Shown here piece by piece: positions 1-59,185 of a DNA stretch of 59,185 nt. This stretch comes from Solidesulfovibrio sp. Lineage in GTDB: Bacteria; Desulfobacterota; Desulfovibrionia; Desulfovibrionales; Desulfovibrionaceae. Location of the stretch: the NCBI RefSeq assembly GCF_038562415.1, contig NZ_JBCFBA010000028.1:1-59185 (forward strand), in the 5' to 3' direction. The notes under the pieces were generated by a model. It was not told the DNA's origin and did no database searches. It saw only the letters and a list, made by a program, of their open reading frames with translations. Position numbers and translations under genes: made by a program. Positions within the stretch are counted from its first letter, which is position 1. Each line of letters begins with the position of its first letter.

Positions 1-102
1 AAACTCAAGCACTTTCGGAGAATTGCGACTCGCTACGACAAGCTTGCGGCCACCTATCTCGGTTTTGTGTTGGTTGCAGCCATTTGGCTTTGGCTGAAGT
101 GA
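1..102 (+). CDS. IS5-family transposase, C-terminal fragment
   Basis: Only the last 33 residues are present, running in from outside the window. They contain KHFRRIATRYDKLAATYLGF followed by a hydrophobic end (VLVAAIWLWLK). This is the typical C-terminus of IS5/IS1182-like DDE transposases: an FRRIATRYDK helix just after the catalytic Glu region, then a short hydrophobic tail. The catalytic residues are not in the window, so activity cannot be judged. It sits about 70 bp downstream of the end of the leftward PEP-synthase-like operon. Confidence 0.75.
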   Translation, partial: KLKHFRRIATRYDKLAATYLGFVLVAAIWLWLK

Positions 103-116
103 ATGTCGACACAGCC
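1..116 (+). mobile_element. Right end of an IS5-family insertion sequence (partial)
   Basis: The window opens inside a transposase gene whose stop codon is at 100-102. Shortly after the stop, positions 104-116 read TGTCGACACAGCC. This has the same layout as the terminal repeat of the complete IS5-family element at 47.1-47.95 kb (TGTGAACAGACCC) and is followed by TAG, so 116 is the probable end of the element. The left end lies outside the window, so the inverted repeat and target duplication cannot be confirmed. The differing terminal sequence shows it is not the same IS. Confidence 0.6.
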
Positions 117-185
117 TAGCCTATCCGGCGCCCGACCGTCCAGGCCGGCTCGCCAGCGCCTCGGGACTTTTTCGGGCGGAGCCCC

Positions 186-2762
186 TCAGCGCTTCGTTTG
201 TTCGGCCGCGCTGTCGCGGGCCAAGGGCGCGGGCGCGGCCAAAAAGGCTTGCGCCGCCCGGTGCGGGGCGTCGTCGTCGGTCATGGCCGCGTCGAGAAGA
301 CGGGAAAAAAGCACAAGCCGCCCCACCAGGGCCAGGGCCTCCCCTGTCGCTTCCTGGCCGGCGTCGGTGCAGTTGGCGCTGAGGAGGTCGCCCTGGCGGT
401 TGGTGAAAAAGCCGCTGGCCCGCAGGATGGTTTCGAGGCACACGGCCCGCCGCTCGCGCAGGGGCGAGGCCGCGCCGCCGCCCTTGAAGCGCAGCCGCAC
501 GTAGTTGCCCCGGGCCCGCGGGCCGCACACGGCGTCGATCATGGCGAAATGGAACTCCACCCGGGCGTTGACGTTGACGTAGTCGCGGGTGGCCAGGGCG
601 TAGTTGGGCTGGCCCACGGGCCGGCGGCCGCGGCCGTCGGTCAGGCCCCGGGCCAGGATCGCGCCGACGCCGACGGCCGAGGGCGGCGCGGCAAACGCCG
701 CCACCGGCCCGGACAGGCCCCGCCACAGGGCGGCCAGGGGAATGGAGGCGATGGCCTCCGGGCCGATGCGCGGGCCACCGGCGTTTTCGCGCAGCCCGCC
801 GCCGAGGTCGATGACCATGCATTCGAAGGGGCCGTCGCCGCGCAGCACGCGCACGGCCGGGGCGGCCTCGGCGAGCAGTGCGTCGCCGGCCTCGAACAGG
901 GCCAGCACGGCGGCTTCATGGGCAAAGCGCACGATGTCGTGGAGCGTGCGGCACTCCAGCACCGAAAACGTCGGGCCATAGGCGTCGGTCAGGCCGAGCG
1001 GCACGACCAGTTCGTGGACCAGGGCGCGCCCCGGCGGCAAGGGGGCGGCCGGCCGGAGGCCCCGCCCGGGCTGCGGCGGGCGCAGCAGGCCTTCGATGTC
1101 GCCGATGGCCGGCGGCGCGGGCACGATGCGTCCGGCATCGGCGTCGAGCACGACCAGGGCGCCCTCGGGCACGGCCTCCATGACGCCTTGCGCCCGGGTC
1201 AGCATGGGCCGGCCGGCTTCGCGGGCCAGGGTGGAAAGATGGTCCACGGGGTTGCCGCCGCAACTGGCCAGGCCCTGCCACCGCGGCAGCCCGCGGGCCG
1301 CCTCGGGCGCGGCAAAGGGGAGCAAGGCCACGACCGGCCCGCTTTCGGGCGCGTCCAGGCCGGCCGCGTCCGCGACATGGCGCGCCCGGCCCAGGCAGCG
1401 CCCGGGCGAGGCCGTCATGCCGCCGGCGAACAGCGGCCCGGCCGGCGCGGGCGGCCGGCGCGCCCCCCAGACGATGCGGGCCGGCCGCGACTGGAGCAGC
1501 CACAACCCACCCTGCGCGTCCACGGCGTATTCCAGGTCGCGCCAGGAGCCGGCCAGGGCCTCGGCGGCCAGCGACAGCCGCACCAGGCGCGACAGCGTCG
1601 CCTCGGACAGCACCGGCGCGTTGCGCGCCTCATCCGGCACGGGTTCGCGCCGGACGCCGCCGCCGGCGACGGCCACGGCCTTTCTGGTCTTGCGGGCCAC
1701 ATGGGCGATGGCATCGGCCGGGTCGTCGCGGGAGACGCGGTAGATATCCACCGGGGCCGCGCCGTTGACGGCCAGAACGCCCAGCCCCGGCACGGCCGAG
1801 ACCAGCATCCGCCCCGTATCCGGCCGCACCGGGTCGAGGCTGAAGACCACGCCGGCGGCCGTCGCCGGCACCATGACCTGGACGAGCACGGCCATGTCCA
1901 GGCCGGCCTCGGGCAATCCGGCCTGGCGGCGGTAGAGCACGGCCTGTTCGGACACGGCCCCGGCCAGCACCTCGAGGATGCCCCGCTCCAGGGTTTCGGG
2001 GGAAAGGTTCAGCACCGTGGCCAGCTGGCCGGCGAAGGAATGCTGCGGCCCGTCCTCGGTCACGGCGCTGGAGCGGACGGCCAGGGCCAGGGGCGAGCCG
2101 TGGCCGGCCGTTCGCCCCAGGTCCCGCGCGGCCGCGTCCAGGTCCCGGCGCAGCCAGTCGGGAAGGGCGGCGGCGAGGATCTCCCGGCGCAGGGCGGCGC
2201 AGGCGGCGCCGCGCCTGTCGTCCGCGCCGCCGAGTTCGCCGAGCCTTTGGTCCAGGCGCGCCTCGAGGCCGGCCTCGCGCCAGAACTCCCGGCAGGCCCG
2301 GGCGGTGACGACAAACCCCGGCGGCACGGGAAAGCCGTTTTGCAGCAGCACGGCCAGGCCGGCCGCCTTGCCCCCCGCCTCGGCCACGTCGCGGGCCTGG
2401 GCCAGGGGCAGGCAGGACGGCGGGCGGGGACTGGCCTCGACCCGCTCCAGGGCGGCGCGCAACGCCTCCTCCAGGGCCAGTTGCCTGGCGTAAAGCGCCC
2501 CCGCTCCCTTGGCGGCGAGCCTTCCCAGGCCGTCGACCATTTCGAAGGTCACGGCCACAAGCTCCTCCACCCGGCCGGCCAGGTCGGCCGTGGGCGCGCC
2601 GGAGGACAGGGCGGCCTCGACCTCGGCCAGCCTGTCCAGCGCCCGTTCGTTGTTGGCCAAAAGGATGCGGAAGGTGTGGTAGCGGACCTTGAGCGCGTCC
2701 AGCCCGGCCCGTTGCCGGGCCTGGCGCCTGTTGCCCAGGGCGCGGCGCAGCCAGGCGATCAC
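186..2762 (-). CDS. PEP-synthase-like protein 1 (PPDK_N ATP-grasp + phosphohistidine domain + unique C-terminus)
   Basis: 858 residues from a GTG start that overlaps the previous stop (GTGA), so translation is probably coupled. About residues 1-110 are helical. An ATP-grasp region of the pyruvate-phosphate-dikinase N-terminal type follows, with AVRSSAVTEDG near residue 229 and LLQSRP near 424. A swivelling-domain-like segment has its candidate phosphohistidine near residue 507 (NPVDHLSTLARE). The PEP-binding TIM barrel of real PEP synthase is absent. In its place is a C-terminal region of about 300 residues with CRTLHDIVRFAH near 605, shared with the two upstream paralogues. Last gene of a seven-gene leftward operon. 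The reaction is unknown; I infer ATP-dependent phosphoryl transfer or sensing, not gluconeogenic PEP synthesis. The sequence is more diverged than paralogue 3 (5398-8004). Confidence 0.75.
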   Translation of the reverse strand: MIAWLRRALGNRRQARQRAGLDALKVRYHTFRILLANNERALDRLAEVEAALSSGAPTADLAGRVEELVAVTFEMVDGLGRLAAKGAGALYARQLALEEALRAALERVEASPRPPSCLPLAQARDVAEAGGKAAGLAVLLQNGFPVPPGFVVTARACREFWREAGLEARLDQRLGELGGADDRRGAACAALRREILAAALPDWLRRDLDAAARDLGRTAGHGSPLALAVRSSAVTEDGPQHSFAGQLATVLNLSPETLERGILEVLAGAVSEQAVLYRRQAGLPEAGLDMAVLVQVMVPATAAGVVFSLDPVRPDTGRMLVSAVPGLGVLAVNGAAPVDIYRVSRDDPADAIAHVARKTRKAVAVAGGGVRREPVPDEARNAPVLSEATLSRLVRLSLAAEALAGSWRDLEYAVDAQGGLWLLQSRPARIVWGARRPPAPAGPLFAGGMTASPGRCLGRARHVADAAGLDAPESGPVVALLPFAAPEAARGLPRWQGLASCGGNPVDHLSTLAREAGRPMLTRAQGVMEAVPEGALVVLDADAGRIVPAPPAIGDIEGLLRPPQPGRGLRPAAPLPPGRALVHELVVPLGLTDAYGPTFSVLECRTLHDIVRFAHEAAVLALFEAGDALLAEAAPAVRVLRGDGPFECMVIDLGGGLRENAGGPRIGPEAIASIPLAALWRGLSGPVAAFAAPPSAVGVGAILARGLTDGRGRRPVGQPNYALATRDYVNVNARVEFHFAMIDAVCGPRARGNYVRLRFKGGGAASPLRERRAVCLETILRASGFFTNRQGDLLSANCTDAGQEATGEALALVGRLVLFSRLLDAAMTDDDAPHRAAQAFLAAPAPLARDSAAEQTKR

Positions 2763-5017
2763 GGCCGGACCTCCCCCCAGGCCGCCAGGAAGGCCCGTTC
2801 CAGGGATTGGGCCGCGTCCGGGCCGGACAGTTCCGTGTCGCGCTGACGGGCGAAGGCGCAAAGCGCCCCCAGAAGGCGCAGGCCCTCCAGGGCCTGGGCG
2901 TCCTCGACCATCTTGCGCCGGGCCGTGACCAGGTCGCCGGCCGTTTCCACCTTGAAATCGCAACGGGCCAGGATGCGGCGCAAAAAGGCCGTCCGGGCGT
3001 TTTTGCCGGCGGCGTCGGCCAGACCGCCGACGAAACGGAACGCGATGGTGTTTTTTTCCGGATTGCCGCAGACATAGGCATCGATGACCGTGAAGTGGTA
3101 GCCCAGGCGCAGGCTCAGGTTGCAGTAGCCGCGGGCGGCGATGGCCAGGTTGCCGCGCATGTCGGGCAACGGCCTGGCCATGGCCCCGAGGATGTCGCCA
3201 AGCCCGACCCGGGCCGGGGCGGTGTCCCACATTCCCGGGGCGAGCAGCCCGGCGAGCACGGCGGCCAGGGGGCGCGAGCGCACGGAGTCCAGCCCCGCGA
3301 CCTTGGGGGCCAGGGCGCCGCCGATGTCGAGAACCCGCAGGTCCAGGGGAACGGGCAGGGGCAACGCCGTGGCCAGCCGTTCGGACACCCCGGCCTGGCG
3401 CAGGTCGGCCAGCACGGCCACGGCCCGGTCGTGGGCGAAATGCAGGATGTCGTGCAGGGTGCGGCAGCCGGCGGCGCTGAAATCCGGGGCGCCCGGATCG
3501 GTTGCGTGCAGCACGGCGATGCGCCGCAGCAGCCGGCGCAGGACCAGGTATTCCGGATCGTCCGGGGACAGCCCCCCGTCCGGGGCCGGCCGGATCGGGC
3601 CGGCGCCCGCGAGCACGCAGCCCGCTTCGGCGTCCACCGTCACGAGCCGCCCTTCGGGCAGGGCGTCCACGGCCCCGGGGAGGCCGAACAGCGCCGGCGT
3701 GCGGTACTCCCGGGCAATGGCCGCCAGGTGCCCCACGGCGTCGCCGACCTCGGCCACCACCGCCCCGGCCCGGCGCAGAAGCGCCGCCAGGGCCGGCGAG
3801 GCCGACCGGGCCACGGCCACGGCCCCGTAGGGCAGCGTTTCCGGGGCCGTGGCCTCGCTGACGTGGACGACCACGCCGCTGGCCGCGCCGAGGCAGGCCG
3901 GCTCGCCGCCGCACAGGATCGGCGCGGCGGCGGGGCCGTTTCGCTCGGGCAAGGGGACAAAGGGCAGGAGCCTGGCCGATTCGAACGCCACCGCACCCGA
4001 CGGCTCCAGGCAAAAGCCCATCTCCACGGCCCCGCCGAGCAGGCGTTCGGCGGCCAGGCCCTGGCCGGCCAGGGAACGGGCGACTTGCGGCGACAGGCCG
4101 GGCCAGGCGCCCGGTGCGGCTTGGGCGTTCGGTTCGCCCCAGGTCCGGGCGAACGGATGGGCGCGGTCGAAATACAGGCTCACCGGCCGGGCCGGGTCGT
4201 CCTCGGCCCAGAGGTCGAAGCGCAGGGCCACGGCGCCGTCCGGACCGCCGAAGGCCGTGCGCAGGCGGCCACGGGCCACGGCCGGCGGCGTGGCCAGAAC
4301 CGTGGCCGAGGGCCTGGCTGCCGTGCCGGCCTTGGCCGCGACTTCCCGGCCCAGTTCCTCCAGGGCGGCGGCAAGCGGTTCGGCCAGGGCCGGCACGCCG
4401 GCCCGGGACAGGGTCACGGGCTCGCCGCCCGGTGCCGCCGCCGTCGCGGACACGGTCACGGCCGGACTTTCGGGAGCGCTTTCGGGGTCTTCCAGGGCCT
4501 CGGCCAGGGCCTGGCGGGCCGTGGGGACAAGGCCTCCCGCCTCGTCCCAGGCGGCCGGGGTCACGACGAAACCGCGCGGCACGGGCAGCCCCAGCCGTCC
4601 GGCCAACTCGCCCAAGGCGGCGGCGTCGCGGCCGACCTTGGGCCGGTCTTCCAGGCGCAGGCCGTGCAGGGGGCGCAGCAGGGCGTCGTCCCCGGGTTCG
4701 GGCCGTCCGGCCAGGATGTCCTCCACGGCGGCGGCCAGGGCCATGAAGCGGTCGTAGAGGTCGATATGGCGGTTGCCGGTCATGGCGTTGAGGGCATAAA
4801 CGGCCTGATGGGCGAAATCCGTCACTTCCCGGGCGGATTTTTCCAGAAAGGCCCGGTCGAAGACGTATTCGCCGCCGAGCATGCGCTCCAGGCCGGCCAT
4901 GGCGGCCAGGGCGGCGGTGTTGGCTTCGAGCAGCGCCTGGAATTTCGAGAAGAAGGCCCGGGCATCGCCTGCGGGCGCATCGGGGCGGACACGGCCCGCG
5001 GTCGCGTCAAAAGGCAT
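2759..5017 (-). CDS. PEP-synthase-like protein 2, degenerate ATP-grasp region
   Basis: 752 residues. The ATG at 5015-5017 was chosen because it overlaps the end of the receiver gene by 11 bp and starts the region that aligns with the paralogues (MLGGEYVFDRAFLEKSARE in this protein, KLGGEYVFDRRYIEAA in paralogue 3). The ATP-grasp region has lost the AVRSS motif, and QSRP has become ESARL near residue 345, so ATP binding is doubtful. The swivel-domain histidine is kept (VGDAVGHLAAIAREYRTP, about residue 428), as is the family-specific CRTLHDILHFAH near 520 and a late LGYHFTVIDAYVCG segment. It is probably a non-catalytic partner or phospho-carrier for its neighbours (inference). The stop overlaps the GTG start of paralogue 1. 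Confidence 0.72.
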   Translation of the reverse strand: MPFDATAGRVRPDAPAGDARAFFSKFQALLEANTAALAAMAGLERMLGGEYVFDRAFLEKSAREVTDFAHQAVYALNAMTGNRHIDLYDRFMALAAAVEDILAGRPEPGDDALLRPLHGLRLEDRPKVGRDAAALGELAGRLGLPVPRGFVVTPAAWDEAGGLVPTARQALAEALEDPESAPESPAVTVSATAAAPGGEPVTLSRAGVPALAEPLAAALEELGREVAAKAGTAARPSATVLATPPAVARGRLRTAFGGPDGAVALRFDLWAEDDPARPVSLYFDRAHPFARTWGEPNAQAAPGAWPGLSPQVARSLAGQGLAAERLLGGAVEMGFCLEPSGAVAFESARLLPFVPLPERNGPAAAPILCGGEPACLGAASGVVVHVSEATAPETLPYGAVAVARSASPALAALLRRAGAVVAEVGDAVGHLAAIAREYRTPALFGLPGAVDALPEGRLVTVDAEAGCVLAGAGPIRPAPDGGLSPDDPEYLVLRRLLRRIAVLHATDPGAPDFSAAGCRTLHDILHFAHDRAVAVLADLRQAGVSERLATALPLPVPLDLRVLDIGGALAPKVAGLDSVRSRPLAAVLAGLLAPGMWDTAPARVGLGDILGAMARPLPDMRGNLAIAARGYCNLSLRLGYHFTVIDAYVCGNPEKNTIAFRFVGGLADAAGKNARTAFLRRILARCDFKVETAGDLVTARRKMVEDAQALEGLRLLGALCAFARQRDTELSGPDAAQSLERAFLAAWGEVRP

Positions 5018-5420
5018 GGCGTCGGGTTCCCTGCCGCGCTTCGAGGCGGCCGACCACGTCCAGGATGTCGGCCAGCTTGAAGGGTTTGGCCACGAAGTCG
5101 AAGGCGCCCTTGTGGAAGGATTCCTTGGCCGTTTCCAAGGTGGCGAAGCCGGTGATGACGATGACGCCGACATCGGGCGAGACGGCTTTCACCCGGTCGA
5201 GGAAGGCGATGCCGTCGAGGCCCTCCATTTTAAGGTCGGTGATGACGATGTCGGCCGGATTGTTCTCGAACGCGGCCAGGGCCTCCTGGCTGTCCGTGAA
5301 GGCCTCCACGTCGTAGCCGGCCTTCTGGAAGGCGGGCTTGAGGCGTTTGACCACGATGGGCTCGTCGTCGAGGATGAGCAGTCGGCGTTTGCGCGGCTCA
5401 GGGGTTTCGGGCTGGGTCAT
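5007..5420 (-). CDS. Stand-alone response-regulator receiver protein
   Basis: 137 residues forming a single CheY-like receiver domain without an output domain. Visible are the acidic pair in LLILDDEP, the phosphoacceptor Asp in VITDLKMEGLDG, a Thr in VIVITGFAT and the conserved Lys in VAKPF. It lies between PEP-synthase-like paralogues 3 and 2 and overlaps both (23 bp with the upstream gene, 11 bp with the downstream gene), so it is certainly cotranscribed and probably translationally coupled. It may relay phosphate between a kinase, perhaps the one at 10462-11931, and the PEP-synthase-like proteins (inference from position). Confidence 0.9.
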   Translation of the reverse strand: MTQPETPEPRKRRLLILDDEPIVVKRLKPAFQKAGYDVEAFTDSQEALAAFENNPADIVITDLKMEGLDGIAFLDRVKAVSPDVGVIVITGFATLETAKESFHKGAFDFVAKPFKLADILDVVGRLEARQGTRRHAF

Positions 5421-8004
5421 GGGCGTCCTCCGTCACCGCCGCGATGGCGGTGAGAAATTCCGTGGCGAAACAGTGGGCGTCGTCCTCGCGGCCAAGGCGC
5501 ACGTCGAGCTGGCGGGTAAAGCCGACCAGGCCGCCTAAAAGGCGCAGCTTGGCGCGCATGGCCGGCAGATCGACCTTCTTGATGCGCCCGACCACCAGGT
5601 CGCCGTGGATCTCGACCCGGAAATCGGCCCGCTCCAGGATCTTGCCGATGCAGCGCGCCCGCCTGGACCGGCGGTCGAAATCCGTCACCCCGCCCAGAAA
5701 CCGGAAATAGAGCGAATTGTCGTTTACCACCTCGCCGGCGTAGGCGTCGATGAGGATGAAGTGGTAGCCCAGGTGCAAATTGAGGTTCATGTATTCGTTG
5801 GAGACCACGGCCAGGTTGCGGCCGAGCTTTTCCTCGCCCGGGCCGCCCATGCCGAGCGTGCGCGTGAGGCTGGCCATGAAGCTGCCCATGTCCACGGGCA
5901 CCGGGTCGGTGTCCCACATGCCCGATCCGGTCAGCCCGGCGAGCAGCTCGCGAAGGGGCAGCGAGGGCAGGGCCTCGGGCGCGATCTCGCCGCCCTGGGC
6001 GCTGCCGTCGCCGTCGAGGTCGATGATGGAGAGGTTGAGCGGCAAGGCCGTGCGCAGCTTGCGGGCCGAGGCGTCGAGGATGCCCCGGCGGTTTTCGCTG
6101 AACGCGACCAGTTCGGCCACGGCCTGTTCGTGGATGTAGCGGGTGATGTCGTGGTAGGTGCGGCAGGAGGCCGGCGTGAAGCCCGGGGCGTGGGGATCGA
6201 CGAGGTTTAAGGGCGTGATCTTTTTCAGCAGCCGGCGCAGCAGCCGGTATTCGTAGGAGTCCTCGTAGACCGCCTCCTCGGTCAGCTCGAAGTAGCGCAG
6301 CTCCTTGACCAGGCCCCGGTAGACCACGTTTTGCGTGGCGTCCACGGTGATCTCGTCCCCGGTTTCGAGCAGCCGCGTGGCCAGGCCGCAGCCGACCACC
6401 GTGGGCAGGCGGAACTCCCGGGCCACGGCGGCCATGTGGCCGGCCGGGGAGCCGATGTCGGTCAGTATCCCCTGGGCCCGGGGCATGATGCGGGAAAAGC
6501 GCGGCGAGGTGTGGTGGGCGATAAGGATCGCGCCGAAGGGGAAATCGTCGAGGTCGGCGTCGCCACGCACCACGTAGGCCGTGCCCATGGCCACGCCGCG
6601 CTGGACCACGTCGCCGCGGCCGGAAAAGAGGACCTCGGCCTTTTCCGTGGCCGCGTCGATGGCCCCGGTGCGCCGGGCCGGATCGCCGTGGAAGACCATG
6701 GGCCGGCTTTGCAGGATGTAGAGCCGGCCGGCGGCGTCGATGGTCCATTCCACGTCTTGCGGCCGCTTGAAATACTTTTCCAGGGAGACGGCCGCCTCGC
6801 CGAGCAGCGACAAGTCGGCCTCGGCCAGGCAGGGGGCATCGGCCTTTTGCGGCGGCAGGTCGGTATAGGCCGTGCCGCCTTCCGGGCGCAGGGCGAGGGC
6901 CTGGGGCTTGTGGGCGATCTCCCGGGACAGGCTGGCGAAGGGCGCCCGCCGGCCGATGAGGTAGGAATCGGTGTCCAGTTCGCCGGACATGATGGGCGCG
7001 CACAGCCCCCAGGCGGCGCTGACGAAGATGCCCTCCTCCTTGCGCGTCAGCGGCGCGTAGGTGTAGAGCCCGCCGCTGACCACGGAATCGATCATGACCT
7101 GGCAGCCCACGGCCATGACCGCCTCGTGCTCCCGAAAGCCCCGGCGACGGCGGTACAGCCAGGCCTCGGGCGTGTAGGCCCCGGCCACCACCCGCTTGAA
7201 GGCCTCGGCCGCCTGGGACGGCGGCACGCCGATGACGCTTTCGTACTGGCCGGCGAAGCTCGTTTCGCCGTCCTCGTTCCAGGCCGAACTGCGCACGGCC
7301 AGGCTCCGGGGCGGCCGGCCCAGCCGCCCGGCCAGGGCGGCCAGGGCCTCGGCCAGGCCCCGGGAGAGGCTTTTGGGCAGGCTTGCCGCCAGGATGCGCT
7401 GGCGCACCGTGGCCGAAGCCTCGGCGAGGGCCCCTTCCTCGTCGGCGTCGAGCCGCTCGGTCTGGCGGGCGATGAGCTCGGGCAGGCCGTTTTTGGCCAT
7501 GAACGCGGCAAAGGCCCCGGTGGTGATGACGAACCCGTCGGGCACGGGCAGCTGGAGCACGTTTTTGAGTTCGCCGAGCATGGCGAACTTGCCGCCGGCG
7601 GCCTCGGCCATGTCGGCCCGCAGGGCGGACAGGGGCAGGGTGGGGGCGGTGTCCGGGAAATGGTGCCGCCCGGCCAGCTCGTCGGCGATCTCCTGGCGCA
7701 CGGTTTCGAAGGCCGTGAAAAGCGGCACGTTGCGGCAGCGGTTCAAAATGGACAGGTCGGAAACGAGCTTGAAGATCTGGTCGGCCATCTCCTCGCAGGC
7801 GGCCTCGATGTAGCGGCGGTCGAAGACGTATTCGCCGCCGAGCTTGTCCCCCATGTCGGCCATGAGCGTGAGGATGCGGTTGTTGCGTTCGAGGATGCTC
7901 TTGAATTTCTTGAACAGCACCACGAAGGGCACCGGGGCCTTGCCCCGGGGCGCGAGCCGCAACGCCTGTCCGATCCTGCCGAGCACGCCCATGGCCGATT
8001 GCAT
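5398..8004 (-). CDS. PEP-synthase-like protein 3 (best-conserved paralogue)
   Basis: 868 residues. After an N-terminal helical part (about 1-130) come VPDGFVITTGAF and an intact ATP-grasp signature AVRSSAWNEDGETSFAGQYE near residue 240. LYILQSRPMVF is near 432 and a canonical-looking phosphohistidine segment near 523 (DIGSPAGHMAAVAREFRLPT). The C-terminal 300 residues carry CRTYHDITRYIHEQAV near 615 and LGYHFILIDAYAGE, not a PEP/pyruvate barrel. Of the three paralogues this one most plausibly still binds ATP and undergoes His phosphorylation. It begins 9 bp after the TIGR02186-like gene. Annotation as pyruvate phosphate dikinase or PEP synthase would overstate it. Confidence 0.8.
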   Translation of the reverse strand: MQSAMGVLGRIGQALRLAPRGKAPVPFVVLFKKFKSILERNNRILTLMADMGDKLGGEYVFDRRYIEAACEEMADQIFKLVSDLSILNRCRNVPLFTAFETVRQEIADELAGRHHFPDTAPTLPLSALRADMAEAAGGKFAMLGELKNVLQLPVPDGFVITTGAFAAFMAKNGLPELIARQTERLDADEEGALAEASATVRQRILAASLPKSLSRGLAEALAALAGRLGRPPRSLAVRSSAWNEDGETSFAGQYESVIGVPPSQAAEAFKRVVAGAYTPEAWLYRRRRGFREHEAVMAVGCQVMIDSVVSGGLYTYAPLTRKEEGIFVSAAWGLCAPIMSGELDTDSYLIGRRAPFASLSREIAHKPQALALRPEGGTAYTDLPPQKADAPCLAEADLSLLGEAAVSLEKYFKRPQDVEWTIDAAGRLYILQSRPMVFHGDPARRTGAIDAATEKAEVLFSGRGDVVQRGVAMGTAYVVRGDADLDDFPFGAILIAHHTSPRFSRIMPRAQGILTDIGSPAGHMAAVAREFRLPTVVGCGLATRLLETGDEITVDATQNVVYRGLVKELRYFELTEEAVYEDSYEYRLLRRLLKKITPLNLVDPHAPGFTPASCRTYHDITRYIHEQAVAELVAFSENRRGILDASARKLRTALPLNLSIIDLDGDGSAQGGEIAPEALPSLPLRELLAGLTGSGMWDTDPVPVDMGSFMASLTRTLGMGGPGEEKLGRNLAVVSNEYMNLNLHLGYHFILIDAYAGEVVNDNSLYFRFLGGVTDFDRRSRRARCIGKILERADFRVEIHGDLVVGRIKKVDLPAMRAKLRLLGGLVGFTRQLDVRLGREDDAHCFATEFLTAIAAVTEDAHDPARNP

Positions 8005-8013
8005 CCGTTTCGC

Positions 8014-8772
8014 CTAGTGGGCGCCGCTTTTGGAGCCGGAGAACAGCTGGCCGATGACCAGGCCGCCGAGGATGGCGATGATGGAGGCCAGGATGCCGTA
8101 GAGGGCGCCGTGGCCGAAGGCCATGTCGGCCAGGAAGGCCGGGGCGCCGACGAAGGAGGCCGTCATCGTGGCCTGGCCCCTGGCCGCCACGGCGCCGTTA
8201 TCGAGGGCCAGGACCTCCACGGCGTAGGCGCCGGGCGAAAGCCGCGACGGCAGGCGCAGCACGGCCGTAAACGGCCGCGTGTCCCCGGCGTCGGGGCCGA
8301 GCGTCACCTGGCCGGCGTTTTCCAGGTAGAGCTGCTCCGCTTGCTGGAACTTCAGGAACTCGGCCAGCAGGGCCGCCTTGTCCGGATCGTTGGATTCGAC
8401 CGTGATGGTCCTGGCCAGCCCGGGCACGCCCAGGCCGGAGACGACCGCGGCCGGCGCCTCGGGCGAGGCGGCGACCAAAAAGACGCTCGGCGCGCCGGCG
8501 AAAGCCACCTTTTCGGTATTCATCCACAGGACGCCGAGCACCCGGGCCTTCTGCTTCATGCGGAAGGTTTCGGGCTCGCCGGCCAGGCGCACCACGACCT
8601 GGCTCCCGGCCGGGACGTCGCCGGTCACGGTCAGGTCCGTGCCGTTGTAGAGCGAATTGATGGCCACGGCCTGGGGGGCCAGGGTCAGGGGCGGCAGCGA
8701 CGCGGCCCGGGCCGGGGCGGCCAGGGCGGCCGTCAGGCCCACGGCCAGGGCAAGGGCGGACAGGCGGCGCAT
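8014..8772 (-). CDS. TIGR02186-like exported membrane-anchored protein
   Basis: 252 residues from MRRLSALALAVG. There is an N-terminal signal peptide ending near PARAA, a large extracytoplasmic beta-rich domain, and a C-terminal transmembrane helix (about 225-247, ALYGILASIIAILGGLVIGQ) with a short cytoplasmic tail. This architecture and the adjacent TauE/SafE permease fit the TIGR02186 family, which is commonly found beside such permeases. Its function is unknown; it may be a periplasmic partner of the permease. It starts one base after the permease stop and ends nine bases before the PEP-synthase-like gene, so it is in the same operon. Confidence 0.75.
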   Translation of the reverse strand: MRRLSALALAVGLTAALAAPARAASLPPLTLAPQAVAINSLYNGTDLTVTGDVPAGSQVVVRLAGEPETFRMKQKARVLGVLWMNTEKVAFAGAPSVFLVAASPEAPAAVVSGLGVPGLARTITVESNDPDKAALLAEFLKFQQAEQLYLENAGQVTLGPDAGDTRPFTAVLRLPSRLSPGAYAVEVLALDNGAVAARGQATMTASFVGAPAFLADMAFGHGALYGILASIIAILGGLVIGQLFSGSKSGAH

Positions 8773-8773
8773 G

Positions 8774-9712
8774 CTAGTGTCCTCCGATGGCCGCAAGCAG
8801 CACGCTCGGCCGGGCCAGCAGTTCGTAGAGCATCTTGAACATGACCAGCAGCACGATGCCGGCCAGGTAGATCTTCAGTTGGTCGCCGTGGAGTTTTCGG
8901 CCGATGCGCGCCCCGAACTGGGCGCCGATGGCCGAACCGATCAGAAGCAGCAGGGCCAGCACGAAGTCCACGGTGTGGTTTTCGGCCGCCTGCATGATGG
9001 TGACGTTGATGCAGGTGAAAAGGACCTGGAACAGGCTCGTGCCCACGACCACGTGCATGGGCATGCGCAGCATGTAGACCATGACCGGGACCATGATAAA
9101 TCCGCCGCCCACGCCCATGATGGCCGACAGCACGCCGACCAGGCCGCCGAAGAAAAGCGGCGTCAGGGCCGACTGGCGGATGCCCGAGCGGGGGAAGTCC
9201 ATCTGGAAGGGCAGGCCGGCCATGAAGGCGGCGTAGCCCGAGGCTTTCGCCGGGGCGGCCTTGGCCGGGGCCGGTTTCTTGGCCTTTCTCATGGAACTGA
9301 GGGACTCGAAGAACATGTAGGAGCCCACGCCGCCGAGCATGAGCACGTAGGTGATGGCGATGCAGAAATCGGCGTTGCCCATGGCCCGCAATATCTTGAT
9401 GAGCTGCACGCCCACGGTGCCGCCGAGCACGCCGCCGACGAGCAGCAAAACGCCCATCTTGACGTCGACGTTGCCCAGGCGCAAATGGATCAGCGTGCCC
9501 GAGGTGGAGGCCCCGACGATCTGGTTGGAGTCCGAGGCCGCGGCCACGGTGGCCGGAATGCCCATCATCATGAGCAGCGGGGTCATCAGGAACCCGCCGC
9601 CCACGCCGAAAATGCCCGACAGCAGGCCCACCCCGCCGCCAAGGCCCAGCACGGCCAGGATGTTCACCGAATTGCCGGCGATGGGCAGGTACAGGGTCAT
9701 GGGGATGCTCAT
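8774..9712 (-). CDS. TauE/SafE family permease
   Basis: 312 residues, strongly hydrophobic, with two homologous halves each carrying a glycine-rich loop: GLLSGIFGVGGGFLMTPLL near residue 29 and GVLSAIMGVGGGFIMVPV in the second half, as in the TauE/SafE (DUF81) family. A hydrophilic Ala/Lys/Pro-rich linker (about 143-158) joins the halves. Family members export or import sulfite, sulfoacetate and related organic anions. In a sulfate reducer an anion of the sulfur cycle or a C2/C3 acid is plausible, but the substrate cannot be read from sequence. It overlaps the end of the upstream universal-stress-like gene by 4 bp. Confidence 0.88.
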   Translation of the reverse strand: MSIPMTLYLPIAGNSVNILAVLGLGGGVGLLSGIFGVGGGFLMTPLLMMMGIPATVAAASDSNQIVGASTSGTLIHLRLGNVDVKMGVLLLVGGVLGGTVGVQLIKILRAMGNADFCIAITYVLMLGGVGSYMFFESLSSMRKAKKPAPAKAAPAKASGYAAFMAGLPFQMDFPRSGIRQSALTPLFFGGLVGVLSAIMGVGGGFIMVPVMVYMLRMPMHVVVGTSLFQVLFTCINVTIMQAAENHTVDFVLALLLLIGSAIGAQFGARIGRKLHGDQLKIYLAGIVLLVMFKMLYELLARPSVLLAAIGGH

Positions 9713-10155
9713 GTCGCCTCACCTTTCGCTTGTGTCTCGTTTGGCTCCCGGCGCGGGGTCACAAGCTCCACCCGGCAGGAGACGCCATGCAGGATGCGCC
9801 GCAGGGATTGGGCCTCCCGCTCCGATGCGCGCCCTTCCCCCTCGGCCGATTCCGACACCAGGAGCGTGATCTTGCGATCACGAGCGAACCGGATCACCTC
9901 TTCCTCGAAGTCCCCTTCGGTCACGAAGTATTCGATGCCGACGCCCTCTTCCCGAGCCCGCTGCACCAGCAGGCGCACCCGCCGACGGTCGTCGGCCTCG
10001 GCCAGGGGCGGCGCGCCCCGGACGGTTTCCCCGGGCCGTTCGGTCACGAACAGCACATGGACCCTGGCCTCGATGCGCCTGGCCAGGGAGAGCGCCCGGG
10101 TGAGGGCGGCGAAGGCCCCGTGACGGGACGTCATGCCGACAAGTATGCGTTCCAT
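9709..10155 (-). CDS. UspA-like universal stress domain protein
   Basis: 148 residues starting MERILVGMTSRHGAF, an N-terminal beta strand and helix typical of the UspA fold. The C-terminal half (IRFARDRKITLLVSES) resembles the second alpha/beta unit, but a full G-2x-G-9x-G(S/T) ATP motif is not evident, so it is probably a non-ATP-binding Usp. It is the promoter-proximal gene of the operon that continues through TauE, the TIGR02186-like protein and the three PEP-synthase-like proteins. The start codon lies only about 23 bp from the -12 box of the sigma-54 type element. Confidence 0.7.
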   Translation of the reverse strand: MERILVGMTSRHGAFAALTRALSLARRIEARVHVLFVTERPGETVRGAPPLAEADDRRRVRLLVQRAREEGVGIEYFVTEGDFEEEVIRFARDRKITLLVSESAEGEGRASEREAQSLRRILHGVSCRVELVTPRREPNETQAKGEAT

Positions 10156-10177
10156 GGGTTTCTCGGCCCTGGCCAAA

Positions 10178-10192
10178 GCAACCGGCGGGCCA
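10178..10192 (-). promoter_or_regulatory. Sigma-54 (-24/-12) promoter of the usp-tauE-PEP-synthase-like operon
   Basis: On the minus strand the sequence reads TGGCCCG-CCGG-TTGC, one mismatch from the sigma-54 consensus TGGCACG-N4-TTGC. It faces the leftward operon, and transcription would start about 10 bp before the first start codon at 10155. A sigma-54-dependent activator gene lies just across the divergent intergenic region. The rest of 10156-10461 holds the divergent start of the kinase gene; I could not identify an activator-binding repeat with confidence. Confidence 0.65.
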
Positions 10193-10461
10193 AAAGGGCT
10201 GGATGGCGCAAGGGGCCAGGATCACGGGGATTGTGCCCATGGCGGCCCCTCCGGGCAGGGGGCGGTGTTCCAGATTGAAATGTTCCTGGCCAAGGCGGCC
10301 GCCACATGTTTCACTCTGGGACGCCCGGGGCCGGGGGATTGGGAAAAAACGCGCGATGGCGGGCCGGCGGGATTGGAATGGCCTTTGCTGCCGTGGGGCA
10401 ACGGCAAAAGCCCGGCCGCCGGCGCATGGGGCGCGGCGGCCGGGAAAAAAGGATGACCGGC

Positions 10462-11927
10462 ATGTTGCGCACCATCCGTTCCAAAATGCTCTTCGTGTTC
10501 GCGGCGAGCCTTTTCACCGTGACCGCCCTGGCCGGGCTGCACCTCGGCAGCCTGTCGGCGCTGCGGGAACGCTACCTGGTCAGCGAACGCATCGAGGAGC
10601 TGCAAAGCGACATCCTGGAGGTGCGCCGCTTCGAGAAGAACTATCTGCTCTACCACGACGCGGGCAGCCTTCGCGAGGGGCTGGACTACCTCGACGCCGT
10701 GGACCGGCTGGCCGGGGGCCTGACCGGCGGCATGGACCAGGAACTGGGGCCGGCGGCCTCCCGCGAATTCCTGGGCGACCTGACCGCCTACCGGGCGGCC
10801 CTGTCCGCCCTGCCCCAGGCCGGCATCCCCGAAACGGCCGCGACCGAAGCCGTGCGCACCAAGGGCAAGGCCCTGACCGATTTCGCCACCCGGCTGCTTT
10901 CGGACAAGCGCCGGCGCATCCACGAGACCATCAACCGCTCCCTGGCCCTGCCCTTCGCCTTTGCCGGGGTGTTCCTGGCCCTGACCGTTGCCGTTGTGGC
11001 CCTGGTGTCCACCCGGGTGCTGCGGCCCTTGACCCTTCTGCGCCAAACCACCCGGCGCGTGGGCGAAGGCGACTTCCGGCCCGTTCCGGTGCGCGAGGGC
11101 CTAAGCGACGAGATCGCCGGGCTGCTGGGGGCCTTCAACCTCATGGCCCACCAGCTCGAAGCCAACCAGGAACATCTGCTGCAAGCCCGCAAGATGGCGG
11201 CCCTTGGCACCTTCACCGCCGGCGTGGCCCACGAGCTCAACAACCCCATCAACAACATCACGCTGACCGTGGACGCCCTGCGCGAAGACCACGCGGAAAG
11301 CCTCGACGCCCAGGGCCGGGAGCTCCTCGACGACATCACCGCCCAGGCCGACCGGGCGGCGGACATCGTGCGCAACCTCCTCGATTTCTCCCGCACCGAG
11401 CGTCCGCCCCTGGTCGACCTGTCGCCCCTGGAGGTGGCGGCCAGCAGCGCCTCCCTGGTCAAGAACCAGATGCAGGCCGCAGGCATCGCCTTCACCCTGG
11501 ACGTGCCGGCCGCGCTGGCACCCGTTCGCGGCGACCTGCGCAGCCTCCAGCAGGTGCTGGTCAACATCCTGCAAAACGCCGCCCAGGCCACGCCCCGGGG
11601 CGGCACGGTGCGCCTTCGCGTGGCGGCCGGGCCGGACGGCGAAACCGCCTTCACCGTGGACGACTCCGGCCCGGGCGTGCCGGACGAGGTCCGGGAGCAC
11701 ATTTTCGAGCCCTTCTACACCACCAAGGGTGTGGGCAAGGGCACGGGGCTGGGGCTGGCCGTGGCCTATTCCCTGACCAAGCGCCACGGGGGACGGCTCG
11801 AGGTGGACGCCTCGCCCCTGGGCGGCGCGGCCTTCACCGTCCGGCTGCCCGGCGTCCCCCGCCCGCCCGCCGGATCGGCCCCGGCAACCTCCGCGCCCGG
11901 CCCGAAAATCGCCCAGGAGCCCGCATC

Positions 11928-11931
<4 letters not shown>
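10462..11931 (+). CDS. Membrane sensor histidine kinase
   Basis: 489 residues. The ATG at 10462 is preferred over the ATG 9 bp upstream because AAGGA lies 8 bp before it. Layout: TM1 (about 9-27); a periplasmic helical domain of about 125 residues rich in charged heptads; TM2 (about 155-180); HAMP; dimerisation/phosphoacceptor domain with His near residue 257 in GVAHELNNPI; and a HATPase domain with NILQNAAQAT (N box), DDSGPGVP (G1) and GKGTGLGLAVA (G2). No PAS domain is seen. It overlaps the activator gene (GTGA), so the two form a pair. Ligand unknown. Confidence 0.93.
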
Positions 11932-13271
<1,340 letters not shown>

Positions 13272-13315
13272 CGGCCCGGGCCGGGGCGAAGGGCCGGGCG
13301 GGCGTCCAGGGGACC

Positions 13316-13342
13316 GGGGCCGGGCCGCGACGGCCCGGCCCC
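13316..13342. terminator. GC-rich hairpin between convergent genes
   Basis: A perfect 11-bp stem (GGGGCCGGGCC / GGCCCGGCCCC) with a 5-base loop lies 45 bp after the activator stop and 33 bp before the convergent Dabb gene ends. No T-run follows, so it may act as a bidirectional, Rho-assisted terminator or a 3-prime-end stabiliser. Confidence 0.5.
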
Positions 13343-13374
13343 CGCGACCGCCTTGGCGCAGCCCCGCGACGCGT

Positions 13375-13683
13375 CTACACCTCGATATCCACCACCCGGC
13401 GCTCGGCCACCACCTTCTTGATGAAGTCCACGACTTCGAGGTGCAGGGGGTGCACGGCGTAGGCCTGCAGGTCCTCCTTGGAATCGAAGGTGGTGTAGAG
13501 CACGATGTCCGTCGGCGGCACCGAAGCGAAGATGTCGCCCCCGATGGCCACTTCGAGTTCCCGGGCCAGGGGCAGCCTGGCCGGCAAGGCCAGCAGCCGG
13601 GCCTTCATTTCCGCCGCGTTGGCGGCCTTGTCGCGGCCCTCGGCCTCGTCTTTCAGGGTCCACATGACGATGTGCTTGATCAT
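13375..13683 (-). CDS. Dabb (stress-responsive A/B barrel) family protein
   Basis: 102 residues starting MIKHIVMWTLKDEAEG, the typical beginning of Dabb ferredoxin-like barrel proteins (xKHIVxxxLK). It continues with VPPTDIVLYTTFDSKEDLQA and ends VAERRVVDIEV. These small dimeric barrels are found in stress proteins and some cyclases; no catalytic role can be assigned. It appears monocistronic. The 247-bp gap upstream, to the GntR gene end, contains a 9-bp GC hairpin (13748-13768) and nothing else I can name. Confidence 0.8.
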   Translation of the reverse strand: MIKHIVMWTLKDEAEGRDKAANAAEMKARLLALPARLPLARELEVAIGGDIFASVPPTDIVLYTTFDSKEDLQAYAVHPLHLEVVDFIKKVVAERRVVDIEV

Positions 13684-13930
13684 CGCGCGCTCCTCGGCGT
13701 GGTTAAGCATTGGGCGGCGCAAGGTCCCGCCCGGGGACCGCCGCATCGCCGGGCCGCCACGGCCCGGCCTCGTTTCTTGTGCCGGCAGCCGCAACCCGAG
13801 GCAAGGCTCTTGCGCGGGGCCAGGGGGGCTCAACTTTCGACTGGAACGCAACACGGGAGCTTTACAGTCACACCTCCCGCCAGCGCTTGCCTGGTCAAGC
13901 GACCGCTCTCTTCTCCAGAATCCGGACAGA

Positions 13931-14656
13931 TCACTCGAAGGTCCGGCGTGTCCGGTTTCGCGGGGGCAGATCCGCATGGCCGTTCAGATTTTCAACCATG
14001 TTGTTGGCACGCATCTTGGCGATGAGCTTATCCCGGCCCTCCAGGATATGCGACACCAAGAACTTTTTGGCTTTCTGCGCTTCTCCCGAAGCGATAAGGC
14101 TCAAAAGCTCCGTATGATCTTGAATCGCCGGCTCACGGGTTCCGGGAATAGCATAATAAATGATCTGGTACCGCATCAAGGTTGACCCCAGGCTCTGGTA
14201 ACAGTGCATCAGCCACACATTTCCGCTGAGTTCCGACAACAGCCAATGAAACTTCGCAATACCAAGATAGTAGTTCATCTGCCCGTCGACGTCGTCGGCC
14301 TGAGGTACAGGAATGAATTTTTCTTGATTGATCGCTTTGCGGAGAACGGTCAAATCCACATCCTTTTTCTCGACGATGACATCAATGGCCGCGCATTCGA
14401 GCGTGTGCCGCACGAAGTAGACATGCATGCAGTCTTCGATAGACAATTTTGTGACATAGGTTCCCTTTCGAGGGATCGTCACAACCAGTTTTTCGTTTTC
14501 AAGCCGCCGAAATGCCTCACGCAAGGGGGGACGACTGACGCCATAGCGGTCGGACAGATCGATCTCGTTCAACTTGGAGCCGGGAGTAAGCTGTCCAGTG
14601 ACAATCTCCAACCGGAGCATCTGGATCATGCTTTCAGTAACACTCAATATATTCAT
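13931..14656 (-). CDS. GntR-family (FCD subfamily) transcriptional regulator
   Basis: 241 residues starting MNILSVTESMIQML. The N-terminal winged helix-turn-helix has GQLTPGSKLNEIDLSDRYGV then SRPPLREAFRRLENEKLV and the wing PRKGTYV, classic for GntR. The C-terminal all-helical FCD domain has metal-binding type His positions (VYFVRHTLE, KFHWLLSELSGN, QDHTELL, VSHILEGRD). FCD regulators usually respond to organic acids and bind short TTGT-N-ACAA-like palindromes. Exactly such a palindrome recurs in four promoters between 22.3 and 29.7 kb, so it probably controls the neighbouring organic-acid catabolic genes (inference). Lower GC than its surroundings. Confidence 0.92.
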   Translation of the reverse strand: MNILSVTESMIQMLRLEIVTGQLTPGSKLNEIDLSDRYGVSRPPLREAFRRLENEKLVVTIPRKGTYVTKLSIEDCMHVYFVRHTLECAAIDVIVEKKDVDLTVLRKAINQEKFIPVPQADDVDGQMNYYLGIAKFHWLLSELSGNVWLMHCYQSLGSTLMRYQIIYYAIPGTREPAIQDHTELLSLIASGEAQKAKKFLVSHILEGRDKLIAKMRANNMVENLNGHADLPPRNRTRRTFE

Positions 14657-15240
14657 TGGGGATAACCTTTTTGCCGTTCCGCGTTGGTCGTCAACATACC
14701 TGAAACAATACCGGTCTGGAATAAACAAAAACACCTCTTCCTGCTACACTATTGCCATTGCATCGTCCACTACTGTCCCGGACGCCGAAACAATAAACAT
14801 GTCGCCCTGTTGCCTGTCGAGGCCGTACGACCAGGCCGACAGGCAGCAGGCGGCGCTCGACGTCGTTTACGGCGAAAGGTTGTTTCCTGAAAAAATTCCA
14901 GGAGTCTGTCCAGAGATTTTCGCGTCCACCGCTCATTTCCCTTGCACGACGCTGCCAACACGATGCGTGGCTTTCCATCGCTCCATAAGACAAAGCCGCG
15001 TATATGTCATCGCGCCCCCAAAAAAACGGCACGGGAACCTGTGCCACGGCCCGACGTGGGGAGCCGGCGGCCCCTCTCCACGAACCGTTTCCGGGCGCCC
15101 TCCCTTTGCAGAACACATACCTTGGCGAAAAAGAAAAATATACATGCGAAACTATATAAAAAGCCGCTACCCTGGATTCGTCGCGAGCGGCTCCGGACAG
15201 ACCTGCCGGGACTCTTACGGCAGGGAGATTGGGACGGAAA
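14657..15240. other. Long non-coding gap upstream of the GntR gene
   Basis: About 580 bp with no convincing gene on either strand. It is less GC-rich than its surroundings, with AT-rich runs near 14700-14750 and 15130-15165. The GntR gene must be transcribed from here, but I see no good -35/-10 pair and no copy of the ATTGTAGACAAT palindrome. Confidence 0.5.
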
Positions 15241-15245
15241 ATAAT

Positions 15246-15284
15246 GGGTTCGGCGAAACCTCGGAAGGAGATTTCGCCGAACCC
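15246..15284 (-). terminator. Terminator of the glcD-etfA operon
   Basis: A perfect 13-bp inverted repeat (GGGTTCGGCGAAA / TTTCGCCGAACCC) with a 13-base loop. In the leftward direction it is followed by ATTATTTTCC, a short U-rich tail. It lies 130 bp beyond the etfA stop. Confidence 0.7.
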
Positions 15285-15415
15285 GGCAGGAGGGAAGGAG
15301 GAAGAATGGTTGAGGCTGTTCCGGATTCGTCCGTCACGGCTTCCAGGCGTGTTCCGCTAGCGCGCCATCGGTGCCTTCGCCCGAAAATGACCCGAGGCGC
15401 GCCGTTTTGGCCCGC

Positions 15416-16384
15416 TTATCTGGCGCGTTGGACCGCCTCGGTCAGGGCCGGCAAAAATTCCAGGACATCCGCCACAATCCCCACGTCGGCCACCTGGAAG
15501 ATGGGCGCGCCGGGATTCTTGTTGATGGCCACGATGAAGGGATTGCCCTTGATGCCGCCCATGTGCTGGAAGGACCCGCTGATGCCGCAGGCGAGGTAGA
15601 CCTTGGGCTTGACGGTCTGGCCGGAGGTTCCGACCTGGCGCGAGTGCTCCAGCCATCTGGCGTCGACAATGGGCCGCGAGCAGGCCACGGCCGCCCCCAT
15701 GGACTTGGCGAGCTCCACGGCGAGATCGATGTTTTCCTCCGCCTCGATGCCACGGCCCACGGCCACGAGGACCTCCTCCTTGGTGATGTCCACGTCGCCG
15801 GCCTCGGGCACCACCCGCTCCAGGAACCGCCGCTTGGCCGCCACCACGCCGATCTCACCGGACTTGTCCTCCACCGTGCCGGCAATGGCGGGCGCGGCCG
15901 GGGCGAAGCTGCCGGCCCGGCAGGTGACGACCATGCCGCCGGCGCTTTCCACGGCGACGCGGCTGCCCACCTGACCGCCGAACTCCTGGCGCACCACGCC
16001 AAGGGTCCCATCCTCCATCCCCCGGATGTCCACGACATCGGAGACGTATGCGGCGCTGCGCTTGACCGCCAGGCCGGGGGCCAGGTCCATGGCGAAGGTG
16101 TCATGGATCATGAGCACGATGGCCCCTGCCGGCAGGGCCGACACGAGCACCGGCCGCAACGCCTCGGCATTGGGATAGGCCAGGGCTTCGTGGGAAAACT
16201 TCCAGACCGTCTCATAGGCCGTGGCCAGGGCCCCCGCCGCCGCGTGCAGCCCGGGGCCGTGCCCGGCCACCACGGCCGTCACGGGCGCCTCGGCGTCGAT
16301 CTTTCGGGCGGCGGCAAGCAGTTCCAGGGCCGTCTCGTCGATCACCCCGTCGTTGTGGGCGATATAGGCAAAAATCGGAGCCAT
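15416..16384 (-). CDS. etfA: Electron transfer flavoprotein, alpha subunit
   Basis: 322 residues starting MAPIFAYIAHNDGVIDE. The C-terminal FAD-binding part shows VACSRPIVDARWLEHSRQVG, SGQTVKPKVYLACGISGS and the closing helix after FIVAINKNPGAPIFQVADVG, all standard EtfA signatures. With EtfB it takes electrons from an FAD dehydrogenase and passes them on. Here the partners are the GlcD/GlcF-like proteins and the membrane Fe-S oxidoreductase of the same operon, arguing for delivery to the menaquinone pool. The start codon overlaps the last base of etfB. Last gene of the operon. Confidence 0.95.
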   Translation of the reverse strand: MAPIFAYIAHNDGVIDETALELLAAARKIDAEAPVTAVVAGHGPGLHAAAGALATAYETVWKFSHEALAYPNAEALRPVLVSALPAGAIVLMIHDTFAMDLAPGLAVKRSAAYVSDVVDIRGMEDGTLGVVRQEFGGQVGSRVAVESAGGMVVTCRAGSFAPAAPAIAGTVEDKSGEIGVVAAKRRFLERVVPEAGDVDITKEEVLVAVGRGIEAEENIDLAVELAKSMGAAVACSRPIVDARWLEHSRQVGTSGQTVKPKVYLACGISGSFQHMGGIKGNPFIVAINKNPGAPIFQVADVGIVADVLEFLPALTEAVQRAR

Positions 16385-17166
16385 TATTTCAACCCTCCCT
16401 TGTCCTTGAGCATTTCGAGCAGCCTGGCGATGATCGCCTCGGTGTCGCCCTCGAGCATCTCGGCGCCCATGCCCGGTTCCGGCATGAAGTAGGCCTCCCG
16501 CCTGACCCGGGGGGCCAATGCCCCGTCGTCAAGTCCCAGGTCGGCGGCGCCCAGGCAGGGGATGTCCGCCGACGCCACCTGACGCAGGCCGCGGATGCCC
16601 ACGTAGCGGGGCTCGTTGATCCCGGTTTGGATGGACAGGACGCACGGCAATTCGATTTCGCTGATTTCCCGGGCACCGCCCTCGACCTCGCGGCTGATCC
16701 GCAGGGCCTTGCCATTGGTGACCTCGACCTTGTTGACCAGCGAGGCGTAGGGGTAATCCAGCATGGCGGCCAGCATGCCCCCGACCTGGGCGGCACCGTC
16801 GTCGGCCTGGGCCCCGGTCAGGATCAGGTCGTAGCCGCCCCGTTTGGCCGCGGCCGCAAGCACCGTGGCCACGCCCCGGCCGTCGAGGCCGGCAAAGGCC
16901 GGATCATTGAGCAAAAGGGCCTTTTGCGCGCCCATGGCCAACTCACGGCGGAGCACCTCCTCGGCTTCCTCGTCGCCCACGGTGACCACGGTCACGCTGC
17001 CGCCCAGGCGGTCCACGGTCTGGATGGCCTCTTCCACGGCGTAGTTGTCCCACTCGTTGACCGAATAGACCAGATCGTCCCGTTCGATGTCGTCCTTGGC
17101 CGCGTTGAGTTTGATCTCGTTTTCCAGGGTGCCGGGCACCCGCTTGACGCACACCAGAATCTCCAT
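16384..17166 (-). CDS. etfB: Electron transfer flavoprotein, beta subunit
   Basis: 260 residues starting MEILVCVKRVPGTLE. Visible EtfB landmarks are VYSVNEWDNYAVEEAIQ, the nucleotide-binding region LILTGAQADDGAAQVGGMLA and the recognition loop LPCVLSIQTGINEPRYV. It forms a heterodimer with EtfA. Sequence alone does not settle whether this ETF bifurcates electrons or is a simple quinone-linked type; the adjacent membrane Fe-S oxidoreductase favours the latter. It lies 72 bp downstream of that gene. Confidence 0.95.
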   Translation of the reverse strand: MEILVCVKRVPGTLENEIKLNAAKDDIERDDLVYSVNEWDNYAVEEAIQTVDRLGGSVTVVTVGDEEAEEVLRRELAMGAQKALLLNDPAFAGLDGRGVATVLAAAAKRGGYDLILTGAQADDGAAQVGGMLAAMLDYPYASLVNKVEVTNGKALRISREVEGGAREISEIELPCVLSIQTGINEPRYVGIRGLRQVASADIPCLGAADLGLDDGALAPRVRREAYFMPEPGMGAEMLEGDTEAIIARLLEMLKDKGGLK

Positions 17167-17238
17167 GACGTCCTCCAGCGCTATGTTCGTCCGGCCCCGG
17201 CCCCGGCATTCGCCGCGGCGCCGGGACGTGGGGGCACC

Positions 17239-19308
17239 CTAGGCCAGGTGCCGGTCGACCAGCTCCACCAGGTCCACGGCCTCCATGCTGCCTTCCAGGC
17301 CGGCCACCTTGATGGCGTCCTCCATGTTCACCAGGCAAAAGGGGCAGGCGGTCACCATGACGTTGGCGCCGGCCTCGGCCGCCATGCGCACGCGCAACAC
17401 GCCCATCCGCTGCTCTTCCTCGGGTTCGTAAAACAGCATGAGGCCACCGCCGCCGCAGCAAAAGCTCCGGTCGCGGCTGCGCCGCATCTCCACGCGCCGC
17501 AGGCCCGGGATGGCGTCCAGCACCGCCCGGGGCTCCTCGTAGAGGCCGTTGTGCCGGCCCAGGTAGCAGGGGTCGTGGTAGGCGTAGACCTTGCCGTCGG
17601 ACCGGGCCGCGTGCAGGCGCAGGCTTCCGTCGCGTATCCCCCGGACCATGGTCTGGCAGACATGTTCCACCGGGGGCAGGTTCCCGTAATCCTTGACCAA
17701 GGCATTGTACGCGTGCGGATCGGCGGTCACGACGCGCCGCGCGCCGGAAGCCAGGATCATTTCGGTGTTGTGCGTCCGCAGGTCCTGAAAGAGCATTTCC
17801 TCGCCAAAGCGCCTGGCCTCGTGGCCGCTGTCCTTTTCGTGTTTTCCCAGGATGGCGAAATCCGTGCCCACGGCCGCCAGCACCCGGGCCGTGGCCTGGG
17901 CGATGCGCTGCATGCGGTCGTCGTAGGACGTGATGCTGTCCACGAAAAACAGGGTGTCAACGGTATCGCCGACCTCGAACGGCTTGACCGCCACGGGCGT
18001 CGCCGCCTCCTTGGCCCAGTCGCCGCGCTTTTTTTCCATCTTCCCCCAGGGGTTGCCTCGGGTTTCCAGGGCGCGCAGCGGCTTTTGCAGGCTCTGGGGC
18101 ACATGGCCCGCCTCGATCATGCCCCGCCGCAGGTCCACGATCTTGTCGATGTACTCGATGCCGACGGGGCACTCCTCCTCGCAGGCCCCGCAGGTGGTGC
18201 ACGACCAGATCTCGTCGGCCGTGTAGATCCCGCCGATCAGGTCCGGGCTCTCCTTGGGGGCGCGGCCCGGGTGGAACGCGGGATACTGCGCGAACAGCAG
18301 GTCCCGGGCCTTTATGGTGAGAAACCGCGGCGACAGCGGCCGGCCCACCGCATTGGCGGGGCAGTTGTCCGAACAGCGGCCGCAGTCGGCGCAACTGTAA
18401 AAGTCCAGCAGGTGCTTCCAGGTGAAGTCCTCGATCTTTTTGACGCCAAAGGCATCGAGGGTGTCGAGCTGGTCGTCGCCCAGGCCGTACCGGACCGGTT
18501 TGACGTTCCCCCTGTCCAGGCGCATGCAAAACACGTTGAACAGGGATGTGACCACGTGAAAATGCTTGCCCAGGGGCAGGAAGCAGAGGAAGAAGAAAAA
18601 CGTCAGGTCATGGGCGAAATAGGCCGCGACATGGAGGAACTGGAGGGTCTGGGGCGACGCGCCCCCCAGGGCCCGCGCAAACAGCCAGGCCACGCTCCCC
18701 GGCACCATCGTTGCGGCGGCCACGCCCTGCCGGCCGGCGGCCGCGGCCAGGGTCCCGTCGAACAGGCCCTCGGTCAGCATCAGCAGCGAGATCAGGGCCA
18801 GCACGAACACGGCCTCGGCCGTGTGCTCCCGGCCGTAGCGGGCGGGCACGGCATAGCGGGCCGGCTTGAGAATCCCGCGGCGCACCATGGACACCAGGGA
18901 CGCGGCGAGCACGGCCGTGGCCATCACCTGGCGCAGCCCATCGTAGGCTTCCCCCAACGGGCCGGAGAAGCCCGGGAAGACGAACCCATCCACCATGCCC
19001 AGGATGACCATCTGCACGGAACGGACCGACAGGCAGAGAAATCCCGCAAAGATCACGATGTGCAGGATGCCGGCCGCCGGGTAGCGCGGCTGCCGCCACT
19101 GGGCCAGCCAGATTTTGAGGACGCGGAAGACGCGTTCGGAAAGCCTGTCGAAGCGGCGGTCGGGCGCCGCCCGCAGCATGGGCTTCAGGCGACGCGCGAG
19201 CAGAACGGCAAATATCGTCAGGCCGACCAGCACAATGGCGATCGACAGGGCCCTGGCCGGCAGGAAGAAGACCCAGGCCTTGGCGGGCGAAAGCAATGCG
19301 GTCTCCAT
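17239..19308 (-). CDS. Membrane Fe-S oxidoreductase, ETF:quinone-type (NarI-like plus HdrD-like)
   Basis: 689 residues. The ATG at 19308 is preferred over the GTG directly before it because AAGGA is 8 bp upstream. The N-terminal third has about six transmembrane helices with NarI-like histidines (ILHIVIFAGF, FLHVAAYFAHDL). A cytoplasmic part follows with two [4Fe-4S] motifs, CADCGRCSDNCP near 306 and CTTCGACEEECP near 371. Two CCG-type cysteine modules complete it (DPCYLGRHNG; FCCGGGG near 618 with TACPFC). Such proteins pass electrons from ETF to menaquinone in anaerobes lacking classical ETF-QO. Placement next to etfBA and a GlcD/GlcF-like dehydrogenase supports this role. Confidence 0.85.
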   Translation of the reverse strand: METALLSPAKAWVFFLPARALSIAIVLVGLTIFAVLLARRLKPMLRAAPDRRFDRLSERVFRVLKIWLAQWRQPRYPAAGILHIVIFAGFLCLSVRSVQMVILGMVDGFVFPGFSGPLGEAYDGLRQVMATAVLAASLVSMVRRGILKPARYAVPARYGREHTAEAVFVLALISLLMLTEGLFDGTLAAAAGRQGVAAATMVPGSVAWLFARALGGASPQTLQFLHVAAYFAHDLTFFFFLCFLPLGKHFHVVTSLFNVFCMRLDRGNVKPVRYGLGDDQLDTLDAFGVKKIEDFTWKHLLDFYSCADCGRCSDNCPANAVGRPLSPRFLTIKARDLLFAQYPAFHPGRAPKESPDLIGGIYTADEIWSCTTCGACEEECPVGIEYIDKIVDLRRGMIEAGHVPQSLQKPLRALETRGNPWGKMEKKRGDWAKEAATPVAVKPFEVGDTVDTLFFVDSITSYDDRMQRIAQATARVLAAVGTDFAILGKHEKDSGHEARRFGEEMLFQDLRTHNTEMILASGARRVVTADPHAYNALVKDYGNLPPVEHVCQTMVRGIRDGSLRLHAARSDGKVYAYHDPCYLGRHNGLYEEPRAVLDAIPGLRRVEMRRSRDRSFCCGGGGLMLFYEPEEEQRMGVLRVRMAAEAGANVMVTACPFCLVNMEDAIKVAGLEGSMEAVDLVELVDRHLA

Positions 19309-19400
19309 CACGTGTATCCTTCGTGGTTGTCGTGGCGAAAGCCCGGGTCTTCATCCGGCCGGTCCGGGGTTCCCCGGACCGGCCGGCGCCGCGGGCGCGG

Positions 19401-20579
19401 CTACAAGGCCTGGGCGCAGAACTCGGCCAGGCTCAGGACCTCGAGGGAACCTTCGGCGTTGGCCACCTTGGCCCCGTCGCGCATGTTGATGAAGCACCAG
19501 GGACAGGCGGTGACCAGCACGTCCGCCTTCTTGTCCAGGGCTTCGCCGACGCGGATGTTGGCCAGCCTGTTCACCTCGGAGTCGAAATCCGCCCACATCC
19601 GGCCGCCGCCGCCGCCGCAGCACAGGCTGTTGACGCGGTTGTCGCCGAACTCGAGCAGCGCGACACCGGGAACGCTGGAGAGGACCTGGCGCGGTTCGTT
19701 GGTGATGTTGTTGCTCTTGGACAGGTAGCAGGGATCGTGATAAATGACCTTTTTTTCGAGCTTGCCGCCGAAATCGAGCCGCTTCGCCTTCACAAGGTCA
19801 GCCAGCATGGCCGTATAGTGTTGGACCTTGACGCTGTGCATCTGGTCCTGCGGGTACTTTTTGAGGAACGTGTCGTAGCAGTGCGGCGAGAGCGTCACGA
19901 TGCTCTTGACGCCATGCCGCTGGAACAGGTCGAGGTTCCGGGTGTACATTTCCTCGAACAGCGCCGATTCGCCCATCTTGAGGGCGGGCTCGCCGCAGCA
20001 GCTTTCGTCTTCCAGCACACCGTACGCGACATTGGCCTTGTCGAGGATCTTGCCCAGGGCCACCGCCGTTTTCTGGACATCCTCCTCGATGGCGCTGGAA
20101 CAGCCGAGATAGAGGAGGAATTCCGCCGGTTCGGCATAACTCTTGAGGTTGAGTCCCTTGACGATCTCCTTGCGTTTTTTCGCCGTGACCATGTAGGGGT
20201 TTCCGTTGTTGTACAGGGACTCGAGGACCTTTTTTTGCTGCGGCATGGGGCCGATCTGCATGTCGATGAGCAGCTCCCGGCCCTTTTCGATGGCGTCGAC
20301 CAGCTTGGTGCCGGTGCTGAGCGTCTTGCAGGCCACCTCGCAGCTGCCGCAGGTGGTGCACTTGTAGACGATGTCCCGCAGTTCGTTCAGGACGTCCTTG
20401 TCCTGCTCGTCCCACTTGGCCGCATAGAACAGGGACCGGGTGATGCCGGAAGCGCCCTGGCTGACTTCCTTGGAGGTGATCTGGAATCTGGGGCAGCTCG
20501 GCAGGCAGAAACGACAGTTGATGCAGTACTTCAGGATGTCTATGATTTCGCCCTTCAGCTGGGCATGATGCTCGTTCAT
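19401..20579 (-). CDS. GlcF/LldF-like Fe-S oxidoreductase subunit
   Basis: 392 residues starting MNEHHAQLKGEIIDILKYC. N-terminal dicluster ferredoxin motifs are CINCRFCLPSCP (about 18-29) and CTTCGSCEVAC (about 73). Two CCG domains follow, with SCCGEPA near 196, DPCYLSKSN near 283 and LCCGGGGG near 320. This is the usual partner of GlcD-type FAD subunits in glycolate and lactate oxidation, carrying electrons from flavin onwards. It begins 28 bp after the FAD subunit stop and precedes the membrane Fe-S protein. Confidence 0.9.
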   Translation of the reverse strand: MNEHHAQLKGEIIDILKYCINCRFCLPSCPRFQITSKEVSQGASGITRSLFYAAKWDEQDKDVLNELRDIVYKCTTCGSCEVACKTLSTGTKLVDAIEKGRELLIDMQIGPMPQQKKVLESLYNNGNPYMVTAKKRKEIVKGLNLKSYAEPAEFLLYLGCSSAIEEDVQKTAVALGKILDKANVAYGVLEDESCCGEPALKMGESALFEEMYTRNLDLFQRHGVKSIVTLSPHCYDTFLKKYPQDQMHSVKVQHYTAMLADLVKAKRLDFGGKLEKKVIYHDPCYLSKSNNITNEPRQVLSSVPGVALLEFGDNRVNSLCCGGGGGRMWADFDSEVNRLANIRVGEALDKKADVLVTACPWCFINMRDGAKVANAEGSLEVLSLAEFCAQAL

Positions 20580-20607
20580 GGCAGTCTCCTTGGTGATCCG
20601 TAGGCCG

Positions 20608-22038
20608 CTAGTCGCGGAAAACGTCAGGGTTGAGGATGTTGTTCGGGTCGAACACCTTCTTGACGTTTTTGACCAGCTGGTAGGCATGCTCGCCGTAACG
20701 CTTCTTGTAGAAATCGGTCCGCCGGGCGAACTGGCCCCATTCGCCGCCGCAGGTCCCGTACTTCAGGTTGATCTCGCTTTCCTTGAAGAAAGCCTCCTTG
20801 ATGCCCTCCATCTTCTCCTCGGCCGACCAGTCGGCCGGGAAGATGAAGACCGGATGCAGGGACAAGGCCCCGAGGTGGCCCATGACATAGGGTTTGCCCA
20901 GCTTCGACAGGGTCGGCATGCCCTCTTCCATGTTCATCGTGTCGAGCATGCAGTCTGCCAGGCCCCGGACGGTGGACGAGATTTCCGACAGCGAGAAGAC
21001 GCCCTTGCCACCCTGGCAGATGTAGGGCAGGGCCGATTCGCGCGACAGCCAGATCTTGTGCCACTCATCGATGTCGTCGATGCGCTTGGCCTCGAGCACG
21101 GGCTCCATGCAGACCGCGTCCACGAGCCGGTTGATCTTGTAGGTGGCTTCCTCGGTGGTCTGGCCGATGGCGTGGAACATGATCAAGGGGCCGGCGGGCT
21201 CGGGGAGGTTCTGGATGGAGAAACTGATCTTGGCCACCCGCTTGTCGAGGTATTCCAGGAACAGCGGCACCGGGGCCTTTTCCATGTAGATGCGCTGCAC
21301 CGCCTTGGCCGCGGAGATCTCGTCCGAGAAATAGGCGACGCCGTAGGCGCTTTTGAACATGGGCACAAGCTGCATGCGGATGCCGGTGATGACGCCGAGC
21401 AGTCCGTCGCCGCCGACGAAATACTGGGTCAGGTCCGTTCCGGCGCAACGACGCAGGCTCTTGGTCCCGGTCTCGATCACCTCGCCGTTCGGCAGCACCA
21501 CCTCCAGGCCCAGGATGTAGTCCCTGGGCTTGCCCATGCAGGAGTCCACGGCGTGGGCGCTGGTGTTGTTGCTGATGATGCCGCCGATGCTGGCCACGCG
21601 GATGCTGCCCGGGACCAGGGGCAGGAAGTAGCCTTCCTTTTCCAGAAGCTGCTTGACGTGCAGCACCCGGTGCCCCGGCCCGAATTCGGCGTAGCCATTG
21701 TCTTTTTCCAACCGGAAGTGCGTCAACCGCCCCACGTTGAGCACAATTCCCCGGTGCCGGTACCGCGAGGCTCCGTGCAGGCTCGTGCCGGACCCCCTGA
21801 CAAAGACCGGAATCTTTTTTTCATTGGCGTACTTCATGAGCCGGCTGACTTCTTCCGTGGAGCCGGGCCAGACGACCGCGTAGGGAACGAGGTCCTGGTT
21901 GATGTCGTCGGAAGAGGTATAGGGATCCAACGCGTTGTTGATCCGTTCGAAATACCCGTTGGACAAGGCTTCGGCAGGAAACAGATTTTGCAATTCCTTT
22001 TGAACGATATCCGGTTCATACGCTGGCCACGCAACCAT
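20608..22038 (-). CDS. GlcD-like FAD-linked 2-hydroxyacid dehydrogenase
   Basis: 476 residues. The PCMH-type FAD domain has VVWPGSTEEVSRLMKYANE, the FAD loop RGSGTSLHGASRYRHRGIV and VPGSIRVASIGGIISNNTSA. The C-terminal oxidase domain ends VFDPNNILNPDVF. The family oxidises D-lactate, glycolate or related 2-hydroxyacids to 2-oxoacids. The canonical loop (GTGL-G) is altered here to GTSLHGASRY, so a substrate other than plain lactate is possible. First gene of the leftward operon glcD-glcF-membrane Fe-S-etfB-etfA. The start at 22038 is preceded by GGAAAGGAGAG. It is controlled from the palindrome promoter at 22356-22384. Confidence 0.88.
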   Translation of the reverse strand: MVAWPAYEPDIVQKELQNLFPAEALSNGYFERINNALDPYTSSDDINQDLVPYAVVWPGSTEEVSRLMKYANEKKIPVFVRGSGTSLHGASRYRHRGIVLNVGRLTHFRLEKDNGYAEFGPGHRVLHVKQLLEKEGYFLPLVPGSIRVASIGGIISNNTSAHAVDSCMGKPRDYILGLEVVLPNGEVIETGTKSLRRCAGTDLTQYFVGGDGLLGVITGIRMQLVPMFKSAYGVAYFSDEISAAKAVQRIYMEKAPVPLFLEYLDKRVAKISFSIQNLPEPAGPLIMFHAIGQTTEEATYKINRLVDAVCMEPVLEAKRIDDIDEWHKIWLSRESALPYICQGGKGVFSLSEISSTVRGLADCMLDTMNMEEGMPTLSKLGKPYVMGHLGALSLHPVFIFPADWSAEEKMEGIKEAFFKESEINLKYGTCGGEWGQFARRTDFYKKRYGEHAYQLVKNVKKVFDPNNILNPDVFRD

Positions 22039-22355
22039 ACTGCTCTCCTTTCCTTGCGGAATTTATAAGTTGATGGACCCTTACTGGCGATGTCAGGCGA
22101 AGCGGAGCCTCACGGAATCCACTTCCTCGAACGCCGCGTACATGTTCCAGACGGCTCTCAAGGCGGAAAAGCTCCAACCGCTTGGTCCCTGCATCGAGAA
22201 CCCTCCCGTCCTTTCCAGGCGCAGGCTCCACACCCGTTTCCCCGGCTCCCGAAACCCCCTTTCGCTCTCCCCGGCAACCAGGGCACGAAGGCGATTCCAG
22301 GCAGCGGCCGGGCAGCCCGGGCGGTGGTTCCAGGCGGCGGCAACATTTTGTCTTT
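22039..22355 (-). other. Long 5-prime leader of the glcD operon
   Basis: Roughly 310 bases lie between the promoter element at 22356-22384 and the glcD start. No convincing gene is present. The region is GC-rich and could form several short hairpins, but I recognise no riboswitch class. Confidence 0.45.
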
Positions 22356-22384
22356 TATTTATTGTCTACAATAGGCAGTGTCAA
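22356..22384 (-). promoter_or_regulatory. Promoter with GntR-type operator, glcD operon
   Basis: Minus strand: -35 TTGACA (22379-22384), 17-bp spacer, -10-like TAAATA (22356-22361). The palindrome ATTGTAGACAAT (22361-22372) occupies the downstream part of the spacer and touches the -10, an ideal repressor position. The same arrangement recurs in front of three other units at 26.9, 27.1 and 29.7 kb. Confidence 0.75.
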
Positions 22385-22578
22385 GCGTTATTTCTTCTGC
22401 TGTCACCATTTTAAATTTGCCGATATTTCAATATGTTAAACCAGATGCGGTTTTCCAGGGGCGGTCTGCCCGGAAAGCGACGACCGGAGACGTCTCGAAA
22501 ACGGGGCGCAGGCCGCGACAAGGGCTCGGGCCGAACCGGACGGCCCTCGCCGCCGGCGCGGCCTCCCGGCACGGAACG

Positions 22579-22618
22579 CGGCCGTGCGGGCGAGGCTCCC
22601 GCCTCCCCCACACGGCCG
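22579..22618 (-). terminator. Hairpin after the flavoprotein gene
   Basis: A 17-bp stem with two mismatches (CGGCCGTG outermost) and a 6-base loop, 113 bp past the stop of the leftward flavoprotein gene and upstream of the glcD promoter. There is no T-run. The remainder of 22385-22730 holds no gene I can support. Confidence 0.4.
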
Positions 22619-22730
22619 TTTCGAAGGGCGCGGCGCCCCCCCAGCGCTGGCGCGCCGTCCGCTTGCCGGCGCGGTCACCGGTCCACGCCGCCGGCCGCGG
22701 CGGCCAGGACACCCGGAGCGACGGCCGGGC

Positions 22731-24017
22731 TCAGTACGAGCACCGCAACCGGATCCCCTGCTCGGGGTTCACGCTGTTCCAGGCGAACTTCTCCACGGGC
22801 AGTGGAATAGTCGCGTTGGCGACAAGGGTGGCGTATTCCTTTTCCCAGATCTTCCGGTCCCCGGAATAGGCCTCGAGGAAGGCGTTTTTCATGGTATGCG
22901 CCACCTGGATGCTCATCCCGGAGGACAACACGGAGGCGCGGTGCTTTTTCGCCTGGGTCGCGGTGATCTTCTGCGGGACCACGAAGCGGATCGGGTCCTC
23001 GGCCGTGAGGGATACCTGCTCCTCGCCGTTTCCCCGCGACGATTTCAGGCGGCTCAGGATGCCCTGGGCGGCGCGAACGCCCTCCAGGGCGCACAGGTCG
23101 TGCATGTTCGCGCCGCGCAGGACGTTTCCGGCGGCGAAGAGGTTGGGCACGGACGTTTCCAGCTGATAATCCACCACCGGTCCCAGGGTCCTCGGGTCCT
23201 GTCGGATGCCGGTGCCCGCGAGCAGCGCGGACTCGGGCCGGAATTTCCCGGTCACCACCACCGTGTCGCAGGCCAGTTCGAACGGGTCGGGATTGCCTTC
23301 GGTTCGCAAGGCGACGCCTTCCACTCGTTTCGCCCCCAAAAGGGAGGTCACGGCCGTGTTGGCGTAGACCGGAAACCGCATCCAGGCGCGGCACCCCGAA
23401 GCCACGGCCCAAGGGGCCTGCAGCCGCCTGTCCTCCTCGACCATGCCCACGATGGAGGCACCGCAGTGCCGCAGGGTCATGGCCGCGGAAAAGGCCACCA
23501 GCTCGCTGCCGATGATCACGGCCCTCCGCCCGGGCTTGAGCTGCCGCAGGTTGACCAGCTTTTGCAGGGCGCCGGTCGTGAAGACGCCGGCCGGCCGGCC
23601 GCCGGCGAGAAGCCGCGACTCCCGGGAACCTTCGAAGCAGCCCGTGGCCAGGACCACGTATCGGGACTCATACGCATGCATGCCCTGGGGCGAGGCCGCA
23701 TGCACCTGGTGCCTGGTGATGGCGCTCCCCGGCACAACGGCCAGGACCGTGGACCTGGTCCGGACCGTCACGCGCGTTTTTTCGAGCAGCCTTGCCAGGT
23801 GGTCGGCGTAGGACCTGCCGGTGGAAATCCGCTTGCGATCCCGCATGCCGAAAAAGACATGGGCGCTTCGGGGAATGCCACCCACTTCCGCCTCGTTTTC
23901 CAGGAGGAGAATCCGCAGGTCCGAGTCCTTGGCCAGTCTGAGACAGGCGCTGATCCCGGTCGGCCCGCCCCCGACAACCACCACATCGTATGCTTCCGAG
24001 GCCACTGTATCGGTCAT
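22731..24017 (-). CDS. HcnB/GlpB-like FAD-dependent oxidoreductase
   Basis: 428 residues. The N-terminal Rossmann dinucleotide motif is VVVVGGGPTGISACLRLA. A second one sits mid-protein (RRAVIIGSELVAFSAAMTL), and a C-terminal FAD segment is VPNLFAAGNVLRGANMHDL. This is the layout of pyridine-nucleotide-disulfide-type oxidoreductases without a redox disulfide, as in HcnB/SoxA-alpha-like subunits. The neighbouring GlpA-like protein supplies a [2Fe-2S] BFD domain, so the two probably make one dehydrogenase complex. Substrate unknown; opine, amine or glycerol-phosphate-like substrates are options. 45 bp downstream of that partner. Confidence 0.75.
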   Translation of the reverse strand: MTDTVASEAYDVVVVGGGPTGISACLRLAKDSDLRILLLENEAEVGGIPRSAHVFFGMRDRKRISTGRSYADHLARLLEKTRVTVRTRSTVLAVVPGSAITRHQVHAASPQGMHAYESRYVVLATGCFEGSRESRLLAGGRPAGVFTTGALQKLVNLRQLKPGRRAVIIGSELVAFSAAMTLRHCGASIVGMVEEDRRLQAPWAVASGCRAWMRFPVYANTAVTSLLGAKRVEGVALRTEGNPDPFELACDTVVVTGKFRPESALLAGTGIRQDPRTLGPVVDYQLETSVPNLFAAGNVLRGANMHDLCALEGVRAAQGILSRLKSSRGNGEEQVSLTAEDPIRFVVPQKITATQAKKHRASVLSSGMSIQVAHTMKNAFLEAYSGDRKIWEKEYATLVANATIPLPVEKFAWNSVNPEQGIRLRCSY

Positions 24018-24062
24018 GACGCACTCCGTCTTTTTTTCGCGGTTCTACGGTAACGCGCGGCC

Positions 24063-25499
24063 CTACGGGACAAGCTCCTCGGAGCCGGCGCCCTTCTTGG
24101 TGATGGTCTCCACCGGGACCCCGAGCTCGCGCTGCATGATCTCCAGGGTTTTGTGGCCGCAGAAGTTGCTCTGACACCTTCCCATCCCGGCCCGGGTCCG
24201 GAATTTGACCCCGTCCCGGGTGGTGGCGCCGCGCCGGATGGCCTCGACGATCTCGCCCTCGGTGACGGTTTCGCAGCGGCACACGACATGGCCGCAGCGC
24301 GAATCGGCGGCAATGGCCGCGGCGCGCGCGTCGTTGTCCAGGGCAGCGAAATGCGGGATGTCCTTGCGGCGGGGATTGAAGTCCGCCCGTTCCGCCAGGC
24401 GCAGCCCCGCCGGTTCCATCACGTTCCTGACCAGATGCTCGGCCATGACAAAGGACGCGGTGAAGCCGGACACGCCCAGCATGAAGTTGAAAAACCCCGG
24501 GCTTTCGGGCGCCGGCGCGATGTGGAACTCGGGCCCCGGCAGCGGCAGGACCGCGGCGAAGGGCTTTATGGCCTTGTCCGGGGACAACGTGGGAAACATC
24601 TGGCGGTACTTGGGAATGACCCAGTCGCACAGGCCGCCCCGGGTCGTGGTGGCGTCGTCCATGTCCGACATGGGCTCCACCGTGCTGCCGACCATGACGT
24701 TCCCGTCGATGGTCGGAAAGGCGAAATCGCCCGCCGCGGCACCGTTTTTGAGGCCCCGGACCAGGTGCCGGACCATGCCGCCGCAGGCCTTGTCCATGAT
24801 GATCCGCTGAAACCGCAGCCCCTTGATGGCAAAGCTCGTGTCCCCCGCCATCCTGGCGATCACGGCCCCGGCCGCCCCGGCCGCATTGACCACGGAGCCG
24901 GCCCGAAACGTGCCCGCCGTGGTCTCCAGGACGTAGCCGTCGCTCCCGTCCCGCTTGATGCCGCACACGCGGGTGTTGACGCGCAGGCCGACGCCGTTGG
25001 CCATGGCGTTTTCCAGGAGGGCGATGGCAAAGGACCAGGGGTCGGCCACCCCGGTGGACGGGGTGTAGAGGGCCGCCACCACGGCGTCCGACAGGTTCGG
25101 CTCCATCTCCTTCAGGCGGCCCTTGTCCTGGATCAGCTCCAGACCGGCCACGCCATGGGCCGTGGTGGCGGCCTCGATGGCCCCAAGCGCCTCCACTTCC
25201 GCCGCATTGAACGCGACGAGAAGTTTTCCGATGCGCTCAAACGGCACATCGAGCTCCCGGCAGACCGCTTCGAAGCCGATATTGCCGCGCAGTTCGCCGC
25301 CGCTGCGCAGCGGCGCTCCGGGCGCGGGGATCCCGCAATGGACCAGGCCATGGGACCCCTTGGTGGCGCCGAAGCTGATGTCGGCCTCTTTTTCGATCAC
25401 GCCCACGGAAAGCCCGTATTTGCTCAACTCCCGGGCAACGCTGGCACCGGCGACACCCGCGCCGATGACGATGACATCGTATTTTCGCTCCGTATCCAT
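24063..25499 (-). CDS. GlpA/DAO-type FAD oxidoreductase with C-terminal BFD-like [2Fe-2S] domain
   Basis: 478 residues. The ATG at 25499 is chosen over the one at 25508 because AAGGA is 8 bp before it. The N-terminal FAD motif is YDVIVIGAGVAGASVARELS. A DAO-like substrate domain follows, then a C-terminal cysteine cluster of the bacterioferritin-ferredoxin type: CRCETVTEGEIVEAIRRGA then GRCQSNFCG (Cys-x-Cys, then Cys-x4-Cys). Related proteins include anaerobic glycerol-3-phosphate dehydrogenase GlpA and proline/hydroxyproline dehydrogenase subunits. No GlpC-type subunit lies beside it; the Fe-S oxidoreductases of the adjacent operon could play that part (inference). Confidence 0.82.
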   Translation of the reverse strand: MDTERKYDVIVIGAGVAGASVARELSKYGLSVGVIEKEADISFGATKGSHGLVHCGIPAPGAPLRSGGELRGNIGFEAVCRELDVPFERIGKLLVAFNAAEVEALGAIEAATTAHGVAGLELIQDKGRLKEMEPNLSDAVVAALYTPSTGVADPWSFAIALLENAMANGVGLRVNTRVCGIKRDGSDGYVLETTAGTFRAGSVVNAAGAAGAVIARMAGDTSFAIKGLRFQRIIMDKACGGMVRHLVRGLKNGAAAGDFAFPTIDGNVMVGSTVEPMSDMDDATTTRGGLCDWVIPKYRQMFPTLSPDKAIKPFAAVLPLPGPEFHIAPAPESPGFFNFMLGVSGFTASFVMAEHLVRNVMEPAGLRLAERADFNPRRKDIPHFAALDNDARAAAIAADSRCGHVVCRCETVTEGEIVEAIRRGATTRDGVKFRTRAGMGRCQSNFCGHKTLEIMQRELGVPVETITKKGAGSEELVP

Positions 25500-25720
25500 G
25501 CGAAACATCCTTTTTCGTCAGTGGTGAGCCGCAGGCTCCCTGTGCGCCCCGCCGGGCGCGGCCACGTCCGGCCCTGCCGCAAACCGCTCGCGCGCGGGAC
25601 CCCCTGCGGACGTTTTCCGGAAGCCGGTCGGACGGGAGCGCCCCCTGGCGCAACGAAACCGTCCCGCCGGACGGCCATGGCCCGTCCGACCGGCACCCGT
25701 ACGCAGAGACGGCGGAAAGG

Positions 25721-26521
25721 CTAGGCGATCGCGTAGGCGGTTTTGCAGTTGAGGGCGCAGACCTTCTCGATGTCCGCGTCGGAAAAGCCCTGGCTTTTGA
25801 GCGCGAAGGCGGTCTTGGGCACGGCCAGGGGGTCGGAGGGCAACATGCTGCTGTCGCTGTCCAGGATGATTTTGTCCGCGCCGAACCGTTTGATGTACTC
25901 CACGGCCGTGGCGGGCGTCACCGGACGCCACGGCTGCACCGAGACGGCCGGCCAGGCGCCGGCGTCGAGGACCATGCCGATGTTGGCGTCGGTGCAATGG
26001 TCGATGACCACCTTGGCCATGGACAGGCCGCAGTCCCGGCACAGCCCGAGGATCTTTTGGGTGTACTCCTTTTTCGCCTCGGCGGGGTTGGGCATGTGGA
26101 AGTCCACGCAGATGTCGGCGTCCTTGGCGATGGCCAACTGCCTGACGACGAACTCCTCCTGCAGCTTCAGATCCTTGCAGGTCCGCGACCCCGGCTCGAT
26201 GCCGATTTCGCCGATGGCGACCACTTCGGGCCGCTTGAGGTATTCGGGGAGCGCCGCGTAGAGTTCGGCGGGGTCGTCCGCCGGCGTGGCCACCATGCTG
26301 ATGCCGATCATGGCGTAGGGCTTGATGTGGTTTTTTTCCGCCCGCGCGAACTGCACATCGAAGAGGTAGTCCCAGACTTCCCTGATGGTCTTGGCGCCCA
26401 GCGCCTTGCCGCACATGAGCTGGACGGGCGAAATGATGGCCCGGATACCCGACATGGACATGTTCTGCAGGGTTTCCCAGGGCAACTCGTCAAGATGGGT
26501 GTGCGCATCGATAACGTCCAT
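25721..26521 (-). CDS. TatD/amidohydrolase-like metal-dependent hydrolase
   Basis: 266 residues starting MDVIDAHTHLDELPWE. Metal-site signatures of the TIM-barrel hydrolase superfamily are visible: the N-terminal HTH (DAHTHLD), a Glu in IGEIGIEPG, DFHMPNP, VIDHCTD and a late Asp in IILDSDSSMLPSD. AAGGAGG precedes the start. It is the first gene of the unit hydrolase, GlpA-like, HcnB-like. It may open a cyclic or ester-bonded substrate to yield the acid that the flavoproteins oxidise (inference). Between it and the next gene is about 220 bp without a gene. Confidence 0.78.
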   Translation of the reverse strand: MDVIDAHTHLDELPWETLQNMSMSGIRAIISPVQLMCGKALGAKTIREVWDYLFDVQFARAEKNHIKPYAMIGISMVATPADDPAELYAALPEYLKRPEVVAIGEIGIEPGSRTCKDLKLQEEFVVRQLAIAKDADICVDFHMPNPAEAKKEYTQKILGLCRDCGLSMAKVVIDHCTDANIGMVLDAGAWPAVSVQPWRPVTPATAVEYIKRFGADKIILDSDSSMLPSDPLAVPKTAFALKSQGFSDADIEKVCALNCKTAYAIA

Positions 26522-26933
26522 ATGCTTTTCCTCCTTGAGCGTTCGTCGCTCCCGGCCATGGGGAGCGGGCCCGACCCCGCCGCCTTCCGACCGGAAACGA
26601 ACCATCCATGAAAGTCCGCCGCGACCTGTCGCCAGGAATCCTCGTCGTCCCGGCTCACCGGTGTCCCTGTTGTTTACTCCCCGGACACTGCCCCGGTTCA
26701 TGGCCACATCCGCGTTGCTCCAAGGAAGCGACGCGTCCGCGCAGCCTCCCCGCCCGGCCTTTCCCGTGGCCGTGTCCTCCAGACGGCCCTCCGGCCCCCG
26801 GCCCGACTCTGGGAAAGACCTTGGTCCCCGGCCGGGGCGCGTTGGGCAACGGTCGACAAGACCCCCGGCGCCACGACACCGCACGCCTGCCCCTGCGACC
26901 GGCGCGATGCGGCGAGAGCTACATTTTGTCTTT

Positions 26934-26962
26934 TATCTATTGCCGACAAAAGACAATGTCAA
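26934..26962 (-). promoter_or_regulatory. Promoter with GntR-type operator, hydrolase-flavoprotein operon
   Basis: Minus strand: -35 TTGACA (26957-26962), 17-bp spacer, -10 TAGATA (26934-26939). The operator here is a weaker palindrome, TTTGTCGGCAAT (26939-26950). The following AAAAGACAAAATGT is identical to that downstream of the glcD promoter. The leader to the hydrolase start is about 400 bases (26522-26930), with no gene I can support. Confidence 0.7.
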
Positions 26963-27093
26963 TAAAAATCCCCTTTCCCTTGAAATAACATTCCCAATCA
27001 AATCAGTGCATTGATCACTTCGATCAAGATATCGGCGTGGAAAATTCAGAAAACCCAAGCGAAGCGCCGCTCCCTGGGCCGACCATTTTTTTC

Positions 27094-27122
27094 TTGCCAT
27101 TGCCTACTGTAGACAATAGAAA
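27094..27122 (+). promoter_or_regulatory. Promoter with GntR-type operator, Cache-MCP operon
   Basis: -35 TTGCCA (27094-27099), 17-bp spacer, -10 TAGAAA (27117-27122), with the near-palindrome ACTGTAGACAAT at 27106-27117. It is divergent to the hydrolase promoter 130 bp away. The leader to the first start codon is about 85 bases. Confidence 0.72.
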
Positions 27123-27213
27123 AAAGACCGTGTCGCGCGACACCCAGGCGCGTCGTCGAGCGGCCGTGCGGCAAGGAGCTCCCTATCGTCAACGCAACCA
27201 CATGGAGGGTCAC

Positions 27214-27660
27214 ATGAAACGGAGTCTGGTCATATGGACAATGGTGGTCACGAGCATCGTTTGGGCGGCAGCGGCCTTTGCCGGGGAGACCCCCGAGGAC
27301 GCCAAGGCCATGGTGGACGAGGTCGTGGCCTTCTACAAGGCCAACGGCAAGGACAAGACCTTGGCGGAAATCAACAATCCCCACGGCAAGTTCGTCAAGG
27401 GGGAGCTTTACGCCTACGCCTACGACCTCAAGGGCACGATCATCGCCCACGGCAACAACCAAAAGCTGGCCGGCAAGAGCATGTACGACGCCCAGGACCC
27501 CGACGGCGTGTATTTCGCCCGTGAATTCATGAAGGTCGGACCCAAGGGCGGCTGGGTGAACTGCAAGTGGAAAAATCCGCTGACCAACAAGGTGCAGGAC
27601 AAGAAGCACTACATCATCCAGGTCGATGACGTCATCTTCGGCTGCGGCGCCTATATATAG
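27214..27660 (+). CDS. Periplasmic Cache-domain sensory protein
   Basis: 148 residues. The ATG at 27214 is selected because GGAGGG lies 6 bp before it. The signal peptide is about residues 1-24 (IWTMVVTSIVWAAAAFA). A single Cache-like domain follows, with the typical YAYDLKGTIIAHGNN strand-turn and KNPLTNKVQDKKHYIIQVDD. These domains bind small carboxylates or other ligands. Here it is a free periplasmic protein with no transmembrane output, and an MCP gene starts 21 bp later. It probably presents ligand to that receptor (inference). Confidence 0.85.
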   Translation: MKRSLVIWTMVVTSIVWAAAAFAGETPEDAKAMVDEVVAFYKANGKDKTLAEINNPHGKFVKGELYAYAYDLKGTIIAHGNNQKLAGKSMYDAQDPDGVYFAREFMKVGPKGGWVNCKWKNPLTNKVQDKKHYIIQVDDVIFGCGAYI

Positions 27661-27681
27661 CGCGTAAACCCGGGGGCCGCC

Positions 27682-29448
27682 ATGTTCCAGCGATTGCACC
27701 GCCTGCGGATAGCCCAGAGGCTCTTTTTGAACCTCCTGCTCTTCCTGTCCGCCATGATTCTGATCGGGGGGATGGCCCTGCGCGGGTTCTCCATCCAAAA
27801 CCGCTTCCTGGAGAACATCACCCGGCAGCGTCTGGTGCTGCTCCAGTTCGCCACGAAACTCCTGGGGGATGTCGCAACGGTCCAGGCCAACATCTACAAG
27901 GTTCTCAGCCTGTCCAGCCTGGACCTGGGCTCGGACCAGATCAGCCTGCTAAGCCGCCAGCAGGTCGCCACCCTGGACCGGCTCGAAAAGGAGGTCCAGG
28001 CCCGCCTCGCCGACCCCGAACTGCGCGAGGAGGAACGGAAGATCCTGCAGCAAGCGGCCGAGGCCCTGGCCCTCTACGCCAAAGGGGCCCTCGGCGTCCT
28101 GGACATGGCCGCCGCGGACGTGGCGACCGCGGCCATCTACATGACCAACGCCGATTCCAAGTACGGAGCGCTTTCCGATGTGCTGGGCAACCTGCTCGCC
28201 TTGGAAAACGACCTCAAAAACCGCGTCGAGGCCGAAGCCCACGCCCAGGCCGCGATGCTGCTCAAGCTCTTCCTGATCGTGATCGGACTGGCCGCCCTGG
28301 CCACGGCGCTGGTGTCCTGGCTCATCGCCCGGTCCATCGCCCGTCCCGTGACCCGCATCGCGACCTTCGCCCTGGCCGTGAGCGGCGGTGACCTCAAGGC
28401 CAGGGCCGAGGGCCGTTTCGGTGGAGAGATGGCCGGCATGCGGGAAGCCATCGAAAACATGGTCGAGGCCCTGGAGCACAAAATGCTCCTGGCCCAGGCC
28501 AAGGAAGAAGAGGCCAGAGACGCCGCGGCCACGACCGACAACGCCCTGGCCGCGGCCCGGGAACAGGAGGCCCAGGTCAAGGCCCTCCTGGGCAAGATAA
28601 GCGGCCTTGCCGCCAGCACGGAAAGCATTGCCGAGCAGGTCTCCTCGGCCGCCGAAGAGCTGGCCTCCCAGGTGGAGGAGTCGAGCAGGGGCGCGGAATA
28701 CCAGAAACAGCGGGTGTCCGAGACGGCCACGGCCATCGAGCAGATGAACGCGACCGTCACCGACATCGCCAAAAACGGCAGCGACGCCGTGGGCCTGGCC
28801 GACCAGACCCGCTCCCGGGCCAAGGAAGGCGCGGACATCCTGGACAAGGCGCTGACCGCCATCCAGCGCGTGCAGGACCAGGCCACGGCCCTGCGGGAGA
28901 ACATGACCGCCCTGGGCCGGCAGGCCATCGACATCGGCCGGATCATCAATGTCATTTCCGACATTGCCGACCAGACCAACCTGCTCGCCTTAAACGCCGC
29001 CATTGAGGCGGCCCGGGCCGGCGACGCCGGCCGGGGGTTCGCGGTGGTGGCCGACGAGGTCCGAAAACTCGCGGAAAAGACCATGGCCGCGACCCAGGAA
29101 GTCGGCGAGGCCATCACCAGCATCCAGCAAAGCGCCAGCAACAACCTGGCGGCAACCGAGGAGGCCACCAGGGAGGTGGAGGCCAGCACCCGCCTGGCCG
29201 GCCAGTCGGGCCAGGCCATGACCACCATCGTCGGCATCGCCGAGCAGACGGCGGACCAGATCCGTTCCATCGCCACGGCCACGGAAGAACAGATGGCCTC
29301 CACGGCCGAGATCCGCCGCACCATCGAGGACATCAACCGCGTCTCCGTGGAGACGGCCACGGCCATGGGCGAATCGGCGCGGGCCATCGTCGACCTGACG
29401 TCCCAAACCCAGAACCTGCACGCGCTCATCCGCGCGCTGCAGGCCTGA
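27682..29448 (+). CDS. Methyl-accepting chemotaxis protein
   Basis: 588 residues. TM1 is about 13-32 and the periplasmic region about 33-190, helical with no recognisable Cache or PAS fold (four-helix-bundle type). TM2 is about 193-213 ([19 protein letters not shown]). HAMP follows, then a long coiled coil with the signalling tip [20 protein letters not shown] near 421-440 and [15 protein letters not shown]. No C-terminal CheR-docking pentapeptide is seen. Cotranscribed with the Cache protein under the same operator type as the catabolic genes, so chemotaxis is probably towards the substrate of that pathway (inference). Confidence 0.95.
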
Positions 29449-29459
29449 ACCGGCTGGCC

Positions 29460-29496
29460 GGGAGGCGACCGTGGAATACCACAGGCGTCGCCTCCC
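29460..29496 (+). terminator. Terminator hairpin after the MCP gene
   Basis: A perfect 10-bp stem GGGAGGCGAC / GTCGCCTCCC, 12 bp after the MCP stop. There is no T-run. Confidence 0.55.
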
Positions 29497-29646
29497 GACC
29501 CCGCCGTCCCCGGGCGTCATCTCCGCGAGTCCAAGCGGCCGTTCGGGAAAAACTCCACGGCCGCACCGCGCGGCCTTTGGCCCGGAAACCGACCTATCCC
29601 GCGAACAATCCAGAGCTAAATTTATCGGGCCAGTTCCGGAATTCGC

Positions 29647-29675
29647 TTGACTTCGCTTATTGTAGACAATAGATA
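29647..29675 (+). promoter_or_regulatory. Promoter with GntR-type operator, MFS transporter
   Basis: -35 TTGACT (29647-29652), 17-bp spacer, -10 TAGATA (29670-29675), with the perfect palindrome ATTGTAGACAAT at 29659-29670. The leader to the transporter start is about 270 bases. Confidence 0.75.
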
Positions 29676-29768
29676 AAAAACAGTAGTCAACAACGCCACC
29701 CGCTCTCGGTCCGTCCGCCGCCATGCCCGGGCGCCTCCCGGGGCCGCAGGCCGGCGGCGAGGGGAATC

Positions 29769-29800
29769 CCGTGGCGGGGTCGCAAACGGTCCCGCCACGG
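29769..29800 (+). other. Hairpin in the leader of the MFS transporter mRNA
   Basis: A perfect 10-bp stem CCGTGGCGGG / CCCGCCACGG with a 12-base loop sits in the middle of the untranslated leader. An AT-rich stretch follows (29840-29945). It could be an attenuator or an mRNA stabiliser; no known riboswitch is recognised. Confidence 0.4.
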
Positions 29801-29952
29801 AGTCGCGGACGCAGACGACTGGCCCGCAATATCGGGAACGAAAAAAAAGTTGGGACTCGCTGCAACAGATAAAAAAATGTGCGCTCGATGGAATGCATAA
29901 TGTGGGGTGTCTAGGGTTTTCCATCCATTCATAATGTTACGGGGGTTCGAAA

Positions 29953-31269
29953 ATGGCAGAACAAGCATTGGAACAGAGGACCGCTGATTCATCCATTGTA
30001 AAAAAAATGTATCGGTACCGCGTCTGGATTTTTGTTTCCTGTGTGGCTGCGTATGTCATTTCCTATTTCCACCGTGCCGCCCCGGCCGTGGTCGGGCCCG
30101 AGCTCATTCGCGACATGTCGCTGACTCCGGCCTCCCTCGGCATGATCGGGTCGGGCTATTTCTGGGCCTACGGCGCGGCGGTGCTGCCGGCCGGCATCCT
30201 GGCCGACACCATGGGCTCCCGCAAGGCCATGTCGGCCTTCGTCTTCGTGTCCGCCGTGGGCTCCATCATCTTCGGCCTGGCCCAGAGCGTGGAAATGCTC
30301 ACCATCGGCAGGCTCCTGGTCGGGTTCGGCTGCGGGTTCGTCTACATCCCGGCCATGCGCATCATGTCCGACTGGTACAAGCCGGACGAGCTGGGAACCT
30401 ATTCCGGCATCATTGTCGCGGCCGGCAATGTCGGCGCCATGATTTCGGCGGCGCCGCTCGTCTTGCTGATGAACTCCATCGGCTGGCGCAACTCGTTTCA
30501 TGCCGTCGGCGCCATCACGATTTTGGCGGCGGTCCTGGCCTATGTGATCGTGCGCGACAAGCCCAGCGAACTGGGCTTCCCCACGACCCGGGAACTGATG
30601 GGCCTGCCTCCGGCGGATCCGGGTCCCAAGGTCCGGATGGGACAGGCGCTCAAGATCGTGTTCTCTTCGGGCAGGTTCTACCTTCTGAGCATATTGATGT
30701 TCTTTTTTTACGGAACGCTCATGGGCATCGGCTCCTTGTGGGCGGGGCCGTATCTGCAAAACGCCTTCGGGTTGTCCAAGCAGGCGGCCAGCAACATCAT
30801 CATGATGTTTCCCCTCGGCATGGCCTTCGGCTGCCCGCTCTCCGGCTATCTGTCGGACAAGGTGCTGAAGTCGCGAAAGAAAATCCTCGTCTACGGCGTG
30901 CTCCTCCATGCCCTGTCCTACATTCCGTTGATCCTTTTCATCGGAGACATGTCGCCGACCAGCCTCTATTTCGTCTTCTTCTTCTATGGCCTCACCGGCG
31001 GCACGTTCGTCAACTGCTTCGTGTGCGTCAAGGAAGCCTTCGACATCCGCCTCGCCGGAACCGCCATGGGCGCCCTGAACGTGTTCGTTTTTGCCGGAAG
31101 CGCCGTCATCCAGAACATCATAGGCTTCATCCTGGGCATGTATCCGGTGGTGAGCCCCGGGGTCTACTCCATCGACGCCTACCGCGTGATGCTGCTGTTC
31201 TGTCTGGCGGGATTGATTTTGGGCGGCATTGTCTTCCTTTTCTACAAGGAAGGCCGGAAGGCCGCCTAG
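29953..31269 (+). CDS. MFS transporter, organic anion/sugar-phosphate permease type
   Basis: 438 residues with about 12 hydrophobic segments. The MFS loop 2-3 motif appears as GILADTMGSRKAMS, and the second-half counterpart as GYLSDKVLKSRKKI. The N-terminus YRVWIFVSCVAAYVISYFHR resembles the anion:cation/sugar-phosphate branch. It carries the GntR-type operator promoter, so it is likely the importer of the substrate oxidised by the adjacent flavoenzymes (inference); the substrate itself is not deducible. Pyruvate:ferredoxin oxidoreductase follows 255 bp later. Confidence 0.9.
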   Translation: MAEQALEQRTADSSIVKKMYRYRVWIFVSCVAAYVISYFHRAAPAVVGPELIRDMSLTPASLGMIGSGYFWAYGAAVLPAGILADTMGSRKAMSAFVFVSAVGSIIFGLAQSVEMLTIGRLLVGFGCGFVYIPAMRIMSDWYKPDELGTYSGIIVAAGNVGAMISAAPLVLLMNSIGWRNSFHAVGAITILAAVLAYVIVRDKPSELGFPTTRELMGLPPADPGPKVRMGQALKIVFSSGRFYLLSILMFFFYGTLMGIGSLWAGPYLQNAFGLSKQAASNIIMMFPLGMAFGCPLSGYLSDKVLKSRKKILVYGVLLHALSYIPLILFIGDMSPTSLYFVFFFYGLTGGTFVNCFVCVKEAFDIRLAGTAMGALNVFVFAGSAVIQNIIGFILGMYPVVSPGVYSIDAYRVMLLFCLAGLILGGIVFLFYKEGRKAA

Positions 31270-31344
31270 GCAATGGACCGGCGTTGCGTCATGGCGGATC
31301 TGCTTTGCGCCGCATCCGACCGAGGAGTCGCCATCATCCGCTGA

Positions 31345-35046
<3,702 letters not shown>

Positions 35047-35220
35047 TCCGGTCTTGGACGATTACACCTCCTGCGGCGTCGAAACCGCTGCCAGGCAAGA
35101 AGGCACCAAGCGATGGACGACATCTCGTTCCCACATCCCGAAAGTCATGCACAAAAGGACAACGTTGTGACCGGCGCGGAGAACCATGGCCGCCCGACAA
35201 CCGATGCAAGAAGGAATCGA

Positions 35221-37329
35221 ATGAGTTTGAAAGACAACATCCAGGCGCTTTTCGCGCCGCAAACCGTAGCCGTGATCGGCGCTTCGGCGGCGCCCGGCAA
35301 GGTCGGCCATACGGTTGTGCACAACATGCTGGAGGCCGGCTATGCGGGGACGCTTATTCCCGTGAACCCCAAGGCCGACGAGATTCTTGGCCTGCCCGTG
35401 ACCAAGCGCATCGAGGACCTGCCCGAGGGCCTGGACCTGGCCGTCATCGTGGTGCCGGTCGGCGCGGTGGTGCCCTCCATGGAGGCCCTGGCCGCCCGCA
35501 AGGTCCGCGCGGTCATCATCATCACGGCCGGGTTCAAGGAAGTGGGCAAGGAAGGCTACGTCCTCGAACAAAAGCTCATCGCGCTGTGCAACGCCCACGA
35601 CATCGCCATGGTCGGGCCGAACTGCCTGGGGCTTATCAGCACCCAGGACCACAACAACGCCTCCTTCGCCGCCGGCTACCCCACGGAAGGCTCCATCGCC
35701 TTTTTTTCCCAGTCCGGAGCCCTCTGCACCGCCATCCTCGACTGGGCCCTCGGCGAAAACGTCGGCTTTTCCAAGTTCATCTCGCTTGGCAACAAGGCCG
35801 TCATCAACGAAGCCAACATGCTCGAGTACCTGCGCACCGACCCCAACACCAAAGTCATTCTCGGCTACATCGAAAACGTGGAGCACGGCGCGGATTTCAT
35901 CGAGCAGGCCGCCACGGTGACCCGCGAAAAGCCGGTCATCATGATCAAGTCCGGCACGACCACGGCCGGCGCCAAGGCCGCCTCGTCCCACACCGGCGCC
36001 ATTGCCGGCTCGGACGCCGCCTACACCGCCGCCTTCCGCAAGACCGGCGTCATCCGGGCCGACAACATGGCCACGCTTTTCGACCTGGCCCAGGCCTTTT
36101 CCACCCAGCCCCTGCCCGAGGGGCCCGGGCTGTGCGTGGTCACCAACTCCGGCGGCCCCGGCATCCTGGCCGCCGACGCCACGGAAAAGTCCCCGCTTAT
36201 CAGCATGGCCCGCCTGTCCAACACCACCATCGCCCGGCTCAAGGAATTCCTGCCGCCCTACGCGTCGCTGTATAACCCGATCGACCTGATCGGCGACGCC
36301 CCGGCCGAGCGCTACCGCAAGACCCTGGAAGTGGTGGTCGACGACCCCCAGGTCCACTCCATCCTGGTCCTGTTGACGCCCACCGCCTCGGCCGAGATCA
36401 TGGAGACGGCGCAGGCCATCATCGACGTCTCCAAGACCACCAAAAAACCGATCTTCGCTAACTATATGGGCGGGCTGCGCACCAGACCCGGCCAGCAGCT
36501 CCTCAACGACGCCGGCATCCCCTGCTCCATCTACCCCGAGCCGCTCATTGCCAGCGTCGAGACCATGTACAAGTACTCCCTCTGGCGCCAGACCCCGCCC
36601 CAGGAGTACCCGGAGATCCGCCGCAACCGCCAGAAGGCCGGCCTGGTCATCAACGAGGCCCGGGCCAAGGGCGCCACCGAAGTGGTCGAGTTCCAGGCCC
36701 AGGAGGTCCTTCGCGCCTACGACTTGCCGACCCCGAACACCGTCCTGGCCCGTTCCTCGGACGAGGCCGTGGCCGGGGCCGAGAAGATCGGCTACCCGGT
36801 GGTGCTGAAAATCGCCTCGCCGCAGATCTCGCACAAGTCCGACGTCGGCGGGGTCAAGGTGAACCTTCCCGACGCCGAGGCCGTGCGCAACGCCTTCTTC
36901 GACATCACGGCCCGGGCCCAGCGCCTGCGCCCCGAAGCCTACATCGCCGGCTGCCTGGTCCAGGCGATGGCGCCCAAGGGCTGCAAGGAAATCATCATCG
37001 GATTCAAGCGCGACGACCAATTCGGACCGCTTCTGATGTTCGGCCTCGGCGGTATCTACGTGGAGATCTTAAAAGACATCGCCTTCCGCCTGGCCCCCCT
37101 CGGCCGGGACGACGCCAAGGCCATCATCCGCGAGATCAAGTCCTACATGCTCCTTAAGGGCGTGCGCGGCGAGCCGCCGATCAACTTCCGGGCCATCGAG
37201 GACATCCTGCTCACCATGTCCGCGCTCTCCCTGGACTTCCCGGAGATCCAGGAGGCCGAGTTCAATCCGGTGCTGGTCAACGCCGAAAAGGCCGTGGTCG
37301 CCGACGTGCGCATCACCCTTTCCGTCTAA
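35221..37329 (+). CDS. ADP-forming acetyl-CoA synthetase, fused alpha-beta
   Basis: 702 residues from the ATG at 35221, which follows AAGGA. The N-terminal CoA-binding Rossmann part has TVAVIGASAAPGKVGHTVVH. The succinyl-CoA-ligase-like domain carries the phosphohistidine loop KAASSHTGAIAGSDAAY, and the C-terminal ATP-grasp domain has GYPVVLKIASPQISHKSDVG and GLGGIYVEILKD. It makes acetate and ATP from acetyl-CoA, ADP and phosphate, or runs in reverse. No acetate kinase is in the window, so this is the local ATP-yielding step after PFOR. The gap from the PFOR stop is 174 bp. Confidence 0.92.
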   Translation: MSLKDNIQALFAPQTVAVIGASAAPGKVGHTVVHNMLEAGYAGTLIPVNPKADEILGLPVTKRIEDLPEGLDLAVIVVPVGAVVPSMEALAARKVRAVIIITAGFKEVGKEGYVLEQKLIALCNAHDIAMVGPNCLGLISTQDHNNASFAAGYPTEGSIAFFSQSGALCTAILDWALGENVGFSKFISLGNKAVINEANMLEYLRTDPNTKVILGYIENVEHGADFIEQAATVTREKPVIMIKSGTTTAGAKAASSHTGAIAGSDAAYTAAFRKTGVIRADNMATLFDLAQAFSTQPLPEGPGLCVVTNSGGPGILAADATEKSPLISMARLSNTTIARLKEFLPPYASLYNPIDLIGDAPAERYRKTLEVVVDDPQVHSILVLLTPTASAEIMETAQAIIDVSKTTKKPIFANYMGGLRTRPGQQLLNDAGIPCSIYPEPLIASVETMYKYSLWRQTPPQEYPEIRRNRQKAGLVINEARAKGATEVVEFQAQEVLRAYDLPTPNTVLARSSDEAVAGAEKIGYPVVLKIASPQISHKSDVGGVKVNLPDAEAVRNAFFDITARAQRLRPEAYIAGCLVQAMAPKGCKEIIIGFKRDDQFGPLLMFGLGGIYVEILKDIAFRLAPLGRDDAKAIIREIKSYMLLKGVRGEPPINFRAIEDILLTMSALSLDFPEIQEAEFNPVLVNAEKAVVADVRITLSV

Positions 37330-37353
37330 TACGAACCCCAGGAGGATGCACCT

Positions 37354-38418
37354 ATGATCGCTTTGTATATCGGGTCCACGCAGGGATTTTCGGGCAAAAA
37401 CCTCGTCACCCTGGCCCTGGGGCAGCAGTTCCAGCGCGAGGGGCAGCGCATCGGCTACATGAAGCCCGTGGGCGCCGTGCCCCACAAGGTCGAAAACCAG
37501 ATCGGCGACGAGGACGCCCACTTCATGCAGCAGGCCCTGGGCCTGTCCGAAACCCCATCCCTGGTCACGCCCGTGGTCATCACCCAGGACTTCCGCATGC
37601 GGGCCTTCCTCGAGGACTGCGCCAACCTCCTGCCCGGCATCGTCGACAGCTATACGAAGCTGTCCGCCGACAAGGACATCATGCTGGTCGGCGGCTCGGG
37701 CAGCTTTCTCTACTCGGGCAAGTACTGCGGCGTGGACGGCATCGCCGTGGCCCAGGCCCTGGGGTCCAAGGTCCTGCTCGTGGACCGCTACCTCCAGGAC
37801 TACAACTACGACTACCTGGCCACGGCCAAGGAGGCGCTCGGCGACGACCTGGCCGGCGTCATCTTAAACGACGTGCCCGAGCACTTCCGCGAGGAGGCCG
37901 AGACCCTCATCACGCCCTTTCTCAAGCGCCGGGGCGTGGACGTGCTCGGCATCATCCCCCACGACCCGATCATGTTCGCGGTGCGGGCCGGCGACCTGGC
38001 CCACGGCCTGGGCGGCCGGCTGATCACCTCGGTCGGCCGCGTGGACAACCTGGTGGTCAATTTCCTCATTGGCACCATGCAGGTGGAAAACTTCGTGACG
38101 TTTTTCAAGCGCCACAAGGACGTGGCCATCCTGTGCGGCGGCGACCGGGCCGACCTGCAGCTGGTGGCCCTGGAAGGCGGCTGCGCCGCGCTGATCCTCA
38201 CCGGCAACCTCTATCCCAACGACATCATCCTGGCCAAGGCCGAGGACAAGGGCGTGCCGGTCATCGTGGTGCGCGACGACACCTTTACCGTGGCCAAGAA
38301 AATGGAACTGATGCTGACCCGCGAAAAGCTGCGCGACCGTTCGCGCATCGAGCACGGGACCAAGCTCGTACAGCAGGCCGTCAACATGGCCGCGCTGAAA
38401 AAGAATCTGGGGCTCTAA
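37354..38418 (+). CDS. Phosphotransacetylase N-terminal-like (BioD-like + DRTGG) protein
   Basis: 354 residues. The N-terminal P-loop-like BioD domain reads IALYIGSTQGFSGKNLVTLA, and a central DRTGG-type domain reads NLVVNFLIGTMQVENFVTFF. These are the regulatory parts found at the N-terminus of long Pta proteins; the catalytic phosphotransacetylase domain is absent. It probably regulates or senses acetyl-CoA/acetate metabolism (inference). AGGAGG sits 8 bp before the start, and 24 bp separate it from the acetyl-CoA synthetase, so they share an operon. A strong terminator follows. Confidence 0.85.
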   Translation: MIALYIGSTQGFSGKNLVTLALGQQFQREGQRIGYMKPVGAVPHKVENQIGDEDAHFMQQALGLSETPSLVTPVVITQDFRMRAFLEDCANLLPGIVDSYTKLSADKDIMLVGGSGSFLYSGKYCGVDGIAVAQALGSKVLLVDRYLQDYNYDYLATAKEALGDDLAGVILNDVPEHFREEAETLITPFLKRRGVDVLGIIPHDPIMFAVRAGDLAHGLGGRLITSVGRVDNLVVNFLIGTMQVENFVTFFKRHKDVAILCGGDRADLQLVALEGGCAALILTGNLYPNDIILAKAEDKGVPVIVVRDDTFTVAKKMELMLTREKLRDRSRIEHGTKLVQQAVNMAALKKNLGL

Positions 38419-38516
38419 AGAAACCCCGACGCCACACGCTGCGTGTTGCCGGGCCCGCGCACCTTTTCAGCTTCCACAGCGGGACCGGGTCGGGACAAAA
38501 CGCCTCGTGACTCGAA

Positions 38517-38553
38517 AGGGGTTGGATTGCATCAATCCAACCCCTCGCGTTTT
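38517..38553 (+). terminator. Rho-independent terminator of the PFOR-ACD operon
   Basis: A 13-bp perfect stem (AGGGGTTGGATTG / CAATCCAACCCCT) with a CAT loop, then CGCGTTTT. It is the best terminator in this part of the window. Beyond it, up to 38777, I see no gene; an imperfect inverted repeat (TGCCGACAA / TTATCGGCA) lies near 38672-38702. Confidence 0.85.
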
Positions 38554-38777
38554 CGGCTTCTCCATGACCTCGATGCAATACTCCGGAATTTATTCCTGAC
38601 CAGCCCCGCCGCTCCCGTGGGCGAGGTGCGCGCGATCAGCGCCACGCGGGAAATGCCACCGGCGCGCCATGCAACTGCCGACAATCTTCTGTTTATCGGC
38701 AAGCCCCTGTAATTCTTGCGAACTGTGTGCGAGGGCGTGGCCCGAAACGGGGAAAACGCACGGAAAATCGTTGACGA

Positions 38778-38792
38778 TGAAAGTGATTCTCA
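38778..38792 (+). promoter_or_regulatory. Fur box
   Basis: TGAAAGTGATTCTCA matches the 7-1-7 Fur consensus TGATAAT-N-ATTATCA at 12 of 14 positions. It sits 100 bp upstream of a feoB remnant and the iron/ferrosome-like cluster, so iron control of this region is likely. Confidence 0.7.
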
Positions 38793-38891
38793 TTTACAAG
38801 GAAAACCGCCAAAGGGTTCCCCCCCATCCGCCGCACCTTCCAGCGCCTGGCACACGCGAGTCGTAAGCGGCGGCGCAAAATGAGGACACAT

Positions 38892-39305
38892 ATGGTCACG
38901 TCCATGCGGCAGCTGGCCGTCAATCCAGAAGGGAAACATCCTCTCGGTCGCCGCCAGTACGAGTCGCAGAAGGCGCGGGCAGTCGAGCAGGTCAAGGCCG
39001 ACAACCCCGGCGCGGACGAGGAGAAGCTGGCCTCGCTCGCCGCGGAGGCCCAAAAAACCGTCGATGTTGCCCAAAACGAGGCCGCCCTCAACGATTGCGT
39101 GGCAGGTCGCGTGAGCGAAACGCTCACGCCGCTCACCAATCTGGCCGGCTTCCCTTGGCAGGCCAACATCACCCTTATCGGCGCCTTCGCGGCCAAGGAC
39201 GTGTTCGTCTCGACCATGGGCACCGTGGCCCCCGAGGCGGCGGACTCCCTGAGCGAACGCCTCGCGGCGGTGTCCATCTACCAACTCGGCTCGGCTCTGA
39301 TCTAA
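38892..39305 (+). pseudogene. feoB remnant (ferrous iron transporter fragment)
   Basis: An open frame of 137 residues. Its second half matches the C-terminal region of FeoB: an ALND..AGRVSETLTPLTNLAG segment followed by ITLIGAFAAKDVFVSTMGTV. The last residues, SIYQLGSALI, resemble the extreme FeoB C-terminus. The G domain, most membrane helices and the final helix block are missing, so at least two deletions have occurred. GAGGA precedes an ATG, so a short protein could still be made. The Fur box upstream fits a former feo promoter. It is more likely a relic than a functional small transporter. Confidence 0.65.
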
Positions 39306-39422
39306 GCGTCTCCGCAACCAAACGCGCCGAACGCCGCCGTCACCACCTCCGAAACGATCGGCGCATCGTTTTTTTCAATCGGGTGTGGATCGCAGGCGGC
39401 AGCGACAAAGAGGAACCGCTTT

Positions 39423-41666
39423 TTGGAACAGTCCCAGCATACCTCGCGGCCCACCCCGCCCTCGGTCTCGATCCGGCACAGCATTCCAGGCCGTCTCCGG
39501 GTGCGTGTCCGTCCGGGAAGCCACGCGCCCGGCCTGGCCGCGATCTGCCAGTCCCTGCCCGGCGTACGGTCCGTGCGCGTCAATCCGGCTTGCGCCGCCA
39601 TTGTCCTTGCCTACGATGCCGGCCAGACCGGGGCGGAATGCCTTGTGCGCGCCATCCGGGAAGCCTCGGGAGCCACGGCCGCAGCCGCATCGCCCCAGCC
39701 GGACGCCCGCGCCGCCTGTGCCTGCGGTGGGTCCGCCCCGTCACGGTCGGGCGTGGGCCGGCAATTTGTCCGCTTCCTCTCGCTTTCCGGCGTCATGGCC
39801 TACGTCTTCGTACGCAAGGTCGTGTTCGGGGCAGTGCTCTCCGAGGCGGCCCTGTCGCCGCTGGGCCTGATCGCCCTGGCCGCCGCCGTGCCCGTGGCGC
39901 GGGAATCGTTGCGCCACGCCCGGGCGAAACGCTTCACCCTGGAGGGCTTCCTGGCCGCCGGCTGCGCGGCCGCCACTCTTTCCGGACAGGCCCTTACCGC
40001 CCTGGAGATCCTCTGGATCCAAAGCGGTGCGGAAACCCTCAAGGCCTGGGTGTCGGAGCGGTCCCGCAAATCCATTTCGGCCATTTTGGACCTCACGGCC
40101 AAAACCACCTTCATCCTGGCCGGCGACGTCGAGGTGGAGGTGCCGGTTTCCGCCGTCAAGCCGCGCGACATCGTGGTGCTGCACACGGGCGAGAAGATTT
40201 CGGTCGACGGCCGCGTTCTCGTAGGCGAGGCCCTGGTGGACGATTCGCCCATCACCGGCCGGGCCGAGCCGGCCCATGTCGGTCCGGGCGACCAGGTCTT
40301 CGCCGGAGCCTACGTGCGCCAGGGCATCATCCAGGTCCGGGCCCAGTGCGTGGGGGACCGGACCTACCTGGCCCGCATCATGCGGCAGGTCGAGGACTGC
40401 CTGGAAAACAAGGCCCCCATCGAGTCCGTGGCCGACAATCTGGCCCGGTCCATGATGCGGCTGGGAATCGCGGCCACCGGCCTGACCTTGCTCGCCACGG
40501 GAAGCCTCTGGCGGGCGTTTACGGTCATGCTGGTCATGGCCTGCCCCTGCGCCACGGTGCTTTCGGCCCAGACCGCCGTTTCCGCCGCCATCGCCGCCGC
40601 CGCCAAGCGCGGCATTCTCATCAAGGGCGGCCGGTATCTGGAAGAGGTGGGCAAGGCGGATACGATCTGCTTCGACAAGACCGGCACGCTCACCAGCACC
40701 CAGCCGCACATCGAATGCATTCTCAACTTTTCCGATCTCGACGAGAACGAGTTGCTGCGCTGGGCCTATTCGGCCGAGATGCACAACCATCATCCGCTGG
40801 CCCTGGCCATCCGCAACGAGGCCGTGACCCGGGAGATCGATCCCATTTCCCACGTGGTGTGCGATTTCACCCTGGGCAAGGGCGTGCGCGCCGTCATCGG
40901 CGATGACGTCATCCGCCTGGGCAACCGGACCTACCTCGAAGAAGCCGGCATCGCCGTAACGGAAAAGGCGGATGCGGTCATGCCGCTCATGGACCGGGGG
41001 CTGACCGTGATTTTCCTGGCCCAAAACCAGGCGATTCTGGCCGCCCTGGCCTTTGCCAACGAACCCAGGCCGGACGCCAAGGCCACGGTGGCGGCATTGG
41101 GGCGCGGCGGGATTTCCAAGATTTCCCTGGTAACCGGCGATGCCCAAAACACCGCCCTGGATTTGTGCCGCGAACTCGGGATTACCGACTGTCACCATTC
41201 CATTTTGCCGGAGCGCAAGGGCGAAATCGTGGCCGGCCTGCGCAACGGCGGCCGCAAGGTGATCATGGTCGGCGACGGCATCAACGACGCCCTGGCCCTG
41301 GCCGAGGCGGACATCGGCATCGCCATGAGCGCCGGCGGGGCCGACGTGGCCATCGAGGCGGCGGACATCGCGCTTGTCCGGGACGATTTGGCCGACATTT
41401 TATACGTCCGCGACTTGAGCCGCCGCACGTTGCAGGTGGCGCGGCAAAACTTCTGGATCGCCACCTCCACGAACATCGGCGGGGCCTTTGCCGGAGCCTT
41501 TGGCCTTCTCTCGCCCGTGGCGGCCGGATTGCTGCACATCGTGCACACGCTGGGCGTGCTGGCCAATTCCTCGCGGCTGCTCTTGCCCCTGCCGGAGGCG
41601 GCGGCGCCGCAACCCCGCCGGCTCCCGGCGATACCGCCACGCAACCCCGAACCGGAGCAAGCATAG
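39423..41666 (+). CDS. P1B-type heavy-metal ATPase with N-terminal HMA-like domain (CPC type)
   Basis: 747 residues from a TTG start with GAGG 9 bp upstream. The N-terminal HMA2-like domain (about 15-75, HSIPGRLRVRVRPG) lacks the CxxC metal pair. Transport features: the membrane metal site MACPCATVLSAQ, phosphorylation loop CFDKTGTLTSTQ, HP motif near MHNHHPLAL, and hinge MVGDGINDALALAEADIGIA. It is a P1B pump for a transition metal. Because it sits with HMA2-domain, glycine-zipper and FeoA-like proteins, iron loading of a vesicle is a reasonable idea (inference). It precedes the small HMA2 protein by only a few bases. Confidence 0.88.
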   Translation: MEQSQHTSRPTPPSVSIRHSIPGRLRVRVRPGSHAPGLAAICQSLPGVRSVRVNPACAAIVLAYDAGQTGAECLVRAIREASGATAAAASPQPDARAACACGGSAPSRSGVGRQFVRFLSLSGVMAYVFVRKVVFGAVLSEAALSPLGLIALAAAVPVARESLRHARAKRFTLEGFLAAGCAAATLSGQALTALEILWIQSGAETLKAWVSERSRKSISAILDLTAKTTFILAGDVEVEVPVSAVKPRDIVVLHTGEKISVDGRVLVGEALVDDSPITGRAEPAHVGPGDQVFAGAYVRQGIIQVRAQCVGDRTYLARIMRQVEDCLENKAPIESVADNLARSMMRLGIAATGLTLLATGSLWRAFTVMLVMACPCATVLSAQTAVSAAIAAAAKRGILIKGGRYLEEVGKADTICFDKTGTLTSTQPHIECILNFSDLDENELLRWAYSAEMHNHHPLALAIRNEAVTREIDPISHVVCDFTLGKGVRAVIGDDVIRLGNRTYLEEAGIAVTEKADAVMPLMDRGLTVIFLAQNQAILAALAFANEPRPDAKATVAALGRGGISKISLVTGDAQNTALDLCRELGITDCHHSILPERKGEIVAGLRNGGRKVIMVGDGINDALALAEADIGIAMSAGGADVAIEAADIALVRDDLADILYVRDLSRRTLQVARQNFWIATSTNIGGAFAGAFGLLSPVAAGLLHIVHTLGVLANSSRLLLPLPEAAAPQPRRLPAIPPRNPEPEQA

Positions 41667-41669
41667 TCC

Positions 41670-41987
41670 ATGAACATGCAGGAACTGTTGGAAATGCGCA
41701 CCTTGGTCGACGTCGTGCATCACGTCCCTGGCCGGCTGCGGCTGCGTCTGGACCCGCGCCTGCGCGAGCACCCGGTGGCCCGGGAACTCGGGAACTGGAG
41801 TGCCAACGGTTCCGCCATCCTCGCCACGCGGCTCAATCCCATGGCCCGGTCCCTCGTGGTCAGCTATGACCCGAAACGGATCGATCCCGCGGTATTGGAA
41901 GAATTTTTGGCCAGTGCCGATGGCACGCGTGCCCAGGCGTTGGCCGAAACACTCGCCAATTCTTTTGGCGTAACACCCCAAGCCTAG
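41670..41987 (+). CDS. Small HMA2-like domain protein
   Basis: 105 residues. [20 protein letters not shown] is the typical opening of HMA2/'heavy-metal-associated 2' domains, continuing to [15 protein letters not shown]. No CxxC is present, so metal chaperoning by cysteines is unlikely. Similar stand-alone domains accompany P1B-6 ATPases in ferrosome clusters (as I recall, FezC-like proteins). The same fold forms the N-termini of both ATPases in this cluster, hinting at homotypic interaction. Confidence 0.75.
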
Positions 41988-42000
41988 AGGAGAACACGGA

Positions 42001-43230
42001 ATGGAAAACGCGACGTATCAGGAAGGATGCGCCATGGGCTCGCCGACGGCAGGCCAGCAGGCGGCCTACGCCGGATCGTCCGATGCCGGACCGTCCGGTT
42101 ACGCGCCCGGGCAGGCAGCCGCTTCGCAACAGGGCGAACCGCAGCACCAGGCCCAAGTCCAGGCCGGAGCCAACGCTTCAGGTTGCGCCGAAGCCGGCGC
42201 CGCCCCCCAGGGCGCCATGGAAGCCCAGGGCCCTGTCGGTCCGTCCATGGCCGGGCCGGCGCAGGCCAGGCCTCAGGCGTATGCCGCGCCCCAGGGCCAG
42301 GCCGCTCCTCAGGGCTACGCCGCTCCTCAGGGCTACGCCGCCCCGCAGGGCTACGCCGGCCCGCAAGGCTACGCCGGCCCGCAGGACAATGGAGGCCCCA
42401 AGGGCGGCCCCCAGGGCAAACCGGTCGGACACTCCGGGCCTGAGCAGCCGAGGCATATATGCAATTGCGGCAAACACGAAGCCGCCCCTGAAAGCCCTTA
42501 CGGTCCTCAGGCGGGGATGCCCCTTGGTCCCCAGCCCGGCATGCCGTACGGTTTTCAGCCCGGATACGGTCCGCAACCCGGCATGCTGTTCGCTCCCCAA
42601 GGGCCGCCGCCGGCCTACGGTCCCCAGCCGGGGATGGCCGCCGGCCCCCATCCCGGCGCGATGGCCGGTCCGCAGCCGGGATTCCCCCCTCATCCGGGCA
42701 TGCCTGCCGGTCCCCAGCCCGGCATGCCGTTCGGTTTTCAGCCCGAATACGGTCCGCAGCCCGGCATGCCGTTCGGTCCCCAAGGCCCGCAGCCGGCCTA
42801 CGGTCCCCAGCCGGGGATGGCCGCCGGTCCGGCGCCGGAGGCCGAACATGGCGGATGCGGCGGGAAAAAGGGCACTTCCGGCGGTCCGGCCGGCTTCGGC
42901 GCCTTCCCCGGTTTCGCCGGACAGGCCGGGTTCGGCGCGCCGGCCTTCGCGGCCATGGCCGGCATGCCCGGTTTTGGGGGTGAGGACCCCCAGCATCTGC
43001 AGAATCGCTACGGCCAGATGCTGGCCATGTGCAACGAAATCATGCAGGGCAAGGCCGATCCGGTCAAAATCGCCTCGTTTCTGACGGCAAACGGCACCCA
43101 CTTCTGGAAAGGGGCCATTGTCGGCGCGCTCGTCACCTTCGTCCTCACCAACAGCTCCGTCAAATCCGCCCTGGGCGACAGCTTCTCCGCGATTTTCAGC
43201 GGAGCCAAGCCCGCAGAACAGACCGCGTAA
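42001..43230 (+). CDS. Pro/Gln/Gly-rich low-complexity membrane-associated protein (ferrosome-cluster type)
   Basis: 409 residues with AGGAG 8 bp upstream. The first 300 residues are low-complexity: tandem APQGYA hexads (about 101-125), then GPQPGM and YGPQPGMP repeats. Between them is a cysteine island HICNCGKHE. The C-terminal 100 residues are ordered, with one hydrophobic segment near 362-378 in [19 protein letters not shown], a motif shared with the protein at 43661-44005. It may scaffold or shape an iron-containing vesicle (inference from context). No enzyme motif. Confidence 0.7.
42304..42375 (+). repeat. 18-bp tandem repeat coding (A/G)PQGYA
   Basis: Four consecutive 18-base units encode Ala/Gly-Pro-Gln-Gly-Tyr-Ala. 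The first two units are identical at DNA level, so the array could change length by slippage. Confidence 0.85.
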
Positions 43231-43257
43231 CCGCCAACCAAACCAGAAGGAATTCCC

Positions 43258-43647
43258 ATGTACCTCTACCAGAACACGCAGCAGTACCCCACTCCCCAGC
43301 GGCTGACCACCCTTCCCGCCGGAGCCATCGCCACTATGGGCCTCGTCGGCGCCCTGCTCGGCGGCGTGGTGACGGCCGCCCGCGACATGCGGGACGTACG
43401 GGCCGGGACCATGGAGCGCGGCGAGATGCTCGGTGACGTGGTCAAGGAGTCCCTGGGCACGGGCCTGGCCACGGCCGTGGGCACGGCCGCCGGCGGCATG
43501 GTCTTCCGCAACGGGGCCCTGGCCCTGGCCACCATGGCCGTTGTCGGCATCGGCACCAAGTACCTGTACGACGGTATGGCGAGTGCCGCCTGCGAGGCGA
43601 AAAAAACCGCCGAAGCGCCGGTGAAGGCCACCAACAAAAAGGCTTAG
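43258..43647 (+). CDS. Glycine-rich hydrophobic membrane protein
   Basis: 129 residues. Two glycine-zipper-like hydrophobic stretches are visible, AIATMGLVGALLGGVVTAAR (about 23-42) and LATAVGTAAGGMVFRN (about 70-85), plus a third weaker one. The tail is Lys-rich (EAKKTAEAPVKATNKKA). AAGGA lies 8 bp before the ATG. Small Gly/Ala zipper membrane proteins are characteristic of organelle-forming clusters; I assign it to the ferrosome-like set by position only. Confidence 0.7.
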   Translation: MYLYQNTQQYPTPQRLTTLPAGAIATMGLVGALLGGVVTAARDMRDVRAGTMERGEMLGDVVKESLGTGLATAVGTAAGGMVFRNGALALATMAVVGIGTKYLYDGMASAACEAKKTAEAPVKATNKKA

Positions 43648-43660
43648 CCAGGAAACCGCC

Positions 43661-44005
43661 ATGTCGCAATATCCGCAATATCCACAGTATTCGTATGCCA
43701 CGGGAGCCGGGCAGTACGCCCAGGTCGACCCCTCGGGATATGCCGCCCAGTCCGGGTACTACGCTCCGGCGCCGACCTCGTGGACCCAAGGCTGGTTCGC
43801 CGTGACCGATCCCGGCTACATCAAGGGCCTGCTGCTCGGTGCGGCCGCCACCTATCTGCTGACCAATCCCAAGGTGCAGCGCGCCATGGTCAAGGGCGTG
43901 GTGACGCTTTGGACCTCGGTCCAGGGCAGCGTGGAGGAGGTCAAGGAGCAGATCCAGGACATCAAGGCCGAAATGAGCATGAAGACCGATGCGGACAAGA
44001 AATAA
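43661..44005 (+). CDS. YtxH-like small membrane protein with Tyr/Gln-rich N-terminus
   Basis: 114 residues. The N-terminus is Tyr/Pro/Gln-rich (SQYPQYPQYSYATGAGQYAQ). A single hydrophobic helix follows with YIKGLLLGAAATYLLTNPKV, matching the KG-x3-GA-x2-T-x2-LTN-x2-V pattern seen in the protein at 42001-43230. An amphipathic charged helix (about 88-110, SVEEVKEQIQDIKAEMSMK) closes it. It probably coats or anchors to the same membrane (inference). AGGA is 8 bp before the start. Confidence 0.72.
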   Translation: MSQYPQYPQYSYATGAGQYAQVDPSGYAAQSGYYAPAPTSWTQGWFAVTDPGYIKGLLLGAAATYLLTNPKVQRAMVKGVVTLWTSVQGSVEEVKEQIQDIKAEMSMKTDADKK

Positions 44006-44222
44006 CAGCGACATTGCCCGTCAGCGCGAACTGGCCAAGCTCGGCATGAGCGTTTCCCTCGGGACGCTGGTGGCCACGGGGTTTCTTTCCCGCATGGCCG
44101 GGTCCTGGACCCAGGGCTCGCGCAATCTGCATGTGTGCGCGGGCGTGGCGCTGGTGGGTTTCTCGTATTGGCATTGGACGCTTTATCCGCAAACCGCACT
44201 TACCAAAGGACGTTTTGCATGA
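43989..44222 (+). CDS. Small two-helix membrane protein
   Basis: 77 residues. The start overlaps the previous gene by 17 bp; an internal ATG at 44046 is an alternative start. Two hydrophobic segments are visible (about 20-34 and 49-62), the second containing HVCAGVALVGFSYWHWTLY with two His that could ligate a metal or haem. The stop codon overlaps the ATG of the following ATPase (ATGA), implying coupled translation. Function unknown. Confidence 0.65.
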   Translation: MRTRNNSDIARQRELAKLGMSVSLGTLVATGFLSRMAGSWTQGSRNLHVCAGVALVGFSYWHWTLYPQTALTKGRFA

Positions 44223-46375
44223 CCGCTGCCCAGGCGTTTCCAACGCCCGGGATGCGCGTGGGCCACTTCCGGGTGGCCCACGCCCTTTCCCGGCGTGTGC
44301 GGCTGAAATCCCCCCTGCTTGGCGATTCCGCTTTCGATGCCGTGTATTTTCAGGCCCTGCTGGAAGCGTTGCCTGGCGTTTCCGAGGTCCGGATCAATGT
44401 CCGGGGGGAGTGTCTCGTCCTGAGCTATGACGGCCGACTCGAAACGTGGCGGAACATTGTCCAAAGTCTCGTCGAGATGCCGGACGAGGCCTTTGTGTTG
44501 GCGGGGGACGCCGCCTCCGCGGTCACCGGCTCCGACGTGGCCGTCAAGGCCTTGATCACCCTGTTTTCTCAAGCCCTTCCTTGGCCGGCCAAGGCATTGC
44601 TCGGATGGAGCCTGGCCCTGGGCGTCATCGTCAAGGGCGCAGAAACCCTTTTCACGCGCGGCATCAAGGTGGAAACCCTGGACGCCACGGCCATCACCCT
44701 GGCCCTGGTTCGCGGCAACTATTTCACCGCCGGCTCCATCACGACGCTGCTCGCCCTGGGCCAGTATCTGGAAGGACAGAGCGAACAACGCTCCACGGCC
44801 CTGCTCAAGGGCCTGATGCGTCCCCAGGTGGAAACCGTTTGGGCCGTCCGTGACGGCGTCGAGGTCCAAACGCCTCTTGCCCAGGTCGCGGCCGGCGATT
44901 GCGTCGTGTGCGGCGCCGGCGAGCTCATTCCCATCGACGGCGTGGTGGCCGAGGGCGAAGCCTCTGTCAACCAAAGCTCCATCTCCGGCGAATCCGTGCC
45001 GGTCCATATCCGGCCCGGTGACGCGGTCATCTCCGGTTCCGTGGTCGAGGAAGGCCGGCTGACCATCACCGTGGAGCGGGTCGGTTCGCAAACCTCCATG
45101 GCCCGCATCGGCCGGTTCATCGACCAGTCCTTGCGCGGCAAGTCCAGGACCCAGACCACAAGCGCCGCCCTGGCCGACAAGCTCGTCCCCGTCACCCTGG
45201 GCTTAAGCGGCCTTATGCTCCTGGCCACCCGCGACGTGAATCGGTCCACCTCGGTGCTCACCGTGGATTTCTCCTGCGCCGTGAAACTGGCCAGTCCCGT
45301 GGCCGTGCGTTCGGGCATGTACGCGGCCGGACAAGCCGGCGTACTGCTCAAGGGCGCTTCCGCCCTGGACGCCTTGCAGGATGTGGACACCATCGTTTTC
45401 GACAAGACCGGGACCCTGACCACTGGCCAGATCACGGTCACGGATATCCTCCCCGAAGCGGGGCTGACGGAAACGGATGTGCTTGCCTTGGCCGCCGGCG
45501 CGGAGGAACATTACGACCATCCGGTGGCCCGGGCCGTTGTGCGCGAGGCCAAACAGCGCGCCATTGCCTTGCCGCCGATCAGCAGGGTCGACTTCATCGT
45601 GGCTCACGGCGTGGCCGCGTCCGTCGACGGGAACCACGTTCTGGTCGGCAGCCACCACTTCGTCGCGGAGGACGAAGGTGTCACTTGTGCCCATGTGGAG
45701 GATACCGCCAGGCAGCTTCGCCGTCAGGGCAAATCACTCCTCTACGTCGCCCGGGAGGGGAAGCTGGCCGGGATGATCGCGCTTCGGGACGATGCCAGAC
45801 CCGAGGCGGCGGCGGTATTGGAATCGCTCAAGGCTTCCGGCATCAGGAAGATCGTGGTGCTTACGGGCGACCACAAGGACACGGCCCGGGCCTTGGTTCG
45901 CCAGCTTCCCCAGATCGACGCGTTGCATTACGAACTCAAGCCCGAAGACAAGGCTTCCATCGTGGAGAGGCTCAAACGGGAAGGGCGCACGCTGGCGTTC
46001 GTCGGCGACGGCGTCAACGACGCGCCGGCCCTGGTGACCGCCCATGTGGGCATCTGCATGCCCAAGGGGGCCGACCTGGCCCGGGAAGCGGCGCAAGTCC
46101 TCCTCTTGCATGAGGACCTTCATACCCTCGTCGTGGCCAGGCAGGCCGCCATTCGCACCAATACCATCATCCGGCAGACGTTCGGAGCCACCATCGGCTG
46201 CAATTCCCTGATCATGCTGCTGGCCACCGCCGGGATGTCCCCGGTGCTGGCGGCGCTGCTGCACAATGCGACGACGGTCGGGATACTCGGTTACGCAGCC
46301 ATGGCAGCGTCAAGGCCATTGCGGAAAAGTACGCACGCGAGTTCTCTTGTGCCACACAGGGAGGAAGTATGTTGA
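44219..46375 (+). CDS. P1B-type ATPase with non-canonical SCA metal site (ferrosome ATPase-like)
   Basis: 718 residues. The N-terminal region (about 15-80) resembles a degenerate HMA2 domain. Catalytic features are VFDKTGTLTTGQ, the HP motif EEHYDHPVARA, TGDHKDTA and VGDGVNDAPAL. The membrane ion site, Cys-Pro-x in most P1B pumps, is DFSCAVKLASP here: Ser-Cys-Ala, with a Lys three positions on. That places it apart from Cu, Zn and Co groups and fits the P1B-6 group linked to ferrosomes (from memory). It follows the two-helix protein with an ATGA overlap and precedes the triple-FeoA protein with a 7-bp overlap. Confidence 0.85.
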   Translation: MTAAQAFPTPGMRVGHFRVAHALSRRVRLKSPLLGDSAFDAVYFQALLEALPGVSEVRINVRGECLVLSYDGRLETWRNIVQSLVEMPDEAFVLAGDAASAVTGSDVAVKALITLFSQALPWPAKALLGWSLALGVIVKGAETLFTRGIKVETLDATAITLALVRGNYFTAGSITTLLALGQYLEGQSEQRSTALLKGLMRPQVETVWAVRDGVEVQTPLAQVAAGDCVVCGAGELIPIDGVVAEGEASVNQSSISGESVPVHIRPGDAVISGSVVEEGRLTITVERVGSQTSMARIGRFIDQSLRGKSRTQTTSAALADKLVPVTLGLSGLMLLATRDVNRSTSVLTVDFSCAVKLASPVAVRSGMYAAGQAGVLLKGASALDALQDVDTIVFDKTGTLTTGQITVTDILPEAGLTETDVLALAAGAEEHYDHPVARAVVREAKQRAIALPPISRVDFIVAHGVAASVDGNHVLVGSHHFVAEDEGVTCAHVEDTARQLRRQGKSLLYVAREGKLAGMIALRDDARPEAAAVLESLKASGIRKIVVLTGDHKDTARALVRQLPQIDALHYELKPEDKASIVERLKREGRTLAFVGDGVNDAPALVTAHVGICMPKGADLAREAAQVLLLHEDLHTLVVARQAAIRTNTIIRQTFGATIGCNSLIMLLATAGMSPVLAALLHNATTVGILGYAAMAASRPLRKSTHASSLVPHREEVC

Positions 46376-47088
46376 CGACGCTCGCAGCCGCTCCTGTCGG
46401 AGTGCCCCTTATCATTGACAGGATCGCAGGCCATGACTTCGCGGCGCGCATGTCCCGGCTGGGACTGAACGAAGGGGTGTCCCTGACGCGCCTGGATGAC
46501 AGCGTCGCCATCGGACCGGCCAAAATCAACGGTCCGGCTGGCGAAATCACGTTGAGCGGTTGGCTGGCGGCCAAGATCGTCGTACACCTTGACGATAACA
46601 GCCGGCTGCCCCTTCTGGAGTGCGTCCCTGGGGACAGCGGCCATGTGGAAGGCATCACCGGGCAGCCCAATATCGAAGAAACCCTGGCAACGCTTGGCGT
46701 ACGGGAAAACGACCGCATCACCTTCTTACGACGCCTGCCACCCATGATTTACAAGGCCGTGGTCGACGGGAAGGAGCGCATTCAGATCAACGAAGGCCTG
46801 GCCGCGAAGATTTTTGGCGACACCCCGAACGGGACGGCCCAGTTCTGCTCGGTCGGCGTCGGCGAACGCTTTACGGTTCAACAGATTCTTGCCGGGGCGC
46901 ATGCCCGTGAAAGTCTTGAATCCTTGGGCATAAGGCCGGGTGTCCGGCTTGAATTGACGCAAGTGGCGGCAGGACAGGTGGTAACGTTCTCGCAAAAGAC
47001 ACCCATCGTCTGCACGACGCGGGATGGCTTGCGCCTCTATTTCCAGGATAAGGACGCTACGAGAATTCTCGTGAAGGCAGCGGGCTGA
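46369..47088 (+). CDS. Triple FeoA-domain protein
   Basis: 239 residues with GGAGGAAGT before the ATG. Three FeoA/SH3-like repeats are visible, each with a G..x..RL..LG(L/I/V)..G pattern: FAARMSRLGLNEGVSLTRL, IEETLATLGVRENDRITFL and ARESLESLGIRPGVRLELTQ. FeoA normally assists FeoB as a one-domain protein of about 80 residues; a three-domain fusion is uncommon. No intact FeoB remains in the window, so it more likely serves the P-type ATPases of this cluster (inference). It ends 18 bp before an IS element. Confidence 0.8.
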   Translation: MLTTLAAAPVGVPLIIDRIAGHDFAARMSRLGLNEGVSLTRLDDSVAIGPAKINGPAGEITLSGWLAAKIVVHLDDNSRLPLLECVPGDSGHVEGITGQPNIEETLATLGVRENDRITFLRRLPPMIYKAVVDGKERIQINEGLAAKIFGDTPNGTAQFCSVGVGERFTVQQILAGAHARESLESLGIRPGVRLELTQVAAGQVVTFSQKTPIVCTTRDGLRLYFQDKDATRILVKAAG

Positions 47089-47106
47089 AGATTCCCCAGC
47101 TTCCTA

Positions 47107-47953
47107 GGGTCTGTTCACAATAGCCCTATTATTGCAACCAGATGAAGGCAAAGACGAGATGCAGCATCGCCATAAATCGCCGCGCGAGTTTCTCATAGCG
47201 CGTCGCCAGTCGCCGGAACTGCTTGATACAATTGAAAAATTGTTCAACAAGGTTGCGGTCTTTGTAAACATGGTGATCGTATTCTCGCCCGATAATGCGG
47301 TTTTTTCGGCTGGGGATGACCGCCTCTGCGTTTCGAGACGTGATGCAGACGACAAACGCGTTGGAGTCGTATCCCTTGTCAGCCACAATCGCCAAGGCGT
47401 CAAATCCAGCAATCAAGGCCTGGGCTTGCGTTATGTCCGCAGCTTCGCCACCAGTCAAAAGCAAACGAACGGGATTGCCCAATCCATCCACCGCAGCATG
47501 AATCTTTGTCGTCAGTCCGCCACGCGAACGTCCGATGTCTTGCGGCCCTTCTTTTTTTGGGCACCCGCCGCATGCTGGTGGGCACGGACAATGGTACTGT
47601 CAATGAAGAGCATTTCTAAATCTGGATCACCAGATACAACTTCGGCTAACCGAGCCCAGGTTCCTTTTTCGCACCACCTGGCAAATCGCACATACACGCT
47701 GTGCCAGTTTCCGAACTCCTTTGGCAGATCGCGCCAGGGAGAACCTGTTCGCGCTATCCAAAGCACAGCCTCCAGGAATAGCCTATTATCCTTAGCTGTT
47801 ACACCGCGATCTCGTTGCTTCCCCGCACAAAGTGGCTCCAACCGGGCCCATTGGTCATCGCGTAATAGTAACCGTTCCATGCCCCTGTCTCCCCTAGGAG
47901 ACAGAATTGAACGATCTCAGTCGATTAGTAAACTCTTAAATGTGAACAGACCC
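47107..47953. mobile_element. Complete IS5-family element, 847 bp
   Basis: Perfect 13-bp terminal inverted repeats (GGGTCTGTTCACA and its complement) bound one transposase gene in two frames. A TA duplication flanks the element (47105-47106 and 47954-47955), typical of the IS427 subgroup of IS5. It lies between the triple-FeoA gene and a truncated small gene. Confidence 0.93.
47129..47880 (-). CDS. IS5-family transposase, two-frame with -1 frameshift
   Basis: The upstream frame (47880-47512, 122 codons) starts MERLLLRDDQWARLEPLCAG and includes the first catalytic Asp in LFIDSTIVRAH. The downstream frame (to 47129) supplies the second Asp in IVADKGYDS and the Glu in RNLVEQFFNCIKQFR. A run of seven A on the coding strand (T7 at 47552-47558) lies in the overlap, and the downstream frame is offset by -1, matching programmed slippage in IS427-type elements. 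All DDE residues are present, so it may be active. Confidence 0.9.
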
Positions 47954-48103
47954 TAGCGCGACGGCGTTGGGATTTTTCGCCGGGGTTGTTCCCGAATCAT
48001 CCTTTCGATCGATGCCAGAGGTACGGTCTTTGTCGGTGGCTTCGCAAACGATCATGGCGGCCAACTCGTTGATGTCGCGAGGGCGTTTTTTCTTAGTATC
48101 CAC
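47954..48103 (-). pseudogene. Small conserved protein gene truncated by the IS
   Basis: From a GTG at 48103 the frame reads VDTKKKRPRDINELAAMIVC, then, after about 20 residues, PAKNPNAVALG, and runs into the IS end. This resembles short proteins common in Desulfovibrio and other bacteria (KRPRDxNxLAxxIVxxAT ... NPxAVALGRxGG...). The conserved Gly/Lys-rich second half is missing. Sequence on the other side of the IS (47089-47106) does not continue the family, so the insertion was probably accompanied by a deletion. Confidence 0.6.
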
Positions 48104-48550
48104 GCCCCGCTAGATAGCATGGGCGCTCAAGCATCCGCAAGGTTCAGATTTCAAACCGACCCACTACCGGAAAGTGCCCGCGCTTGAGCGGGGGCAACTC
48201 CAGGCGTCTCGAAGTCGGTAAGTAAAGGAGTGGCCGGGAATGACGCTTGCCGGTCAGGGCTATCCTACCCTGGCAGTAGTGAAGCATCTATGTGGGAGTG
48301 GCGCACAACCGGGGCATCACCCTATCTAAGGCCCGCACCTCGCCTTTCTGATCCCAGCTTTTCAGTTCGCAAAGGGTACCCCGAGCCCAACACCTCCATA
48401 CGAAAAAAAGTGTCCTGGATCGTTTGGTGAGGTTGAAAAGCGGATGTCGTTTACGGAGAAACCGGATGGCTAGTTTCAGAAAGCTTCCCAAGAGTGAGGA
48501 GGAATACCGGACTATAGAAGTCGTAAATGTGGACTTCGTGTGGACCAACG
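48104..48550. other. Gene-poor stretch between the truncated gene and the tRNA pair
   Basis: About 450 bp of lower GC without a supportable gene. Short open frames exist on both strands, but none has a ribosome binding site together with recognisable protein content. It may be decayed mobile DNA. Confidence 0.5.
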
Positions 48551-48583
48551 AAAAAGCGGGTTACCCTGGACAGGTAACCCGCT
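48551..48583 (-). terminator. Terminator of the tRNA-Gln/tRNA-Glu unit
   Basis: An 11-bp stem AGCGGGTTACC / GGTAACCCGCT followed on the minus strand by TTTTT, 9 bp beyond the tRNA-Glu CCA end. Confidence 0.9.
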
Positions 48584-48591
48584 GAATTTCT

Positions 48592-48669
48592 TGGCGTCCC
48601 CAAGGGGATTTGAACCCCTGTTACCGGCGTGAAAGGCCGATGTCCTGGACCAGGCTAGACGATGGGGAC
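48592..48669 (-). tRNA. tRNA-Glu (UUC)
   Basis: 78 bases with CCA encoded. The acceptor stem GTCCCCA / TGGGGAC is perfect, the anticodon loop CTTTCAC gives UUC, and the T loop is GTTCAAATC. It lies 13 bp downstream of tRNA-Gln. Confidence 0.95.
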
Positions 48670-48682
48670 GAATGAAACTGCT

Positions 48683-48756
48683 TGGCTGGGGGACTAGGAT
48701 TCGAACCTAGGTTGATGGAGTCAGAGTCCATAGTCCTGCCGCTAGACGATCCCCCA
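48683..48756 (-). tRNA. tRNA-Gln (CUG)
   Basis: 74 bases with CCA encoded. Acceptor stem TGGGGGA / TCCCCCA; anticodon loop CTCTGAC gives CUG; T loop GTTCGAATC. First gene of a two-tRNA unit ending at the 48551-48583 terminator. Confidence 0.95.
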
Positions 48757-48834
48757 GCAGGCCCACGCTCAAGAGCCCTCTTCTTTACGAGATCAGCGCC
48801 GGCCCGTCAAGAACTTTCTCGCCGACACGACAAA

Positions 48835-49182
48835 TCAGGAGGCCTTGGCCAGACGACGCGTCCGCTTCTTCAGCTTGTTCACCTGGCGACGCAGCATGTC
48901 CTTCTGCTTGCGGCTGTCGTCGCCGGCAACTTCGGCCCGCTTGGTACGGAGCTCGCGCATCTTGCTCTTCATCGACAAAATCTTCGTCTTGTACGGCGAA
49001 ACCTTCGGGCCTTCCTCGCCGCCAATCCCAAGCACTTCCTTGATCTGCACCAGAAGTTCTTCCTTGCCGAGACCCGAGGCTCCCGTGATCTGCGGAATCT
49101 GCTTCAAAACCAGCTCCCGGAGTTCCTTGGCCGTCATCTTGTCCAGTGGTTTCTTCAGATCAAGCTGCAATCCTTCGCTCAT
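48835..49182 (-). CDS. Small basic protein with Rho-N/SAP-like N-terminal motif
   Basis: 115 residues from the ATG preceded by GGAGG. The N-terminal part MTAKELRELVLKQIPQITGA and the following LGKEELLVQIKEVLGI resemble the helix-loop-helix Rho-N/SAP-like fold. The C-terminal half is a very basic helix ending RRQVNKLKKRTRRLAKAS, suggesting nucleic-acid binding. Conserved in Desulfovibrio as far as I recall; function unknown. Probably read with the DUF721 gene 44 bp upstream. Confidence 0.75.
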   Translation of the reverse strand: MSEGLQLDLKKPLDKMTAKELRELVLKQIPQITGASGLGKEELLVQIKEVLGIGGEEGPKVSPYKTKILSMKSKMRELRTKRAEVAGDDSRKQKDMLRRQVNKLKKRTRRLAKAS

Positions 49183-49226
49183 ATTCGCCTCCACGAGAAA
49201 TGTATCTTTGCGCCGTCTTCAGACGC

Positions 49227-49721
49227 CTAGCCCGCTTTTTTGCGGCCCCTCCGGCGAACCTTGCCGGACGGCTGCGGCCCGGCCTCGAAAAACGCGACAT
49301 ACTTCGCATAACAACGCCCAACAGGCGTCCCCGGATCAAGCCGCCCCAGAAGACTTCCCAAATGCTCCGGCCGCTGGACCGGCGGTGTGCGAAATCGCGG
49401 GGGGACGGCCCGTAGCGCATCCAAGGAAACTTGGCTTCCTAGCAAGTCGAACCGCACTCTGTCAAAGGCTTCCTGCCCCAAGGCGGCGTTGACCAGCGAC
49501 AAAATTTCCGGTGCCGCAAACAGCATTTCCTGCATGACCACCGGATCGTCGGCCCCGAGGATCAAATCCCGGCGGCGATGCCGCAACGGTCGCAGCAGTT
49601 GCGCCGTCTCCGGGCCCACGATCTCCGCCCAGCGGCGGCATACGTCCACGAAAAGGCGGCGCGCCGACGCCTCCTTTTCGGTCACGAACCGGTCAATGGA
49701 TTCCGACAGCCGGCGCAGCAT
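49227..49721 (-). CDS. DUF721/DciA-like protein
   Basis: 164 residues. VDVCRRWAEIVGPETAQLLRP is the central DUF721 signature (WxxxVGxxxAxxxxP), followed by LILGADDPVVMQEMLFAAPE. DciA proteins load the replicative helicase; this member is divergent and has an extra basic tail (KVRRRGRKKAG). It ends 44 bp before the small basic protein and begins 66 bp after metK stops. Confidence 0.75.
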   Translation of the reverse strand: MLRRLSESIDRFVTEKEASARRLFVDVCRRWAEIVGPETAQLLRPLRHRRRDLILGADDPVVMQEMLFAAPEILSLVNAALGQEAFDRVRFDLLGSQVSLDALRAVPPRFRTPPVQRPEHLGSLLGRLDPGTPVGRCYAKYVAFFEAGPQPSGKVRRRGRKKAG

Positions 49722-49787
49722 GGGAAGCTTTTTTCACCGTCGGCGGCGTCCAACCCCTGTCGGACGCCGCCGGATCGGAAAGGCTGG

Positions 49788-50957
49788 CTAGAGTTTAAGG
49801 GCCGTTTTGATATCCGCCGCCGCGTCGGTGCGTTCCCAGGTGAATTCGGGACGCTCCCGGCCGAAGTGGCCGTAGCACGAGGTCGGCTTGTAAATGGGCC
49901 GCTTGAGGTCCAGACGCTTGGAGATGTAGTACGGACGCAGGTCGAAGACTTCGCGCACGGCCTTGGTCAGTTCTTCGTCCGGAATCTCACTCGATCCCAT
50001 GGACGTGACCAGCACCGACAAGGGCTCGGCCACGCCGATGCAATAGGCGATCTGGACCTCGCAGCGGCTGGCCGCACCGCTGGCCACGAGGTTCTTGGCC
50101 ACGTACCGGGCCATGTAGGCGCCCGAACGGTCCACCTTCGAGGGGTCCTTGCCCGAAAACGCGCCGCCGCCGTGGTTGCCCATGCCGCCGTAGGTGTCCT
50201 GGATGATCTTGCGCCCGGTCAGGCCGCAGTCGCCCATGGGGCCGCCGATGACGAAACGGCCCGTGGTGTTGATGTAGATCTTGGTTTTCTTGTCCACCAA
50301 CGACTCGGGCAGGGTCCGGAAAATGACCTCCTGGCGCACGGCGTCCACCAGGTCGTTGTAGGAGATGTTCTCGTCGTGCTGGCAGGCCACCACCACGTTG
50401 TCGATGCGCGCGGGCTTGCCGTCGACGTACTCCACGGCCACCTGCGTCTTGCCGTCGGGGCGCAGAAAATCGAGGATCTTGTTCTTGCGCACGTAGGCCA
50501 GACGGCGCGAAAGCTTATGCGCCCAGTAGATGGGGGCGGGCATGAGGGTTTCGGTCTCGGTGCAGGCAAAGCCGAACATCATGCCCTGGTCGCCGGCGCC
50601 CTGTTCCTCGGGCTTCTCGCGGGAAACGCCCTGGGCAATGTCCGCCGACTGCTTGTCCACGGAGGAGATCACGGCGCAGGTTTCCCAGTCGAAGCCCATG
50701 TCCGAGCTGTTGTAGCCGATTTCCTTGACCGTCTCGCGCACGATGGAGGCGAAGTCGGCGTAGGCCTTGGTGGTGATCTCGCCGGCGATGAACGCCAGGC
50801 CGGTGGTGACCAGGGTTTCGCAGGCGACATGGGCGTCCGGGTCCTGGGCCAGGATGGCGTCCAGGATGCCGTCGGAAATTTGATCGGCGACCTTGTCCGG
50901 ATGGCCCTCGGTCACGGATTCGGAGCTGAAAAGATACCGGCCCTTGGCATTGATCAT
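49788..50957 (-). CDS. metK: S-adenosylmethionine synthetase
   Basis: 389 residues. The N-terminal ATP site is [20 protein letters not shown], the hexapeptide is [10 protein letters not shown], and the P-loop-like signature is [19 protein letters not shown]. It forms SAM from methionine and ATP in the cytoplasm. Length is normal. GGGAGGACT lies upstream of the ATG at 50957. A SAM or SAH riboswitch was looked for in the leader and not recognised. Confidence 0.98.
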
Positions 50958-51044
50958 ATATGAAGTCCTCCCTGTGCCAGAGGTCCGTTCGAAGCGGACG
51001 TGGCGGATCGAAAAGCGGCGCTATCTTACAATTTGAAACTAGTG

Positions 51045-51073
51045 CTTATAGCCATGTGGCCTCAAGAATGCAA
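51045..51073 (-). promoter_or_regulatory. metK promoter
   Basis: Minus strand -35 TTGCAT (51068-51073), 17-bp spacer, -10 TATAAG (51045-51050), about 90 bp upstream of the metK start. Confidence 0.6.
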
Positions 51074-51090
51074 GCCGCAATACGGTGACG

Positions 51091-51954
51091 TCATCGTGGC
51101 GGCGCGACGGCATCCACCAGACGGTTGTCGATCAGCCGCGCCCGGGAAAACTTCACCGCCGCCGCGAAAAGCGCCGGCCCGTCGATGCGCTCCAGGGAAT
51201 ACAGCCTGGCCGGATGCACGCAGGAAAGATAATCCACCGTCCCGTCGGGCAGATAGGAGGCAAAATAGCCGCGAACCCTAGCCAGCACCACGGCCGGGTC
51301 CGCCTCCCCGGCCGCGACCATGGCGGCGGCCAGTTCCAGGCCCTTGTTGATATGGATCGCCTGGGCCCGCTCCTCGGGCGACAGATAGACATTGCGGGAG
51401 GAAAGGGCCAAGCCGTCGGCCTCGCGCACGATGGGGCCGCCCACGATCTCCACGGGAAAGCCCAGGTCCGCGGTCATGCGGCGCAAAATGGCCAACTGCT
51501 GCCAGTCCTTCTCGCCGAAAACGGCCACCGCCGGCTGGACCAGCAGGAAAAGCTTGGCCACCACGGTGCACACGCCCCGGAAATGGGTCGGCCGGGAGGC
51601 GCCGCACAGATACCGCGCCAACTCCGGCACTTCGACCCAGGTGGCCGCCTCGGGCGCGTACATGGATTGCGGCGTGGGCGCAAACAGCACGTCCACTCCG
51701 GCCGTGGCCGCCAGGGCCGCGTCGCGCTCCAGGTCGCGCGGATAGGCGTCCAGGTCCTCGCCCGGCCCGAATTGCGTCGGATTGACGAACACGCTGGCCA
51801 CCACCCGGTCCGCCCGCTCCCGGGCCAGGCGCAGCAGGCTGCCGTGCCCGGCGTGCAAATAGCCCATGGTCGGCACCAGTCCGGTCACCACCCCGCAACG
51901 CGCCCACTCCCGGCAGCGCGTCCGGATTTCCCCGGGATCGCTTACGATATCCAA
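51091..51954 (-). CDS. panC: Pantothenate synthetase
   Basis: 287 residues. The start is taken as TTG at 51954, 6-7 bp after GGAGGTG. It gives an N-terminus, LDIVSDPGEIRTRC, that lines up with PanC, and no ATG fits. Signatures: LVPTMGYLHAGHGSLL (HxGH ATP site), VASVFVNPTQFGPGEDLDAY, FGEKDWQQLAIL and SSRNVYLSPEER. It condenses pantoate and beta-alanine using ATP. No panB or panD is nearby in the window. Confidence 0.95.
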   Translation of the reverse strand: MDIVSDPGEIRTRCREWARCGVVTGLVPTMGYLHAGHGSLLRLARERADRVVASVFVNPTQFGPGEDLDAYPRDLERDAALAATAGVDVLFAPTPQSMYAPEAATWVEVPELARYLCGASRPTHFRGVCTVVAKLFLLVQPAVAVFGEKDWQQLAILRRMTADLGFPVEIVGGPIVREADGLALSSRNVYLSPEERAQAIHINKGLELAAAMVAAGEADPAVVLARVRGYFASYLPDGTVDYLSCVHPARLYSLERIDGPALFAAAVKFSRARLIDNRLVDAVAPPR

Positions 51955-52088
51955 AACACACCTCCGCCGCGCTCGCGGCCTGGCCACCCATCGGGGTGGA
52001 GGGCAACGTCGGCCATGACATTGCCGTTCCATCCGTGTAAGGTGCCTACCTGCCAAACGCCAATTGCAAATCCCGGCTGGAGAAAGAC

Positions 52089-53315
52089 ATGCCCCTGCGA
52101 AACTGGTCTCTGCCCTGCCTGATCGTCGCCCTATCGCTGCTTGTGGGCAACAGCACCTTTGCGGCCCCGGCCAAACAGGAACAAACGGAACAACCGCCCA
52201 CCTTTTCCGCCAGACAGCTTCTGCCGGAGAAAATCCTCGCCGGCCCCAATTATACCGTCGACGACAAGGTCGTCAACGACGGCTACATGAACACGTACAG
52301 CATCCATACCCCCAAGGGCGACCTGCACGCGGAGTCCACCTCGCTCCTGTATACCCGCATCCAGGAACTGCAAGCCGCCGCCGCCATGGACCAGGTCAAC
52401 AAGGGCGCGGAAATCGGCAAATCCGTGGGCCAGGCCGGCGTGAACGCCGTCAAGGGCGTCTTCAACCTCCTGACCAAGCCCGGCGAAACCCTCTCCGGCG
52501 TGGGCAAATCCTTCTCCCGCGCCTCGGCCGCCTCCAAGGAACAGCGCCCCAGCGACGACAAGGGCACCGTGGGCGAAATGCTCGGCTACAACAAGGCCAA
52601 ACGCCAGTACGCCAAGGCCTACGGCGTGGACCCCTACTCCAAGAACCCCGTGCTTCAGGACAGCCTCAACCGGCTGGCCGGCGCCGGCTTTTTCGGCTCC
52701 TTCACGGCCACGGCCGCCATCCCCGGCGGCGCGGCCCTGGCCGTCATGGGCAATGTCTCCGGCGCCCCGGAAAGCCCCGTGGACGTCTCCATCCCGCCCG
52801 AGGACCTTTTTGGCGCCAACCGCGAACGTCTCAAGGCCATGGGCGCCACCGCCGACACCGCCGACCTGCTCGTGGAAAACACCCACTACAGCCCCATCGA
52901 ACAGACCCGGCTCGTCCTGGCCCTGGACCGCCTGCACGGCGTGGCCGACCGCTCGCTGTTCATAAACCTGTCCATCCTGGCCGACAACGACGAAATCGCC
53001 TGGTTTCGCACCCGCACGGCCGAACTCTACGCCAACTGCAACGCCACCGGCTATCCGCTGTCGCGCTTCGTCAAGCTGGGAAAATTCCTCGGCGCCATGA
53101 CCACCTCGGGCGGCCTGCTCATCGCCTATCCCCTGGATTACCTGCCCTGGACCCCGGACATGGCCGGCATCGCCAAAACCATGGCCGCAACGGCCGCCTC
53201 GCTCAAGGCCGCCTCCAAGACCCTCGTCGTCTCCGGCGAGGTCAGCCCGCTGGCCGCCAAGATGCTCAAGGCCGGCGGCTGGAACGTCGTCACCCTGCGC
53301 GAGGGCCTGCGCTGA
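52089..53315 (+). CDS. Exported protein of unknown function
   Basis: 408 residues. The signal peptide is about 1-25 (LPCLIVALSLLVGNSTFAAP). The mature part has no motif I recognise. It includes a Gly/Ala-rich hydrophobic patch (LAGAGFFGSFTATAAIPGGA, about 196-215) and a helical C-terminal half (VLALDRLHGVADRSLFINLS). GGAGA precedes the ATG. It stands alone between divergent panC and a convergent FliD-like gene. Confidence 0.75.
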   Translation: MPLRNWSLPCLIVALSLLVGNSTFAAPAKQEQTEQPPTFSARQLLPEKILAGPNYTVDDKVVNDGYMNTYSIHTPKGDLHAESTSLLYTRIQELQAAAAMDQVNKGAEIGKSVGQAGVNAVKGVFNLLTKPGETLSGVGKSFSRASAASKEQRPSDDKGTVGEMLGYNKAKRQYAKAYGVDPYSKNPVLQDSLNRLAGAGFFGSFTATAAIPGGAALAVMGNVSGAPESPVDVSIPPEDLFGANRERLKAMGATADTADLLVENTHYSPIEQTRLVLALDRLHGVADRSLFINLSILADNDEIAWFRTRTAELYANCNATGYPLSRFVKLGKFLGAMTTSGGLLIAYPLDYLPWTPDMAGIAKTMAATAASLKAASKTLVVSGEVSPLAAKMLKAGGWNVVTLREGLR

Positions 53316-53364
53316 CCGGCCCGCCGTCGCGCCGCCCGAGCTTCCCGACCGCGCCCACTCCCAC

Positions 53365-53399
53365 CCCGTCACCGGGGGGATCATCCCCCCGGTGACGGG
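53365..53399. terminator. Perfect 35-bp palindrome, bidirectional terminator or repeat
   Basis: 17-bp arms around a single central C; the core is GGGGGGATCATCCCCCC. It lies between convergent stops, so it could end transcription both ways. A second element with the same core pattern is at 59123-59145. Confidence 0.6.
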
Positions 53400-53422
53400 C
53401 CTGGACGGCGCCCCGGTCTTCA

Positions 53423-55525
53423 CTATCCGCGCCAATCGACCAGCCAGTTCGTCCGCTCCAGGTCCGCCGCCGTGCGGCGCACGGCCACCCGGGACAGGTG
53501 CGCCGTTTCCGGGGTCAGGTAACCGGCCGCGCCAACGGCCTTGATCGCGGCCAGGGCCGCCTTCCAGGCGGGAACGAGGCCCGACGGCGCCGCGGCCAGG
53601 GTCTGCCGGCCGGCCTCGGCATCGGTGTAAAAGGCCCGCCAGAAGTCGGCGGCGGATATCCAGAGCATGTCCCCCCGGCGCGTTTTGGAAAAGCCCAGGG
53701 CGGCCAGCCCCGGCCAGTTGGCGGCCACGGGCCCGGCCAGGGTGTCGGCCAGGACGGCGGCAAAGGCGTCGGCGTTGGCCAGCAGGTATTTGCGCAGGTC
53801 GTTGTAGGCCTCGACCACGCCCTGCAGGCGTTCGGACACGGCGTCCATGGACCGGGTGACGGCCAGCGGCAGGTCGCCGCCGGTTTCCCCCGCCGCTTCC
53901 AGGTCGAGCCGCCCCGATTGCAGGGCGTAGACGTTGTTTTCCGATGGGATGCCCCGGCCGTTGACCGTGATCCGCCCATCCTGGCCGGGCAGGCTGGTAT
54001 CGAGCCCCAGGCCGCGCAGCAGGCCCGTCGGGCCGTCGGTCAGGGTCAGGGACTCGCCCAGGCGGCGGTTGACCAGGACCAGGGTGGCCGTATCCGCCAG
54101 CATGGGCAGGCGCGTTCGGGGCACGGCGTAGGAGGGAACCTCGCTTTGCCGGGTCGCGGCCGCCGCCCGGCTGGTGGAAAGCGCCACGGCCCGGGCGACA
54201 TTGCCGAGCACGTCCTTCCAGGTATCCCCCGCGGACACGCCCACGGACAGGACCTGGCCCGTATAGCGCGTGGCCAGCCCCAGGGCGGCGAGCAGCCCGC
54301 CGGAGCCGTCGGCCAGGGTCAAGCCCTGGCCCTCAAAGCCGCTGGTCGTCTCGACGGTGAGCACCCGGCCGGTTGTCGTTGCGGCGCGTGCGTTCGTGGC
54401 GGGTACGGCGACCGTGTGCGACGACGCCGTGACCCCGGGCAGGGAATAGCCCGCGCTGCCGACGAGCTCGGTCGCCGTGCCGCCGGCCGCCCAGACCGAG
54501 GCCTGGCTGCCGTTTATTGTCGCGGTCACGGCGTTTTGAACGTCGCCCCAGGTCCAGCCGGCCTTGACGGTGACGGCAAGCTGCCGCGAAGCCTGGCCGA
54601 TGCCGGCCGTGAAGGTGTAGGTTCCCGGGGCGAGGGTCGTTTTCGCCTCGGGGTCAAAGGCGTTGGAGACGTAGGACTCGGTTTGCGCTCCCGTGCCCGT
54701 GGCCACGGCGAAATGGTGCAGCCCGGCGGCCAGGGTCGTGGCCGCGCCGGGGTCGTAGGCCGTGGAATGGAAAAAGGTCGGCTGGGCCAGGCGGTCGACG
54801 GACACGGCATACACGGACGGCCGTGCCGCCTCGGCCACCGCCGGCACGGCCGCCAAGCCCAGGCGGGTCATGAGGTCGCCCGTGACGTCGCCCACGGCCA
54901 CGTCCTGTTCCCGGCGCAGCGCATTGACGGACAGGGCCAGGACGGTTCCGGTGGCCGCCAGGGACGGGTCCAGGCTGAACGGTGCCTGGGACCGGGCCAC
55001 CGAGGCCCGGACCGAGAGGTCGGCCGAGCCGTTTATGGCCTTGGCCACCTTGCCGAGCACCGTGCCCCAGGTATCGTTTTTCCCGACGCCAACCGAGAAA
55101 TCCTCGCGCACTCCGCCCTGGGCCACGGCGAAGCGGTAGCTGCCGGCGGGAATCCCCGAGGCGGCGATGGCGCTCTTGCCGTCCGAAAAAAATTTGACGG
55201 GATTTTCCGCCTGGCCGGCATCCGCGGTCGCGGCCGCGAGCCGGCCGGCCAGGCCGGCGTCCGGCGCCACCAGGCGGGCGTTGTTAGCCGAGGAGGCGTC
55301 CGAGGGCCAGGCAAAGCGGGACAGGGCCTTTTCGAAACGGGCCAGCCGCGCCGTCAGTCCGGCCGTCAGGGAATCGACGAGGCCGGCCCCGTCCGAACCC
55401 GCCCGCGAATCGGCCGTCCCCCCGCCGGGCAGGCGCGCACGCGGCGCGGGCGAGGCCGCCGCGACGGATTCACCCTTGGCCAGCCTCAGGCTGGTGAAAT
55501 AGATGTCGCTTATGCCCCCGGCCAT
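53423..55525 (-). CDS. FliD-like flagellar cap/filament-associated protein, divergent
   Basis: 700 residues from the ATG at 55525, which lies inside the end of truA (56-bp overlap). The start MAGGISDIYFTSLRLAKGE and several GDTWKDVLGNVARAV / KNDTWGTVLGKVAKAINGS repeats are spaced by beta-rich blocks. A C-terminal helical part reads MDAVSERLQGVVEAYNDLRK. This resembles FliD_C and flagellin-hook IN motifs rather than an enzyme. The fliJ-like and motE-like genes upstream on the same strand support a flagellar link. I could not confirm a FliD N-terminal domain, so the call is tentative. Confidence 0.5.
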   Translation of the reverse strand: MAGGISDIYFTSLRLAKGESVAAASPAPRARLPGGGTADSRAGSDGAGLVDSLTAGLTARLARFEKALSRFAWPSDASSANNARLVAPDAGLAGRLAAATADAGQAENPVKFFSDGKSAIAASGIPAGSYRFAVAQGGVREDFSVGVGKNDTWGTVLGKVAKAINGSADLSVRASVARSQAPFSLDPSLAATGTVLALSVNALRREQDVAVGDVTGDLMTRLGLAAVPAVAEAARPSVYAVSVDRLAQPTFFHSTAYDPGAATTLAAGLHHFAVATGTGAQTESYVSNAFDPEAKTTLAPGTYTFTAGIGQASRQLAVTVKAGWTWGDVQNAVTATINGSQASVWAAGGTATELVGSAGYSLPGVTASSHTVAVPATNARAATTTGRVLTVETTSGFEGQGLTLADGSGGLLAALGLATRYTGQVLSVGVSAGDTWKDVLGNVARAVALSTSRAAAATRQSEVPSYAVPRTRLPMLADTATLVLVNRRLGESLTLTDGPTGLLRGLGLDTSLPGQDGRITVNGRGIPSENNVYALQSGRLDLEAAGETGGDLPLAVTRSMDAVSERLQGVVEAYNDLRKYLLANADAFAAVLADTLAGPVAANWPGLAALGFSKTRRGDMLWISAADFWRAFYTDAEAGRQTLAAAPSGLVPAWKAALAAIKAVGAAGYLTPETAHLSRVAVRRTAADLERTNWLVDWRG

Positions 55526-56285
55526 CGCTTGCGTACTCCACGCCAACCAGGCAAAGCCCGCTTGCCGGCGCGGTCGGCGGCGCAAGCCTTCTTTGCCCCA
55601 TCGTCAGTACGGATCGGATGTCCTCGGGGGAAACTTTACCGCGCCCCACTTCCACCAGGGCGCCCATGAGGTTGCGCACCATCTGCTTGAGAAAGCCCTC
55701 GGCCCGGAACTCCCAGGCCATCTCCTGGGGCGAAGGCGAGGCGACGCGGCTGACGGACCGGACCAGGCGGCTGGTCGAGGCCGGGTCGGAGCCGGCGTTG
55801 CAGAAGGCGGCGAAATCGTGGAAGCCAGCGAAGAGCCCGGCGCAGGCGTCCATGGCCGCGACGTCGAGGGGGGCATACCGGCCGACGTTCCAGACGTAGG
55901 GCCGCCGCCAGGGCAGGACGTAGGCCCGCTCGGTCCACAGCGTGTAGCGGTAGGCCTTGCCCGTGGCCGAGAACCGGGAATGGAATCCGGCGGCGACCAG
56001 GGCCGCGTCCACGATGGACACGTCGGGCGGGAGCATGGCGTTGAGCACCCGCTGCCAGGGGAGTCCGGCCCTGTCCTCGGGCACGTCCAGATGAGCCACC
56101 TGGGCCAGGGCGTGGACCCCGGCGTCGGTGCGCCCCGAACCATGAACCCGCACCAGCCCGCCGCACAGTTTGGCCAGGGCCTCTTCCAGGCAGCCCTGGA
56201 CCGAACGGCCGCCGCCCGGGGCCTGCAACTGCCAGCCGGCGAACCGCGTGCCGTCGTAGGCGATGGTCAGGCGAAGGCGCGGCAT
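55470..56285 (-). CDS. truA: tRNA pseudouridine synthase A
   Basis: 271 residues. RLTIAYDGTRFAGWQLQ opens the fold. The catalytic Asp is in GSGRTDAGVHALAQ, and FLKQMVRNLMGALVEVGRGK closes the active site. It makes pseudouridine at positions 38-40 of tRNAs. Its 3-prime end overlaps the start of the FliD-like gene. Confidence 0.96.
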   Translation of the reverse strand: MPRLRLTIAYDGTRFAGWQLQAPGGGRSVQGCLEEALAKLCGGLVRVHGSGRTDAGVHALAQVAHLDVPEDRAGLPWQRVLNAMLPPDVSIVDAALVAAGFHSRFSATGKAYRYTLWTERAYVLPWRRPYVWNVGRYAPLDVAAMDACAGLFAGFHDFAAFCNAGSDPASTSRLVRSVSRVASPSPQEMAWEFRAEGFLKQMVRNLMGALVEVGRGKVSPEDIRSVLTMGQRRLAPPTAPASGLCLVGVEYASDGRGHKRHLFHQPEAGQG

Positions 56286-56360
56286 GGGGCGACCATAAAC
56301 CGGCCGGCGGCCAGGGCGCAACCACCCCGGCCGCCGGCCGAAAAGGCTTGCCGAAACCGG

Positions 56361-57137
56361 CTACGGGCCGTCCGGGCCGGCGCCGTCCGCCGGCGGCAAC
56401 TGCATCTTGTTGAGCATTTCCGTAAGGCCGGCCGCTTTCTTGGCTTCCATGTTGTTGAGGATCTCGCCCGCCTGCCGGCCGCGCATGCCCGCCAAAATTC
56501 TGACCGCGATGGCGTTGTCCAGGGTCTCCAGGACCTTGGCCGCCTGCTTGGCGTTCATGTTGGAGTAGACGTCGATGAGGTGCTTGAGCTTCTGGTCCTT
56601 GACCCCCTTGGCCTCCTCGAGCATGCCCTTGATGCTCGTCTCCATCTCCTTGAGCTTGGCCACGCGGGCGTTGAGGTCGGTTTCCAGGGTTTTGAGCGCC
56701 GCCTCGCGCTGGTCGAGTTCGTCCTGGCGCTTGAGCAGGGCCTGGGCATCGGGAGTGGTGGCGGCGGCCGGTTTTTCCGGGGCCTTGGCCGGGGCGGCGG
56801 CCGGCGTTTGCGGGGCGGCCGGGGCCTGCTGGGCCAGGGCCGGGGCCGGGCCGGGCATGGGCAGCGGCAGGCTCGGGGCCGCAACCGGAGCGGCGAGCCG
56901 GGCCACCGTGCGCGCCGGCGGATCGGGCAGCAGCAGATCGAGGCCCATGAACACGAGGATGCCGAGCTTGACCGCCGCGATCATCACGAACACGCCCAGC
57001 ACCTTGGTGGCCCGGGGCGCGATGCGGCCGGCCAAGCGCTCCAGGGCGGGCAGCAGGCTAGACGACGGGCGGCTGGTAGCGGACCGAAGCCATTTCGTCG
57101 TTTTCCTTTTGCTCGGCGATGTTTTGCTCGATGGCAT
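56361..57137 (-). CDS. MotE-like protein (MgtE N-domain type)
   Basis: Up to 258 residues. A transmembrane helix is near 49-65 (VFVMIAAVKLGILVFMG), then an Ala/Pro linker, a coiled coil (about 130-185) and an MgtE_N-type domain with MNAKQAAKVLETLDNAIAV and RGRQAGEILNNME. This is the layout of flagellar MotE chaperones of the stator. The start is uncertain: the ATG at 57137 overlaps fliJ by 80 bp, while a TTG at 57035 is an alternative after the fliJ stop. Confidence 0.78.
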   Translation of the reverse strand: MPSSKTSPSKRKTTKWLRSATSRPSSSLLPALERLAGRIAPRATKVLGVFVMIAAVKLGILVFMGLDLLLPDPPARTVARLAAPVAAPSLPLPMPGPAPALAQQAPAAPQTPAAAPAKAPEKPAAATTPDAQALLKRQDELDQREAALKTLETDLNARVAKLKEMETSIKGMLEEAKGVKDQKLKHLIDVYSNMNAKQAAKVLETLDNAIAVRILAGMRGRQAGEILNNMEAKKAAGLTEMLNKMQLPPADGAGPDGP

Positions 57138-57501
57138 GGCGCGCCGCCTTCTTTGTTTTGAGTTTGTCCAGGAGTTTTCGGTCCTTGGAACGGGCCACCG
57201 CCGCCTCGCGGCAGCGTTCGCGCACCTGCTCCAGTTGCTTGAGCCGAAACTCCGCCTGGGCGATATCCTGGAGCAACCGTTCGCGGTAGGCCCGCCACAG
57301 CCAGAAATCGCCGGGCGTGGGATCCTTTTTCTGGGCCATGGAGGCTTCGCGGGCGGCCAGCTCGTTGCGCAGGCGCGACACTTCGCGCTCCTGGGCCTGG
57401 CAGGCGGCCATGGCCTTGCCGAGCTCCATCCGGGCCCGCTCCTCGAGCTGGGTACGGATGTCCAGGATGCGTTCGAGATTGAAACGAAACGGCTTGGTCA
57501 T
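57058..57501 (-). CDS. fliJ: Flagellar FliJ-like protein
   Basis: 147 residues starting MTKPFRFNLERILDIRTQLE. The protein is almost wholly coiled coil, as in FliJ, the export-apparatus chaperone escort that works with the FliI ATPase. It precedes the MotE-like gene, a pairing common in Desulfovibrio. The other export genes are not in the window. Confidence 0.8.
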   Translation of the reverse strand: MTKPFRFNLERILDIRTQLEERARMELGKAMAACQAQEREVSRLRNELAAREASMAQKKDPTPGDFWLWRAYRERLLQDIAQAEFRLKQLEQVRERCREAAVARSKDRKLLDKLKTKKAARHAIEQNIAEQKENDEMASVRYQPPVV

Positions 57502-57575
57502 GCGCCCCCCGCGACGGATTCCCGTCGGTCGCGGGAAAGTGAAGCAATTCCCGGGCCAGCGCCGGCCCTCCCGGG

Positions 57576-58301
57576 TCAGGCGAGCCCGGCCGCCAACCCG
57601 GCCAACTCGCAGCCGACGATGGCCGCGCCGAGAAAGTCGCCGTTGACGCCGCCGTTGCGACGGGCCAGCCGGGCGAGCTTGAAGACCACCAGCCCGGCCA
57701 GCAGGCAAGCGACGGCAACCACCCGTCCGCCGGCCAGGACCACGCCCGCAAGCAGCGTGAAGCCCAGGGCGATGGCCGTATTGGCCCGACCCGCCCCGGG
57801 CAGGCACAGCGACCCGAGCCCCGGCCGGCCGATGTCGCGGCAGGCCCGCATCAGCGCCACAGCCCCGGCCCGGCCCAGCACCGGCGCGAACGCCAGGACC
57901 CAGACCCGCCCCGCGGCCAGGCACTCCCCGGCCAGCAGCATCGCCCCGGCCAGGGCCACGACAATGGCCATGCCGCCAAAGGCGCCGATGCGGCTGTCCT
58001 TCATGATGGCGAAAAAACGATCCCCCGTGGCCAGGCTGCCCCAGGCGTCGGCCACGTCGGCGAACCCGTCGATATGCAGGCCCCGCGTGAGCCAGACGTT
58101 GGCCACGGCGTAGGCGAAGCCCCCGGCCAGGGGATGGCCGGCGAAAAGCCCCAGGGCCAGGGGCGCGGCCAGGACCAGGCCGAGGGTCGCGCCGACGACC
58201 GGGAAAAGCGGCACGCAGGCGGCCATGTCCGGGTCGCGGACCGCCGGCCCCAGGCGCGTCAGGAATCCCATGGCCGCCAGATACTCACGCACGAGCCGCA
58301 T
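57576..58301 (-). CDS. cobS: Adenosylcobinamide-GDP ribazoletransferase (cobalamin synthase)
   Basis: 241 residues, a polytopic membrane protein. CobS signatures are TRGLHIDGFADVADAWG and FFAIMKDSRIGAFGGMAIV (Asp-rich metal sites). It joins adenosylcobinamide-GDP to alpha-ribazole in the last part of B12 synthesis. The ATG at 58301 overlaps the end of the upstream gene by 17 bp. Confidence 0.95.
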   Translation of the reverse strand: MRLVREYLAAMGFLTRLGPAVRDPDMAACVPLFPVVGATLGLVLAAPLALGLFAGHPLAGGFAYAVANVWLTRGLHIDGFADVADAWGSLATGDRFFAIMKDSRIGAFGGMAIVVALAGAMLLAGECLAAGRVWVLAFAPVLGRAGAVALMRACRDIGRPGLGSLCLPGAGRANTAIALGFTLLAGVVLAGGRVVAVACLLAGLVVFKLARLARRNGGVNGDFLGAAIVGCELAGLAAGLA

Positions 58302-59097
58302 CCGTCTCCCCGCCCGGCCAGCGAAAGGCCGCCATGTCACCCGTTTTGAGGCCCAGCCGGGCCGCCGCCGAACCGCCGTTGACCGCCAGTTCCAGATAGC
58401 CCTGGCTGCCGGCCAAAATCCCCACCTCCCCCGGCCCAAGGTCGGCGTAGGTCCGCACAGGAGAGAGCGGCAGGCCGACGGGCCGCGCCAGGGCAACCCC
58501 GGCCGGAATCCGGCCGAAACGGCCGATATCGAGATTGACCACGACATTGCCGAAGCGGTCCACGGACAGCACCCGGCAGGATACGACCCCCTCCCCGCCC
58601 ACCGGCTCCATGCCCGTAAACCGCACCGGATCGTCGCCATGCCAGACGACCGACAGGTCGCGGGCCTCCTCGCCCATGGCCAGCCGGGCGGCCAAGGGGG
58701 CGAAGACATCGCGGCCATGAAACGTCGCGCTCTCCGGAACCCAGGCCGGCGTCGCGTCAAAGAAGCGACAGCCTTCCGGCCGGGAAAACACCAGGCTCAA
58801 CAACCCATTGTCCGGAGCCAGAATCCAGCGCGACCCCGCCTCCACCAAGGCCACCCGCCGCCGCGACCCGACACCCGGGTCCACCACGGCGCAGACAACC
58901 GTTCCCGGCGGCAGCCAGGGCAAGGTGGCGGCCAGGAAAAACCCGGCCTGCCAGACGTTGCCGGATTCCACCTCATGGCTGATGTCAAGCAGCGGCACGC
59001 CCGGCGCGGCAGCCATGAGCACGGCGCGCATCTGCGCCACGTAGGGGTCCACCCGGCCGAAATCGGTGAGCAGGGCGATCAGCGGTGCTTGTTGCAT
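58285..59097 (-). CDS. SAM hydroxide adenosyltransferase (DUF62, chlorinase/fluorinase fold)
   Basis: 270 residues. Signatures are ALLTDFGRVDPYVAQMR, VVDPGVGSRRR, APDNGLLSLVF and TFHGRDVFAPLAARLA, then the C-terminal barrel with VDRFGNVVVNLD. Family members hydrolyse SAM to adenosine and methionine; the halogenase-specific insert is not evident. Coupled to cobS by overlap. Confidence 0.92.
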   Translation of the reverse strand: MQQAPLIALLTDFGRVDPYVAQMRAVLMAAAPGVPLLDISHEVESGNVWQAGFFLAATLPWLPPGTVVCAVVDPGVGSRRRVALVEAGSRWILAPDNGLLSLVFSRPEGCRFFDATPAWVPESATFHGRDVFAPLAARLAMGEEARDLSVVWHGDDPVRFTGMEPVGGEGVVSCRVLSVDRFGNVVVNLDIGRFGRIPAGVALARPVGLPLSPVRTYADLGPGEVGILAGSQGYLELAVNGGSAAARLGLKTGDMAAFRWPGGETDAARA

Positions 59098-59122
59098 GGT
59101 GGAGTGAAGATGCCTCCGGCGG

Positions 59123-59145
59123 CCGGGGGGGATAATCCCCCCCGG
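59123..59145. repeat. G7/C7 palindrome, second copy of the GGGGGGATNATCCCCCC element
   Basis: 11-bp arms CCGGGGGGGAT / ATCCCCCCCGG around a central A, 26 bp upstream of the SAM hydrolase start. It shares its core with the palindrome at 53365-53399. Confidence 0.6.
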
Positions 59146-59185
59146 ACCCCCTTGATTGGGGGGTGGCGCGGTGACCCGGGATGCA

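Follow-up and report, generated by a model that had tools for sequence, protein, structure and literature searches.

The operon and its surroundings

The window, which is the whole stretch of 59,185 nucleotides of Solidesulfovibrio sp. that was analysed, contains an operon of seven tightly packed genes, all on the reverse strand, encoding in order a universal stress protein (Usp), a TauE/TSUP permease, a PF09608 protein, PEPS1, a lone receiver, PEPS2, and PEPS3 (Table 1). We use the name PEPSx for the large uncharacterised family that contains PEPS1, PEPS2, and PEPS3. As originally predicted, the receiver gene is wedged between PEPS genes and overlaps both of its neighbours, by 23 bp with PEPS1 and by 11 bp with PEPS2; 4-bp overlaps are present at PEPS2/PEPS3 and Usp/TauE. 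The protein encoded after the permease had been described as TIGR02186-like, and the qualifier is right, since it reaches only 60.3 bits against a TIGR02186 cut-off of 255.25 while exceeding that of PF09608. Judged by eye from its sequence, it is probably a membrane-anchored periplasmic protein, and a literature search for TIGR02186, PF09608, and Alph_Pro_TM found no paper with those words.

A sigma-54-like promoter site precedes the Usp gene and is one of only two sites of one-mismatch quality in the window, where the sigma-54 pattern at up to three mismatches is not enriched (71 found versus 101 expected). Such a site precedes 35 of 63 homologous operons, with 0.018 expected per region. A sensor histidine kinase and an NtrC-type regulator are encoded divergently, and this pair may switch the operon on through sigma-54 if the NtrC protein acts on it.

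Table 1. Coordinates of the operon genes, the PEPSc region, and the divergent regulatory features in the window
Feature	Position	Strand	Remarks
Usp (universal stress protein)	10155-9709	-	148 aa; operon gene 1; PF00582 43 bits vs cut-off 24
TauE/SafE (TSUP family) permease	9712-8774	-	312 aa; PF01925 E=5e-45, 154 bits vs cut-off 32.6
PF09608 (Alph_Pro_TM, TIGR02186-like) protein	8772-8014	-	252 aa; PF09608 E=2e-38, 133 bits vs cut-off 24.5
PEPS1 (PEPSx protein)	8004-5398	-	868 aa; PF01326 E=3e-72, PF00391 E=2e-20
PEPSc region of PEPS1 (new C-terminal domain)	5398..6252	-	no Pfam; AlphaFold2 pLDDT 85.7
Lone CheY-like receiver	5420-5007	-	137 aa; phospho-acceptor Asp62, Lys112; PF00072 E=2e-27
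PEPS2 (PEPSx protein)	5017-2759	-	752 aa; PF00391 E=5e-13; PF01326 E=0.024, below cut-off
PEPS3 (PEPSx protein)	2762-186	-	858 aa; GTG start; PF01326 E=9e-67, PF00391 E=1e-5
Sigma-54-like promoter site TGGCCCGCCGGTTGCT	10177..10192	-	1 mismatch; 21 bp before Usp ATG
Divergent sensor histidine kinase (HAMP, HisKA, HATPase)	10378..11931	+	gene call, start uncertain; Pfam on 10435-11931
NtrC-type sigma-54 response regulator	11928..13271	+	gene call; Pfam on 11943-13271

Domains and conserved residues of the PEPSx proteins and the receiver

PEPSx proteins carry the ATP-grasp and swivelling phosphohistidine domains of PEP synthase, and their PEP barrel is replaced by a domain of about 290 amino acids, here called PEPSc. 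PEPS1 comprises an N-terminal helical part, the ATP-grasp domain, a swivel domain with His523, and a PEPSc with His618, Asp619, His625, and His748, while PEPS3 has an intact ATP-grasp domain (PPDK_N), swivel His508, and a C-terminal PEPSc, with its active-site residues retained. The original prediction had all three paralogues keeping the ATP-grasp and phosphohistidine parts and treated them as equivalent. Both parts are indeed present in PEPS1 and PEPS3, but the ATP-grasp domain of PEPS2 is degenerate, and this middle protein, dead in its ATP site, retains two of the eight tested active-site residues (one Glu and the swivel His, His430) together with the invariant His and Asp residues of PEPSc. 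The middle paralogue shows the same pattern, ATP site lost and His kept, in each of the 18 distinct three-copy operons seen, which, with the open frame of PEPS2, rules out a pseudogene.

After removal of nine duplicates from the pooled sets, the swivel His is invariant in 185 of 185 PEPSx proteins, and each of seven ATP-site residues is present in 160–184 of them. Within PEPSc, His618 and His748 occur in all 185, and Asp619, His625, Arg782, and Asp834 in 184. The PEPSx tree and the first comparison of active-site residues still include the nine duplicates, and the clades of the tree were cut by depth, some of them being poorly supported (0.187 and 0.091). TauE lies within 5.5 kb of 2 of the 16 members of the PEPS3-type clade, as expected from the position of PEPS3 as the last operon gene. 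The receiver has the phospho-acceptor Asp, the Lys, and the Thr of two-component receivers, and its Asp62 is conserved across all 104 distinct receivers encoded next to PEPSx, which rules out a pseudo-receiver. Pfam gave no match to HisKA or HPt, the phosphodonor types of an orthodox two-component phosphorelay, in the seven products of the operon; the closest histidine kinase is the one paired with NtrC. A natural fusion of PEPSx and receiver was seen in one relative (L119), a single case.

The shared C-terminal region with a CRTxHDI....H motif, noticed in the original prediction, is borne out, with PEPS2 42% and PEPS3 35% identical to PEPS1 there. Even at E values up to 10, no Pfam family matched more than 2 of 119 relatives of PEPSc, and a PDB sequence search with PEPSc found no relative. 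The AlphaFold2 model of the region (Table 1) gave no Foldseek match at E<=0.001; the best match, 4h5b (E=0.042, TM 0.23/0.38, 10.3 A rmsd), is not usable. The model of full PEPS1 (mean pLDDT 81.4) served for confidence and secondary structure only. The order of elements in PEPSc may resemble that of YbjN and type III chaperones, a likeness that we do not claim. PEPSc matches number up to 12 per genome.

Linkage, distribution, and related systems

A neighbourhood survey, which the original prediction had named as a possible source of refutation, found the genes consistently linked. The order TauE-PF09608-PEPSx-receiver recurs in relatives, records from other phyla included, and this recurrence rules out chance neighbourhood. 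Among 80 PEPS1-type loci, chosen as the best of 488 relatives found with PEPS1-type queries and therefore biased towards PEPS1's own kind, TauE and PF09608 were both upstream in 62 of the 65 with enough contig, and the receiver was directly downstream in 73 of 79; one mis-anchored locus (L064) is scored as a miss in both counts, yet its genes are present. For the wider family, we used 60 stretches (3.7 to 20 kb) from among the best-scoring matches, which is not a random choice; TauE is present in 45 of them, a small receiver in 48, both in 36, and histidine kinase genes in 41. PF09608 was found in 13 of these stretches, and TauE in 32 of the 47 without it; TauE had no match in 15 of the 60, nor on the two contigs (C29 and C39) that hold two further PEPSx genes of the same genome. 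Neither TauE nor a small receiver occurred in any of 20 hand-picked control stretches (5.9 to 16.9 kb) around true PEPS/PPDK-like genes, of which 13 exceed the PEP_synth cut-off and 7 were read as PPDK-like, and 9 come from genomes that have PEPSx. In the TauE tree, 77 PF09608-linked permeases and that of the window form one clade without others (basal support 0.196; 0.909 for an inner group of 76).

Recurrent PEPSx neighbours also include membrane proteins, a DUF4881 lipoprotein, a DVU0150-family small protein, and a metallophosphatase. When neighbours were clustered for clues to a substrate, no metabolic enzyme stood out among the 25 largest unlabelled clusters, inspected by eye and in five cases via Pfam.

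The family is widespread among sulfate-respiring bacteria and co-distributed with aprA and dsrA. In a sample of 198 genomes from the phylum, 68 of the 79 with both aprA and dsrA over the cut-off have PEPSx, as against 2 of the 94 with neither, and 12 of the 83 aprA genomes are without it; dsrA is present in six of eight genomes outside the phylum that carry PEPSx. Since the genomes are not phylogenetically independent, the Fisher values (5e-25 for dsrA and 1.6e-32 for aprA) overstate the evidence. PEPSx often occurs in several copies per genome.

The original prediction knew of no named system that matches, and thereby overlooked the "nitrate cluster" of Desulfovibrio (DVU0245-0251 / Dde_0597-0605; Korte et al. 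2014, PMC4001038), a likely orthologue of which lies elsewhere in the same genome (locus L012). That cluster shares with the window operon a TauE permease, a lone receiver, and a PEPS-derived protein. It has in addition a phosphonate-type binding protein, its own histidine kinase, a small membrane protein, and a DSP phosphatase, in place of which the window operon has PF09608, Usp, and three PEPSx; the nitrate cluster was annotated by domain only. No PtxB-like binding protein, DVU0250-like protein, or DSP phosphatase is found among the seven operon proteins, and the matches to PtxB, DSP, and h0250 in the locus survey, one each, all fall at L012.

Single insertion mutants in DVU0251 (permease), DVU0247 (receiver), DVU0246 (PEPSx), and DVU0250 are resistant to nitrate, not to nitrite, and DVU0245 mutants stay nitrate sensitive (PMC4001038). 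The pooled and single-mutant data partly disagree for DVU0250 and DVU0248, and G20 mutants are mildly sick on thiosulfate, given as unpublished in the same paper. At L012 and, by shared gene order, presumably also in DvH, the genes for the receiver and PEPSx are located downstream of that for the permease; together with the sensitivity of mutants in the next gene, DVU0245, this means that simple polarity does not explain the phenotype of receiver and PEPSx mutants. Among the papers that our literature search found, Korte et al. 2014 is the sole one to report mutants of such a cluster, and none assigns a role to PEPSx. The text of a later D. vulgaris fitness study is silent on the nitrate-cluster genes, and DVU0251 is named once in a biofilm paper (PMC3431258).

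Other systems offer partial parallels. The phosphotransferase system (PTS) is fed by PEP through the barrel of enzyme I and uses HPr and EII. The swivel phosphohistidine domain of enzyme I matches that of PEPSx and its phosphotransfer serves transport, whereas the PEPSx module has an ATP-grasp domain, a receiver, and a TSUP permease. VadK (Rv1127c) is a PPDK-derived autophosphorylating histidine kinase that has moved from PEP metabolism to regulation (PMC13400623); it differs in that the partners named in its abstract are methylcitrate-cycle enzymes, with no receiver or permease. Rifampin phosphotransferase (RPH; PMC4844700) and HpeHI (PMC12167813) are reported to combine ATP-grasp, swivelling phosphohistidine, and a non-PEP third domain but phosphorylate small molecules. 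The His domain of RPH is at the C terminus (PMC4844700), unlike that of PEPSx, and HpeHI has ATP-grasp and swivel His on separate proteins, its His protein without ATP-grasp being comparable to PEPS2 (PMC12167813). The window TauE is a TSUP member, like the TSUP/CysZ-type permeases of sulfate reducers; TSUP proteins occur in all 44 sulfate-reducer genomes of one study, with functions unassigned, and its main text contains neither "phosphoenolpyruvate" nor "response regulator" (PMC5840216).

A possible ATP-fed control of an anion permease

Our leading, though tentative, reading is that dissimilatory sulfate reducers share a recurring module, of which the operon is one version and in which ATP-fed phosphohistidine proteins and a receiver control or energise a TSUP permease; it probably lets the ATP state of the cell control an anion permease. 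The module would consist of the permease, probably for a sulfur oxyanion, a periplasmic or membrane accessory protein, the lone receiver, and between one and three PEPSx proteins. ATP bound in the ATP-grasp site of PEPS1 or PEPS3 would phosphorylate the swivel His, as in PEP synthase, and, the PEP barrel being absent, the phosphoryl group would serve as a signal or be carried onward. Its likely partners are the receiver Asp and the His of ATP-dead PEPS2, and PEPSc may act in docking or sensing or as an acceptor. ATP, AMP, and phosphate, nucleotides turned over by sulfate activation itself, would set the phosphorylation state, which would control or energise the permease after translation.

We favour this reading because of the linkage to TauE and receiver, the invariant His and Asp, the ATP-dead middle copy, the L119 fusion, the distribution, the phenotypes of the related cluster, and the precedents of VadK and HpeHI. 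The earlier idea that a phosphohistidine protein and a receiver act with a permease likewise fits the invariant residues, the L119 fusion, and the genetics of Korte et al. 2014. The cluster studied there is a paralogue whose accessory genes differ, and its tie to thiosulfate is weak. A small-molecule active site would account equally well for the invariant polar residues of PEPSc.

This last point leads to a possible but somewhat unlikely alternative, namely that PEPSx proteins are small-molecule dikinases like RPH and HpeHI, in which PEPSc binds a substrate, perhaps a compound brought in by TauE, the swivel His phosphorylates and thereby traps or activates it, and the receiver only regulates. 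The domain logic is the same, the near-invariant PEPSc residues look like an active site, and the solved structures nearest in sequence carry the name PEP synthase and presumably include RPH-type entries. The recurrent partners are, however, a receiver and a permease, with no metabolic enzyme among the neighbours checked, and signalling is a better fit for the many PEPSc copies per genome and for the ATP-dead member of each three-copy operon seen. It is unlikely, too, that the receiver is the master, phosphorylated by an ordinary histidine kinase and switching PEPSx by binding with no phosphoryl passage between them. The canonical residues of the receiver, the histidine kinase gene beside it in the related cluster, and those in the wider family stretches agree with such an arrangement, but the sole nearby kinase gene in the window overlaps that of its own NtrC partner, and the His of PEPS2 without an ATP site would be left unexplained. 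That the three are authentic PEP synthases or pyruvate phosphate dikinases, as divergent isoenzymes with an incidental permease linkage, is very improbable even though PEP synthase models give strong scores to the ATP-grasp and swivel domains, since the TauE linkage is systematic, another protein of the same genome (C2:139757-142546) matches TIGR01418 to position 783, the match of PEPS1 stops at position 462 of 784 (293 bits, cut-off 740), and PEP_utilizers_C, the PEP/pyruvate-binding barrel, has no Pfam match in PEPS1-3, an absence that rules out an ordinary PEP synthase and makes PEP synthase activity unlikely, as the original prediction held.

Returning to control or energising of the permease, a bolder and doubtful form of it would make the module an ATP-driven counterpart of the PTS, in which phosphohistidine formed from ATP passes to the ATP-dead carrier PEPS2 and the receiver and couples the ATP/AMP/phosphate state to a TSUP oxyanion permease. 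If true, this would place a control or energising system that is a signature of dissimilatory sulfate reduction at the entry of the electron acceptor, and the state coupled to the permease is one that sulfate activation directly perturbs. The general idea of permease control by PEPSx and receiver is directly testable at His523 and Asp62, and the D. vulgaris Hildenborough and D. alaskensis G20 backgrounds exist. It bears on how sulfate reducers import and control sulfur oxyanions, and on the nitrate resistance that follows loss of the nitrate cluster, which is relevant to souring control with nitrate.

The three-PEPSx operon and its sigma-54-like site

The window is C28:1-59185 of a genome of 5.07 Mb, and its locus has Solidesulfovibrio records as nearest named relatives among the matches listed. 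Within its seven-gene operon, genes overlap by 23 bp (receiver and PEPS1), 11 bp (receiver and PEPS2) and 4 bp (both PEPS2 with PEPS3 and Usp with the permease TauE), and the other neighbors are 1 and 9 bp apart. Upstream of the Usp start, at a distance of 21 bp, is a sigma-54-like site with a single mismatch. The window has two sites of this quality, while the pattern is not enriched there at up to three mismatches (71 found vs 101 expected). Across homologous operons, a site keeping GG and GC with at most two mismatches precedes 35 of 63, against an expectation of 0.018 per region derived from the remainder of the same loci. The neighboring sensor kinase gives a weak, below-cut-off match (E = 0.00036) to PF16591, the helical bimodular (HBM) sensor domain, which may hint at its ligand class.

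Coordinates of the window features and of the related loci discussed
Feature	Sequence	Position	Strand	Remarks
Operon, seven genes head to tail	window	10155 to 186	minus	Usp, TauE/SafE (TSUP) permease, PF09608 (Alph_Pro_TM) protein, PEPS1, lone receiver, PEPS2, PEPS3
Histidine kinase and NtrC-type regulator	window	10378-13271	divergent from operon	
Sensor kinase	window	10435-11931		
EtfAB, Fe-S/heterodisulfide-reductase-like and FAD-oxidase set	window	15416-22038		suggested by translations, by eye
Nitrate-cluster-like locus L012	G000:C5	146000-163000		
Calcineurin-like metallophosphatase gene	L047	16317-16982		
DVU0150-family small membrane protein gene (NF040783)	L150	2741-3040		
PEPSx locus with secreted-looking protein	L009	5813-10665		

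The PEPSx family and its conserved residues

The original prediction held that all three paralogues keep the ATP-grasp and phosphohistidine parts of PEP synthase. This is borne out for PEPS1 and PEPS3, which possess the ATP-grasp (PPDK_N) and swivelling phosphohistidine domains and whose PEP synthase model matches stop before the barrel, but PEPS2 keeps the swivel histidine beside a degenerate ATP site. The C-terminal region of about 290 aa (PEPSc) of PEPS1 has no Pfam match, and its relatives match only scattered families, none of them in more than two of the 119 members. PEPSc also has no PDB relative by sequence (a single hit, E = 0.46), and its AlphaFold2 model (mean pLDDT 85.7) returned no Foldseek match at E ≤ 0.001.

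Of the six PEPSx genes in the genome, three belong to the operon and the others lie singly at L009, L010 and L012. A profile made from these six detected PEPSc in 78 of the 198 genomes sampled from the phylum. Most matches sit in open frames some 850 to 970 codons long, and a genome has up to 12 of them, with at most 12 candidates scored. A scan of named genomes confirmed at least 488 relatives, and the best 80 loci, which were kept, include records named Nitrospirae, Zixibacteriota, Latescibacterota, Ignavibacteriaceae, Deferribacteres and Myxococcota. In the same 198 genomes, aprA exceeded the cut-off in 83 and dsrA in 100; PEPSx is present in 68 of 79 genomes with both genes and in 2 of 94 with neither, namely G113 (76% complete) and G164 (73% complete, with a partial aprA). 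Viewed from the 78 PEPSx genomes, aprA occurs in 71 and dsrA in 73, the five without dsrA being 62 to 80% complete. Among PEPSx genomes of other phyla dsrA was found in 6 of 8, being absent from L116 and L121. Twelve aprA genomes lack PEPSx, and thus PEPSx is not indispensable.

Residues were counted in 185 PEPSx proteins after nine duplicates were dropped, using ATP-site positions chosen by conservation across 15 true PEPS frames. The swivel histidine is kept in all 185, and the ATP-site residues are Lys (167), Arg (171), Glu (184), Asp (160), Glu (168), Gln (168) and Arg (171). Within PEPSc (PEPS1 numbering), His618 and His748 are kept in 185, Asp619, His625, Arg782 and Asp834 in 184, and Asp802 in 182. 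In rifampin phosphotransferase (RPH), where His825 carries the phosphate, Lys22Ala abolishes activity and Arg117Ala abolishes RIF phosphorylation, while Glu297Ala causes no loss (PMC4844700); thus, not every ATP-site residue need be essential. Eighteen PEPSx proteins retain five or fewer of the eight residues. Each is the copy that follows the receiver where an operon has three copies, and together they cover all 18 distinct operons of this kind seen, including that of the window. Because ATP-site loss is accompanied by a kept swivel histidine in 18 of 18, the sequences point to an ATP-dead yet maintained PEPS2, which is probably unable to load itself from ATP and is possibly maintained as a phosphohistidine carrier. 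A comparable case is HpeH, whose ATP-grasp partner is a separate protein (PMC12167813).

Among the 104 receivers adjacent to PEPSx, the phospho-acceptor Asp is present in all and the Lys in 102. In a Myxococcota record (L119), PEPSx and receiver are fused in one 993-aa frame; as the sole case among 203 PEPSc frames, this fusion is a single witness.

Linkage to TauE and the receiver

A neighborhood survey was named beforehand as the test on which the predicted system could fail, were its genes usually unlinked. They are linked: of the PEPS1-type loci with enough contig, 62 of 65 have TauE and PF09608 upstream, and the receiver follows directly 3' in 73 of 79; within the distances set for the survey, Usp occurs in 40 of 62, NtrC in 34 of 51, and PEPS2 plus PEPS3 in 16 of 55. 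These counts come from the best 80 loci among at least 488 relatives; L064 was mis-anchored and counted wrongly, its linked genes being in fact present, and in L110 and L115 the receiver is upstream, not downstream. In 60 stretches (3.7 to 20 kb) from the wider family, TauE occurs in 45, a small receiver in 48, both in 36, PF09608 in 13, Usp in 28, histidine kinase in 41 and NtrC in 30, whereas 20 control stretches surrounding genes for true PEPS or PPDK-like proteins gave 0 for TauE, small receiver and NtrC, 2 for Usp and 4 for histidine kinase.

The TauE linkage persists across several PEPSx clades with differing accessory proteins. It is found in 39 of 42 and 26 of 29 members of the PEPS1-like clades, 15 of 17 of the PEPS2-like clade, 19 of 28 of the L010 clade (accessories, a DVU0150-family small protein and a DUF4881 lipoprotein) and 16 of 27 of the L009 clade (accessory, a 235-aa membrane protein). 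For the PEPS3-like clade, at the operon's far end, TauE lies within 5.5 kb in 2 of 16. Counting against the linkage, the own-genome contigs of L009 and L010 gave no TauE match, although TauE genes elsewhere in this genome group in the clade of PEPSx-linked TauE. Three TauE genes of this genome (L215, L217 and L218), on contigs with no PEPSx match nearby, fall inside the PEPSx-linked TauE clade of other genomes and might partner L009 and L010 in trans.

Other genes were also seen near PEPSx. The metallophosphatase gene of L047 recurs at 16 other loci, chiefly beside three-PEPSx operons; at L047 and L063, which were inspected, it lies past PEPS3 on the opposite strand, a position the window stops short of. 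The NF040783 protein of L150 recurs at 19 other loci, chiefly ones of the L010 clade, a pattern that may connect the PEPSx family with the sigma-54 operon DVU0150-0146. At L009, a trypsin-like protein (by eye) precedes PEPSx, and the secreted-looking protein after it weakly matches a transglutaminase-like family (PF13369, 22.2 bits vs a cut-off of 23.5).

The related nitrate cluster and a proposed phosphoryl exchange

L012 encodes, in order, TauE, a 190-aa membrane protein, a phosphonate-type binding protein, a histidine kinase, a receiver, PEPSx and a DSP phosphatase. An extra gene for a 402-aa protein, secreted-looking by eye, is inserted after the gene for the small membrane protein and before that for the binding protein. 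Content and order agree with DVU0251-0245 and Dde_0598-0605 in Table 3 of PMC4001038, and L012 is likely the orthologue of this Desulfovibrio nitrate cluster, as judged by content, order and size. As reported there, insertions in DVU0246 (PEPSx), DVU0247 (receiver), DVU0250 and DVU0251 (TauE) allowed growth in 100 mM nitrate equal to that without nitrate, a DVU0245 insertion had no such effect, and none of these insertions helped with nitrite; pooled and single-mutant outcomes conflict for DVU0250 and DVU0248. The authors cite unpublished data that D. alaskensis G20 mutants are mildly sick on thiosulfate, and they propose a leaky thiosulfate transporter (PMC4001038). According to a D. vulgaris study, TSUP or PSE transporters are encoded in nine sigma-54 operons, and data on their substrates are lacking (PMC4641369). 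The accessible portions of a regulator survey (PMC3333781), a later fitness paper (PMC10102598; no DVU024x or DVU025x) and a G20 energy paper (PMC4215793; no Dde_059x or Dde_060x) hold nothing direct on the system.

A small-molecule dikinase is a rival reading of PEPSx that we consider less likely than the exchange favored below; a receiver-controlled enzyme that transfers no phosphoryl group is somewhat less likely still. We are aware of no named system with this composition, as the original prediction had also claimed. That claim needs qualifying, however, since the related nitrate cluster has a published phenotype (PMC4001038), and PPDK-derived histidine kinases are likewise already known from VadK (PMC13400623).

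In the phosphoryl exchange that we favor, the swivel histidine of PEPS1 and PEPS3 would be loaded by ATP, and the phosphoryl group would be swapped with the receiver Asp and/or the PEPS2 histidine. PEPSc may serve in docking or sensing, and the outcome of the exchange would set TauE activity. Sulfate activation uses ATP and produces AMP and pyrophosphate, and a PEPS-type half reaction would thus be well placed to read it.
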